From positions 4,836,001 to 4,900,000 of the forward strand of contig OX485806.1 in assembly GCA_950295325.1 (NCBI GenBank): 64,000 nt of DNA, read 5' to 3'. Under the pieces are notes generated by a model that was not told the origin of the DNA, did not search any database, and was given only the letters and a program-made list of their open reading frames with translations. Shown in pieces: positions 1 to 64,000 of this stretch. Source of the stretch: Polytrichum commune. Its lineage: Eukaryota > Streptophyta > Polytrichopsida > Polytrichales > Polytrichaceae. Both the position numbers and the translations under genes were made by a program. Position 1 is the first letter of the stretch. Each line of letters begins with the position of its first letter.

Positions 1-1379
1 GGTGGGTTACCGTTTCCTCTTTGGTCACGGTTTTGTCCACTTCTACAAAATTGACGCGTGTGGCCCGGTTGGCCACATTGGACACACCATAATCCGGAAG
101 AATGCCTACCCGACTCAACCGGGGGTGGAGGCCCCGGTTGTTGACTCCGGATCATTAATGACATTTGATCCGTGAGGCTTTGCATTTGTTTTATCATAGC
201 CTCTTGGAATCCTAGTTGGCTAGCACCTAGTCTTCTCTCAACCTCCTCCAAGTGTGGATCCGTTCTAGGGGCCGGTAGTGCCAAAAGAGGTGCCGGTTCC
301 CTAACCGCTAAAGGTCGGGGACCGGTGTCCACAATGGCATATGGAATTTGGTTCTCATACTTAGCGGGTTCTACCGCTACCACCCTAGGGCGTATGGGGA
401 TGAATTGTGGGATCAATTCATCCTCCCTTCTCCATAGCCTTTCGTGATCTTTATCCAAGTTTTCAATATCTCTAGCCGCACGCTTGGCATCCGCCAAGGT
501 CAAGGGATTCCTTTCTAGAACACCCCTAATAGTTCCGGACTTAAAAAACCCTTGAATGAAAAATTGCTTTAGCGTGTCGTCGTTGAGCATGGTACCCACA
601 AATCTAGTGCACACTAAATCAAACCTCCTAATGTAAGCCGAAATTTCTTCCTCCCTTCCTTGCTTCAATGACGACAATGCCCTTAATGCGGTACTTTGAC
701 CCACTTCCGGCCTAAATTCGTTAAGAAACTCCCTTTGTAATTGTTCCCATCCCCTAAAATGTCCCTCGGCATGATCCCGATACCATTCATAGGCTTCCCC
801 CTCTAGAGTGGTAGGAAACCACACTAACCAATAACCCGGGTCGGTTATGAGGAAGCTAGCCAACCGTTCGATATACCGTTCCATGTGCCGAGAGGGGTCC
901 TCATCCTTGGTCCCATAAAATTTAGGGAGATGAGATGGCATATCCATCGCCGCTAAATTTTGTGGAACCACAATTGGTAGGCCTCTTGGCCTAACCAATG
1001 GGTCTATTGGAGGTATAGGAGGTATGGGCGGAATTGGGGGTATGGGTGGTGGATCCATCCCCCGTTCCTCGGCCATGGTGACCGGTGAACTATTCAACAA
1101 TCCCCTATCAACTTCTACCGGGAATTCTTCTCTAAGTGTGTAATTTTCCGAAGAAGTTTCACCACTCAATTTGGAGGGAGTGATCTCCTCTTCAAGTTGA
1201 GCTCCAAGTTCTAAGGTGTCTAGAATTGACCTAGTCCTAGGTTCGACGTTCAAACAACTCTCTATTCTAACATTGTCTTGTTCTAATCTATCACTGATTT
1301 TAGAGGACCGCCTCTTTCGAGTAGATTTCTCTAGTCCTACTATCAAACTTGGTTTTTGTGAGCGAGTCCTACCTTGCAT
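1..1379 (-). CDS. Gag part of gypsy Gag-Pol, copy 1 (partial, no stop)
   Basis: Gag is the structural protein that packages element RNA in virus-like particles. The frame opens at an ATG at 1379-1377 (protein start MQGRTRSQ) and runs off the window. A retrotransposon gag domain is visible around the tryptophan-rich core (WLVWF, YEWYRD, GWEQLQ, FLNEFRP), and a zinc knuckle CVQC-x4-H-x4-C lies near the window edge at about 49-95. The codon at 35-33 is CAA (Gln); the equivalent codon in copy 2 is TAA. In this copy gag therefore stays open towards pol as one frame. The short ORFs on the opposite strand here are shadows. Confidence 0.88.
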   Translation of the reverse strand, partial: MQGRTRSQKPSLIVGLEKSTRKRRSSKISDRLEQDNVRIESCLNVEPRTRSILDTLELGAQLEEEITPSKLSGETSSENYTLREEFPVEVDRGLLNSSPVTMAEERGMDPPPIPPIPPIPPIPPIDPLVRPRGLPIVVPQNLAAMDMPSHLPKFYGTKDEDPSRHMERYIERLASFLITDPGYWLVWFPTTLEGEAYEWYRDHAEGHFRGWEQLQREFLNEFRPEVGQSTALRALSSLKQGREEEISAYIRRFDLVCTRFVGTMLNDDTLKQFFIQGFFKSGTIRGVLERNPLTLADAKRAARDIENLDKDHERLWRREDELIPQFIPIRPRVVAVEPAKYENQIPYAIVDTGPRPLAVREPAPLLALPAPRTDPHLEEVERRLGASQLGFQEAMIKQMQSLTDQMSLMIRSQQPGPPPPVESGRHSSGLWCVQCGQPGHTRQFCRSGQNRDQRGNGNP

Positions 1380-2266
1380 TCCATAAGAATCGATCGACCC
1401 TCACTTGACCACACATAATCCTAGCAATTCCCCTCTTAATATTTTCACTTGTCTTGGTGTGGTTATAATTTTTTTTAGGAGGTGAGGAAAAGAACCTGCA
1501 AGCCCACTTAGGTGAAAGAATCCCAATAGGGGATAGGCATGTTCATGTTAATTTTTTGGTTAAGTCGGAGCATCACCTCCGCACCTTCCCGCAAATTAAC
1601 ACTCACCACAATACCGATTGTGAGGGGGTGACCTTCCGAGTAGATTATGTTAAAAGTCGAGGCTTCACCCTTCAACTTCTCACACCATCCACAATTCGGG
1701 AATTACCCTCTACAACGGATAACAACAATCACGAGTACAAAAGGCATTCCTTAATTAGTTAATGAGTTCACTTTGAAGAAATAAACATACCTTGAGCAAT
1801 CGCATCCCCCTGTGAGTTAACACTCCCCTCAATCGTGACTCAATGTAACAACACCATAAACTTTGTGAAATATTAATTTAATCTAGAGCATGAAATGACA
1901 ACTCCCAAAACTTTGAGACTCACCCCGAGGTGAGTGTCAAAGTTCAATGTCCTAAGGTGAATTTACCCTCTAATGTTTTAATGAGCTACTCGGTTATAGG
2001 TTCCTTTTAAGTTCTTAGCAAATCCCCAAAAAGGTTGAGGACGTACCTTCGCCGCGCTCCTTCCTCAAAAATGAATTTGCGTAATTGACAATGCAATTCA
2101 TTCCAAGGAATAGTTGAAATACAATGAATTCAAATGTAACCCAAAGAGAGAATACTTACCGAGTTTCGGGTGCTCCTTCCCTTCTCTCAAGTTTGTGTCT
2201 CCAATTTTTCCTAGTTGCCTCCAAGTCTCCTAGTCGCCTCCAAGTCTTGTAACTACCTTCCGCTTC

Positions 2267-2285
2267 GCTCCCGGCGGACGCACCA
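2267..2285 (-). other. Primer-binding site of gypsy copy 1
   Basis: On the minus strand this reads TGGTGCGTCCGCCGGGAGC, four bases inside the LTR end. It complements a CCA-ending tRNA tail. From memory it is one mismatch from the 3' end of plant tRNA-Gly (UCC), so tRNA-Gly is the likely primer. Copy 2 has the same site at 55662-55680. Confidence 0.7.
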
Positions 2286-2289
2286 ATTA

Positions 2290-3739
2290 TGTGAGGCCAA
2301 ACCCCCCACCCTTAAGCGTCCGTAGTCCGAGTAGTGGGTTTGGGCTCACATTCCTCCGCGGTATTGGATTTGGACTTGGATGAGTCCATAGTGCAAGGTT
2401 CACCCTTCAAGTGGTTTTGGATTTAACTAGCTCCTTCATAAACCCAGGTCCTTCATAAACCCAGCTCTTTACTTTCTAACTAAACAAACCCAGCTCCTTC
2501 ATAAACCCAGCTCCTTCATGAACCCACAACTTTGTAGTTGTAATCCCCAACTACCTCACTAATTATTCAAGCCCTTAACTAATCTTCCTACCTAATTTCC
2601 CTAATTCTACTAACAACCCCTTTCTAATCACACAATTCTTCTCTAATCCTAAAATCCTAAAATCCTAGAGAGGAGAGGGGGAGAGAGAATTTCCTAACTT
2701 CACTAAGACTAACTAATCCACACAAGTATATTTTTGCACTCATCACAACATCAAGTGCTCAACTCTTAAACATGGAACTTGCAACCACGTGTATTCAAAA
2801 CATGAACTTAAAGTACCACAAATTGGAATCATGAATTAACTTTAAAATCCTTCACGTCAACACTAATTCTACCAAGAGGTCAAGCCCTCTTCAAGGCTAA
2901 CAAGCCTTGGCTCTCAAACTAAAAACTAAGCACACACATGTGCTCCAATATGGCTTCCCACACCCACACTTATAACTCGTGGGGTGCCTTGGAGCACAAA
3001 GGAAAGAGAGGATGAGTGAGGGAAGAATGAGGGATTATATAGTAAGCTTGAGGGGGTGAGCACCCTCAAGGCTCACGATAAGCCCTTGAGATTTCCTCCT
3101 ACTTAGTAGGCGCCAATCCTATCTTCTAAGCCTTCCTCCCTCAAATGATCAACAAGGATCCTAATTCGAACATTTAACTAGCCTTGGCTTTCTACCTACC
3201 ACACTTTACCAAACTTGGGATGCTTCAACCCAAACTTAGCCTCCTTCGTTTTCCGCCGCCATAACTTTCTCCCCTTACTTTCCCAAATCGTCGCTCACCA
3301 CTTAATTCAAACCACGATGCTTAACTCGTGATTTGATTGGTGCTTTGAGAATTTGCTTATCCTCCACCTTGCATTCTTCCTTGGGCCTTCCCCATTAAGT
3401 GGCCATGATGAGGTGGTCCACTTGTGCGCTCCATGTGATCCTCCATTCATCCCAATTCGAATGCACTTGCCTCTTGAGTCACTTTGGTTGTCTCCATCCA
3501 TTTGTACTAGCCTACTCACTAACTACTCAATCCAAGTTCTCCTTCTAACTCATTCACTCAAATCCTTCCGAAGGTAAAAACACAATAACAACTCACATCC
3601 TAGCCTCTTACAACATGGTACTTCTAAGACTAACATTTCACTCTTTTTATATTTTTGTGAAGTAACATGCTACTTCAAAGTGCATCAACTAACGTTTCAA
3701 GGGTCTAAGACTAAATGTGGGCACCCTTTTGGGCTCACA
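2290..3739 (-). repeat. 5' LTR of gypsy copy 1, internally deleted
   Basis: It begins TGTGAGGCC and ends GGGCTCACA on the plus strand, the same ends as the 2164-bp LTRs of copy 2, but is only 1450 bp long. About 0.7 kb is missing at about 2428-2460, where the sequence jumps from the unique left part into the short repeats around 'agctccttcataaaccc'. Small differences elsewhere (for example near 3380 and 3540) show it is not from the same insertion event as copy 2. A minus-strand TATA-like CTATATAA lies at 3035-3042. Confidence 0.9.
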
Positions 3740-4109
3740 GCCTACGACATTGGATGTCAAGGCTGGGCGCACGATTTTGCGAGTAAAAGATGTCTTGCCA
3801 AGTGGTATATTATTGCTTGAAGGCAAGGATGGACGGGAATGTCGTGAGCATTCAAAGAATTGTGCTCCATGTCACCTTCCCATCGACGGCTCTGTGCATC
3901 CCGAGTTGGCGGTTGTACCACAGGGTCTGCCTTGTTATGTTTGTGGAGAGAAGACAGGAGCTGCAACAATATTATTGTGCGACCAATGTCAACGTGGATG
4001 GCACATGGCATGTTTGACACCTCCCCTTTTGACTCTTCCTTCTGGCAATTGGGTTTGTCCTCGTTGTCGGAAAGCCTCTCATTCCGTGGCCGTTAATGGT
4101 CATGATTGA
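3740..4109 (+). pseudogene. C-terminal Pol remnant with PHD zinc finger
   Basis: The frame is open from the gypsy LTR boundary to a stop at 4107-4109. The last part is a Cys4-His-Cys3 PHD finger: CYVC, LCDQC, GWHMAC and WVCPRC, with the expected aromatic residue before the last pair. Upstream is a segment of the type LRVKDVLPSGILLLEG followed by NCAPCHLP, which I associate from memory with the tail of plant and algal LTR-element polyproteins after the integrase. The N-terminal side is cut off by gypsy copy 1, so no catalytic domain remains. A fragment of a host PHD protein is the alternative. PHD fingers read histone tails and could guide integration, but that role is inference. Confidence 0.7.
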
Positions 4110-4435
4110 GGATTTTGTGGATGTTTACCACATGTTTTAGTGGTGAAGTTGTTATTTAGTTGGTTGGAAATTTTATGGGATTGAAAATCACATTGAAATA
4201 GTTATCCAAGAATTCAACATAACTTGTTGAAGGCGATTAAGGATGGGGCTCAAATTGCACCCAGCCTATAGTTCTTGGATTACTTTCTCAATCATGAGTT
4301 TAATTCCCTAGATTACCACTACCCAATTGAATATGTATAGATGTAGCAACAACTTCATCATGTTCAACAACTCTACCGATGAGTGTGTGTGTTCCTAGCC
4401 GATTGGAGGGGCTCCTTATCTGCTAGTGGGGGCAT
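4110..4435. other. Non-coding stretch after PHD remnant
   Basis: This AT-rich stretch follows the stop codon of the PHD remnant. It ends with a purine-rich run (agtgggggca, about 4424-4433) just before the first 107-bp direct repeat, which would suit a polypurine tract in front of a 3' LTR. I see no gene. Confidence 0.4.
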
Positions 4436-5081
4436 TTGAAGAGGTGGTTGTTTAGCATTTTAGTTTGCTATTTTATTTTGCTAATTGATGTTGACGACGA
4501 CACTCGATCTGTTGTATTTAACGATCTTAGTTTACACGACAGCTGTCACGTGAGGTGACATCGGGGGCTAAGTCACGTCAATTTAGGAGTAAATGGACTC
4601 CACTAGGAGTCCATGTGTGTTGGGATGAGTAACGGACTCCATTGGGAGTCCTAGTTAGTTGTTCATCCACTCCATGGATGAACTCCACATAAGATTGGGG
4701 TTGTATGGAGAGGAAGGCCTCTTGACTTGCCATTGTTGTCAAGTCAAGTCTTGTGAGTGTGTTTTGAGAGAGAGAGCTTGTTGTTGCTTTCTCATGGCTA
4801 TGGTGAAGTAGATTATGAGTAAAGCCTTTGCATTCTTTCTCCACCACTTGCACTCTTGGATTCTCCCTTCGTGGAGTGAGAGATAGCTTGACTCTTGTGT
4901 GTGAATTTTAGAGTTTCTTAAGCTTTGTAAGGAGACATTTTAGTTTCTTAAGCTTGGAGAGAGAAACCCTCATCTTGAAGAGGTGGTTGTTTAGCATTTT
5001 AGTTTGCTATTTTATTTTGCTAATTGATGTTGACGACGACACTCGATCTGTTGTATTTAACGATCTTAGTTTACACGACAG
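4436..5081 (+). repeat. LTR-like block bounded by 107-bp direct repeats
   Basis: A 107-bp segment at 4436-4542 is repeated at 4975-5081, offset 539 bp, with no difference that I noticed. The second copy stops exactly where LINE1 sequence begins. Between the copies, from 4544, a block begins TGTCACGTGAGG, and the second repeat ends ACACGACA, so 4544-5080 could be one LTR (TGTC...GACA) preceded by the 3' 107 bp of another. The middle carries inverted motifs around GGACTCC and GGAGTCC (about 4594-4655). It is probably the LTR of the element that left the PHD remnant. No target duplication was seen. Confidence 0.5.
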
Positions 5082-6244
5082 TATGTTGCCAAGCTAATTG
5101 TTAGTTTGGACGTTCCAAATGTGTATCCATTGTTTCTTCTTTGTAGCCATCTTAGTAGAGGTTCTAGGAATATTAGCAAGAGGTATGGGCTGAGTGTGTC
5201 GCCTTATATTGTGCCTCTTTATATTGGTATAGGTTTTGTTTTTCCGAAGTGTTCACCGGTGAATATGGTATTGGAATTAGAGTAAATGTTTCCTATTAGG
5301 GTCACCGCATCTTCTGGATAGCCTAAGTCTTTTGTTATTGCTAACAACCTTGCGTGGTCGAGGGATCCGAAGGCATTTTTGAAGTCAATATATAATAAGT
5401 ATATGTCTTGGTTTGTGAATCTAGCATCTTCTAGAGCTGCTATGAGGAGTTGGAGTTGTCTGGACGTGCTTCTTTCTGCTTTGAATCCTTCTTGGCTGTC
5501 GTGTAGGATTTGGTGTTTTTTTCCCCATATGCTGATAATATGAATGTTAGGGTACTTGTAAAGAATTTGTATATTGTGTTTGCGAGTGCAATTGGTCTAT
5601 GGTTTGATAATTTTGAAGGATCTTCTTTTTTATATAATAGTATTGTTAAACTTATTTTCCATGATGTTGGAATTTGTTTTTGTTTGTAACAATGGGAGAA
5701 AAATAGGAAGAGTAGTTTGTGGAAGCTTTCGGGCATATTCTTTATAATTATATTGGGAATTTTATCGGGGCCTGGTGTTTTGTTGTTTGCTAGATTTTTA
5801 AGGCAGGTGTCATATGTTTCTCTGTCGAAGTATTCATGTATTGGGGTTTGTGGGATTCCTCTCTTGTCAATGACGAATCCATCTAGGTCATGCTAGGGGT
5901 ATTGTCTTATACCACATGTACAGTATGGTGTGTGTTCTGGTTGGTGATAGCATGTTGGTACTGTGGGTCTATTGCTAATGGATTGTTGTTTGTGGATTTC
6001 GTTGGCTATGTCTACAGTATTTGTAAATATTTTGTTATGTTCATCTGTAATGCAATCGAGTAGGGGTGTTTGTTGGTTTTTGAAGACTCTTTTGTTAATT
6101 TTCTTTGGACTTTTTTCATATAATTGTCTGTATTTGGTAATGGTTTTTTTGATACATTCTTGGGTGTATTTTGTGGTAATTTTACGAGCATGTATATTTG
6201 CGGTTTTGGCTATTTGGACTAGTGTTTTAATCCATTGTTGTTGG
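5082..6244 (-). pseudogene. LINE1 ORF2: reverse transcriptase part, broken
   Basis: The finger region is seen at 5736-5560 (LLYKKEDP, NHRPIALANTIYK). After a frameshift near 5520 the reading resumes with QEGFKAERST, then the palm motif A segment YIDFKNAFGSLDH and PEDAVTLIGN, then the GDTLSPYL segment. Two in-frame TAA codons (5221-5219 and 5206-5204) stand where glutamines would be expected next to that motif. The sequence ends at 5082, at or just before the codons for the catalytic YADD motif. It copies element RNA into DNA in intact relatives; this copy cannot. Confidence 0.85.
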
Positions 6245-7519
6245 TTAGGTTCTTGATTTGGGGGGTGGGATAGCGACCTGAGTATGATTACGTGGTTCTT
6301 TTATTATTGGGTGTGTGAACCAGTTTGGTGAGTTTTTTATTTGGTAGATTGCTTTCCTAATTAAGTGGTAGGTGGAGAGATGTTTTTTCCATTTTGTTTG
6401 TAGTTTTCTTGGTAAAAAACCTCCTTGTTGAGATGTTCGGTTTGTAAGGTCTAGGAGGGGTGGTGCACTACACGTGGCTTGGATTTTTACATAAATTTGG
6501 TGAATTAGGTGGTCTAGCTTAGTACAGGATGTTTGCCATTGTGCCGTTGTTATTTGGTTGTTGTTTAATGTGTTTGTGAGTTCGTTTATTTGGAGTGCAT
6601 TTTCTTCAAAAAAGTTTGTTTTGAATATTTCGATATTTGTTTGTGGGATGGGGTTTAGTAGCCTTGGTGGTTTGTCTGTTGTTGGAGGCATACAACGGGC
6701 TAGTAGGGTATTTGGTGGTATATGTAATGTTACTGGAGAATGGTCTGAGTTTAGGTTATGGTCATTATTTGTGGTTGATAAGTATAGAGCATTATTGGGT
6801 GTTTTAATGTAATATCCATCTATTAAACTAGTTTGGTTGTAGTCTTGACCTCCTTGTCTAGAGTATGAGCTATTCGTGGGAATATATGTGAGTTGGAGGT
6901 TGTTCGTAAATGTATGCCATTCTATATCTTCAGCTTGTGGTGGTGTTATTACGTATTCATTTTGTCTTCCAATTAGGGCTATGTCTCTGTTAAAGTCTCT
7001 GCATAGGATAAGTGTGTGATTTTGATGGTTATTGTTTTGTTGTGTAATGTTTTGTTGTATTATTGGTACAAGTCGTATGTCCTCTTCGTGTGATGGCATG
7101 TAGATTTGTATTAGTAGCCATGGTTGTAGGGGTTGGTTGTTTATTTTTATTATTTGTAAGTATGGTGATATTGCAGCTGGAGTGGGGATTTTGGTGATGT
7201 TACCGGGATATGCGTATGATTTGTTTATGAGTGTAAGGAGTCCACCTCTTGCAGGTGTATATGGCATTCTTTGTTGTATACATCTTGTTAATGTATTTGT
7301 GTTGTTAAATATTAGTTTGTATTGTGGGAATAGATTTTGTATGTACTTTGTGGATTTTGTTGCGGTTAGTTTGGTTTCTTGTATAGTGATGATTGCGGGG
7401 TTATTTGGTGTATATGATATAAGTTGGTGGAGGTTTGGTAGGGTTGTGTTTAGTGACGAGGCGTTCCATGTGATTAGGTGTGTGCTATGGTTTGTTGTTT
7501 GGTTTTCTTGGGGGCGCAA
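6245..7519 (-). pseudogene. LINE1 ORF2: APE-type endonuclease domain
   Basis: An open stretch of 424 codons has the layout of the apurinic-like endonuclease that nicks target DNA in LINEs. An N-terminal ITWNASSLN start is followed by IQETKL (metal-binding Glu), then LILCRDFN (usually GDFN), and SDHSPVTLHI (catalytic Asp-His) at the C-terminal end. It is in a different frame from the preceding 8114-7641 segment, so at least one frameshift separates them. The reverse transcriptase follows at 6244. The replaced G in the GDFN motif and the frameshift argue that this copy is inactive. Confidence 0.85.
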
Positions 7520-8260
7520 CGTGGGTATGTCGGGTAGTGGCGGGGGGTGGGAGTATTCCTGTAGAGGGTCTTTGCATTTTAAACTTCTGTAAGTAATTAT
7601 TCTGGTAGGAAGGGAAATTTGTCTGTTATTATCTGTATATTTAGGAGTGTATTATTTTTTTGATGAAGTTATATAGTTCTTTGTGAATGGTTTTGGGTGG
7701 GTTGATGATGTCTTGATTTGTTTGTAAGAATCGTGTGTATGGGTGTGTGGTTGTGATGTGTCTTTCGGGTGGGTTTTGGAGTGAGGTCATGCGTTCTAAA
7801 ATTGTGGTTATCCAATCTTGTTCTGGGGTTTGTATTAATAGGTGGTTGCATGTTTCTATTACTGGGCTAATTGTGGTGATTAGTGCGTATAGTATGCGTA
7901 GTGGTGGGTGATGTTGGTTTCTGTAGATGTATCTTGATAGGTATGGGTAGTTTATAATTGCTTCGTGGTGTTTTGGGTGTGTTAGGTTTATGATAGGGGA
8001 GAATTGTTTTGCTAGATGTTGGTATACAGGTTGTAATTTGATTGTGCATTCTATAAAGTACTTTTTGCATCTATTTTTGTGTGTGTTTGGGTGTGTTTGT
8101 ACGATGTTAGGCATGGGTCCCGGGTTGGTTTCAGTGTCCCCGCTTCGTAATATTAGTAAGTGTAAGGAAAATGTTTGGATTATGAAGAGGTTATTACGTT
8201 CTTTGTGTGTTGTGTATTGTTGTTTCTTATTTTTATTTATTTTAGTGTCTAGGTTTGTTA
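7520..8260 (-). pseudogene. LINE1 ORF2: N-terminal region with 2A-like peptide
   Basis: The frame runs through a hydrophobic leucine-rich stretch into GDTETNPGP (8141-8115), which fits the 2A 'ribosome-skipping' pattern D-x-E-x-N-P-G-P. Next comes MPNIVQ (Met at 8114) and a domain of about 157 residues ending at 7641. The domain matches the LINE2 protein downstream of its own 2A motif (shared YQHLAK, NPPERHI, HPYT, TIHK). I do not recognise this domain. If 2A works, it would release the polypeptide just before the Pro of MPN and yield a separate upstream peptide. Confidence 0.75.
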
Positions 8261-10103
8261 TGTGGCTAGGGTGTTCGGTGGATCTTTTTTGTGTTTGTTT
8301 GGTATGTGTAGTTTTGTATTTTTTATTTTGTATTTTTATTTTGGGCGAGGCCGGTAGGCCGAGCCCGTCTTAGGTGGTTGTCGTGGATTATGTTTTGTGT
8401 TTTTATGTTTTGGTGTTTTGGGGGATTTTTTAGAAGGGGTTGGGTGATATTGTGGGTTGTTGTATTTGTAGTGATATGGTGTGTGTTTGTATGTTTTCTT
8501 ATTGTCTTTTGTGTTTGATATGGTTTTGGTTTTGTATATGTGTGTTTTATATTTTGGATGTGTGCTTTGGTTATGTTTGTTTGTTTCTTGTGTTTGTCCG
8601 TAGGGTTTATGTTTATTTTTGGTAAGGTTTTACTTGTATTATGAAGTTTGTATTTTTGTTGAGGTCTATATTTTGGGTGCAATATGGAGTTTGGGTGGGG
8701 TTTGCATTTTGGATGCGTGTAGTATATCGTTTGAGTATTGTCTTTGTGTGTGTATAGAGTAAGGTAATTGTACTTGTGTTTTATATGGTCTTTTGGGTAT
8801 TGTAGGATATCATGCTTAGTATGATGATATCTAGTATTATAGAGTGTGGACTTTGTTGTAGGTGTGTATATGATACTAGGGTGTGGTCGGGTTTCTTTGT
8901 TTTTTGATGGTATATCTTTTTTTGCATAAGAGGTGTATTGTGGTTGTAGGGCATCGTAGATGTTTGTATTAGAGGAATACAAAAGGATTTCTAATTTCAT
9001 AGGGGATATAGTAATTGAGTTGATGGGCCTTTGTTGGTAGGGGTCGTTGGGTAGTTTATGTCTTGGTGTGTTAGTTGTGGTTTTGGTTTTTTGGTATGTT
9101 TTTGTTTTGTTGATTTTTTCGTTTATCTTTTTTTGTTTTTTGTTTTCTTTATTGGCGAGGCCGAAAGGCCGAGCTCGTTTTAGTTCATTATGGTTTTTGT
9201 TAATTTTTAACATGGAGGGTGAGTATTTTGCATGGTATTTGTGTTTTGGGTTGTAGTATAGTTTTGGGTGAGTTTTGAGGTTTGGGTAAGTTTTGGGTTT
9301 GTTTGGTTTAGTCATATCTATTTTTTGATATTTTGTAAATACATATTTGGTTGCGGTGGGAGGGTTGGTTGTGGTGGGTGTTATGTTTCTTAGTTGTTTG
9401 GGTAAGAAGTATGTGTATTTTGGATGTGCTTTGTATGTTGGGTGGGGTTTGTATTTTTGGTGGAGTCTGTATGTTTGGTGAGGACTATATTTTGGGTGTA
9501 CTATGTATTTTGTGTGGGATTTGCATTTTGGGTGTGTATATTATTTCGTTTGAGATTTGTCTTTGTGCATGTGTAAAGTAAGGTGATTGTACTTATATTT
9601 CATATGGTATTCTGGACGTCGTAGGATATCATGACTAGTATGATGGTAACTTTTATTATAGAGTACGGGCTTTGTTGTAGGTGTGTGTATGATGCTTGGG
9701 GGTGGTCGGGCTTTAGTTTTATTTATTCTTTGGTTTTTTATGAGTATGTATTTGGTTATAGTGAAAGGGTTAGTTTTGGCGGATGTTATGATTGTTATTT
9801 GTTTGAATAGGAAGAATGTGTATTTTGGATTAATTTTATGTATTGTATGGTATTTGTATTTTGCTTGAGTATAGTAGCTGTGTACGTATAAAGTAGATAA
9901 CTTGTATTTCATATGGTATTTTGGACATTGTGGAATACTATGAGTAATACGATAGTATCTAGTATTTATTCTAGTATTTATTCTATGTGTAATAGTATAT
10001 AGAATACTATGTGTAATACTATGTTTAATACTATGTCTAAATACGTGTATGTATCCAAGGTAGTATTGAAGTAAATACTTTTGTTTTACCCGGCAATTTG
10101 TAG
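8261..10103 (-). other. LINE1 inter-ORF spacer with tandem-like units
   Basis: This G/T-rich (plus strand) spacer lies between ORF1 and ORF2. A segment of about 220 bp at 8670-8890 recurs at 9490-9710, with a shorter, more diverged third copy at about 9800-9985. A small hairpin-forming element (8344-8363 and 9154-9173) also appears twice, 810 bp apart. The long open stretch at 9315-8323 on the minus strand is low complexity (Lys, Thr, His, Pro, Asn), is explained by the A/C-rich strand bias, and is not called as a gene. Confidence 0.6.
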
Positions 10104-11728
10104 TCAATCCACATTTGGCAGGTCTTTTATCATAAGGTTTGGGTTTACCATCCCAGTAATTTGTTGCATCCCGGTAAGTGCCATGGTTAATGTGCTTTGG
10201 ATGTCCAACATTTGCTTCTTCAATTTTTCGTTGATGTCATCTACATAGTTGTGGGTCTTTTTGACTATGTCATCCTTCAAGACCTTCATCTCTTCGTGTA
10301 GTTCAAGCTTGAGTTTCTTGTTACCTTCTTTAATGGCCTCCTTCATGATGGTAAAAACTTCGCTTTTGGTGGCATTCTTCTCACCTTGGTATTGGTTTTG
10401 GATTGCTTCAATGGTGTTCACCAAGCAAGTGTTAGTATTTTCAAATCCAAACTTGACCAACAAATCTTTGGAAGGTTTGTCAATACCATCAAGACTTCTA
10501 CGGTGTGGAGTGATTTCCACATGATAAACACCAATTTTTTCTTCTTTTCCTACAAACTTTTTGTATACAAAGGGGTTGAGGCATTTTACATTTGCACTAC
10601 CATTGTGTCTAATTCCATCTTGCTTATGGAACCAAATGGAAACAACATTCTTGGTTCCAATTATCTTGCAAATTTCAAGAGATGTGTCATCAATGCTCAT
10701 CAAGATGGGAAGGTTGTAGAAGGTGAGAATTAGAGCTTCTTTCCTTTGTTTTTGCTCCAAGGTGAGAGAAGGCCCTTTCTTCACTTGTCCTTCCAAAATT
10801 TCATGGTGTATTACAACTTGGAGTTCTTGAATTTTCTTGGCTTGTGAGGGGGTTGGTGCAACAATATAAGCATGGTTGTTGGAAGTGCCATTTTGCACCT
10901 CTACAATCTCAAATTCATAACCTCTCCTAAAACTATTCTCTAAAACATCTTTGAAGAGCATGTGTGAAGAGACATCAATCAAAGTTTCGCTAGTGATTTT
11001 GATTGAAAGGTTGTTGTTTCTAGCTATGGAGTGGTAAGTCTTACATACATTTCCAAGAGTACCTTGGGTTGATTTGGGGTCCAATTGTAGAATGAATGGT
11101 CTAAGTCCTTTCAACAAGGCCACCCCATCAATTTCGGGGTGGAGAAGGTGGAGTTTGGCAATTCCCGCCCAAACTCCTTTCTCCCCACCTCTCTTAACAC
11201 TCATGCACATGATATATATGGGCTCAATAAGGTTAGTGCCAAGTGGTATTTGCATCAACTCAAGTCTTTTCCTTACTAGTTATTTCACATGGTTATGGAG
11301 GAGAGGGGTGTTGGGTAATTGAAATTCAATATCAACATGGAAGTCCAAAGAGAGACATATATTGGGATCGATTGGGATATCATATGGGATTTGTGTAGGG
11401 CATCGGGTCATTTGACAATACGAACGCACACTTAATTCACGTCGGCCCCTTTAAATAGGGACCGAAGTTTCTATCTATCTGGGATTTGTGTTAGGTTGAG
11501 GTGTTGTCCAAGGATACCATCCTCTCTCTTACCTGGGTAATAGATTTGGGGTATCCTTGGGAAGGATATTGTGACCCCCTCCATTTCTTCCGCTTCCTTC
11601 CTTGGTACACCTCTAAGTACCTTATCTTCGATGGATTCACCATCGAAGAGCTCTTCCAACCCCTCTTCCATAGCCAATTTCTCCATGTTAGTGAAACCAT
11701 GTAGATAGGTTTTTAGATTGGGTTCCAA
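10104..11728 (-). pseudogene. LINE1 ORF1 protein, broken
   Basis: Two open pieces, 11728-11471 and 11258-10104, together match LINE2 ORF1. The first piece ends with GQHLNLTQIP against GQHLHFTQIP in LINE2. The second has IPLGTN..EP against IPLGTTYSNP, WAGIAKLHL against WAGFIKIHL, and ITPHRRSLDGID against the equivalent PHKGSIDGVE. The C-terminal part is charged and helical, probably a coiled coil. The function is presumably RNA binding or chaperoning, as for other LINE ORF1 proteins, but I see no zinc knuckle or clear RRM. The gap between the pieces contains stops or a frame change. Confidence 0.75.
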
Positions 11729-14427
11729 TTAAGAAAACCACACAGGGAAGGCCAAATGAGTGTCAGGTGTTGCATCTAGGGATCACCATTGAGTTAATTG
11801 ATAGATTACAAGAGAATTAAGATGTATTTAGGACAACAAACACAGGGAAAAAGACTTCTAGAATGAGTTTTAGGATTGATTTAATTAAGGTTGAGGGTCA
11901 CTCACAGCAGTACATGCAATTGATCAGTCACTCCCTCACAACCCACTCTCATCAGTAACATCACTCTTATAATGTGTTTTGCAATTCAGGGAGTCACAGC
12001 TCAGCCATAGACATTTGAGTACGCCATAGTCTCAGAAACCCAAGGCAAAAACTCCTTGAGGTGAACCATAGTCTCTTCAGTAAAGTAGCCAAGTATCAAA
12101 AGGCCACACCACAGTTAGTAAGGATATCATGTTCACAATTGACTCCTCCTATGGTTAAGTGATGGATTTAATTAAATTAGATATAGACCACAGTAATGAA
12201 TTATTTCCTTAGTCAGTTTTAGACTTAACACTATCTCAGTGGAATTGAATGCATTAAAATAAATTATTAAAATTAACAAAAGTCTAACGTGTGACAGTAA
12301 CCTAGTGACCGAGTCTAAGCGAAGCGAACTGAACCGGACCGGGACCGTAAGAGTCTAATCGGTAGGACCATAGTCTGCACGGCACGGCCATAGTTTAGTC
12401 ACCAATAACAGTCACAAGTAACCAGTGTCAAGTCACGTCTCATAGAGAGGGCCATAGTCTTAGTAACCAGTAACCAGTAACAGTAGCCAGTAACCAGTCA
12501 GCGTCTTGTTCTCGGACTTGGAGCAGGCGCCTTCTCCTTATATGCTTGCCTTCCTCTTCTCACCCAAACCTTATGGGTTAAATGCACACGCTTCCTTTAG
12601 CTACTCCGTCGTCTCTTCGCGCCCGACTGCTTCCTCCTCTTATGCGACTCCTTCTTTAGCAGACTCCACGCCCGCGCGGCACATTCCTCGTCTCCAATCA
12701 ACAGTGGCTGTTCCTTTTCTTCTCACCATTCCTCCATCTTCTTCTTTAACTAAACTCAAGATTCACAAGATTAAGTTGCTACCTGGTCATCTCACCCAGC
12801 CTCTTCGCATCCGCAAAGTATTATAGTTGCAATAGTCGATTTCAAAATGGATCGAATTCCCTCAAACATCACAATGACGAGAGGCTAATCCGAATCACAT
12901 TTCCTGATTTCGATAATGGTTCAGGTCCTGATAAATTTGGTTCACTCTCCCTTTCTCTCTCTACACTGAGGAATTTCAACATTGTATCCTCACTGCGACT
13001 GAGAATCTTGCTTTACTCACTCAATGAAAAGTAACTACGACCATAGCAACCATGAGAGAAAGAGGAATCGTTTTCCAAGATAAATTCTTACCCTCAACTG
13101 CTTTGCAGAATCATTGCCAAGGCACGACAGACAGGAGAAAATTACGATGATTTTTCAGTACTCAATTAAATTACTTGAACGTCATTCTTCCCTCGACTTA
13201 AACGTTCCTCACATAAACCGATCATACAAGCTTACTTATCGGCTTGGGATCCCCCGATTAAGTTTGTAGAACTCATACATAAACTTGACCGTGAGGAATT
13301 TCGCATTCCTCATTCCACTCAAGAACATAAATGAGCCCAAAGGATTTAATATGATTAAACTGCTTCGCGCAGTTTCCCCTCAGACAATCACAAGAAGAAT
13401 GTAAATAGAATCCACTTCTTTCACCGGTGCTTGATTTCAACTTGCCCCTGTATAGGAATTTCCAAAGAGAAGACAAGATGTTTCTCAGACTTCTACCATG
13501 AATTCACATCAGATAGAGTGGGATTAATCCAATCAATTCTCATGGCCGAATACACACTGAAGGGACAAATTTCACATTCACCCGATGACGACATGATGAG
13601 TTCACAATGCGAACTTACAGTTCCATTACCGGGAGTGAATCATAAGACACGATTTACAATCTTCAATAGGCTTCACGCCAAGAGTAATTAAACAAGGTAG
13701 ACTCCAGCAACTGTAGAGAGATTGTTTCTCCCTTCCCGAGAGGACCACTACCAATCAGTCACGTTGGATTTTCACATTCAAACCCGGTGACTGATAGACT
13801 TTCACCATTGAAATCACACGACAATTAATTTACTTCTTTCACAGAAGTAAAACGTCGCAACTTCACTCTGGATTCTTCCCGAAACCAGGAAATATACTCT
13901 GACTCAATTAATTCACAACGTATACCCACACAACAAATTCAATCTTCTCACATAGAATTGACGAAATAGCTTCACGCTAATATATTATGTAAAGTGAAAT
14001 GTACATTCAAAAAGGGCTTCACACCCAAGTTAGACTCGCTCAAAAACTGCAAGACGAGGGAGACTCTCTTTTCGAGAGGAACTAACTTCTCCTCCCCCTC
14101 TTCTCCTCTATATCCCCTGAACTAGCTTCCTCGTCTCTTGGGGCCAGTTTTTATGAGGCTCTTCGACTTGGTCACATGTCTATTGCCCTGCCCAAAAGAC
14201 TCTTCCTCTTGGGATCTGTTTCATATGAACTAAATGTTTCACCCTTAGCTCATTTCGGATAATTGATCACTAATAACTTATTTTAGTGTCCATTTCACAT
14301 TGCAAGTGTCGATATGAATTCACATCCTATCAAAATCCTAAAATGACTATTCTGAGACCAAAAAGTTGTACCACAAACCATACAAAATTTTTTGACGGAA
14401 CCTTCGTTCCGGGAAAATGGAATTTAC
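11729..14427. other. Unassigned intergenic stretch
   Basis: I find no recognisable gene. The stretch around 12300-12500 has short repeats of the type 'agtaaccagtaacc'. Short open stretches (for example 12506-12826) have no family signal. It may contain the upstream end of LINE1, but it lacks that element's A/C strand bias. Confidence 0.4.
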
Positions 14428-14853
14428 CTATGTGGCTTGTGGGCGTCGTTGTGGGGTTTGGTGTAGAGATTTGTTCGGTGTTGTCTTCTCCCGGGTCCTC
14501 TTGGTGCCTATTTCCTTCGCAACTTGATTCTCCTTTGCCTTCTCCGCTAAGAGCCGCATGAGGTTTTGTGTGGGTGTGTCTACCTCCATGTTGTCATCAT
14601 CTCCCAAGATGGGTCGGAATGTGGAAGGCGATGCCATGTTTTGATTGGGGACACGGTGGGCAGCAACTCCCCTCTCAGCACCAAATCGTTCGCAACCTCT
14701 GATGGTGAGTGTGAGGTCTTCAAGGTAGTTCAGCACCCGTAGCCGCTCCAACAGCTCTCTGTAGCTGTCTGCAGCAACACTTCGGAATCGGAATGTGTGG
14801 CTCCTCAATCTTTGTAGTAGGTCGCAGCAGCTATATTTCTCCGTTTTGCTCAT
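14428..14853 (-). CDS. Hypothetical 141-residue protein
   Basis: A complete ATG-to-stop frame on the minus strand. The N-terminal half is Arg/Leu-rich and helical (LLQRLRS, ELLERLRVLNYLEDL). The C-terminal half is acidic and then basic, with NMEVDTPTQ, LLAEKAKEN and a Lys/Arg/Thr-rich tail. I do not recognise a family. The setting, between a LINE and a DNA transposon and next to diverged repeats, suggests a gag-like or ORF1-like piece of another element rather than a host gene. It could also be chance. Confidence 0.35.
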   Translation of the reverse strand: MSKTEKYSCCDLLQRLRSHTFRFRSVAADSYRELLERLRVLNYLEDLTLTIRGCERFGAERGVAAHRVPNQNMASPSTFRPILGDDDNMEVDTPTQNLMRLLAEKAKENQVAKEIGTKRTREKTTPNKSLHQTPQRRPQAT

Positions 14854-14904
14854 GGGCTATGCTTACAGTTCGTCGAAGAGACACTGCTCTGGTCTCAGTT
14901 GGGT

Positions 14905-15745
14905 TATAAGTACTAGGATCTCAGTCGATTATAACTAAGTAAGTCTACACTCAGAGGGCAGCAACAGGCTGTATTTCGGTAATCTCATAGCCAAGAGGCA
15001 TATGTTGTTTGTTCAGATGGAGCTTTGGATCTCGAGGGCTCTGTCTATCTCAGAGTATACCCAATTGGCTTCAGATGTTTTAGGATCTCAGTTGGTTAAT
15101 ACTAAAAAGTCTACGAGCACAAGAGTGAGCATGCGGTATTGTGATTTGGAGAATCACAAATTACACCTGTGCGCTAGTTCGGAGGTGTACTCTTGTTGTG
15201 CCGGCTCCGGGAATTCTTTTGCTCCTGTGCTTACGTTCACAGTTCACCGAGGTGTCACGGGGATGTAGGAATTAAGGTCTAAGTCGGCTATTACTAACTT
15301 GGTCTGCGATTAGAAGGCAGTAACAGGCTGTATTTCGGGATGACAATGCAAAGAGACAAACTTTATTGTTCAAACTAAGTTGTGGGGATTCGGGGAGCTC
15401 TGTCTATCTCGGAGTATGCTCAGTTGGCTATAGACGTTAGGATCTCAGTCGGTTAACGCTATAGAGTCTATGATCGCAAAACATAACATGCGGTATTTCA
15501 ATAATGACAGATCGAATGGGCTAACTGGGTTTTGAAGATTACAAACAGAACATGCAGTATTTCGCTAGTGTCAGATCTAATAAGTTAACTGGGTTTTTTT
15601 GAAGATCTCAAACAAAACATACGGTATTTCGATAATGTCATATCTACTAAGCTAACTGGGTTTTTGAAGATCTCAAACAGAACTTGCGGTATTTCGATAA
15701 TGTCAGATCGAAAATGCTAACTGGGTTTTGAAGATCTCAGAGTAT
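14905..15745. repeat. Diverged tandem repeats, 360-bp and about 65-bp units
   Basis: A segment near 14905-15130 (marked by 'caacaggctgtatttcgg', 'ctctgtctatctc' and 'ggatctcagt') recurs diverged at about 15270-15480. From about 15475 to 15740 a shorter unit of about 63-68 bp is repeated four times, each with 'cggtatttc', 'gtcagatc' and 'ctaactgggttttt'. No coding signal is seen. Confidence 0.65.
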
Positions 15746-16687
15746 GCCTGTGAGCTGGTTCGGTGGTGTGAGCAGCGTTGGTGTAGGCAGGTCCTTCGGC
15801 TGTGGTGCAGGCAGCGCGTTCTTCGGCAGTAGCATTTTCTTCAGTAACAAATCCTTCGGTGAATGGTTCCTTCAGTAGGTAGCTCCTTTGGTAGGCAGAT
15901 GGTATCGTGATGTCGGTGTGGGCAGGTCCTTCCGCAGTGGTGCAGCCGGTGAGATCTTCGGCAGCAGCACTTTCTTCGGTGAATCACAGTGTGTAAATGC
16001 GTTTGGTGGGTCGCCGAGAGGTTTTTGTGTTGAGAGGGGGGTCTTGTTTTGCCCTTCTGATTTTGATGAGGTGGGTGGCCAGGGGGAAAAACCAAAGGAG
16101 CAACGTGATGCCGCTTCAACCTTGTGTCTTTCCCCCTTACCTCCTTCAACCTATCAAAACTTCTTCAAGGCTTCGCCGTTAGTTGTCGTGGAGCAGCTCC
16201 GGAGCGGTTTGCATTTAGCCATAACCTTTAGCCCACAATAACAGCTGCACACGACGTGGCATCAGAGACCCCGCATCAGTTTAATGTGATTCAATTGGAA
16301 ATCCATACATGCCCACATTCAAGCTTTAGGCAGCAACAATGAGATGGTTAAACAAACTAACCTCTCCTTAAACTAGTAAGGCAATACCAGCTAAGCCTTC
16401 TGGCTTGCCATGCTCGCTATGCTACTTACCCCCTACCTACTTAGCCACATTTGGTGTGTTCTAATAAGCGTCCTAATAACCCCACTCATACTCTGTTGGC
16501 CTACTGCCGTTACCTTCAGCTCACGTTAGTTCTCTTCTCCCCTGTCCCAGTGGTTCCCTTCTCGTTACAGTCCAGCAGCCACACTTCACCTCGCCTTCCC
16601 CCGATCGACCCGGCAGCTGATCGGTCGTGCCATCCCAGCGCAGGCTCCTCAAAGGCTCAAAATGTACCTGATTACATTGGGGGGAAA
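15746..16687. other. Unassigned stretch with diverged duplication
   Basis: The part at about 15775-15860 resembles 15905-15990 (shared 'ggcaggtccttc', 'gtggtgca', 'cttcggcag'), so it contains an old duplication. Short open stretches on both strands have no family signal. The stretch ends at the left inverted end of Tn1. Confidence 0.4.
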
Positions 16688-16760
16688 GTTACAGCATGAG
16701 CGTAGAGCGGTGAGCGTCATGTTTTCGTGAATTTCTCCGCTCGCTTTTCAAAATTTTATT
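16688..16760 (+). repeat. Tn1 left terminal inverted repeat
   Basis: It contains the heptamer-like pieces 'gagcgtagagcggtgagcg' and pairs with 27613-27670 in inverted orientation. The Tn2 left end at 43585 is built from the same kind of heptamers. The subterminal motif lies at about 16771-16795. Confidence 0.65.
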
Positions 16761-18709
16761 GAAACATAAGGATCCTATTACCACTGAATTTGGTCCGGAG
16801 AAAACTATAAATGTATATTTTAAGGGAAAAGAGTACCCCAAATCCGTGGAAGGGGGTCCTACTGCAAATTTTTGTTATTATATATATAGTGAAATTAGGG
16901 CTGACGTCATCATTTATATGAAAGGGTGATTTAAATGAGGACCGTTCAAGGTTGAAATGAAATTGTGTTTTAATTAATTAACAAATTTATTTCAGTGTTT
17001 AAGGCTAAGGGCGTAATTAGGGCTGGCATCCTCGAAACAATAATTTAAATGGCAAAGTTTATACAATCCAACAAGTGAATATTCTTGTGCTTGTTAATCG
17101 GTCATGTAGGTAGGTCCCCTCAATCTAGAATCTCAGTGGAGAGGGTAGTGCCGACAATTTTAGTAAAGAATATTGTTTGAGAGTATTAAACATTGTGTGG
17201 TCTATTGAGGAACATTATGCCTTTCTTCCAAATCTATCAAACACGTGTCTTCTTGGTGTCCATTCATGGATACACACTTAACCAAAGACCATTTAAACAT
17301 AATTATTTTCAATCAAGATAAGTAACCAAATTAGGTTTACTTACCTCATTCTTCAACTAAGTCATTGTCAAATTCTAGACGTTGATTTCCAAATAAGTTT
17401 TCCTTATTCTGATTTATGGATAACTTATAAAGTAATATTGCTCTATCTTCTTATAGGTGGAATCTAGAGATGACTAGTCATGATCTTAAATTTTAAAAAT
17501 GCCTAGCCAATGTTAAAATTCAACTACAAGGCTTATGGTATTTACTACGCTATTTTGCCTAATTAGTGGGGGTTATTGTTTGCAGTTACGCATTGCTATA
17601 ATATTTTACAGAGAGTATAATTTTTTACCCAAATGACACAAGTATTTAGTACGCACACTGAAGAATGTGATGTAATCTAGTTAGTTAAAATATAATAATG
17701 TCGGTAAAAAGTTCTAGCAATACGTAACCCCAAATGGTAACCCACACTAATAGGACAATTTGGTGGACCACCATCTTCCTTGGGCCGGGGAATAAAGAAA
17801 GAAAAGAAAAATAAATTCGGCACTTTAAGTCGATGTGAACGAGGGCGGTTCACTAAGGGTTGGTTCAAAAGGGGTCCCAAGTCTTAGTTCACTTAAGGTC
17901 AATATGTGCAAACTTAGTTGTTGAAAGGATAAAAATTGGGACTTATTACTTCACGTGGGGTCCTAAGTCCTATGTCCCAACTTTGATGTGGATGCTTACA
18001 TCACTACATGTTATTGGAGGTTAGGTTTGGAGGTTGCGTCGAGAGTTGGGTCGAGCAACCCATAAATCTAGGTCAATTTGCTAAGCCAATCATTTATACC
18101 GTTGATCTAAATCGGCTAAGCCCTCTCGAGTGTTGGTTTATACACCCTCTAAGGTAGAGACACCTATTCATGACAATTCAAGGGAATTGGTAACCTAGGA
18201 GTGCAAAGAGCATGGAGTGAAAATATCAATGTGTTAGCAAATCCGAAAGGAAGGATTGGGCGTTGGAATATAAATTATTGGAGGCTTGAGCAATTTAACA
18301 TAAATATTTGAAGCAAGGGTGTTGTAGACACCTATTCTAAGCCATAGACTTATTCAAAACAAACAAAGGAGCAATTGTGAAGCAACAAATATGATGGCGA
18401 GAAAAATTCATGTATGTATTAAAAATTGGGAGTTCCATCTAGTGACATCTCCCAAATGTCACTAGATATGACAAAGTTTTGTTAGATAGAGTCAATTCAG
18501 TGTTCAAGTTAGAAGCGTGCACATGCATTTCAGTGCAAATGGCATAACTCAAACTTTCAAACTTCAACTTCTTTGAACTTCTTTGACAAGTCTACAATAG
18601 CTATGACACAAAGAAACTTGTAGATGTTTTATTTTAAAAAGAAATGGCCATTTGAAATGGCTACATTATGCACGTAACAAACCAGAAACAAACATATGGA
18701 TAGTCTTGA
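16761..18709. other. Tn1 left subterminal region
   Basis: AT-rich, non-coding. It lies between the left end and the 3' end of the methyltransferase gene. Apart from the subterminal motif near 16771-16795 I see no feature. Confidence 0.4.
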
Positions 18710-20137
18710 TCAAGGTGAACCAACATCGAAACTCTCGTCACATTGATAAGCCTCGACATCCATGAATCTAAGCACTGTAGGGTTGAAAAGTTGACGTGGA
18801 AAATCTGAAAGGATTGGAGATGGGGCGCGTATGAATTCTTGTACTATACGTTTGGCATATGAAGGTAAGGCGAACGAAGTAGGAGGACTCATGTAGACAT
18901 CACCGTGGCGGATCAAAAGTCTTGCGAGACCTGCGTCACTAAATAATAAAACAAAGTCAGCATGACAAATTATATGAATACATTAAATATTTGAGAGACT
19001 TAAGACATGCAGTTAAGACGCACCGCAATATTTGCGACCCTTCTTCTTCTTTGGCGCAATGTCTTCGTCGGAATCAGAGTCTGTGGTTGAATCCGCGCGC
19101 TCTTCTGGTTGCGGGATCGCATCCACGTAAGGCTTGAGAAGCGCCTCAAAGATTTCTGAATCCGGCTCCAATGCGATGAGGTGTCGGTTCGAACGTTGGC
19201 AAGCAATGACAGAAGCACCTGCAGTTTGGAAAACGGAATTTAGAAAGTGGAATTCAGTTTCAGTTGTTGTAAACAATGAAGGGAGATATTGAAAACCTGT
19301 ACTAGGGTTCCAGTCGCAGACGATATCATGCTCGTCTGTAAGACACTCGATGAAGCACTGAACAAAGGATGGGTCCTTCTCACGCGAGCCACGCCAAGGA
19401 AGTCCAATAGGGCGTAGAAGCTGGGACTCGGTTGTCGTGAAGTTCGTCAAGTCGTCGCGCTCTTCGGGAAGGATCTCCATTTGTACGAACTGCGGTCACA
19501 ATCGGCGAGTACGGAACTTGGAACTAAGGCGTGCAAAGACCTTAATGTTGAAGTTATGGGTCTGTAAGAAAACCTCAAGGATTAGAATATATTGAAACTG
19601 ATTGTCGGATTGAGAAATTCAAATTATGAACATAAAAGATAATACCCTCTTTCTGGTGTGGAAGGGAGGAGGCCATGGGAATGGGATTATAGCCCCACCA
19701 ATCCCGGACAATCATAAAATCATAGATTTTGATTTTACTATCTAACTTCTTCTCGATTCGACGGTCCTTGGGATGGAAGAGGAGAACAACTCCGTCATCG
19801 GTCAAGTGACAATCTGCAAAGGCGAAGAGTTGGTCAAAGTAGTCTGTCTCTCGCTTGTTCCACGACGGTACGGACATGGGAGAGATGACAGGCACGACCA
19901 AGTCTTCTGGAGCGTCAACAATCACGAGATCAATTCCAGGATGCCTAGGCCGCATTTGCATCGATTCACAAGGATAAGTACGGCCGACCCCGATCTGTAT
20001 GAATAAGAAAAAATGGAAAGCATGAGTTACCGATAAAAAAAAACCTCACTAGTCCAAGACAATTTTGAAATTGATAGAGTTAGTGAGAGTTGAGAGTTGA
20101 GAGTTGAGAGTTGCGGGTTGAGTTGAGAGTTGAGAGG

Positions 20138-20176
<39 letters not shown>

Positions 20177-20319
20177 CGTTGAGTTGAGAGTTGAGAGGTG
20201 AGAGTTGAAAGTTGAGAGTTAAGAATTGAGAATTGAGAATTGAGAGTTGAGAACTGAGAGTTGAGTTGAGAGTTGAGAGTTGATAGTTGAGAGGTGAGAG
20301 TTGAGAGGTGAGAGTTGAA

Positions 20320-20351
<32 letters not shown>

Positions 20352-21757
20352 ATTGAGAGTTGAGAATACCTCTTGTTCAAATAACTCTCCATTGGCTGGG
20401 TTGGCAATTGCAACCATCTTGTCGAACCTTTGGCTGCGCCAATGCTTGACACACTTCGTGATGGCCTTGTCCATCGCACTCCAGACTCCAGGCCCAGTCC
20501 TCTTATTCTAGGGCACAGTCTCGTAATAGTTCGAGCAAGCAGCGTCGGATGCAGCAGCGCATTGTCTCTGTACGACAATAATTAAGATGCAAGAAACGCA
20601 TGATGCACTTCATAATATGAAAACGATAAGCACATAACTTTAGAAAACTTACCACGTAGAGGAATTTAACAAAAATATCCATTGTGAGTGGATACCATGA
20701 CGGTAGACGGGGTTTATAAGCCTCGCAAATAGCCATGTCCTCTTTGCTAATAAGACCTTTGAAATCAGAAAGTTTGAAGGAGCCGAAGGTTCGAATTCTT
20801 TGCAACTTGGCAATAGTACTGTCTTGAACATGAACATGAAGATATGAGTATTAAAACAAGGCTTCCATGGGTAAATGGAATATGAAATTAATGGAAATGG
20901 ATTTGCAAGTATACTTACCAGTTTATGTCGTTCATGGCATTGAGAAGCATTGAGCATTGCCCACGTGCGTCGAGAACAATACAGTAAACCGAAATGTACC
21001 AATCAGGATTATTGGAATGGTACTTGTGGATGTAACCCATCCAAGCCGTCACACGGTGATTACCTTCGTAGACATAAAAGTATTTGTTCCGAAACTGATG
21101 GAGATCAGGATCAGACGACAAGTACTCTTCGAACTCATTATTAGCAGACTTCCATAGTGGGTTAGACCAGATGGCGTCATCCTCTCGAACCGCTAGGTCC
21201 TTGTCCGTGATGTTGAAAGGAGACACATACAAAACTCGATCTCCTTCTTGATACCCTTTGACGAACTCGTTCGCCAACATCTCGACGTCGGAATCGACAA
21301 TTGGACGCACCTTCGGGTAGGTCTTGAGACGGCAAAGAGGAATAAGGAATCGAGACTTCTTAATGGGTTTGGTGCGAGGATTGGAGATGACAGTATTATA
21401 GTCACTCTTCTGCAGCAATCTCATCTCATTTGCGCTCCACATGGGGTCCTTGTCCTGCAGATGAGGGGGCATGTGAACAATGCCAAGTTCAACACCACCA
21501 GGAGGACGTAAGGGATTTGACGAGCGTTTGTCGCTTGAATCGGGCGCTTCTTGGGTGGCCTCTTGTATGGTATCGGCTTCTTGGGTGGCCTCTTGTGTGG
21601 TATCGGCAGCATGTTGATCGGAGGATGGGACATCCTCCTCCAAGTCGGCAACATCTAGGATTCAAGAATGTTGAGGGGGAATGCCACAATCCTCCTCCAA
21701 GGAATCTATCGAGGGAGGTGGGACTTGCTCGGGTACGGGAACATCGGATAATGTCAT
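18710..21757 (-). pseudogene. ParB-like/DNA methyltransferase gene, Tn1 copy (broken)
   Basis: Exons placed by homology to the Tn2 gene and GT-AG sites: 21757-20919, 20818-20653, 20567-20370, 19994-19646, 19561-19297, 19218-19020 and 18938-18710. The first exon has a ParB/sulfiredoxin-like module (VRPIVDSD, then YEGNHRVTAW). The fourth has IVDAPED (motif IV position), DGVVLLFHP and DWWGYNP. The fifth and sixth have LPWRGSREK and the motif I region DWNPSTG/ASVIACQ with IALEPD. In-frame stops occur at 21664-21662 (TGA), 20510-20508 (TAG) and 19498-19496 (TGA), and the fourth and fifth exons are out of phase as placed. It lacks the three middle exons of the Tn2 gene. It is probably inactive. Confidence 0.75.
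20085..20365. repeat. GAGAGTT minisatellite in an intron of the Tn1 gene
   Basis: About 280 bp of imperfect 7-bp GAGAGTT units with variants such as GAGAGGT and GAGAATT. It begins immediately inside the donor site of exon 3 (GAG|GTATTC at 20370) and lies just upstream of the exon that carries methyltransferase motif IV. The Ser/Thr/Leu/Asn repeat protein that can be read through it is an artefact. Confidence 0.85.
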
Positions 21758-22013
21758 CTGGAAGGTAGGTAAATGAAACACAATACACTTAGGAAAAAAA
21801 TATGAAGTACTATAAACGACGACTAGCTAAGTTATAGCAAGTAAACCTATGACTAAACGACGACTAGCTAAGACAATGTTGAAACCACTAAGCATCTCGG
21901 ACAAGTAACTGTTGTACTCGGCTCAATGTACTCTCTGTGAAGAAACCTAAAAAAAAAATGAATATGGATTAGAATAAATAGGCCATCATCACATGACAAA
22001 AAAATACTCATAT
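21758..22013. other. 5' flank of the Tn1 methyltransferase gene
   Basis: An acceptor-like CAG precedes the ATG at 21757, so an upstream exon could lie here or in the array. I cannot place one. No other feature was seen. Confidence 0.35.
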
Positions 22014-23240
22014 AACCTATAGCACAAAGGACCCCTGGGGTCACCCAATTTCCTAAAGCAAACTGCAAAAAATCAAACTATATACCCTATCCTGCCTCTG
22101 AACCACAAACTCATCATCGCCGCACAAATTCATCAAGGCAGAAAGGACCCCTGCGCCAACGCAGGGGCCACCCAATTTCCTAAAGCGAACTGCAAAAAAT
22201 CAAACTATATACCCTAACCTGCTTCTGAACCACAAGCTCATCATCGGCGCACAAATTCATCAAGGCAGAATGGACCCCTGCGCCAACGCAGGGGTCACCC
22301 ATTTTCCTAAAGCAAACTGCCGAAAATCAAACTATATACCCTATCCTGCCTCAGAGCCAGAAGCTCATCATCGGCCCACAAATTCATCAAGGCAGAAAGG
22401 ACCCCTGCGCCAATGCAGGGGTCACCCAATTTCCTAAAGCGAACTGCAAAAAATCAAACTATATACCCTATTCTGCCTCAGAGCCAGAAGCTTATCATCG
22501 GCGCACAAATTCATCAAGCCATAAAGGACCCTTGTGCCAACGCAGGGGTCACCCATTTCCTAAAGCAAACTGCAGAAAATCAAACTATATACCCTATCCT
22601 GCCTCAGAGCCAGAAGCTCATCATCGGCGCACAAATTCATCAAGGCAGAAAGGACCCCTGCGCCAACGCAGGGGTCACCCATTTTCCTAAATCAAACTGC
22701 AAAAAATCAAACTATATACCCTAACCTGCCTTTGAACCACAAGCTTATCATCGGCGCACAAATTCATCAAGGCAGAAAGGACCCCTGCGCCAACGCAGGG
22801 GTCACCCAATTTCCTAAAGCAAACTGCAAAAAATCAAAATATATACCCTAACCTGCCTTTGAACCACAAGCTTATCATCGGCGCACAAATTCATCAAGCC
22901 ATAAAGGACCCTTGTGCCAACGCAGGGGTCACCCAATTTCCTAAAGCAAACTGCCGAAAATCAAACTATATACCCTATCCTGCCTCAGAGCCAGAAGCTC
23001 ATCATCGGCGCACAAATTCATCAAGGCAGAAAGGACCCCTGCGCCAACGCAGGGGTCACCCAATTTCCTAAAGCAAACTGCCGAAAATCAAACTATATAC
23101 CCTATCCTGCCTCCGAGCCAGAAGCTCATCATCGGCGCACAAATTCATCAAGGCAGAAAGGACCCCTGCGCCAACGCGCGCAGGGGTCACCCAATTTCCT
23201 AAAGCACACTGCAAAAAATCAAACTATATACCCTAACCTG
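22014..23240. repeat. 127-bp tandem array between the two Tn1 genes
   Basis: About nine and a half units with a strict period: the 'gaaagga' anchor recurs at 22141, 22268, 22395, 22522, 22648, 22775, 22902, 23029 and 23156 (127 bp, once 126). Each unit contains an inverted repeat GACCCCTGCG, loop CCAA, then CGCAGGGGTC. Two units (22522 and 22902) have GACCCTTGTG in the left arm, which still pairs through G-T wobbles. The array is the intergenic region between divergent genes and may hold their promoters, which is inference. Open stretches reading through it are artefacts. Confidence 0.92.
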
Positions 23241-23367
23241 ACTACATTTTGTACATGTCTTGGATGTCCAACGTCTTCATCAACCTCTCATGTATATATC
23301 CCATTGTTTCTTTTCGGTCCCCCTTTTGCAAATTCCTTCTCACATAGCATTGTCAAATTGTTTCTCA

Positions 23368-26300
23368 ATGTCTTCCGCTGCTGTCTAAGCTCCACTCGTC
23401 GATGTCATCGAACTTGTTTCTCCTGGATCTCTTATCCCTACATGCATACTTCCTGGCCCTGATGGAACCGCTGATCTCACTCCCCAGTGGCTATCCATTC
23501 GTTTTGGTTTCGATGCTGATAGTTTGTGGTTAGAGACAGATGTTGTCAATCCGGAAACTCAAAATGTCCTTTATTCCTTATACGTCCAGGCCGTAATGTT
23601 AGACAATAATGCTCGCGTTTGGAAACTCAAGCCCGGAAAGTATCGCATCTTTGGCTTGTCAGAGTCCATGAACGCTACTACAGTCCTCCTCACTCCTCGC
23701 ACTTCCTCTACACTGTGCACTAAAGCCCCCTTACTATCTCGTGTCAAGATCGAGCCAGGTCTCCGCGTTAGCATCGATTTGTCCGATTCTTCTGATGATG
23801 AGGGGAGGCCTTCCCATCCATCAATCCGGTCTAGTGCTAAGCGTCCATCTCCCTCCTCTTCTCAAGATTCACGTAGGACTACTCCTTTCCTTATACCTTC
23901 GCAAACTACAAAACAAATAAACATTCTTCCCTCCCTTCGTTCCCTAGGTAGTATGCCTGGAAGCAAGTCAGTTCTTAAGAAACTGAATTATGATTCCATC
24001 TGTACTGAGAACGTAGATTTCCTGCCACCGTCGTTCAATGGGGATGTAATCTTCATTCTTCCTCCCACCCTTCCATCTGCAGTCCATAAGAATGTTAAAT
24101 CTATGGAAGGTATGGACAAACGTTATGATGGCCATATATGGACAAAGACTATGACTACTAACATCAGTAACACGCTGGGGTTGTCATTCCGGTCTAACTG
24201 TGTAGGTCATCTTCAATGCCACAATCCCACATGTGGGTTTCTGCAGCGGCCTGAATGCGCATATGGAGTGAACGAGGTCGAGTTCGAAGGTTCTTCCAAA
24301 GATGCCTTCCCTGTTGCAGACGCTCCACCTCCAACTTCAACATTAGTCTGTAAGATCTGTAAAGAACCTCCTGTTTGTGTAGCCTCTTGTGATGCAAAAA
24401 TCTTTTATGTTTCTGGAGATGATACGCAAGAGCGTGCTTGCGTCCATGTAGGCAACCATAAGCATCATGTCAAGGTAGGAGACTATAGGGGCATGCGGAA
24501 GATAATCGACGATTTTATCGAACAACATGTTGAGCGCAACCCGCAAGCTACCATTTCCAAAATAGTTTTGGAAACTAGCAAGGATGTTTTAGGTAACGTC
24601 TTGCTCCGCGAAGAAGACGACCCTCCCACCTTATTTTCTCTAGAACAGCTAGAGCCTATCTTGCAATGCTACAAGGAGCTCAATTCCCCTAACTTAAAAA
24701 ACCGTGTCTACAGTTTTAAGTATTTGCGCAGATATGGCGTTCTTGATGGCATCACTAAGCTCAGATGGCTGAGTAACTGGGCCTACGTGCAACGAAACAT
24801 GTTTCCAGGCCAAGGTGACGACTCCGACAAGGTCTTCATATTCAAGATGTCCGAGGTGGGACCTGGCAGCGGTGTTGACCTTGTCCGCCGAATGCAACCT
24901 AGTGGCAATTTAGAGCACTCCTGGATGATGTTTGACCACGTCAAACGAGTTGCCAACTGGACCACCATGGCCTGCCACGTGTACGACTCCTCTTACCAAC
25001 GTGTACTCACCATTGCTTGCTGTGATTTCCAGTCTGAGGACAAAGATGCTCAACTCGTTTTCTGGAAGAACCTTAACCATGTCATGGGTAGGCATGGAAT
25101 ACACAAGCCCCAGTTCAAAGGTTTCATGGCTGATAGTGCGCAAGCCAATTGGAACGCTGTGCGCATCATCTACGGATCCGGAGACCCAAAGATACCCATG
25201 GAAGGCTACGAGCGAACGTGTTATTTCCATTGAAATCCCTAGAAAAACACACCAAACAATACATCGTGCACGAATTGCAAGATCAACACAAGAAATTATG
25301 TATGCAGTACAAAGATGCACGGTCTGTGGCAGAGGCTGAAACACGTTACTTGGCAATCAAAGCCTGGTGGACATCTTCGGGTGCGACCTCTGACACTGGC
25401 CTCCACCATTTGAACCACTAGCTAGCGTTTTGGCATTTCCGATATAGGCAGTGGGGTGGATTCATGGAACTGGTAAGTATGCACTTTTTCATTCAAATTT
25501 TTTAATTCTTTAAGTTTGCACTCTTATCTCTGCGTCTAATGTAGTATCTAAACAATATCAAATCTTTAGCTTTTAAATTTTATGTTTTCATCATTGAGAT
25601 TTATTTCAGTGTCTCAACAACTTCTTCTGAAAATTATATCTATTTTTAGGGGATCCATGCGTTGTAGCAGGCATGGCCCACCACGACTTCTCCTTGCTGA
25701 ATTGAGTTTCCGAACATTTTCTAACCAGTTGCCTTCGTACAAGAGAAGAAATATTCTCCGGATGAACTAGCTGAAATGCCCTCTTGCAACCTTGCTGAGA
25801 CCGTTCACAACAAATGGTTGCAAGCGTCCGGCAATAGGGGTGGCGATCTCTACGTGGCAGCCGTCGACGATTACGTTAGAGCATTCCTGCAAGTGGTGGG
25901 GTACTATCAATACCTCAAAGGTGGAGCGGGAGGCTCTGGACCCTCGAGAGAAGAACTTCGACTTCGGACAGCCCAACGCAGAGCTCACCGAACCGGGGAT
26001 CCGACTACCCTGAACGCAGCTGTCTTGAACATGCTCGGAGCCGAAGATTTTTGTACTCGAGACGCACACCTCGAAGGAGCTGAGGTTTTTGGGTCGAGGA
26101 AACGAAAGCTGGATCTTCCCCTTGGCGCCGAAAAGAAACTCATAGGCCAGACACTGTTAATTTTTCACGTCCTCGAGTGGGTCGGAGGGTGACACGTGCT
26201 CGTGCTCAAAATTTGAGTACCATCCAGGAGGAAGTTCAAGTGGAAGTGGAACGCCCAGCACAGCCCCCTGCCTCAACTGGCATAGATATTGGACGGGTGA

Positions 26301-27207
26301 CGGCCGTGGAGGAGACTCGTGTGAATGAGAAGCTATGGCACATTGCCCGACTTAATAAGGTTTCTGCAAAGGCTTGTTGGGCGCAGATGGCTGTCACTCG
26401 AAAAAAATGTACATCCCGTATCGTCCAAAACGGAAAGAGCACACCAGCTCCCACATACACTGGCCTTTGGACCCACCCTCAAAAAAGTAACCAGAAGGTG
26501 GTGGAGCAGTTTTTTTTTTCTGTGCTGACGATATTGAGAGGTGTGTGAAGGGGTATCGTCGACGATGGATAGAGCCATTTTTGGATTACGAGGAACGACC
26601 TCCCATCCCGTCGGTTTGGCCTGTGAAGATAGGGACCAATCTCACACGTTCCGAGATTGAGGCGTTGGAGAATGCGGGATTTCAACTTCCCCAAAAGCAA
26701 AGCGTTCTTGTGAGTCGCACGTTCAATAGTTCAGCACCGCCACCAGATCTGTCACAGGTTCCAATGCCAGATAATGCGGACGTTTATCCTAAAACACGAA
26801 AGTCAAAGAACATGCGCCGCTCAATCACTTGTGCCAGTTCGAAGCACATGCAGAACATTGATTCCGCTAGAGCAATGAAGGCAAGTATTCTGAAGGTAGT
26901 AATGATACCTCAACCCGGTTTTGGATGCGTTGTAACTTTGCAATCTAAACCAGCTCCCACGGAGTCAGTTTACCATCTCTCAATCAGTGCCTACCCAGAC
27001 TGCAATTGCCCGGCGTTCAAAGAGACAATGGCTAAGCTGGGTAGACGCGGGTGTCCATTCCGACCTTGTAAGCATCTTTACTATCTCTACGTACAAGTCT
27101 GCAAACTAGAGGCCGACCATGACCTCTTCATGCATGCGCCTACCCTCAGTTTCTTGGAGGTGAAAAAATTTCTTGAAAGGGGGATCTTAGCCCATGCTAC
27201 AGTTTAG
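23368..27207 (+). pseudogene. DDE transposase with SWIM zinc finger, Tn1 (broken)
   Basis: The protein starts at ATG 23368 but meets TAA at 23386. The long part (23389-25233) has acidic and Ser-rich stretches, then a Cys-rich segment (CHNPTCGF, VCKICKEPP), then a DDE-like core with HVYDSSYQRV, ACCDFQSED and FMADSAQANWN. A 1-bp loss near 25233 shifts frame into LEKHTKQYI and AIKAWWTSSGA. TAG at 25419-25421 replaces an expected Trp. A GTAAGT donor follows at 25473. The next exon has NKWLQASGNRGGDLYVA. A poly-T run at about 26510 marks another shift before 26545-27207, which holds a SWIM finger (CNCPAF, then CKHLYYLY). The family is one I recognise from moss and lycophyte repeats. It cuts and pastes the element when intact. 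Confidence 0.8.
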
Positions 27208-27670
27208 AGTAATCAGATTTATTTATTAGTCTCATATATATGTTATTTTTCATAAACGTGTATGACACACGTCACTCTATGTAATTTCACAATTTAGTGA
27301 ATACGTATATATAAAAATATATATATATATATATATAATTTTTTTGCTATGTTAAATTTATGAATCACTTGTACTTGTCCTTCACTTGTGCTCTTCCGTG
27401 AACATGTGTCCTTGTAGTTCTCTTCAATGAAGTCATCTATTTCCTCCAAAACTCGGTCACATATAATTTTTTTCCATATGTCAAACCCATTTTGCACGGT
27501 TATGGGTACTAAATTCCACGGCCATAAGGATAAAAAATTCGAATATTTTGAGGAATATACCATTTAAAATATTTTTATTTTTATTTTTGGAAATTTTATT
27601 ACTAAAAATAAAATCTCTCCGCTCGAAATTCAGAAAATCTACGCTCTATGCTCTACGCTCATGCCCTAGC
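27208..27670 (-). repeat. Tn1 right subterminal region and terminal inverted repeat
   Basis: AT-rich, with an AT dinucleotide run at about 27318-27337. The minus-strand motif 'atccttatggccgtggaattt' lies at about 27512-27532, the counterpart of the left subterminal motif. The inverted end proper is about 27613-27670. Confidence 0.6.
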
Positions 27671-29654
27671 AACGCCCATTATCTGTGAGTCTGGGATTCT
27701 ATCAGTGTTGAGCCCAGCTGGATTGAACTGCGCCTCTGCCTTGCCCAATTCTTGGGTTCATAGACACCCACGGGGAGGTCACTCAGTAGGATTTTTGTGT
27801 ACCACGTGCGGTGTAGGGGTATTTGTTTAGGGGCTATTTACCTTCAAGTCACGAATTAAAAACTCCCTATAATTACATAATATTCTAAAATGGCCTATTT
27901 TTTTGTACCCTACCATTACTTATAATGCCCATGTCATTGAAATTTTTTGTAGTCTATATTCCTTTTAATTAAAAAAACTGAATTTAAGAAGAGGATGACG
28001 ACAAGCAATCCTAAACCCTAAACACAACGGTGAGGCTCAAATGTTGTGCACAAATGGGCGCCCTACAATCAGGTTGAAGAGTTTCAAAAGAGAAGGGGAG
28101 AAAAACCACCAAGAGAAGTCGGGCATAGAGTTAGGCTTCCAATTTCATCCATTTTTGGGTGAATGGTGAGTAATTTTTCATCCATCCCTCGTGAGGCATG
28201 CGTACAAAATTGATTCTACTAAACATACATCCTAAGATCCTTGTTTTCAGCCCCTATATTATTTTTACTAAAAGGGAATGGCCCATATTTTATACCTATC
28301 TATTTTACTTGTAATGGGTTTATGTACTTTTAATGGACCCTTCATTATTTGGAATTCTTTTATAACTTTTATGTCAAATGATTTTAATCCTCCCTATATT
28401 ATGCTGCACGTCATTTTTAAAATGCACTAAGTGACCTCCCCGTGTAGACACCCCTGCTCTCAGAGGAGGTAATCCCACCCTGGCACTTAACCCTTCCAAT
28501 TTCAGAACACAACTCTCTGCCTTGTCAGTCACCCTTCTCCGCGTGAGTCCACCCTTCATTGCTCTCCCCCTTCTCTGCCCGGCCGCATCGCCTCACTTAG
28601 TTCAGAGTTTCCAAGTCAAAATCTCCTTCCAGATTCGCTCAGTGCCGCCCCCCCATAATGCGGATTCGCAAGCAGCAATGCAGATTCGATCCCTCATACC
28701 TTCCTTTGATGCCTGTAAAGCTTCGGCTTCCCCTTGACGCTGACTTGCTACAATTGATTGCACCCTCAGTTTCCAGAGACCTTACATTCTTCGCCGAAGT
28801 CGGGCATTCCCCACTCAACTTTGTATTTCCTGCCCCCAACAGCCTAGATTGCTGGTGATTTGCTTCCCATTGCTGCCTCATTGTCTGAGCTGCAGCTCAG
28901 TGGCAGCACCGCCTTTTTGAGCCACAAAGCCTCGCAATGCCAATGCCCTGACTACCGTGTACCACCTTCTAAAACCAGAAAGGAGAAACATGAGAACTCC
29001 GCCCTAGCCCTGGTCCGCTCTGACTGCCGCTGCTAGGAGAGAGAGAGAAAATGAGAGGGGAGCCAACCTTGCGGCCGGACCCCCTTCCCAGCTGCCGGGA
29101 ATCTAGCAAGGCTAACTGAATGCCTCTCGCCTTTGCAGCTCCAACCCCTTAACGGGCAGTCCCTTACCCTTAAATGGGCCTTAATGTGGTCTCTCACTCC
29201 CTTTTTTACTACTCACCTTCAAATGGTTAAGTGCTAAGCCTAACCTATTGGCCTAATGTGATTTCGCGCTCAAATTGAACTAATCCACTCTGTTTAATTA
29301 CACTCTTTCTCAAGCAACTCCAACCTCACACCAAACAACTAACTCTAAACTTAATCTATCCAATGTTTAATTCCTAATGCCTCCCGCTTGTTATTGCTTG
29401 GATCCTTCAAGCAACCATGAACGCCAAGGTCTTTATAAGTTTTAATCTTAAGGACACATGTGGGCACAATATTGGGCTCACAATGGGTGGGCATGGGTGG
29501 GCACATGTCATGCTATGTGTGGGCATGGGTGGTCATGGGTGCACACATGTCATGCTATAGGTGGGCATGGGTAGGCATAGGTCGCTGCTGATGGGCATGG
29601 TCTGGATATGGGTGCAATTTAAAGGAATATGTTGGGCTCTAGTCTAATGCTAAC
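27671..29654. other. Unassigned intergenic stretch
   Basis: No gene recognised. Short imperfect repeats of 'gggcatgggtgg' and 'cacatgtcatgctat' lie at about 29460-29600. Short open stretches at 28374-28881 on both strands have no family signal. Confidence 0.4.
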
Positions 29655-30085
29655 AAACGACCACTCCATCTTCATCTACGTTTCACGTAGATACCGATGG
29701 ACTCCTCACTTGCTCCATTCGGCAAGTATTAAGAACGTTATGCTTGTTTAAACTTTGGCAGTCCTAGGAGCCACTCCAAGGCCACTACTGTACCAGGGCT
29801 CTGCCCCGGGACAACGCTCCATTTAAATTGCCATAACTAGCTCGCACCTTCAATTTAGGTGTTCTTGAGCATTCTAGAATCTACACGCCATAAGCTATGT
29901 ATAGCTCATGGCCTTACCCTTGTGGGTCTCCGTGGGTGGGAGGCGTTCCGAACGCCCTAGGCCTTCACCCACACTAGGATCACTTGGGCCCTCTCACCAA
30001 CGGCGCCACAAGTCCCAAGTGTCACTCCGGGGTCCCCTTTGTCCCCATGGTGTTGCGAGCACTCCTCATGGAGAGGTGCGCAACA
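29655..30085 (-). repeat. Truncated, inverted chromovirus LTR fragment
   Basis: On the minus strand it starts TGTTGCGCACCTCTCC at 30085 and follows the first about 430 bp of the LTR at 32221-33213 with many substitutions, up to the 'gatggagtgg' motif. It is an older relative in opposite orientation, cut at its 3' side. The open stretch 29908-30129 is inside it and is not a gene. Confidence 0.85.
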
Positions 30086-31857
30086 GCGGGCCTCGTTATG
30101 GATACTACACTATTCTTGTAGTAATCTAGATTGTGTGCCTCCTGATTGTTAAAATGCTCAATGTATTTTCTGTAGTGTTTAATATGGGATTCAGTGCCTA
30201 TAGGGTGGGCGTCTCAAAGATCTTTGTATTTCTCACATGTCGTACACTTGGCGAACTTGTCCCCAAGTCTCTTCAAAATGTATTTCACAAATTGTTGGTT
30301 TTTAATTACACTCAACTTGGACAAAGAAATGGGCCCACATCCCGCTATGCGACCCACTTCGTTGATGTCTGTTAAAATGTTCTTTCATTTTGTGCCCATG
30401 GGCAACACCATTTGAATAACTTTCTCTCCTGATGACAATGTTTTTATTTTATGGGGCATTGCATCGGCCAACGGCATTATGATAGTGAAGAGTGTCGCGG
30501 AGGCTTAGAATGTAGCCTCCCTAGGTTTCTTTGTGCCTGAGTTGCTATGAAATCGAGACCGACAACCTAACAAAGATTACTTCCAAAACCTATACAATTT
30601 AGCCTTGGAGATTGCATAGATGATGTATCATGTTATGCAAGACACTTCCACATTCTCAAAGGTCACCACCTTATGGCCATGAGTATGAATGTGCAAATTT
30701 TTGTGGATCTCGAGTTTCTTTGCTGACCTCATACAAAAATACGCAAGCCACATCTCTTGATGAAGAGACCTAATTTTTTCGCGTGGAAAAAATTGGTTCC
30801 ATTTTTTTGTGCAACATTCTTTTGCGAACATGAGACGGATAGAATCGTCTCCTAATATGTGCTCCCGTCGACGCTCCTTATCTCCGCAAAACACGCGACT
30901 AAAATCATATTTGCGCAGATCTTTGCGAGGACGTATTATGGCCAACAAAGCAAACTGCGTTTGTTTATGCCGCCGCCCATGATCCCACAAGCTTATTTCT
31001 TCATGGAAAACCCGACGAAGGGACCATCAACGCAAGGAAAATCTCCACATCAATGGGACCTTAAATGGAAGCAAATAATTCAAGATGCACTCGCCAACAT
31101 CATCGACACCAAGGGGATTGGCATCAACACATTCACGGGGATCGGAGTTTCTACAAATGCCATCTGCCACTGGGACACCAAGCTCGTTAAATAGAACAAC
31201 ATCAAGGCCCATTCATTGTTCCCTCCCGAAACTGGCACATAATGGAATGTCATTGTGGTCATCCCCATAATGTTGAGATTATTTGTGCACTTCAAAAGAT
31301 TTATGGGAGGATGTATCCATAGACATGCCCACCACATTTGTTCCATCAATAATGTCCGCCAACAAGGACGAGAGTTCACATTCACTATCAGAAGACGATG
31401 CATTCGTCGATAACTCAAATGCATTATCTCCCACATCCACTGTCATCCCACCTAAACAACCCACCATGAAATGACCAACCCCACAACCGATGTAATGCAT
31501 ACAAGAGCGGATGCACTATTTGTGTATATATATGGCCCAAAATTCACAAACAACTATTTGGGTACACCTCATACATAAACACGAACGAAGTTCCGAAACA
31601 ATACAATGTCATGTGCAAACAATCCTTATTCTCCCATATCAATATTAGACATGGACATCCCATTGTGTTATATATTATTCTTGAAGGACGTTGAAATGAT
31701 TTGTTTAGTAACCATGGAGATGGTTGCACACCAATAGAGGACATGATTTTCACATATGTTGACGAAAGTGCGGTTGTAAAATCCATCCCATTTCATAATG
31801 AAATGTGCATGGGACAATGCACACACAATTTTGAGGAGCATACGGGTCTTGCGAAGT
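30086..31857. other. Unassigned stretch with minus-strand ORF pieces
   Basis: Several mid-sized open pieces on the minus strand (30990-30628, 31436-31080, 31500-31279, 32024-31668) lie head to tail and could be the broken pieces of one old transposon gene. I recognise no motif. No repeats or RNA genes were seen. Confidence 0.3.
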
Positions 31858-32220
31858 GAATAATGCCAGTCACGGGGGTCCGGGAGGAATGGGGCGCTCT
31901 GGAGCCGCACGCACACGGCCATGCAACACCGACTGTAGCAGATCGACACCACCAAGCTCCGGAAGCACGCCAACCACACCGGATCCAGACACAAACTCAG
32001 CGTCATTGGCCAAGCAAACTTCAACCAAGACCAGGATCCATCTCAAGACAGCAACATCGGCCAAGCAAACCTCAACCAAGACCAGGATCCATCTCAGGAA
32101 GGAGATACACCTGAATGAAGACGCACAACAGGGCCCCGACCAAGTGACAACAGCTCGCAACACCGAAGACAGATCACAACAACGATACAAGACCTGGAGA
32201 AACCACTTCTTAACCCTAAT
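31858..32220 (+). other. LINE2 5' region, left part
   Basis: Non-coding and A/C-rich. It holds two copies of a 51-bp unit at about 32008-32100 (marked by 'ggccaagcaaac' and 'ccaggatccatctca'). It ends with the CTAAT target site of the chromovirus. Confidence 0.5.
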
Positions 32221-33213
32221 TGTCGCGCACCTCTCCATGAGGAGTGCCCGAAACACCATGGGCACAAGGGGGACCCCGGAGTGACACCCGGGACTTGTGG
32301 CGCCGTTGGTGAGAGGGCCCAAGTGATCCTAGTGTGGGTGAGGGCCCCGGGCGTTGGGAACGCCTCCCACCCACGAAGACTAGGAGGCACAAGGGTAAGG
32401 CAATGAGCTATGCGTAGCTCATGGCGTGGTGATTCTAGAATGCTCAAGAACACCTCAATCGGAGGTGTGAGCTACGAGTTATGGCCATTTGAGTGGGGCG
32501 CTGTCCCGGGACAGCGCCCTGGTACAGCAGTGCCTGGGAGGGATTCCCGGGACTGCCAAGGTTCAAACAGGCATAACTTCCCCAAGACTTGCTCGAATGG
32601 AGCAAGTGAGGAGTCCATCGGCATCTACGTGAAGCGTAGATGAGGATGGAGTGGTTGGTTGTTATGATCAGACATCATACAAGAAAGTTATGATGGTCTG
32701 AAGCTGCTGGGGGGTTCTAGGCCCAGCAGCTAAAGGAAAATGTCCACTTGGCCCCAACTCTTGGTAGGGAGACAAGAGGTTGGTTGACGGTGGGGTAGGG
32801 GCCCCGCGTAGAGTCCTAGAGGCTTATATGGGTGAGGTGGTGTGGCCTCACCCACCCGAGGCCGAACGGCACGGCCTCCATTGGCATTGGCCTAATGTGA
32901 GGCCATAGTTGCCTAGTATGGTTCGGGTTGTTGTAGTGTTGCTCCGGCAACGCGATGATCAACATAAGATTGGACTTCCATGGATGGAAGTCCACATCTA
33001 AGGATTGGTTACCGATTAAAGGGGTTGGTTAGCGATTGAAGGGGTGAGTCCCGAAAGCAAAGTAGGAGGGTTGGTTCCCTCCTATGAACTATTGGTCCGG
33101 GGTAAGAGGAGCTATCCATTAGCATGGCGGAATGCGAATGGTTAGCGCTCGTAACCTTTGGTAGAAATGAAAATTGGCAAGATTGTCAAGGGGGGCTAGC
33201 AAGGGTTGCGACA
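32221..33213 (+). repeat. Chromovirus 5' LTR
   Basis: 993 bp, starts TGTCGCGCACC and ends GGGTTGCGACA, so the termini form the inverted pair TGTCGC/GCGACA. I saw no difference from the 3' LTR. It contains short palindromes such as CTGTCCCGGGACAG. Confidence 0.95.
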
Positions 33214-33215
33214 CG

Positions 33216-33227
33216 TGGTATCAGAGC
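33216..33227 (+). other. Primer-binding site (initiator Met tRNA)
   Basis: TGGTATCAGAGC, two bases after the 5' LTR. This is the standard complement of plant initiator methionine tRNA. Confidence 0.95.
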
Positions 33228-33940
33228 AGGGTTCCAAGTTTTGAGCTCGCACTTTGAGGGAAACATGGGTATCAAAAATGAGGGTTATGATGGTGAGCCC
33301 GGGGTTTCCAAAAGGTTGTGAGGCTCAAATTGGAACAAGGATCATGTGCAAGTGGAATTTGACCATACCATTGGTTCAAATGACAATGGTGGGCATGAGG
33401 GTGGATTTGGTAAGGAAAATGGAGGAGTGCTTTGAAAAGGGCTCCCCCAAACCTCAAAAAACATTTGGGGCCTAGAATACCGAAAGCACCCAAAACCTTG
33501 GAGGGCATTAATGTTGGATTGAAATTCCAATTCGAAATGCTTGGAAGGTATTGATGTTGGAATGAATTTAGTGCTAATGAGGCACCCGGGGCCTCTTAAG
33601 GCCTATGTGCGCTATTCAAACGCACAAATGAAGGATACACCTAAAACGGACGAGCTTTCTAAGAAATGCATCCTTTTAGGTGGGGTTTTAAAAGCGGGTG
33701 GTGGATGCCTTGTTTAAGTCCCCAAGGCTTCTTGAGGACATGGTGGGGACCATCAAGTTTGCAAGAGCATTGAAGCCAATGGTCCCAAAGAGAAGTTCGG
33801 CGGCGCATCACCACAAGTGGCTTTAGCCAAAGTAGGTCCCAAAGAAATGAGTGCAAATTGTTTGGTCCAATTTACTTAGGGAAAACATGTTGGTGCCGTG
33901 GACGGAATGTTGAAAGGTGGATTTGGTCCACAAACCGGAC
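33228..33940 (+). other. Chromovirus leader and deleted gag-pol region
   Basis: No gag, protease or polymerase motif could be read. This is where the internal deletion must lie. Confidence 0.6.
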
Positions 33941-35540
33941 CATGGAAATGTGGTGCCAGATGCGCTAAGTAGACCGGATGAGTTCCAAGCAATGAGAACC
34001 ATCCAAACCTTGTGGCTAATGTGTGCCGGCGAAGGAAACTTGTGATGCAAGATACGGGAGGGGTAAATTAACTACCCCGAGGCACAAAAGCTTTTAGGTG
34101 AGCTTCGCAAGAGCAAGGTGCTCAAAGAGGTTAAGTTGGTGGACGGATTGTTCAAGTGTAAGCAAAGTCGGGTGTATGTGCCTCAAGGCAAGTTGAGGCT
34201 ATCGGTTTTGAAGGAAAAATGTGATAGTCCTATTGCCGGCCATAGAGGAGAAAGAAAAAACCGCCATAGAATGGTGTCATGGAGGTACCATTGGCGGTGC
34301 ATAAAGGAGGATATAACCCACTTTGTGAAGGCGTGAATAAAGTGCCAAGTGAACCGAGCCTCTTACCAAAAGCAAGGCGGTTTCTTGCAACCGTTGCCTA
34401 TCCCGTCGGCGCCATGGCATAGTATGTGCATGGACTTGATCACAAGTTTGCCGGAGTCACATGGGTATGATGCCATCTTGTTGATGGTAGAGCGGTTTGC
34501 CAAGTTGGCACACATGGTGCCGATTGTGGGAACCGCCACCGCGTTGGAGACCGCATAGCCTTTTCTCAAAGGATGGTTGAGGCACCACGGGTTGCCAAGA
34601 GTGATTGTGTGGGATCAAGATCCAAAGTTCACAAGTGCATTTTCAATGCATTTCTCTAAGGAGGTCGGAATGAAACTAAGGTTTAGCACGGCCTTGCATT
34701 CCCAAATGAATGGGAAAGCGGAGCATGTGAATGGAGTCTTGAAGCAATACTTGAGGAACTTGGTGGGGGCGGACCAAGGAGATTGGGCGGACTATGTGGG
34801 TCGAGCGGAGTGTAATTGCAATGTAGCCACGCACTTGGCTACCAAGGGGTGGTCTTTGGTGGTGGCTTATGGAGTGGATGCGCTCCAACCTATTAACCTA
34901 GCTCTCGAGGGGGCACATTCAACACTAGAGTTCAACCAAGATGGTGAGGACTTGGCCAAGGATGGTAAACAAGTCTTGGAGATGACCAAGTTGTTGGTGG
35001 AGAAAGCCCGAAGGTGCTACGGAGTGCAAATCAATGCCGGAAGACGCGAAGTGGAGTATGAGGTGGGCCAATAAGGTGGGCCAATAAGGTGTTGTTGAAT
35101 GTGGACAACTTCACCTTGCCCAAAGGCCTTACTTCAAAAGTTCATGTCCAAAATTGGAGCTTCGTTTTCCATTGTGGAACAAGTGTTCAAGGACATGTAT
35201 AAGTTGGAATTACCGCCGGAGATCAAAGTGCATCCGAAATTTCATGTCTCAATACGAAAGTCATTTTAGGACGACACCTTGTGGCCCGATCACAAGCAAG
35301 TGATTAGGCCACCTCCCGACCTTATGGAGGTCATTTGGAACATGAGGTAGGAGGGCACCCTCAAGTGTAGGAAGCCCAAGTGAAAAGGAAAAAAAAAAAA
35401 TGTACAAAGGAGTACTTGGTGAAATGGTGTGGATACCATGAAAAAGAAACCGCTTGGGTGGCGGCAAGAGACATGGTGAACACCAATGAATAGGTGAAGC
35501 ACTTTGAAGAAACTAAGGCTAAGGATTCCAATAAAAAGAA
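33941..35540 (+). pseudogene. Chromovirus Pol remnant: RNase H end, integrase, chromodomain
   Basis: At 33941-33982 the reading HGNVVPDALSRPDE is the typical end of RNase H. The integrase follows in pieces: a degraded zinc-binding part (34118-34336), then the core with CMDLITSLPES and LLMVERFAKLAH (34349-34558), WDQDPKFTSAF (second Asp) and MNGKAEHVNG (catalytic Glu) in 34577-35074. In-frame stops at 34334-34336 and 34556-34558 break it. At about 35395-35530 a chromodomain reads EYLVKWCGYHEKETAWVAARDMV. Chromodomains bind methylated histone H3 and target integration to heterochromatin. The protein is not made intact. Confidence 0.88.
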
Positions 35541-36356
35541 GCGTAGGCATTGATGAGGACATCAATCTCCTTTAGTGGGGGAGAGACGCTAGTAGCACAC
35601 TTAGCTTCGAGGTTAATTACTCCACAACATGAACTTGTTCTTTGGCTTGAGGGAATAAAGTCCAAACTTTAGTGGTGCAAAGAGAAAAGTATGAGATGAG
35701 GTCCTAGTCTTGTACTTGTGCTTGGTTAATGGAAGAGGGGGAATAGATATGCCAAACTAGGTTGGGTAAGCCGAGTAATTGGGGGCCATGGCTTGGAGGG
35801 GCCTTGGATAAAACCAAGAAACTTCTTAGTTGTGGGCTTGTCCGGGCGGGGGCAAGGTGATGGCGCGTGCTCATAAAAGTGCTACCCGCGAGCTAACGAG
35901 AGTTGGCGCATGGGAGTCATGAACCCATGTCTCGAAAGAGCAAAGTGGGAACCGAGTCGGGCGGGACTTGGCATCACCCCCGTGCGATCGAGGCGTGGCT
36001 TAACAATGGAAAGCCATCTCGGAGTTGCAACCGAGACAACTTAGTGGAAGCGTTGAGGTCTCGCCTAGATGTGTCACGTTAGGCTAGTGGAGCCTAACGG
36101 GGGGGGAGGCCCCAAAAGAGGGGCAACCCATGTGAGTCCCGAAGTAGGTGGGTCTAGTATAGGTTAGGTCCTTGGAGGAGTTCCAAGGTCGCTAACGGAC
36201 CACCTAGTAACGACACCTTTGGGACTATGCCAAATTAGAAGATGCATTGTGGGGGTCGCGCCCTAAGGTAAACACAATGCCGCACCATAGAGGATGGCAA
36301 CTTGAGAATTGGTGTGCCGACTACGAGTATAGTCGATGAGGGCATCGACTCCGTTT
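35541..36356 (+). other. Chromovirus 3' untranslated region
   Basis: About 0.8 kb between chromodomain and polypurine tract with no coding signal. Confidence 0.6.
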
Positions 36357-36368
36357 GGTGGGGGTGAG
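36357..36368 (+). other. Polypurine tract of chromovirus
   Basis: GGTGGGGGTGAG directly before the 3' LTR; it primes plus-strand DNA synthesis in this class. Confidence 0.8.
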
Positions 36369-37361
36369 TGTCGCGCACCTCTCCATGAGGAGTGCCCGAA
36401 ACACCATGGGCACAAGGGGGACCCCGGAGTGACACCCGGGACTTGTGGCGCCGTTGGTGAGAGGGCCCAAGTGATCCTAGTGTGGGTGAGGGCCCCGGGC
36501 GTTGGGAACGCCTCCCACCCACGAAGACTAGGAGGCACAAGGGTAAGGCAATGAGCTATGCGTAGCTCATGGCGTGGTGATTCTAGAATGCTCAAGAACA
36601 CCTCAATCGGAGGTGTGAGCTACGAGTTATGGCCATTTGAGTGGGGCGCTGTCCCGGGACAGCGCCCTGGTACAGCAGTGCCTGGGAGGGATTCCCGGGA
36701 CTGCCAAGGTTCAAACAGGCATAACTTCCCCAAGACTTGCTCGAATGGAGCAAGTGAGGAGTCCATCGGCATCTACGTGAAGCGTAGATGAGGATGGAGT
36801 GGTTGGTTGTTATGATCAGACATCATACAAGAAAGTTATGATGGTCTGAAGCTGCTGGGGGGTTCTAGGCCCAGCAGCTAAAGGAAAATGTCCACTTGGC
36901 CCCAACTCTTGGTAGGGAGACAAGAGGTTGGTTGACGGTGGGGTAGGGGCCCCGCGTAGAGTCCTAGAGGCTTATATGGGTGAGGTGGTGTGGCCTCACC
37001 CACCCGAGGCCGAACGGCACGGCCTCCATTGGCATTGGCCTAATGTGAGGCCATAGTTGCCTAGTATGGTTCGGGTTGTTGTAGTGTTGCTCCGGCAACG
37101 CGATGATCAACATAAGATTGGACTTCCATGGATGGAAGTCCACATCTAAGGATTGGTTACCGATTAAAGGGGTTGGTTAGCGATTGAAGGGGTGAGTCCC
37201 GAAAGCAAAGTAGGAGGGTTGGTTCCCTCCTATGAACTATTGGTCCGGGGTAAGAGGAGCTATCCATTAGCATGGCGGAATGCGAATGGTTAGCGCTCGT
37301 AACCTTTGGTAGAAATGAAAATTGGCAAGATTGTCAAGGGGGGCTAGCAAGGGTTGCGACA
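36369..37361 (+). repeat. Chromovirus 3' LTR
   Basis: 993 bp, offset 4148 from the 5' LTR, apparently identical. Followed by the CTAAT duplication at 37362-37366. Confidence 0.95.
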
Positions 37362-39700
37362 CTAATAGTGTTTTACACACTACAAAATATACACCAGGCA
37401 ATACCGCCCTCAACGCACTACTCTACCTATTCTGCACGCACTCCCGCCTCGCTCCGCCTCGCAGATCTGCTTCACCACAACGAACCTCCACAACCTCCCC
37501 CGCACCCAACATCGAGATCGCCGAAGGAATCGAAAGCAGCATGGCTCCCCGAAGAACACCAATCCCCACGACCACAACACACCAGGGCCGCGCACACCGA
37601 GCCCATCGCCATCATCCCCAACACCAGCAGCCGCAGCAAGTCGATAGCAACTCCGAATACACAAAGGTACCCCCCACCTAACCTAACCTGCGATCCCCCT
37701 ATACATTTCAGTGCACGCCTACTTTCTCATTTGCCCACCCACACAAAACCCAAACAGCATCCTCCCACACAACAACCCACACAACAATCACCATACAATG
37801 CTCCAATACACACAGAAACCACACAAATTCAAGAGAATGGCCAGGAGCGTACCCAGCAACACCTTTCGGCAACCGCAAATCAACGCCATACAGACATCAA
37901 TCGCCAAACAACCACAAATTCGGCCAACCCTAACGCCCTCCCGAATTCGCAACACCAGTCGGCCACCGCAAAAAGAAGGCACACAAACAGCAATGCAGCT
38001 CACCTAAGCACCCCCCCAAGCTTCACACGACACCACACATATTGCACCACTACAACCCACAAAACGACCCACCCACACAACTCTACCAACCCCACCCACA
38101 CTCAAAACCACCCAAACACCCAAAAAATTACAACAGACACACCCCACAAAGGACACACATACCACCAAACCCTCACAACCCCAGCCAAGACCCAACAACT
38201 CAAAATAAACCTAAACACCCCCTACACACTACCGGACCAAAGCGACACACCTATAGTGAGTCCCGAAATACACACGCCAGGGCGGCCACACCAACCTCAA
38301 ACAACACACCGCCGCAATTGCCCCCGAACAGCTAAACCCGAATCCCTACCCCTCCAAAAATTGCACCCCACCAATAACATTCCCATAATCAACACCAACC
38401 ATCAGCCGAAACAAAACACAACACACCCCGTAAATCCTAAAAACCGACCCTCGACAGCTATCTCAACACAAACCGCCAGCAATCACCCGCACACAGACAC
38501 CCATATTAGAAACCGCTCCACACTACTTAACAAAGCCCCACACACACTCAACATCACTCATCTCTCTCACACACACCCTCCCACACATCACACATCTCTC
38601 TCCCTCCGCACGCATAACCCTCCACACACCACTCTCCCCCTATCTCCCACTCAGGCACCCCCGCTTCTCATACTAGCCTCTACTCCTCTCAGCACAATCA
38701 CACCCATCCCTCCCAACTCAATCCCTCCCACCCCTCCCAGCTCAATTCCAAGGACCTGCACAACTCCCTACCTCACGCCCCCCATAGCAAACACAGAAGC
38801 TGAGTATCAGAAGGCGTGCAATCAAACCCCCCGACCATCACCCGGAGCTGACGAACATTACACAGCGGAGGACTACCCACACAGAAGACCTCGCCGACTC
38901 CCCCCACATACACGCTCGCCAGGACCAGCCAGCTCCGAACTTCGCATCCACGCTGCCGGAGCCACCAACCAGACGCCACCAACCAGCAGCAGCCAACAAC
39001 CTGCACAGACAACACAATCTGTTAGCAAGCAACACCCCCGACTCCGACAACCACAACAAATCACTCCACACAACCAAGGTAAGCACCCACCCTGCCCACC
39101 CACACCTCCACCTCTCTACGCCCTACAAGGACCTCACCCACAAATTTGCACATTGCAGGACGCACACACAATTAGAGCAAACCCAAGCAGCCACAACTCG
39201 AACACTAGCCTCATCGCCAGAAAGCACACACACAAGAATCAGGTGAGTGCACTTCAAAACTCCACAGCAACAGACACAACCAGGCAACAGCAATCAGCGA
39301 ACCAGGGATCTACAGCACCCGCCACCCGCGCAATCCCCCCCGACTCTCACAACAGTCGCCAACAACTCAAGAGGCCACCCGACCACAACAACCCAAGCCC
39401 CAGCTCCTCCCAACTACCGAGCAGCCACCTCCAAGCCACCACACTCAACACTACAAACCCACACAACCAACGGTCACACCACCGAACGGCTACACCAACC
39501 GAATCCCTTTCATAGGAGTTGGACCGACTCTAGCGACTAGCCTAAGGGACGACATGACATCTCAGAGCACACCGCCGCCAATTGGTATGGGTGACCAATA
39601 CATGGCATTTCGACAACAAGTTCAAGCTTAGCCGCCACACCCGTCCACCTCACACCAAAGGCTTCATCACCATGAGCTAGACGCCGAAGAGGACCTAGAC
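37362..39700 (+). other. LINE2 5' region, right part
   Basis: Extremely C/A-rich on the plus strand. A 747-codon open frame spans 37272-39515, but its product is a low-complexity Pro/Thr/His/Gln/Asn mix, it starts inside the chromovirus LTR, and several frames are open together. The absence of G and T removes most stop codons by chance. I treat it as non-coding. Confidence 0.6.
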
Positions 39701-41644
39701 ATGGACGCCCAACTAGAGAATGTTTCACCGGAACACGGGGGGAGTTCCATACAAGTGTCTTTGGAAAGACACTCAATCCAAGCCGCGCAAGAAGCATCAC
39801 AAAAATCCATTCGAATTGCCGATAGCACGCCACCAACGCTACAATACCGCAATCCGCGAATGGACGATGCCTCGGAAAGCCAAACCACCAAAAGAAGGAA
39901 AGCCGACGACTACACCGCAACTTCTACAATCCCGAGCAAGACCACGCCACCACCACCGAGCGCAAGAGCAAAACGTGTCGCCACTCTAGGCATTGACATG
40001 ATTGGTCAAATGTGGCTAGGATTCCAAATGCATGAAGCACTCTCCACACAACGGGGCAAGAAGGTGCTCTTGGAGTAACGCATGGATGAGGAATTCATCG
40101 CCATCGGCACACCCTACTCCGAAATTCAAGAATTCCGAACACTCCGACGTGCCTTCCCAAGAACCAAACAAGTCCTCTACCCATCCGAACGACCGGACGC
40201 GGTACCCGGCCAACACTTACACTTCACACAAATCCCCATGTATGAGAAAATCTCTCAAGAGACGGGCCTCACCGAGGGTTTTCATGTCACCATCCGGTTC
40301 GATGGGGAGTACAAGAAGTTCAATCGACGGGAGGTCAAGACCGCATGCTTGGAGAGATTACGCCTCATGCACATACCCCTAGGTACTACATACTCTAACC
40401 CAATTGATATTGGCATTAATACGGTTACAAGAAATTGGGCCGGATTTATCAAAATCCATCTCCAAAATCCGAAACAAGACGGACTAGCTCTCCTCCGGGG
40501 AGAAAGAGCCTTCGTCATGACCATGGGGGATGGGGAAAGACTCATAGGCAAGGTGGAGAAAGGCTTTGAACTCATCACCAAAGCCAAAAACATGCGACTT
40601 CACCTCAAAGGGGAGACCCTCTGCAACAACACGGCCATAGACATACTCCGAACTCTCATGCGTGAGGCATACTACGACGGACGTGAGGTCGAATTCCTCT
40701 CACTCACCAAATCGGACGTAGAACGGGACTTTGCATTCGTCACCCTCACCACCGAAGAATCAAGAGACGACATCCTTAACAACGGCCTCACATACCACTC
40801 CGAACGCCTCAAAGTAAGCATCACCAAAGACAAGAGCACGGGTAACCCATCGGAGCTACGCATTAGCACCACTCTCGTCGCCAACAACTTACCACAAAAG
40901 GAATCTCAATCGGCCATCACCAAAGCCCTCAAAAGATTGTTTGGAGACGAAAACATCACCGGAGTTACCTTCGGATACAACTTAAACCAAGGTGATGACC
41001 GCCAAGCCGGATGGTGTCACATACAATGTCTTAACGTGGCCGTCTACACGGAGTGGTTACGGAAGTCCACATACATTCTTGGAAGAAGGGTAGACTTCAT
41101 CCCCCACAAAGGTAGCATAGATGGAGTCGAGCCCAACCCAACCGCCATCCGCCTAGCGCACGCCCCCACTAGAGAGGTTATCGCCCAAAAGGCACAAGCC
41201 ATGAGCAACACCGCCGCCTCATCACCTCTCGTCTCGGAAAAGCTCTTCACCAAAACCATCAAAGAACTAGTCGCCGCAGTGGATGACAAGCTTACCACCC
41301 TCACCAACAACATCAACCTCAACACGGACATGCGGATTGAAGCCTCCACGGAAACACTCAAAACTCATGCCACAAACGTCCACAACATCATGAGCGCCAT
41401 GGCCATGGAATTTCAACAATCCAACAATCGAATCCATAACATCATGCAAACGCTCACGGCCACCACACCGGAGCCGCCACACACCAACATCGCAAGACTC
41501 CCTCAAGCACCAAGCACCTCCATGGTCAACGCCTACGCGGGAGATGCCACTACACACCACCTAGCACCCCCCGGGTTTTCCGGCGCTCACCACCGGAGCC
41601 CATCACCAAGCCTACACAAAGACCAACAATACATCCATGAATAG
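39701..41644 (+). CDS. LINE2 ORF1 protein, one internal stop
   Basis: An upstream piece (39701-40078) and a 520-residue piece (40082-41644) are in the same frame, separated only by TAA at 40076-40078 (GAG TAA CGC ATG). Joined they give about 646 residues. The N-terminal piece is Lys/Arg and Ser/Thr-rich (TTKRRKADD). The central part matches LINE1 ORF1 (IPLGTT, WAGFIKIHL, PHKGSIDGV). The C-terminal part has a long helical stretch with regular hydrophobic spacing (KTIKELVAAVDDKLTTLTNN), probably a coiled coil, and then a Pro/Thr/His tail. The role is presumably element RNA binding. The upstream start is not certain. Confidence 0.7.
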
Positions 41645-42500
41645 CAAGTCCGTAGCATATACAATGACGGTCATAATACATATGATATGTACCCTTTACC
41701 TACTTATAAATAAAATGACTATTGATGCATACAAACTACTCTTTACATGGAATGTGCACATCACACACAACACCACCGCCACACCCCACAAACTAATGCC
41801 TAAACTAAAACCATGCCCCCCCACCACACATGGCCCACACACAAAAAAGAAATACAACCCCTCTACAACAACACGACACATATCCAATAAAATTCCAAAA
41901 AGACCCAAACAATCATGTAACAACCTACATCCATGGAGTACACTATACAACCCCACACACCTCACCCTCATACTAAAACTCATATTTATAATAGGGCTAC
42001 ACTACTTAGTAACTACCAACTTAACAAATATGTACGTCTCCACAAAGGTTCATATAACCTACATGAATAATATACACATACTATACACATGGACGTTATT
42101 CATACGATTATTATGTACCTCCCCATTATATATACATAAAGGATATCACTATATTCGTGAATTTGGGACTTTTTCGGCATTTTGAGACAGTTACAACATG
42201 GATAAAATCACACAAATATTGGAGAATGTTGTAAGATGCAAATACTTTGAAGCGGGTGTTCATATCAAGAACCCAATTAAGAACTCATATCAAGATGGTT
42301 TAGGTAGGACGACACAAACATTAGACCATGTTGTTGTGGTCCATATATTAATTTGAGACAAGAGAAAGTCTCAAATTAACGAATATAGTGATGGATATGT
42401 TATATACAATATAAGAGAGAGGCTCACCGCATACATAACCACACACAAAATCACATCGTCCACAAGATAAAGTCATATTATAATAATAACGCTCCCCATA
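41645..42500 (+). other. LINE2 inter-ORF spacer
   Basis: A/C-rich non-coding spacer between ORF1 and ORF2, shorter than in LINE1 and without its tandem units. Open stretches here are by-products of base bias. Confidence 0.5.
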
Positions 42501-43584
42501 ATGACAACATATGCCCGCACCAACACACTAACCAAATACACCATAACCCACCCAACGGGCCACATACCTACTGAAGAACTCACAATACACAAACTTACTA
42601 CCACCCTCCCTCACCACAACCACATCCACATAAACAACACCACAAACCTTACCCCACATATAACCCCAAAAAACCCCCCCACCATACATATACCAATATA
42701 TGATATCCACAGCATAGGACATATTTATTACATAACACACTCACACCTTAGAACCCCTAAAACCAAAATCATACATTACTACATATGGAGGAACTCCACA
42801 CTCATTCTACTCTGTGGAGATATACAACCCAACCCGGGCCCACTCCCATATATCATCAAACATCCTCATAAGAAATATACACAAAAAACAAAAACAATGC
42901 TTCATAACAAATACAATCACACACAATATAATCATAAAACACCAATCCCCAAAATACCTCCTAATGCTACAATGTGGAGACATTCACCCAAACCCGGGAC
43001 CTATGCCAAACCTTCTCCAAAAACACCCCGCCATTCACAAAAGAAGACAAACAACCTACTTTCTACCCAGCACGATTAAATTTCAACCAGAATACCAACA
43101 TCTGGCCAAAACATTCAAACCTTTTTTCCAAAACACACACCATCTACACGCACAAACAATCCTCTCATTCCCATATTTATATAATCACATACAACAACAT
43201 ACCAATCACCCCCCACCACGGATCATTTACGCAATAGTCGTAACGATCAGCCCATCCATTGAAGCATGTAACACATACCTCCAACAATCACCTATACACA
43301 ACTGGACATCACAAATACTAGGAAAAATGACACAATTACCTAATCCACCAGAAAGACACATAGATACCCCACATCCATACACACAATTTTGTAACATATA
43401 TAATGATACAATCATCCCCCCCCCCAACACAATCCATAAAAAATTATACGACTACATACACCTAAACCATGATTCACTTAGTATACAAAACCTACAAGAA
43501 GCTTTTCCATACCTACCAAGACAACTCATAACGGAGGCATTAAGGTACAACGAACCAATAAATGAATACACGCACCCCAGGAAT
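42501..43584 (+). pseudogene. LINE2 ORF2 N-terminal region with two 2A-like motifs
   Basis: Two overlapping frames each carry a 2A-like peptide. Frame one has LILLCGDIQPNPGP (motif at 42816-42842). Frame two has LMLQCGDIHPNPGP (motif at 42976-43002), followed by MPNLLQ and the same domain as in LINE1 (YQHLAK, NPPERHID, HPYTQF, TIHKKLYDYI). The acidic E of the 2A pattern is Q or H here; such variants occur in other LINEs. The second frame reaches the Tn2 border and stops a few codons later. The endonuclease and reverse transcriptase are not in the window. The two motifs look like an internal duplication that ended out of frame. Confidence 0.75.
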
Positions 43585-43660
43585 GCTACGATGTGAGCGG
43601 TGAGTGGTGAGCGGTGAGCGGTGAGCAGATCTCGTGAGCAGAAAATCAAAATTTGAAACT
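43585..43660 (+). repeat. Tn2 left terminal repeat with GTGAGCG heptamers
   Basis: Five head-to-tail heptamers GTGAGCG, GTGAGTG, GTGAGCG, GTGAGCG, GTGAGCA occupy 43593-43627. They match in kind the pieces found in both Tn1 ends. Confidence 0.65.
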
Positions 43661-43829
43661 CCATTTAACGAAAGTTAGGACCCCTATGACCGTGGATTTT
43701 GCACATATTTCAAGTTTAATTTTGGAATTATGAGGCCGATATTTATGGAGTGCCTAATTTTTAGGACCAAAAGTTTCTTAAAATTACCAACGAGTCCCTA
43801 TGGCCGTGGGAAAATTCAGTGTGGTTGAG

Positions 43830-44130
43830 AAGATGGTGGACCTATGGGAAGAGGCCTCAGATCCGAGGCCTCTTAGTTGTGGGTAGCTTATGCTTGAAAA
43901 TCAAAATGTTATGTATATTTGAGTTGGCTACTTGTTTTTGCATTTGGCCATTTCTTGTATGTTCTAGCATGAGGAGGAGGTTTGGAAAGAGGCCTCGGAT
44001 CCGAGGCCTCTTTCTTGTGGGTAGGATATGCTTGAGAAATCAAAATGTTAGGTGTATTTGGTTTGGCTACTTGTCTTTAGATTGTCTACTAGTTGACGAC
44101 CACAAAAGTGTAGTGTTATTTGAGAACAAC
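43830..44130. repeat. Tn2 subterminal 138-bp duplication with palindromes
   Basis: Two diverged units offset 138 bp, each centred on a palindrome: 43851-43872 (one mismatched pair) and a perfect 28-bp palindrome at 43986-44013 around GGATCC. Shared flanks include 'atgcttga', 'atcaaaatgtta' and 'ttggctacttgt'. The open stretch 43819-44166 follows from the duplication and is not called. Confidence 0.8.
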
Positions 44131-44423
44131 GACAAGATGCATTCAACAAGACAATTGGAATATTAAAAACCACACCACACTTTATAAATCCAAACACTCA
44201 AACATTAACAAGTAACCAAGTGGTGTTAGAGAATATTTTGAACAATATAAAAAAAAACGAAGTCAAAAGTTAACTAAAGTATGCAATTTCATATATGCAA
44301 TCCCAAAAACTCCGAAAGTGATACACATACAATGAATTCCATGCGGAATGAGTGCACAAACTGAAAAACCAACAGAAGAACAAACGGTATATTAGATAGT
44401 ACACAGACATTCACATGAAGCTA

Positions 44424-45907
44424 TTACATCAGATCCGAATCACTGTGATCAGCTGATGATGAAGACATTCTAGAATCACTAATATCTGCATCAGAGGAGG
44501 CCTGACCATCAGATTCTAAAGCTTCTATATCCAAAAACTCTAAAACTCTCCCCGGACGATATTTAGATGTAAAAGTCTGATAAGAACCTCCAGCTAGTTG
44601 ATTAGCAATATCATTTGCATATGTAGGAAGTTGCCAAGACTTTGGAGGGCTGGGATAGAATTTAGGGTCACAAAAAAAAGGCCGGTGAATAGGATAGCCC
44701 AATTTATCGCATCTGCAAATGCCAATGGTACCATGTTCATAACTCAACTTTATAAGAAATGACAGTAAAAAACATAACACACGTAAGAAAATTTGTGGAC
44801 CTTACTCACTTAATAAACCGAGATCTTTTCACAATCCTCTCTACGGGGATATCTTCACCCTCAAGATCCTCTAAACTGGTGACACGGTCTTCAAGAGTGA
44901 CTTCAGAGGCTGCTCTAGAGATAATCAATGGAGCAAGTAAGGCCTCAAAAATATCAACGTCAGCCTCTAATGCCGCAATGTGACGGTGCACATTGCGGCA
45001 TGCATGAATGGAAGATCCTGCAAATAAAGAAGTTGGAAAAAACTTAGTACAAAAACAACTATGAATTTTGTAGACCAAAACAATATTAACGATTAACCAA
45101 CTGAAATGGAAGATTACAAAGACATACCGGTCGCTGCCGTGCAGTCTAGAATAATATCCCATGGGGAGCTACATGCTTCAATTAGCATTTGCATTAGAAG
45201 CACGGACTTTTCACGAGGCCCTCGCCATGGTGTGGATCCATTAGTTAGCTGGTCCTCACGAGAGACCAAGTTCTGGAGAATATCATCCCGTGCAACATCC
45301 ACCCCATAAGGATCCAATGCAGGGACATGGCGAAATGAAAACTTCGATGGAGGTGACCCCGGCACGCTCCTGACCGCCAATGAAATACCGAACCTCATGG
45401 TCTACAATGTACGAGACATAAAGAACAACATTACTTTACAAAGTAAACAACACAACTGCGTGAGTATAATACTTAGGTGGGTCTACACTCAAAACTACCT
45501 CAAGGATTAAATTGAAACTGAATGCGGTGATCAGCAAGAAGACATAAGCTTTATCTTACAGTTGATGCTGGATTTATTGGGGATGTGAGATGAAGGCGGT
45601 TCATTCCCCACCACTCTTTCCGAATTGCAAAACCATACGATTTGCAATATCCAAGAATATTGGACTTCGTACTCATGCGAAAAGGGTGAAACAAAATAAT
45701 TGCCCCGTTGTCGTGCAGATGTTCGTCGGCAAAGTCAAAGAGTGGTTGTAACCACTCTTTCGATTCTTGATTCCAAGCGGGAATGGACGACGGTGGGTCT
45801 GATATGCCAGGAACATGAAGACCTTCCGGTATATCTGCAAGAATCAAGTCCAAACAGGGATGGTCCTCCGGAGAACCCTTGTAGTGCCGGGTTTTGTTTT
45901 TTGAGTG
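44424..45907 (-). CDS. 3' half of the Tn2 gene: methyltransferase-like domain
   Basis: Four exons. The motif order IV, then the WxGxREK helix, then motif I is that of beta-class N4-cytosine/N6-adenine methyltransferases, where a 'HPTQKP' segment precedes the SAM-binding loop. SAM binding is suggested by the hydrophobic strand DIILD followed by CTAATGSS and AALEAD. The glycines usual in FxGxG are mostly replaced, and motif IV lacks the PPY/PPW. The protein could have lost catalysis or changed its substrate. The last exon ends in an acidic Ser/Asp tail (DADISDSRMSSSSADHSDS). Confidence 0.72.
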
Positions 45908-48900
45908 CTGCACCCAGCTCAACCCCCAGCCACCCTTAGACTCAAATCAAATTCAGTCAAATATCAACTCCTAACCCCAAACCAGATTCCCTCAACCCAC
46001 AGTCAAGCTCACAGTCATATCAACCTCACTAACATATTAGACCCCAAAAAATGTGTATCGGGGCCGAGACACCTTATATGAGTCCTACATTTCAATTTCA
46101 GATTTTTAGAAAAATCAAAACTTGACACTTCTACCCCCTACCAGAATCCCCTCAACACTCACCCATCCTTAGACTCAAATCAAATTCAGTTACATATCAA
46201 CTCATAACCCCCGAACCAGATTCCCTCAACCCATAGTCAAGCTCACACTCTTATAAAAATCACTAACATATTAGAACCCAAAAAATGTGTGTCGGGGCCG
46301 AGACACCTTTGTGAGGCCAAACCCCCCACCCTTAAGCGTCCGTAGTCCGAGTAGTGGGTTTGGGCTCACATTCCTCCGCGGTATTGGATTTGGACTTGGA
46401 TGAGTCCATAGTGCAAGGTTCACCCTTCAAGTGGTCTTGGATTTAACTGGAATTTCACTTTTAACAACTCAATGTACGATTTCAATACGTATGTGGAGAA
46501 TGCACAAGTTAACTATGTTATTTTAACCTCCTTATGCTCGGGTGCTATTTTGTCTTTGTTTGCTTCTAACGTCCATCCGGCCGCTTTAGCTACACAAGCC
46601 CTTAAGGATATCCCTCTCCTAAATGGAGTCCGTGCCGTTGACTCTATACTACCACTTGAACTATCACTTGTGTATTCCGTATCGCTACTATAAGAGGTCT
46701 CACTTGGTGTCTCCATACCGTACATAAGCCTTTAAGTATTAAGAAATACTTATGTGACTTATGTCAATCTCTCCCTCGCACCTTTGGTCTTTGCTTCCTT
46801 TGTCTTGCCATCGCGAGAGTGCTCCACATTCTCCATTAATTTGTGCACGTGGTTTATTTTTAAAGAGAGGATGCAAGTGTTAAAAAAACACTATTCTCTA
46901 TAGTCAATCTCAAATACATTTACTTGTGAAAGCCACACATAACACTAACTAGCATAATGTAACTAACTACTTGTCTATGAGCTAATTAGGTAGGCTATCT
47001 ACTAAGCTCCTTCATGAACCCATCTCTTTACTTTCTAATTACATAAACCTAGCTCCTTCATAAACCTAGCTCCTTCATAAACCCAGCTCCTTCATAAACC
47101 CAGCTTCTTAGCTTCTAACTAAACAAACCCAGCTCCTTCATGAACCCAGCTCCTTAGCTTCTAACTAAACAAACCCAGGTCCTTCATAAACCCAGCTCTT
47201 TACTTTCTAACTAAACAAACCCAGCTCCTTCATAAACCCAGCTCCTTCATGAACCCACAACTTTGTAGTTGTAATCCCCAACTACCTCACTAATTATTCA
47301 AGCCCTTAACTAATCTTCCTACCTAATTTCCCTAATTCTACTAACAACCCCTTTCTAATCACACAATTCTTCTCTAATCCTAAAATCCTAAAATCCTAGA
47401 GAGGAGAGGGGGAGAGAGAATTTCCTAACTTCACTAAGACTAACTAATCCACACAAGTATATTTTTGCACTCATCACAACATCAAGTGCTCAACTCTTAA
47501 ACATGGAACTTGCAACCACGTGTATTCAAAACATGAACTTTAAGTACCACAAATTGGAATCATGAATTAACTTTAAAATCCTTCACGTCAACACTAATTC
47601 TACCAAGAGGTCAAGCCCTCTTCAAGGCTAACAAGCCTTGGCTCTCAAACTAAAAACTAAGCACACACATGTGCTCCAATATGGCTTCCCACACCCACAC
47701 TTATAACTCGTGGGGTGCCTTGGAGCACAAAGGAAAGAGAGGATGAGTGAGGGAAGAATGAGGGATTATATAGTAAGCTTGAGGGGGTGAGCACCCTCAA
47801 GGCTCACGATAAGCCCTTGAGATTTCCTCCTACTTAGTAGGCGCCAATCCTATCTTCTAAGCCTTCCTCCCTCAAATGATCAACAAGGATCCTAATTCGA
47901 ACATTTAACTAGCCTTGGCTTTCTACCTACCACACTTTACCAAACTTGGGATGCTTCAACCCAAACTTAGCCTCCTTCGCTTTCCGCCGCCATAACTTTC
48001 TCCCCTTACTTTCCCAAATCGTCGCTCACCACTTAATTCAAACCACGATGCTTAACTCGTGATTTGATTGGTGCTTTGAGAATTTGCTTATCCTCCACCT
48101 TGCGTTCTTCCTTGGACCTTCCCCATTAAGTGGCCATGATGAGGTGGTCCACTTGTGCGCTCCATGTGATCCTCCATTCATCCCAATTCGAATGCACTTG
48201 CCTCTTGAGTCACTTTGGTTGTCTCCATCCATTTGTACTAGCCTACTCACTAACTATTCAATCCAAGTTCTCCTTACCTATCCTCATTCACTCAAATCCT
48301 TCCGAAGGTAAAAACACAATAACAACTCACATCCTAGCCTCTTACAACATGGTACTTCTAAGACTAACATTTCACTCTTTTTATATTTTTGTGAAGTAAC
48401 ATGCTACTTCAAAGTGCATCAACTAACGTTTCAAGGGTCTAAGACTAAATGTGGGCACCCTTTTGGGCTCACATAATCGGCGACCATCGGGGGATGAATC
48501 CAAACATCTCTTGCTCCAAGGGTAAGTTGCCTAGTCAAGCTCGGTACTCCTTACATCTACTTCCCGATGTACGGGTAGGAAAAAGCTCACCATTCAACGT
48601 TTCCAATTGAATTGAATTATTAGGAAAGACCTCATAGACAAGGTAAGGTCCTAACCATACCGCATTGAATTTCGCCGGAAATTCAAGCTTTCGTGCGTCT
48701 TGAATCATGACCATCATTCCCGGTGTTAGGGCCCTTCTCTTATGTCGTTTGTCGAAAGTAATCTTTCTCCTTCTTTGGATTGCCTCAATATGTTGAGCCG
48801 CCATTCTCCTCCCTTCGTCAAGTGCTTCCAAATCGGTTAGTCGATTTCGTAAGGATTGACTTTCGGTAAGTCTCGTACTCACGGCCACCCTAAGTGACTC

Positions 48901-51900
48901 GACTTCATATTGGATTGGTAGTGTCGCTTCAAGACCATAGACTAAGGAAAATGGTGTAGCACGCGTAGTTACCTTATAGGTTGTACGGTATGCCCAAAGT
49001 GCCGCCGTTAGTTTCGTATCCCAATCCCGCTTCGAGTCTATAACCGTCTTGCGTAGTATACTCACCAAAATTCCGTTAACCCTTTCCGTTTGTCCATTGG
49101 TTTGTGGGTGGTAGGGAGTAGTCTTCCGGTGATCAATTTTAAATTTCTCTGTCATCTCTCGAATCAAGTCATTCAAAAAGTGAGTACCCCTATCGCTTAC
49201 TAGGATCTTCGGCACCCCGAACCGCGAAATTATGTTTTCGTACATAAATGTTGCCGCGTGTTCCGCCGTGTCGGTCTTCACCGCTTTGGCTTCCGCCCAC
49301 TTGGTGAGGTACTCGGTTGCCACCACAATATATTTCATTCCTTTTGAAGATTGGGGATGGACCTCACCCACATAGTCGATGCCCCATTTTTCGAAAGGAA
49401 TTAAGGGTAATGATACATGTAAAGGCATCTCCATTCTAAGGTCGTCTCGGGCATACCGTTGGCAAGCGTCGCATTTCCTTACATAGTCATGGGCGTCCTT
49501 AAATAGTGTAGGCCAAAAGTAGCCCGCTCTAAGTATTTTTTGCCCGGTGAGTTGACCCGAGAAGTGACCGCCGCAAGCGCTATCGTGGCAAGCGATTAAA
49601 ATCGCTTCAACCTCCGTTTTTGACACGCATCGTCGTAAAATACCATCGGACCCCCTTCTAAACAACCTATGGCCCACTACAACAAATTGCCTACTATTTA
49701 CCCTCACCTTCCTTCTCTCTTCTTTTGTCCACTCTTTGGGCAACTTGTGGGTTGTTAGAAATTTCACTATGCCCGCATACCACTCCGGTGTAGAAGTGAC
49801 CACAAAGAGGCTATCATCTACTAACATATCATTTACCGGATTTTTTCCTATCTCCTCCGACAACCTAGACAAGTGGTCCGCTTGTAAATGCATACGACCC
49901 GGTTTATATTCCACCGTGTAGTCGAATTCTTCTAATAACAAAACCCACCTAGCTAACCTACCACTTAACTCCGCCTTGTTAATTAGATACTTGATAGCCA
50001 TGTGGTCAACAAAAAATACAACCGGGTTGCACATGAGGTAATGCCTAAACTTTTTAACGGAAAACACCATGGCTAGGCACTCCCTCTCCGTTGTAGAGTA
50101 GTTTCTTTCGGCGGGGGTCAATTGCTTACTCGCATAAGCTATAGGTTGATCCTTCTCTTTTTCTCCCGTTGCTTGACAAAGCGCACTCCCTATTGCCACA
50201 TTACTAGCATCACAATAGACGTGAAAAGGTTTACCCCAATTGGGTGGTATCAACACCGGATAGGTGCTCAACCTATCCCGCAATTCCTCAAAGGCTTTTT
50301 GACAAGCATCCGTCCACTCGAATTTGACATCCTTTTTTAGCAAATGGGTAATGGGCACCGCTATCTTTGAAAAATTAGGAATAAGTTCCCGGTACCATCC
50401 CACATATCCTAACAACTTAGAGATCCCCTTGGAATTGGTTGGAGTTGCCAAGTCGCTTATGGCCGCAATCTTATCCGGATCGGGTTCTCTACCTTTCTCA
50501 CTAACAACATAACCCAACAACACTCCCTTATTCACTCCCAAAAATGTCTTATCCGGGTTCAATGCTAACCTCATCTTCCTACACCTAACCAATGCCTCCC
50601 TAACACAATGTAGGTGATCATCCACATTACTTTGTGTGCTAAAATCGTCCACAAAGACGGTCATGGATTTGAACAACAAGTCGGTGAAGATATACATTAC
50701 TAATCGTTGGAAAGTAGCCGGGGCATTACATAACCCAAATGGCATCACTACCCACACAAAAGTACCCCAAGGTGTAGTAAAAGCCGTTTTATGGATATCT
50801 TGGAGGGCTATGGAAATTTGATTATAACCCGCATACCCATCCATAAAGGTATATCGCGAATGACCTCCAACCTCCTCAAGCAACAAGGTGATAAAAGGTA
50901 AGGGGAAGTGATCCTTTTGTGTGCACGAATTCAATTTCCTATAGTCGACACAAACCCTTAATTTCCCATTTTTTTTCTTTACTAAGACCATAGGAGAAAC
51001 CCAATCCATGATTTCCACCGGCTTGATAAACCCGGCCTTCAATAACCTTTCCAATTCCGCTTTCACCAACAATTGCAATTGAGGATTCATCCTCCTCTCC
51101 TTTTGTCTAATTGGCCTCGCCCCCGGAATTAAAGGAATCCGGTGCTCTACCATTTCCCTAGGAATTCCCTTAAGCTCATCGTAGGACCATGCAAAAGTAT
51201 CACTAAACTCATCCACCAAATTGCTATACTCCCTAACCTCTTTCTCCCCCAATTTGGAGCCCATCTTCATTTGTCGGGTTTTTCCATTCTTTAATTTCAC
51301 ATCCACGTACCGCCAATCCGCTTCCGACACATGTGTTTGTTCCTCTTTGTTCCGATACCAATCGGAAGGCACATTGGGGTAATCTTTCACATCTTGACCC
51401 ACAACTATCCCCGTAGACGTGGTCTTGAAATGTAAAGGCTCCTCCAATTTCGATGACTCAATAATCACATCCTCCTCTTGAATCCCATCTACATGAATTA
51501 AACTAACCTCACCCTCTTCCACGTCATCTACCCAAGGTGTTAACCCACCGCTAACCCACTCTTCCTCGGTGAGCACCTCACATGGCTCCAACAATGAGCC
51601 CTCTCCTAGACTAACACTAGGAAATTCACTCCCTAAGCCTACTTGGTGAAATGTAACCATTACATCAACCTCGGACTCGGGGTACTCCCTTAGCCATTGG
51701 GCATAATCCCCATTATCCCCATAATTGTAAAAATTAGGACCTAGACTTCCCGAGCCCGAATCTATAACAACCCTTTGACCTTTGGGATGGACGACTCCCA
51801 CCAATGCCTTGCCAATCTCATTCTCGTTTAAGTCATCAATTTCCTTCTCCAATGGCAAATACATCTCCTTCTTCATCCATCCTTCTAATGAACCAATGGA

Positions 51901-54900
51901 CATTATGACCCTATTACCCTCCGGACCATAAGTGATGGATGGTTTAGGTCCACCCCAATTGACCATAGCATTCGCCATCCGCAACCAAGGCCTACCTAGC
52001 AAAATGGGGAAGGTGTCCTTGTTGGAGTGCATTTTAATGACATGGAAGGTGACCAAGTACTCCTCACCTCCCGTAGTCATTCTACAATCCTTGATCATCC
52101 CCAAAGGCGTAGTCGAACTTTGATTTGCCATATTTATGACCAAAGGTGAAGGCCCCGTGAGTCCAAGTCCCAATTTTTTCATAGTATCCTCCGGTAGTAT
52201 ATTTAGACTACTCCCTCCGTCGACTAGCACATTAGGAACCACCTTATCTACTATAACAACTTCTATTTCTATAGCTTTCACGTCTCTTCCACCTTGTGAT
52301 TGGATCCTAGCGGCTATTTTAGCTTTCACCTTCCTCATCCTCTTGTGTACCGGCATTCCCTCCTTTAATGTTTTCCTTGCCGTGGGTGAAATTTCCAATA
52401 GTTGGCCGAAAGTAATATCCGCCTTGAGTGTACTAAGGTCCGCCCACAAGTCGTACCCGGTAGATCTTTCCACCTTAGAATTACCCACTACGTCGAATTC
52501 GTCTACGGGAACCCCCGGTCCTTCCCATTCACCCACATCGCTATTATCCAAGTCATGTACCGCATTAGTCCTCTCCCTATCTTGTAAAATTATATTTTCC
52601 CTCTCCACATCCTTAGTAGCTCTTCTAGCTACCCTATCCAACTCGGAGAGATTAATCTCTTCATCCGAAGAGTAATTTCCTTGCTCTCCTATTCCTACCT
52701 CCAACGGGGCATCCCCTCTCCTAGCCCTAGTAGTTACCGCTAGGGCAGGTGCTTCTTCAACCACACCCTTACCCTTCACTAACTCATATGTAATAGCATT
52801 GGTGTGAGGAGGCCATTGACTTTGCTCCTCTCCAATTCTCGTTGGGAGAGGAAGCATGTCATCACATGTGGCCTCCAACACTCCATCCATGAACCTAACA
52901 TCTTGGGAGTTAGATGGTCCCGGATCCGTTGGAGGCGCTTGTCTCCCGTTACTACCATTAGGTGGAACTCCTTGTCTATTTTGTATTGGAATGTAACCGG
53001 TTGTAGTTTGCAAGCCCGCCGGTGGATGAAAAGTTTGCCTAGCATTACTATGGTCATAGTATAAGTTAGGTGGCCTAAGTTCATTGGCCGGTACTCCTTG
53101 TGGCCTAGCACCTCGCATATTATCCCTTGCTTGTTGTTGTGGATTAGCCACCGGGTAAGGGACATTAATTATTTTGTCCGGTTGGCGACACGTATCCGAG
53201 GGATGACTTCCTCCACAATTGCTACAATTAAACTCTTGACCTTCGGACCAACATTGTCCTTGAGCGTGCCACCTTCCACAAAAGGGATGAAATTCCTTCT
53301 TCTCTAAATTTTGGCCACCTTGCCCTCTAGGTTGTGGTCCTCTATTGCTTCCATTTCCATAGTGAGGTGGCGCTTGACCTCGTTGATTTTGTTGAGGTGG
53401 GTTACCGTTTCCTCTTTGGTCACGGTTTTATCCACTTCTACAAAATTGACGCGTGTGGCCCGGTTGGCCACATTGGACACACCATAATCCGGAAGAATGC
53501 CTACCCGACTCAACCGGGGGTGGAGGCCCCGGTTGTTGACTCCGGATCATTAATGACATTTGATCCGTGAGGCTTTGCATTTGTTTTATCATAGCCTCTT
53601 GGAATCCTAGTTGGCTAGCACCTAGTCTTCTCTCAACCTCCTCCAAGTGTGGATCCGTTCTAGGGGCCGGTAGTGCCAAAAGAGGTGCCGGTTCCCTAAC
53701 CGCTAAAGGTCGGGGACCGGTGTCCACAATGGCATATGGAATTTGGTTCTCATACTTAGCGGGTTCTACCGCTACCACCCTAGGGCGTATGGGGATGAAT
53801 TGTGGGATCAATTCATCCTCCCTTCTCCATAGCCTTTCGTGATCTTTATCCAAGTTTTCAATATCTCTAGCCGCACGCTTGGCATCCGCCAAGGTCAAGG
53901 GATTCCTTTCTAGAACACCCCTAATAGTTCCGGACTTAAAAAACCCTTGAATGAAAAATTGCTTTAGCGTGTCGTCGTTGAGCATGGTACCCACAAATCT
54001 AATGCACACTAAATCAAACCTCCTAATGTAAGCCGAAATTTCTTCCTCCCTTCCTTGCTTCAATGACGACAATGCCCTTAATGCGGTACTTTGACCCACT
54101 TCCGGCCTAAATTCGTTAAGAAACTCCCTTTGTAATTGTTCCCATCCCCTAAAATGTCCCTCGGCATGATCCCGATACCATTCATAGGCTTCCCCCTCTA
54201 GAGTGGTAGGAAACCACACTAACCAATAACCCGGGTCGGTTATGAGGAAGCTAGCCAACCGTTCGATATACCGTTCCATGTGCCGAGAGGGGTCCTCATC
54301 CTTGGTCCCATAAAATTTAGGGAGATGAGATGGCATATCCATCGCCGCTAAATTTTGTGGAACCACAATTGGTAGGCCTCTTGGCCTAACCAATGGGTCT
54401 ATTGGAGGTATAGGAGGTATGGGCGGAATTGGGGGTATGGGTGGTGGATCCATCCCCCGTTCCTCGGCCATGGTGACCGGTGAACTATTCAACAATCCCC
54501 TATCAACTTCTACCGGGAATTCTTCTCTAAGTGTGTAATTTTCCGAAGAAGTTTCACCACTCAATTTGGAGGGAGTGATCTCCTCTTCAAGTTGAGCTCC
54601 AAGTTCTAAGGTGTCTAGAATTGACCTAGTCCTAGGTTCGACGTTCAAACAACTCTCTATTCTAACATTGTCTTGTTCTAATCTATCACTGATTTTAGAG
54701 GACCGCCTCTTTCGAGTAGATTTCTCTAGTCCTACTATCAAACTTGGTTTTTGTGAGCGAGTCCTACCTTGCATTCCATAAGAATCGATCGACCCTCACT
54801 TGACCACACATAATCCTAGCAATTCCCCTCTTAATATTTTCACTTGTCTTGGTGTGGTTATAATTTTTTTTAGGAGGTGAGGAAAAGAACCTGCAAGCCC

Positions 54901-57900
54901 ACTTAGGTGAAAGAATCCCAATAGGGGATAGGCATGTTCATGTTAATTTTTTGGTTAAGTCGGAGCATCACCTCCGCACCTTCCCGCAAATTAACACTCA
55001 CCACAATACCGATTGTGAGGGGGTGACCTTCCGAGTAGATTATGTTAAAAGTCGAGGCTTCACCCTTCAACTTCTCACACCATCCACAATTCGGGAATTA
55101 CCCTCTACAACGGATAACAACAATCACGAGTACAAAAGGCATTCCTTAATTAGTTAATGAGTTCACTTTGAAGAAATAAACATACCTTGAGCAATCGCAT
55201 CCCCCTGTGAGTTAACACTCCCCTCAATCGTGACTCAATGTAACAACACCATAAACTTTGTGAAATATTAATTTAATCTAGAGCATGAAATGACAACTCC
55301 CAAAACTTTGAGACTCACCCCGAGGTGAGTGTCAAAGTTCAATGTCCTAAGGTGAATTTACCCTCTAATGTTTTAATGAGCTACTCGGTTATAGGTTCCT
55401 TTTAAGTTCTTAGCAAATCCCCAAAAAGGTTGAGGACGTACCTTCGCCGCGCTCCTTCCTCAAAAATGAATTTGCGTAATTGACAATGCAATTCATTCCA
55501 AGGAATAGTTGAAATACAATGAATTCAAATGTAACCCAAAGAGAGAATACTTACCGAGTTTCGGGTGCTCCTTCCCTTCTCTCAAGTTTGTGTCTCCAAT
55601 TTTTCCTAGTTGCCTCCAAGTCTCCTAGTCGCCTCCAAGTCTTGTAACTACCTTCCGCTTCGCTCCCGGCGGACGCACCAATTATGTGAGGCCAAACCCC
55701 CCACCCTTAAGCGTCCGTAGTCCGAGTAGTGGGTTTGGGCTCACATTCCTCCGCGGTATTGGATTTGGACTTGGATGAGTCCATAGTGCAAGGTTCACCC
55801 TTCAAGTGGTCTTGGATTTAACTGGAATTTCACTTTTAACAACTCAATGTACGATTTCAATACGTATGTGGAGAATGCACAAGTTAACTATGTTATTTTA
55901 ACCTCCTTATGCTCGGGTGCTATTTTGTCTTTGTTTGCTTCTAACGTCCATCCGGCCGCTTTAGCTACACAAGCCCTTAAGGATATCCCTCTCCTAAATG
56001 GAGTCCGTGCCGTTGACTCTATACTACCACTTGAACTATCACTTGTGTATTCCGTATCGCTACTATAAGAGGTCTCACTTGGTGTCTCCATACCGTACAT
56101 AAGCCTTTAAGTATTAAGAAATACTTATGTGACTTATGTCAATCTCTCCCTCGCACCTTTGGTCTTTGCTTCCTTTGTCTTGCCATCGCGAGAGTGCTCC
56201 ACATTCTCCATTAATTTGTGCACGTGGTTTATTTTTAAAGAGAGGATGCAAGTGTTAAAAAAACACTATTCTCTATAGTCAATCTCAAATACATTTACTT
56301 GTGAAAGCCACACATAACACTAACTAGCATAATGTAACTAACTACTTGTCTATGAGCTAATTAGGTAGGCTATCTACTAAGCTCCTTCATGAACCCATCT
56401 CTTTACTTTCTAATTACATAAACCTAGCTCCTTCATAAACCTAGCTCCTTCATAAACCCAGCTCCTTCATAAACCCAGCTTCTTAGCTTCTAACTAAACA
56501 AACCCAGCTCCTTCATGAACCCAGCTCCTTAGCTTCTAACTAAACAAACCCAGGTCCTTCATAAACCCAGCTCTTTACTTTCTAACTAAACAAACCCAGC
56601 TCCTTCATAAACCCAGCTCCTTCATGAACCCACAACTTTGTAGTTGTAATCCCCAACTACCTCACTAATTATTCAAGCCCTTAACTAATCTTCCTACCTA
56701 ATTTCCCTAATTCTACTAACAACCCCTTTCTAATCACACAATTCTTCTCTAATCCTAAAATCCTAAAATCCTAGAGAGGAGAGGGGGAGAGAGAATTTCC
56801 TAACTTCACTAAGACTAACTAATCCACACAAGTATATTTTTGCACTCATCACAACATCAAGTGCTCAACTCTTAAACATGGAACTTGCAACCACGTGTAT
56901 TCAAAACATGAACTTTAAGTACCACAAATTGGAATCATGAATTAACTTTAAAATCCTTCACGTCAACACTAATTCTACCAAGAGGTCAAGCCCTCTTCAA
57001 GGCTAACAAGCCTTGGCTCTCAAACTAAAAACTAAGCACACACATGTGCTCCAATATGGCTTCCCACACCCACACTTATAACTCGTGGGGTGCCTTGGAG
57101 CACAAAGGAAAGAGAGAGTGAGTGAGGGAAGAATGAGGGATTATATAGTAAGCTTGAGGGGGTGAGCACCCTCAAGGCTCACGATAAGCCCTTGAGATTT
57201 CCTCCTACTTAGTAGGCGCCAATCCTATCTTCTAAGCCTTCCTCCCTCAAATGATCAACAAGGATCCTAATTCGAACATTTAACTAGCCTTGGCTTTCTA
57301 CCTACCACACTTTACCAAACTTGGGATGCTTCAACCCAAACTTAGCCTCCTTCGCTTTCCGCCGCCATAACTTTCTCCCCTTACTTTCCCAAATCGTCGC
57401 TCACCACTTAATTCAAACCACGATGCTTAACTCGTGATTTGATTGGTGCTTTGAGAATTTGCTTATCCTCCACCTTGCGTTCTTCCTTGGACCTTCCCCA
57501 TTAAGTGGCCATGATGAGGTGGTCCACTTGTGCGCTCCATGTGATCCTCCATTCATCCCAATTCGAATGCACTTGCCTCTTGAGTCACTTTGGTTGTCTC
57601 CATCCATTTGTACTAGCCTACTCACTAACTATTCAATCCAAGTTCTCCTTACCTATCCTCATTCACTCAAATCCTTCCGAAGGTAAAAACACAATAACAA
57701 CTCACATCCTAGCCTCTTACAACATGGTACTTCTAAGACTAACATTTCACTCTTTTTATATTTTTGTGAAGTAACATGCTACTTCAAAGTGCATCAACTA
57801 ACGTTTCAAGGGTCTAAGACTAAATGTGGGCACCCTTTTGGGCTCACAACCTTATATGAGTCCTACATTTTAATTTCAGATTCTTAGAAAAATCAAAACT

Positions 57901-60900
57901 TTATACATCTACCCCCTACCAGAATCCCCTCTTCCTTCATCCACCCTTAGAGTCAAATCAAATTCAGTCACATATCAACTCCTAATTCCCGAACTAGATT
58001 CCCTCAACCCACAATCAAGCTCATAGTCATATCAAACTCACTAACCTATTAGACCCCAAAAAGAGTATATCGGGGCCGAGACACCTTTTATGAGTCCTAA
58101 ATTTCAGTTTCAGATTCTTAGAAAAATCAAAACTTGATATATCTACCCCCTTCCAGATTTCCCTCAACCCCCAGCCACCCTTAGAGTCAAATCAAATTCA
58201 GTCACATATCAACTCCTAACCCCCGAACTAGATTCCCTCAACCCACAGTCAAGCTCACAATCATAGCAAACTGACTAACATATTAGACCCCAAAAAGAGT
58301 ATATCGGGGCCGAGACACCTTTTATGAGTCTTACATTTCAATTTCAGATTTTTAGAAAAATCAAAACTTTATACATCTACCCCCTACCAGAATCCCCTCT
58401 TCCTTCACCCACCCTTAGACTCAAATCATAATCAGTCAAATATCAACTCCTAACCCCCAAACCAGATTCCCTCAAACCACAGTCAAGCTCACAGTCTTAT
58501 CAAAATCACGAACATATTAGACCCCAAAAAATGTTTGTCGGGGCCGAGACACCTCTTATGACTCCTACATTTCAATTTCAGATTTTGAGAAAAATCAAAA
58601 CTTGATATATCTACCCCCTACCAGATTTCCCTCAAGCCCCAGCCACCCTTAGACTCAAATCAAATTCAGTCACATATCAACTCCTAACCCCCGAACTAGA
58701 TTCCCTCAACCCACAGTCAAGCTCACAGTCATAGCAAACTGACTAACCTATTAGACCCCAAAAAGAGTATATCGGGGCCGAGACACTTTTTATGAGTCCT
58801 AAATTTCAATTTCAGATTCCTAGAAAAATCAAAACTTGATATATCTAACCCCCTACCAGATTTCCCTCAACCCCCAGCCACCCTTAGAGTCAAATCAAAT
58901 TCAGTCACATATCAACTCCTAATCCCCGAACTAGATTCCCTCAAACCACAATCAAGCTCATAGTCATATCAAACTCACTAACCTATTAGACCCCAAAAAG
59001 AGTATATCGGGGCCGAGACACCTTTTATGAGTCCTACATTTCAATTTCAGATTCTTAGAAAAATCAAAACTTGATATATCTACCCCCTACCAGATTTCCC
59101 TCAACCCCCAGCCACCCTTAGAGTCAAATCAAATTCAGTCACATATCAACTCCTAACCCCCGAACTAGATTCCCTCAACCCACAGTCAAGCTCACAGTCA
59201 TTACACATTTTTGTACCCTCATGTAGTTTTGCTATTCTACATATGAATGACAGGTACTCTATCGATGTTTCGGTTCCGATTGCTGAGATATGAAAGGCAG
59301 TAACTACTTAATGATAAATGTCGACCATACTGAAGTGCATAAATGTGAAGCCCAACCTGTGATGACATCATTATGGAAGGGCAGTACCTTAAGCATGAAT
59401 CTTTTCAACTCGTTATAGGAAGGGGTGAAATCACCCGTGTCACCGCCAAGAATGTCCTCCATTGAGGAGTTGAGAATGAGCTCTTCAAGTTGGATCTCAA
59501 GCTCCTCCCCCGGTGTCAAAATAGGAATTTGACTCAATTGCTCGTAGGAGGAATCGCGTTTTGTTCCTCTAGAAAATGTTGGAGCATGAGAGCCAGATTC
59601 ATATGTTGGACTAGGAGCAACGGGACTCTTACCTTCTGGCTCTGGAGGGGGGTTCATTTTCCTTTTGCCCTTCTTGGTGGACTTCTCTAGTGACTTCTGT
59701 AGCTTCTCCCGCTCTTTTTGATCAGCTCTCTCCTCAGCCTCTTTGACCCTCAGCGCTTTCTTTCGGTCCTCTTCGATGCGTCGTTTCATTGCCTTTGCCC
59801 TCTCATTCTCATCTTCAATGGCCTGTATGTCCAACATTTCAATTCCAGAATCACCTACATCCTCCCTTGACTTTCTGAGCTCAGTCTCAAAAGCAGGCGT
59901 AAAACTTGCAGCGCAATCAAGATACCAGGCACCGCCGGCAAGGTGAGAAGTTGTCCACGTGCGTTGTTGATGAGCTGAGAACATGCACGCTGAATTTGAT
60001 CTATCAAGCCATGCGGTCAAGAATATAGGAAGGTCTTCTTTGGAAATAGCGCCTTTCGCCAAAAGCTCGTACTTAAAGTACCTGGGTTACGACATAGCAC
60101 ATAACATTAAATTCTTGAATTCCTCAAATAGCAAGTCACATAATATCAACTGAAACAATTACTGAAATTAATGAGAATTACTTCAAGATTTGAGACGTAC
60201 CTAAAAAGAACTCTGCGGACAACTAGGTCAGATCCGTCAAATCCAACAAAATCGTCACCTTTCTTGAAGGAATCGTGTCCTCTGAAATATGTGTTGAACG
60301 CATGATCCCATAACTTCATGCGACAGTCTTCGATATACGCGGGCAACAACATTGGCTCACTGGCAAGACTCATGTTGATTGGAAGTCGGTCTTGACGCAT
60401 GGTCTCGTCAAAAACAATACTGGCCTGCTCAGAAATCTAGTAACCAAGACAATAAGCATCAGCTGCACTAATTGCATAAGCAAGACAACAAATGCACGAT
60501 TGCGTCAATGAAATTAAGAATGTGAGGTAGATAAAAGAAATGCCAACGAGGAATTCAAATAATTGAAAATTCATGAAATCAGTGGACTTACTCCTGCCCA
60601 AAAACTTGCTTTAGCCAGGAAATTTGCCAATCTCTCTTCGTTGATGGGCTTGGGAGGTAGCCTGCGGGCCTCGCGAGTGGAAGCAGATGAATTAAAGTAT
60701 TCTAGCCATTTTATTTTGAATGCGGGAGACGCCCTAGAAGTTGCAATGAGCTGGAGCTTCTCTAAGTTGAGTTCCGGTGAGAGTGAATTTAGGGTGTAAT
60801 GTCGCTCGATCTGTGTGACAGAGGGAATGTGACTTCGTGAGTCCTCTTCTCAAGGATAAGCTGAACAAATTGATATGGACAAAGAGGTAGGGGACCTACC

Positions 60901-62150
60901 TCACGAAGCCAACCGTCGGTAAGCTCCGGGTTAGCCACAGCAACAAGTTTTTCCATCTTGATGCGAAGTGCTACAACTTTCTTCTCAATTGCGGCATTCA
61001 TTGCAGCCGCCTTGTCAGCAGGGGAGACTTCTCCTTCTGTTTGCTCCACAAGCTGACGTACACCATCGTCCGCAGCGAGACCCAGTTCGTGCTGCACAAA
61101 GAGAGAACAAGAATGCATAAACCAAAATGTCATAAGAAAATGAAAACAAGAGTTGAAGATTCACGAAATTAGCCGGTTGCGATCAATAGAAAATGATTAT
61201 TCATGATTTCAAAAAATGTGAAATCAAACTAACAAATCACCTTAAATATGAAGTTTGTAAACACATTTAATGGCAACGAATACCAAGTCTTTTTTTGTGA
61301 CTTCTTGCATCTTTTGAAATCTGCCGGACTCAAAAGGTCACTGAACTGATCAATTGATATTAGACCATACTTCTGAACCCTGAACAGGGTATGGACAATG
61401 TTGGTCTTCACGTGCGAGTCCTCGGTATGTCTAAAATCAAAATCAAGTGAAAGATATTAGATTATTGAAATGAAAAGAAATGAATATGAAAAAAAAATGC
61501 ACTTATTTGTTAATGTTGTGCATGACTTGCATAACAAGTCCAACTTTCCCATTTGTATCAAGGAGAATCGAGTCCACCAAATAATGCCAAGACTCCTCAG
61601 TTCGGTGAAGTCTGTCAATGTGATTTAACCATGCTTGACGCCTATGGTTTCCGTCACACACAAAAAACATCATATTTGTTAAGTGTGCCAAATTTGGATC
61701 TGATAGGAGGAACGTGTTGAAAACATCATTTTTGGCGTTCCAAATAGGACCCCAAGAAGCTTTATCAACTTCTAACACTTCTTGTGTCTTACCGTCTTCA
61801 TTGGTGGTTGTGACATAAAACACCGAAGCGCCCTCCCTGTATCCGTGAACAAACTCTTGCTCGAGCTTAGCAAGATCGGATGATAGAGTTGGCCTTACCA
61901 TTGGCATTGCAAACATTCTGCACAAAGGAATACAAAATCGCGAGGAACTGACGGGTTGCAATCTCAAGCTTGTGATCGTCGACACTGAATTAAGTTTCTG
62001 CCGAGTCCGAATCTCATCCTCATCAGCCATAAATTGAGCATCATCCCCAAGAATATCTTCCTCTCCCTCAAGTCCGTCCTCAAGGATTTCCAACTCTGGC
62101 TGCATTCTTTCTGATACTTGTGTAGAAGGTGGCGAAGATGCAGCATGTAC
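44424..62150 (-). CDS. ParB-like/DNA methyltransferase fusion gene, Tn2 copy (ten exons)
   Basis: Exons (minus): 62150-61507, 61430-61241, 61091-60900, 60810-60592, 60436-60201, 60081-59388, 45907-45560, 45401-45128, 45017-44810, 44712-44424. All junction phases agree and the sum is 3294 bases, 1098 codons with the stop, without internal stops. Exon 1 holds a ParB/sulfiredoxin-like module (VRPTLSSD, then CDGNHRRQAW). Exon 6 holds a charged coiled coil. Exons 7-9 form a beta-type amino-methyltransferase: ILADIPEG, GAIILFHP, EWWGMN, then TPWRGPREK and the motif I region DCTAATG/SSIHACR with AALEAD. Motif IV is DIPE, not DPPY. The donor of exon 1 is ATAAGT instead of GTAAGT. The first Met is at 62105; an upstream exon is possible because an acceptor precedes 62150. 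Confidence 0.72.
45911..46309. repeat. 234-bp satellite, left part of intron array
   Basis: Anchors 'cggggccgagacacc' at 46059 and 46293 (234 bp apart). The last unit is cut by gypsy copy 2 directly after ACCTT. It continues at 57849. Confidence 0.92.
46310..48473 (-). repeat. 3' LTR of gypsy copy 2
   Basis: 2164 bp, TGTGAG...CTCACA at the ends. Near 47000-47260 it carries a minisatellite of 'cagctccttcataaac' units. Minus-strand CTATATAA at 47766-47773. Small open stretches inside are not genes. Confidence 0.95.
48535..53427 (-). CDS. Gypsy copy 2 Pol polyprotein
   Basis: Same frame as gag, directly after its TAA (53430-53428). There is no in-frame ATG before the first long part; the frame from GTG at 53151 gives 1538 residues. 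Just upstream is a zinc-knuckle-like CSNC-x3-H-x4-C. Then follow an aspartic protease (VLVDGGSSLN, about residue 308), reverse transcriptase (VCVDYRKLN, YAGYNQI, VFVDDFS), RNase H (VYCDASNVAIG, ending ADHLSRL), and integrase with an HHCC region (HFSGQ, CDACQRY) and a D-D-E core (IDYVGEV, VSDRGTHF, NGQTERVNG). It makes and inserts the DNA copy. All key motifs look intact. The VDD of the polymerase is the usual YVDD variant. No chromodomain is seen at the end. Confidence 0.93.
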   Translation of the reverse strand, partial: NRDQRGNGNPPQQNQRGQAPPHYGNGSNRGPQPRGQGGQNLEKKEFHPFCGRWHAQGQCWSEGQEFNCSNCGGSHPSDTCRQPDKIINVPYPVANPQQQARDNMRGARPQGVPANELRPPNLYYDHSNARQTFHPPAGLQTTTGYIPIQNRQGVPPNGSNGRQAPPTDPGPSNSQDVRFMDGVLEATCDDMLPLPTRIGEEQSQWPPHTNAITYELVKGKGVVEEAPALAVTTRARRGDAPLEVGIGEQGNYSSDEEINLSELDRVARRATKDVERENIILQDRERTNAVHDLDNSDVGEWEGPGVPVDEFDVVGNSKVERSTGYDLWADLSTLKADITFGQLLEISPTARKTLKEGMPVHKRMRKVKAKIAARIQSQGGRDVKAIEIEVVIVDKVVPNVLVDGGSSLNILPEDTMKKLGLGLTGPSPLVINMANQSSTTPLGMIKDCRMTTGGEEYLVTFHVIKMHSNKDTFPILLGRPWLRMANAMVNWGGPKPSITYGPEGNRVIMSIGSLEGWMKKEMYLPLEKEIDDLNENEIGKALVGVVHPKGQRVVIDSGSGSLGPNFYNYGDNGDYAQWLREYPESEVDVMVTFHQVGLGSEFPSVSLGEGSLLEPCEVLTEEEWVSGGLTPWVDDVEEGEVSLIHVDGIQEEDVIIESSKLEEPLHFKTTSTGIVVGQDVKDYPNVPSDWYRNKEEQTHVSEADWRYVDVKLKNGKTRQMKMGSKLGEKEVREYSNLVDEFSDTFAWSYDELKGIPREMVEHRIPLIPGARPIRQKERRMNPQLQLLVKAELERLLKAGFIKPVEIMDWVSPMVLVKKKNGKLRVCVDYRKLNSCTQKDHFPLPFITLLLEEVGGHSRYTFMDGYAGYNQISIALQDIHKTAFTTPWGTFVWVVMPFGLCNAPATFQRLVMYIFTDLLFKSMTVFVDDFSTQSNVDDHLHCVREALVRCRKMRLALNPDKTFLGVNKGVLLGYVVSEKGREPDPDKIAAISDLATPTNSKGISKLLGYVGWYRELIPNFSKIAVPITHLLKKDVKFEWTDACQKAFEELRDRLSTYPVLIPPNWGKPFHVYCDASNVAIGSALCQATGEKEKDQPIAYASKQLTPAERNYSTTERECLAMVFSVKKFRHYLMCNPVVFFVDHMAIKYLINKAELSGRLARWVLLLEEFDYTVEYKPGRMHLQADHLSRLSEEIGKNPVNDMLVDDSLFVVTSTPEWYAGIVKFLTTHKLPKEWTKEERRKVRVNSRQFVVVGHRLFRRGSDGILRRCVSKTEVEAILIACHDSACGGHFSGQLTGQKILRAGYFWPTLFKDAHDYVRKCDACQRYARDDLRMEMPLHVSLPLIPFEKWGIDYVGEVHPQSSKGMKYIVVATEYLTKWAEAKAVKTDTAEHAATFMYENIISRFGVPKILVSDRGTHFLNDLIREMTEKFKIDHRKTTPYHPQTNGQTERVNGILVSILRKTVIDSKRDWDTKLTAALWAYRTTYKVTTRATPFSLVYGLEATLPIQYEVESLRVAVSTRLTESQSLRNRLTDLEALDEGRRMAAQHIEAIQRRRKITFDKRHKRRALTPGMMVMIQDARKLEFPAKFNAVWLGPYLVYEVFPNNSIQLETLNGELFPTRTSGSRCKEYRA
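53428..54774 (-). CDS. Gypsy copy 2 Gag
   Basis: 448 residues from ATG 54774. It has a Pro-rich segment (PPIPPIPP), a retrotransposon gag domain (WLVWFPTTLEGEAYEWYRD, FLNEFRPEV) and, at the end, a zinc knuckle CVQC-x4-H-x4-C. It ends at TAA 53430-53428. Copy 1 has CAA at this codon, so the ancestral frame probably ran straight into pol. Whether the stop here is read through or kills Pol expression cannot be told from sequence. Confidence 0.92.
   Translation of the reverse strand: MQGRTRSQKPSLIVGLEKSTRKRRSSKISDRLEQDNVRIESCLNVEPRTRSILDTLELGAQLEEEITPSKLSGETSSENYTLREEFPVEVDRGLLNSSPVTMAEERGMDPPPIPPIPPIPPIPPIDPLVRPRGLPIVVPQNLAAMDMPSHLPKFYGTKDEDPSRHMERYIERLASFLITDPGYWLVWFPTTLEGEAYEWYRDHAEGHFRGWEQLQREFLNEFRPEVGQSTALRALSSLKQGREEEISAYIRRFDLVCIRFVGTMLNDDTLKQFFIQGFFKSGTIRGVLERNPLTLADAKRAARDIENLDKDHERLWRREDELIPQFIPIRPRVVAVEPAKYENQIPYAIVDTGPRPLAVREPAPLLALPAPRTDPHLEEVERRLGASQLGFQEAMIKQMQSLTDQMSLMIRSQQPGPPPPVESGRHSSGLWCVQCGQPGHTRQFCRSG
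54775..55661 (-). other. Gypsy copy 2 leader
   Basis: About 0.9 kb between primer site and gag with no coding signal. It may contain packaging sequence. Confidence 0.6.
55662..55680 (-). other. Primer-binding site of gypsy copy 2
   Basis: Minus strand TGGTGCGTCCGCCGGGAGC, four bases from the 5' LTR; fits a tRNA-Gly 3' end with about one mismatch (from memory). Confidence 0.72.
55685..57848 (-). repeat. 5' LTR of gypsy copy 2
   Basis: 2164 bp, same termini as the 3' LTR. It would contain the promoter of the element. The short-unit minisatellite lies at about 56380-56630. Confidence 0.95.
57141..57148 (-). promoter_or_regulatory. TATA-like box in gypsy 5' LTR
   Basis: Minus-strand CTATATAA in otherwise mixed sequence, preserved in all three LTRs of the family (also 3035-3042 and 47766-47773). 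It is a candidate for the start of genomic RNA transcription. Confidence 0.45.
57849..59200. repeat. 234-bp satellite, right part of intron array
   Basis: Anchors at 58071, 58305, 58539, 58773 and 59008. Units share 'tatcggggccgagacacc', 'atttcaatttcagatt' and 'attccctcaa'. It ends shortly before exon 6 of the Tn2 gene. Confidence 0.93.
59388..62150 (-). CDS. 5' half of the Tn2 gene: ParB-like module and coiled coil
   Basis: Six exons. Matches to the Tn1 copy: PLCR..YPKVRPIV against PLCR..MPMVRPTL, EGNHRVTAW against DGNHRRQAW, exon 2 by its WY-PL-x-F core, and exon 3 KMVAIANP against KLVAVANP. Exons 4-6 (SPAFKIKWLEYFN, EDCRMKLWDHAFN, ISKEDLPIFLTAWLDRS, then a Glu/Lys/Arg-rich helix KRRIEEDRKKALR) have no counterpart in Tn1. 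The ParB/sulfiredoxin fold binds nucleotides or cuts DNA in bacteria; the activity here is unknown. Confidence 0.72.
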
Positions 62151-62271
62151 CTACAATTTTGAAATTTTATTTTCAAGAAAGTAAGAATCATTTCTTCGGG
62201 GAAACACATAAACGCTTTTAGCTGATCCACATATTCACCTCGATCAATTGAAAATCAACAATAGCAACTAA
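62151..62271. other. Intron or 5' flank of the Tn2 gene
   Basis: Short stretch between the acceptor of exon 1 and the upstream satellite. No feature recognised beyond the acceptor TTGTAG. Confidence 0.35.
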
Positions 62272-64000
62272 CCACCTACCAGATATCCCTCAACCCCCAG
62301 CAACCCTTGGACTCAAATCAAATTCAGTCACATATCAAGTCATAACCCCCGAACCAGATTCCCTCAACCCCAAGTCAACCGCATAGCCTTATCAAACTCA
62401 CTAACATATTAAACCCCCAAAAAGGTGTGTCGGGGCCGAGACACCTTTTATAAGCTTCAATTTCAATTTCAGATTCTTAGAAATATCAAAATTTGACACT
62501 TCTACCCCCTACCAGAATCCCCTCCTCCCTCACCCACCCTGAGCCTCACATCAAATTCAGTCATATATCAAGTCCTAACCCCCGAACCAGATTCCCTCAA
62601 CCCCAAGTCAACCTCATAGTGATATCAAACTCACTAACATATTAGACCCCCAACAAGGTGTGTCGGGGCCGAGACACCTTTTATGAGTCCCACATTTCAA
62701 TTTCAGATCTTTAGAAATATCAAAATTTCACACTTCTACCCCCTACCAGAATCCCCTCCTCCCTCACCCACCCTGAGCCTCACATCAAATTCAGTCATAT
62801 ATCAAGTCCTAACCCCCGAACCAGATTCCCTCAACCCCAAGTCAACCTCATAGTCTTATCAAACTCACTAACATATTAGACCCCCAAAAATGTGTGTCGG
62901 GGCCGAGACACCTTTTATGAGTCCCACATTTCAATTTCAGATCTCTAGAAATATCAAAATTTGGCACTTCTACCCCCTACCAGAATCCCCTCCTCCCTCA
63001 CCCACCCTGAGCCTCACATCATATTCAGTCACATATCAAGTCATAACCCCCGAACCAGATTCCCTCCACCCCAAGTCAACCTCATAGTGATATCAAACTC
63101 ACTAACATATTAGACCCCCAAAAAGGTGTGTCGGGGCCGAGACACCTTTTATGAGCTTCAATTTCAATTTCAGATTTTTAGAAATATCAAAATTTGACAC
63201 TTCTACCCCCTACCAGAATCCCCTCTTCCCACACCCACAATGAGCCTCACATCAAATTCAGTCACATATCAAGTCCGAACCCCCGAACCAGATTCCCTCA
63301 ACCCCAAGTCAACCTCATAGTCTTATCAAACTCACTAACATATTAGACCCCCAAAAAGGTGTGTCGGGGCCGAGACACCTTTTATGAGCTTCAATTTCAA
63401 TTTCAGATTTTTAGAAAATTCAAAATTTGACACTTCTAACTCTTACCAGAATCCCCTCTTCCCACACCCACAATCAGCCTCACATCAAAATCAATCACAT
63501 ATCAAGTCATAACCCCCGAACCAAATTCCCTCCACCCCAAATCAACCTCATAGTGATATCAAACTCACTAACATATTAGACCCCCAGAAAGGTGTATCGG
63601 GGCCGAGACACCTTTTATGAGCCCACATTTCAATTTCAGATCTCTAGAAATATCAAAATTTGGCACTTCTACCCCCTACCAGAATCCCCTCCTCCCTCAC
63701 CCACCCTGAGCTTCACATTAAATTCAGTCACATATCAAGTCCTAACCCCCGAACCAGATTCCTTCAACCCCAAGTCAACCTCATAGTCTTATCAAACTCA
63801 CTGACATATTAGACCCCCAAAAATGTGTGTCGGGGCCGAGACACCTTTTATGAGTCCCACATTTCAATTTCAGATTTTTAGAAAATTCAAAATTTGACAC
63901 TTCTACCCCCTACCAGAATCCCCTCCTCCCTCACCCACCCTGAGCCTCACATCAAATTCAGTCACATATCAAGTCATAACCCCCGAACCAGATTCCCTCA
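62272..64000. repeat. 233-bp satellite array upstream of the Tn2 gene
   Basis: Anchors at 62431, 62664, 62898, 63132, 63365, 63598 and 63831 (233-234 bp), running off the window. It is the same family as the intron array but a distinct subtype ('gtgtgtcggggcc', 'cctcctccctcacccaccctgagcc'). Small open stretches inside repeat with the unit and are not genes. Confidence 0.93.

Follow-up and report, generated by a model that had tools for sequence, protein, structure and literature searches.

A predicted ParB-like/methyltransferase gene in Polytrichum commune

The window, a 64,000-bp stretch of the genome of the moss Polytrichum commune (contig OX485806.1, C4 in our numbering, positions 4,836,001 to 4,900,000; assembly of 407.8 Mb in 64 contigs), contains a minus-strand gene of ten exons (62105-44424), the predicted product of which joins a ParB-like module to a domain assigned to the beta-class amino-methyltransferases. 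As the first-pass annotation had proposed, the exons join in phase, and the frame carries through to a terminal TAA. Its count of 1098 codons was not reproduced; the gene comprises 1083 codons including the stop and thus encodes a protein of 1082 residues. The gene does lie within the 44424-62150 interval proposed initially, but the element that carries it spans from 43580 to approximately 8.5 kb past the window. The exons, in coding order, are as follows.

61507-62105 (-), exon 1: predicted ParB-like module with GNHR motif; AT donor
61241-61430 (-), exon 2: equivalent exists in copy 1, a second copy in the window (below)
60900-61091 (-), exon 3: equivalent exists in copy 1
60592-60810 (-), exon 4: placed by splice sites and phase
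60201-60436 (-), exon 5: placed by splice sites and phase only
59388-60081 (-), exon 6: charged linker at its end; relatives read through exons 6 and 7 in one frame
45560-45907 (-), exon 7: region of methyltransferase motif IV (DIPE)
45128-45401 (-), exon 8: WRGPREK and the first part of motif I
44810-45017 (-), exon 9: remainder of motif I (GSS) and acidic ALEAD
44424-44712 (-), exon 10: C-terminal tail and stop

Among the database relatives listed, one covers the exon 3/4 junction, none covers the exon 4/5 junction and none spans the junctions of exon 5. A single open frame crosses the exon 6/7 junction in 11 of the 207 listed, including P0043, which reads through approximately 40 extra residues; the two halves therefore constitute one gene. 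That this gene is not a chance arrangement of frames follows from the PF01555 match of its methyltransferase half (5e-6) and from the 414 protein relatives of its ParB exon detected at E 0.1 or better.

The introns are all GT-AG, with the sole exception of the exon-1 donor, which is AT (after 61507). In the 30 best-matching genomic copies this donor is GT in 27 and AT in three, namely the window gene, an identical twin at C4:5114589, and L047. GT is also found at this position in copy 1, in a copy on contig C1 (the C1 copy), and in the C4 twin of the latter. An AT-AC intron after exon 1 was considered and rejected on reading the sequence, since the AC acceptor two bases further on shifts exon 2 out of frame. 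The AT donor is probably a splicing lesion of the window gene, and because GT prevails in 27 of the 30 copies, we regard the gene as nearly, not fully, intact: its earlier description as apparently intact holds for the phase of the exons through the stop but not for the exon-1 donor.

Intron 6, described at first as a 13.5-kb intron splitting the gene, is indeed 13,480 bp long, but 11.5 kb of it is the following insertion.

46310-57848 (-): Gypsy LTR retrotransposon in intron 6, with LTRs at 46310-48473 and 55685-57848; inserted sequence as opposed to gene sequence

The insertion (11,539 bp) is recent; its 2164-bp LTRs differ by 2 mismatches, it is flanked by a 5-bp target duplication (ACCTT), and its insertion site is a 234-bp minisatellite within the intron. 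Since 11,539 bp of intron 6 derive from the insertion, the intron earlier measured approximately 1.9 kb. Together, the Gypsy insertion and the AT donor rule out an intact gene with a huge intron.

The gene resides in a DNA transposon, head-to-head with a transposase gene

The initial proposal that the gene is a passenger of a DNA transposon was borne out, in that terminal inverted repeats (TIRs), target duplications and head-to-head transposases were found. The window holds two related elements, the second of which contains the gene described above (copy 2).

43580-64000, continuing to C4:4908523: element 2, bounded by TIRs and a 12-bp target duplication
16694-27664: element 1, a decayed relative, with a 42-nt imperfect TIR at both ends
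18710-21757 (-): copy 1 of the ParB-like/methyltransferase gene, a pseudogene; motif IV DAPE
23389-27207 (+): element 1 transposase, frame-broken, divergent from copy 1

Element 2 totals 28,944 bp, nested Gypsy included. Its TIR at 43585-43645 pairs with positions 8447-8516 of L020, the adjoining stretch to the right (score 32.5; 0 of 50 shuffles as high). The 12-bp target duplication, ACACGCACCCCA, occurs at 43568-43579 and at C4:4908524-4908535, with 5 and 7 unmatched bases between it and the TIRs; an automatic search exactly at the TIR edges returned none, and the duplication was spotted by eye further out and then located. The element inserted within a LINE: both of its flanks map adjacently in the window's other LINE, and the LINE frame, read by eye, runs on across the empty site. 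Its transposase (L020 4082-7896, +) lies right of the window, head-to-head with the window gene; ORFs 1 and 2 of this transposase are separated by an in-frame stop.

The window's non-LTR retrotransposons are located at 5219-8369 (-) and 42471-43596 (+), the latter being the one in which element 2 sits, and by eye their ORFs contain the 2A-like sequences GDTETNPGP and GDIQPNPGP. An ORF at 3693-4109 includes a PHD-finger-like sequence, CYVCGEKTGAATILLCDQCQRGWHMACL, also noted by eye.

In element 1, the TIR is matched by 0 of 100 shuffles; a target duplication was looked for at this element and not found. Copy 1 is 35-37% identical to the window gene and carries an N-terminal stop (relative to P0102 and P0116), a TAG in exon 3 and a TGA in exon 8; its middle exons are missing. 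A 7-bp TGAGAGT array (20084-20365) stands in place of exons 4-6, so exon 3 of copy 1 runs directly to exon 7. The first ORFs of the element 1 and element 2 transposases are 48.9% identical.

A further element, on contig C1, is 15,167 bp long, has a 10-bp target duplication (TCTGTTACCT), and again has its transposase and methyltransferase genes head-to-head, with one in-frame stop in its ParB exon. A first guess at its TIRs (score 17, null maximum 16) was replaced by a better pair found with the element 2 TIRs. Between its two genes there seems to be an ORF (L022:7844-8763; C1:9657844-9658763) with the kinase-like sequences HCDLSFTNI and GDWGSA, seen by eye; the piece at 7844-8275 had no match in Pfam. 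Overall, a head-to-head transposase is present at five of the ten loci examined (copies 1 and 2, C1, L060 and L062). None was seen within 8 kb at L058, L059, L061 or L063, and the near twin of the C1 copy at C4:44.11 Mb had no transposase motif over 30 kb.

Target duplications of MULEs are approximately 8-11 bp long. Those found here measure 10-12 bp and the C1 transposase, alone among the transposases, has a SWIM match (PF04434; E 0.039, 14.0 bits, below the cut-off of 19.6), which together suggest a MULE-type element; a MULE transposase domain had no match at E 1. The family is thus probably MULE-type.

The ParB exon is multicopy and under purifying selection

The ParB exon has at least 150 matches in the genome, some of them partial, at 100-41% identity and distributed over contigs C1-C7; this number is a floor because only 150 of 1231 candidates were scored. 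Of the best 30 copies, 22 are stop-free. Pairwise dN/dS within this sample, which favours close, intact copies and in which stop codons were skipped in eight copies, has a median of 0.28, and 98% of the pairs used are below 0.5 (the 390 pairs, out of 435, whose dS lay between 0.05 and 1.2). Across the 30 copies, purifying selection acts on the ParB exon. A twin of exon 1 lies 217 kb from it on C4 (5114589-5115185), is 100% identical and shares the AT donor; it is of very recent origin, by transposition or by segmental duplication.

One alternative is a host gene, domesticated and only by chance situated among transposons; in its favour, the protein relatives listed include two named ones from Ceratodon purpureus (P0004 and P0006). 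The dispersal of ParB-exon matches over seven contigs, and the location of copies beside a transposase inside elements bounded by TIRs and target duplications, refute this highly improbable reading for the copies in the elements described here. We assign a still smaller, practically negligible probability to an assembly artefact or bacterial contamination. The bacterial-type domains would fit such an origin, as would the much stronger bacterial-type methyltransferase matches on contigs C10 and C12 (E 1e-25 and 2e-16), but it is refuted by the corresponding intron positions of the two diverged paralogues, by the 59-Mb contig, and by the occurrence of matches on seven contigs. C10 and C12 are themselves perhaps bacterial contaminants.

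A methyltransferase fold with an altered motif IV

Exons 7-9 match PF01555 with 27.0 bits (curated cut-off 26.7; E 5.2e-6), and the C1 copy does so with 32.4 bits over positions 1-216 of the 221 in the model. The same half is similar to a phage methylase (26% identical over 215 residues, E 8e-7), and its motif I region matches the solved DpnA adenine methyltransferase 5hfj (E 1e-4). Alignment with three phage methylases places the motifs in the order IV - WRGxREK - I, with the SAM motif I present. A search with the full-length protein and scans of viral contigs each returned no match. The Pfam match, the phage methylase match, and the motif order all agree with the earlier assignment, and by these sequence criteria the C-terminal half belongs to the beta-class amino-methyltransferases (PF01555).

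Motif IV departs from the expected form. It reads DIPE in the window gene and DAPE in copy 1, neither of which fits (D/N/S)PP(Y/F/W). When the 87 listed relatives were searched by pattern, the motif was located in 54, as D-x-P-E in 48 and as other variants in six, and none of these 54 has an aromatic residue at the last position. Known amino-methyltransferases use an aromatic residue in motif IV, which D-x-P-E lacks. The C1 copy has DIPY (codons GAT ATT CCA TAT), and the ordinary residue therefore persists in the gene family; the near twin of this copy at C4:44.11 Mb has DIPD. Among the 87 listed relatives, SAM motif I was located in 39 and the acidic residue following it in 15, both being conserved where located. 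For the rotifer enzyme N4CMT, the sections of the published report considered here describe an SPPY-to-APPA change, removing both Ser and Tyr, that abolishes activity (PMC8885841). As read from these sequences, the predominance of D-x-P-E, here and in 48 of the 54 relatives, speaks against ordinary 6mA or 4mC catalysis, and because most listed relatives have this form, the methyltransferase may be non-catalytic or of changed chemistry in many subfamilies.

The methyltransferase could also be catalytically dead, its fold retained only for structure or dimerisation, and the protein a DNA-binding transposition or regulatory factor (a SAM sensor or scaffold). This possibility, which we consider less likely than not, accords with the missing aromatic residue in all listed relatives in which the motif was found, with the glutamate in both window copies, and with purifying selection, which shows the ParB exon to be in use. 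Against it stand the DIPY of the C1 copy, which matches PF01555 along almost the full length of the model, and the listed relatives that have kept SAM motif I and the acidic residue following it.

The N-terminal half is probably ParB-like

A GNHR motif is found in 114 of 120 listed relatives of exon 1, inside a conserved module. The ParB exon has nothing above the curated cut-offs of Pfam and NCBIfam. The commonest weak match is a ParB PHROG (14 of 33 family members, best E 0.068), and DUF6551 is weakly matched in 4 of 33 (best E 0.021). Searches with the ParB region returned no match in plasmids and, in phages, one chance match only (E 8); a PDB search with the ParB family had no match.

In direct comparisons, HHalign against one RepB gave a probability of 0.06%, and a profile comparison of the whole module with nine bacterial ParB/RepB proteins was equalled by 8 of 100 shuffles and is not significant. 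The moss module differs from these nine proteins by a 45-residue insert; with the insert left aside, the motif order IPL - GNHR/GERR - V-x-x-I - (E)N aligns in register, a likeness that is not significant by sequence. When the insert is omitted, a choice made after seeing the whole-module result, the whole ParB domain aligns in register (HHalign probability 1.4%). None of 60 shuffles then exceeds the local score, but 45 of 60 do as well when the alignment is global. The resemblance to ParB claimed in the first-pass annotation is thus plausible: GNHR, the weak PHROG matches and the in-register alignment are suggestive of it, but it passes no library cut-off and the global comparison is no better than most shuffles. 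We infer that the N-terminal half is probably ParB-like and may adopt a ParB fold.

Palindromic arrays lie upstream of the gene

The window contains three tandem arrays associated with the two copies.

62271-64000, continuing to L020 1684: tandem array with a 233-bp unit, separating the two divergent genes in element 2, with AAAAGGTGTCTCGG-CC-CCGACACACCTTTT or a near match in its units
57849-59201: intronic array of the same 234-bp family as the element 2 array; palindrome eroded
22037-23240: 127-bp tandem array of element 1, between its two genes, with palindrome GACCCCTGCG-CCAA-CGCAGGGGTC

The element 2 array has 14 sites, of which six are exact and eight have 1-2 differences from the palindrome. 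At C1, the array between the divergent genes has a 104-bp unit with palindrome TGTTTGTGCGC-TG-GCGCACAAACA. Each of these three palindromes (copy 1, copy 2 and C1) was equalled by 0 of 100 shuffled units. That of the intronic array is not significant (11 of 60 and 18 of 100 shuffles as good), and the remaining arrays of the window and L022 with units of 30-300 bp have no significant palindrome either (lowest 14 of 100). We also examined the 8 kb upstream of exon 1 at six further loci. L060, L061 and L062 each have one or more arrays with a palindrome that none of 100 shuffles equalled; the L058 array, of the same family as that of copy 2, gave a borderline 2 of 100, and no significant palindrome occurs within these 8 kb at L059 or L063. 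Six of the nine loci thus have one or more arrays that reach 0 of 100, with several arrays or array versions tested per locus (a 341-bp version at L060 gave 4 of 100). Another palindromic array, of 32 bp, was noted at L062 (oriented 2733-2885) within the transposase gene, apparently in its intron.

At these six loci the palindrome arms are more conserved than the remainder of the unit. Conservation of the arms versus the rest of the unit is 0.99/0.60 at L062 (9 sites), 0.98/0.74 at L061 (21), 0.97/0.87 at L060 (8), 0.96/0.91 at copy 1 (8), 0.98/0.86 at copy 2 (14) and 0.93/0.72 at C1 (5), based on one array per locus, small numbers of sites, and a mismatch-tolerant choice of sites by similarity to the pattern that favours the arms somewhat. 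In the intronic array the arms score 0.96 and the sequence outside them 0.93. The two spacer bases of the L062 palindrome vary (0.33 and 0.67). Constant half-sites with a variable spacer look like the binding sites of a dimeric protein.

Bacterial ParB binds palindromic parS, and for this reason the ParB-like module is the first candidate binder of these palindromes, with the transposase as the second. Subterminal repeats of En/Spm elements are transposase binding sites, and it is possible, though less likely than not, that the arrays serve the transposase in this manner while the ParB-like/methyltransferase protein acts elsewhere. The position of the array between divergent genes at copy 1, copy 2, C1, L060 and L062 is consistent with such a role, and the transposases, 49-56% identical between elements, have diverged enough to follow changing sites. 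Against such a role, the four loci without a transposase within 8 kb still have arrays upstream of exon 1. Among these, L061 has a strong palindrome in an array approximately 6.6 kb upstream of exon 1, which by itself does not indicate the identity of the binder.

Relationship to known systems

An accessory protein with ParB-like and DNA methyltransferase domains is described for algae in the portion of a published report consulted here, for Sola1-1_Ec32 of Ectocarpus (PMC12477816), so a ParB-methyltransferase transposon gene is of a known kind. Like the algal accessory proteins as characterized there, the moss protein has both domains fused, with the reservation stated above for the ParB half, and is encoded by a DNA transposon, on the strand opposite to the transposase gene. 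By that same account, Sola1-1_Ec32 has a Sola-1 transposase and an Ectocarpus host, whereas here the host is a moss and the transposase looks MULE-like. The altered motif IV and the palindromic arrays are features seen in the moss family, and the Ectocarpus element may share them. No algal protein is named among the matches listed. New here are the moss host, the probably MULE-type element, the D-x-P-E motif IV, and the palindromic arrays upstream of the gene; among the top-listed results of literature searches, which were not worded for the motif or the arrays, there was no work on such genes in mosses or in MULE-type elements, nor on their D-x-P-E motif or palindromic arrays.

Two other eukaryotic systems share parts of this arrangement, as far as their accounts were available to us. 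N4CMT of bdelloid rotifers is likewise a bacterial-type amino-methyltransferase in a eukaryote, but it has SPPY and writes 4mC (PMC8885841), as opposed to the D-x-P-E and ParB-like module of the moss protein. Dinoflagellate and charophyte retrotransposons with captured cytosine methyltransferases are also mobile elements carrying their own DNA methyltransferase; unlike the moss transposon gene, these enzymes are of the C5-cytosine class and reside in retrotransposons (PMC5890265).

A model for self-recognition by the element

Our preferred explanation, which we consider somewhat more probable than not, is that the gene serves a large DNA transposon family of many copies as an accessory gene, its product binding the element that encodes it and either marking that element or protecting it from silencing. 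In this model, the gene head-to-head with the transposase gene would yield a 1082-residue protein in which a charged linker joins the ParB-like module to the beta-class amino-methyltransferase fold. The ParB-like module would bind the inverted repeats of the array, as ParB does on palindromic parS, and would thereby bring the methyltransferase domain to the control region of the element itself, where that domain may deposit or read a methyl mark. The observations supply the architecture, the ends of two elements, the lower bound on copies, purifying selection on the ParB exon and the conserved palindromes; the ParB fold, the binding, the catalysis and the effect against silencing are inferred. 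Such a mark could keep the element active against host silencing or tell the transposase which DNA is its own. Contrary to this explanation, the transposases beside the window's two genes are both broken.

A more speculative version, which we regard as possible but not favoured, is a partition-like self-recognition in which each lineage has a ParB-like/methyltransferase protein and a private palindromic array, of its own sequence and the same design. Most lineages would then lack the catalytic aromatic residue, and the element would be marked or read by altered chemistry or by binding alone.

With transposons that bring their own DNA methyltransferase, nature provides a way to test if mobile DNA is able to write epigenetic marks on its own sequence or to read them there. 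Because this single genome holds at least 150 ParB-exon matches, candidate targets in the form of the arrays, and a motif series of Y, D and E, recognition and catalysis are separately testable within it.
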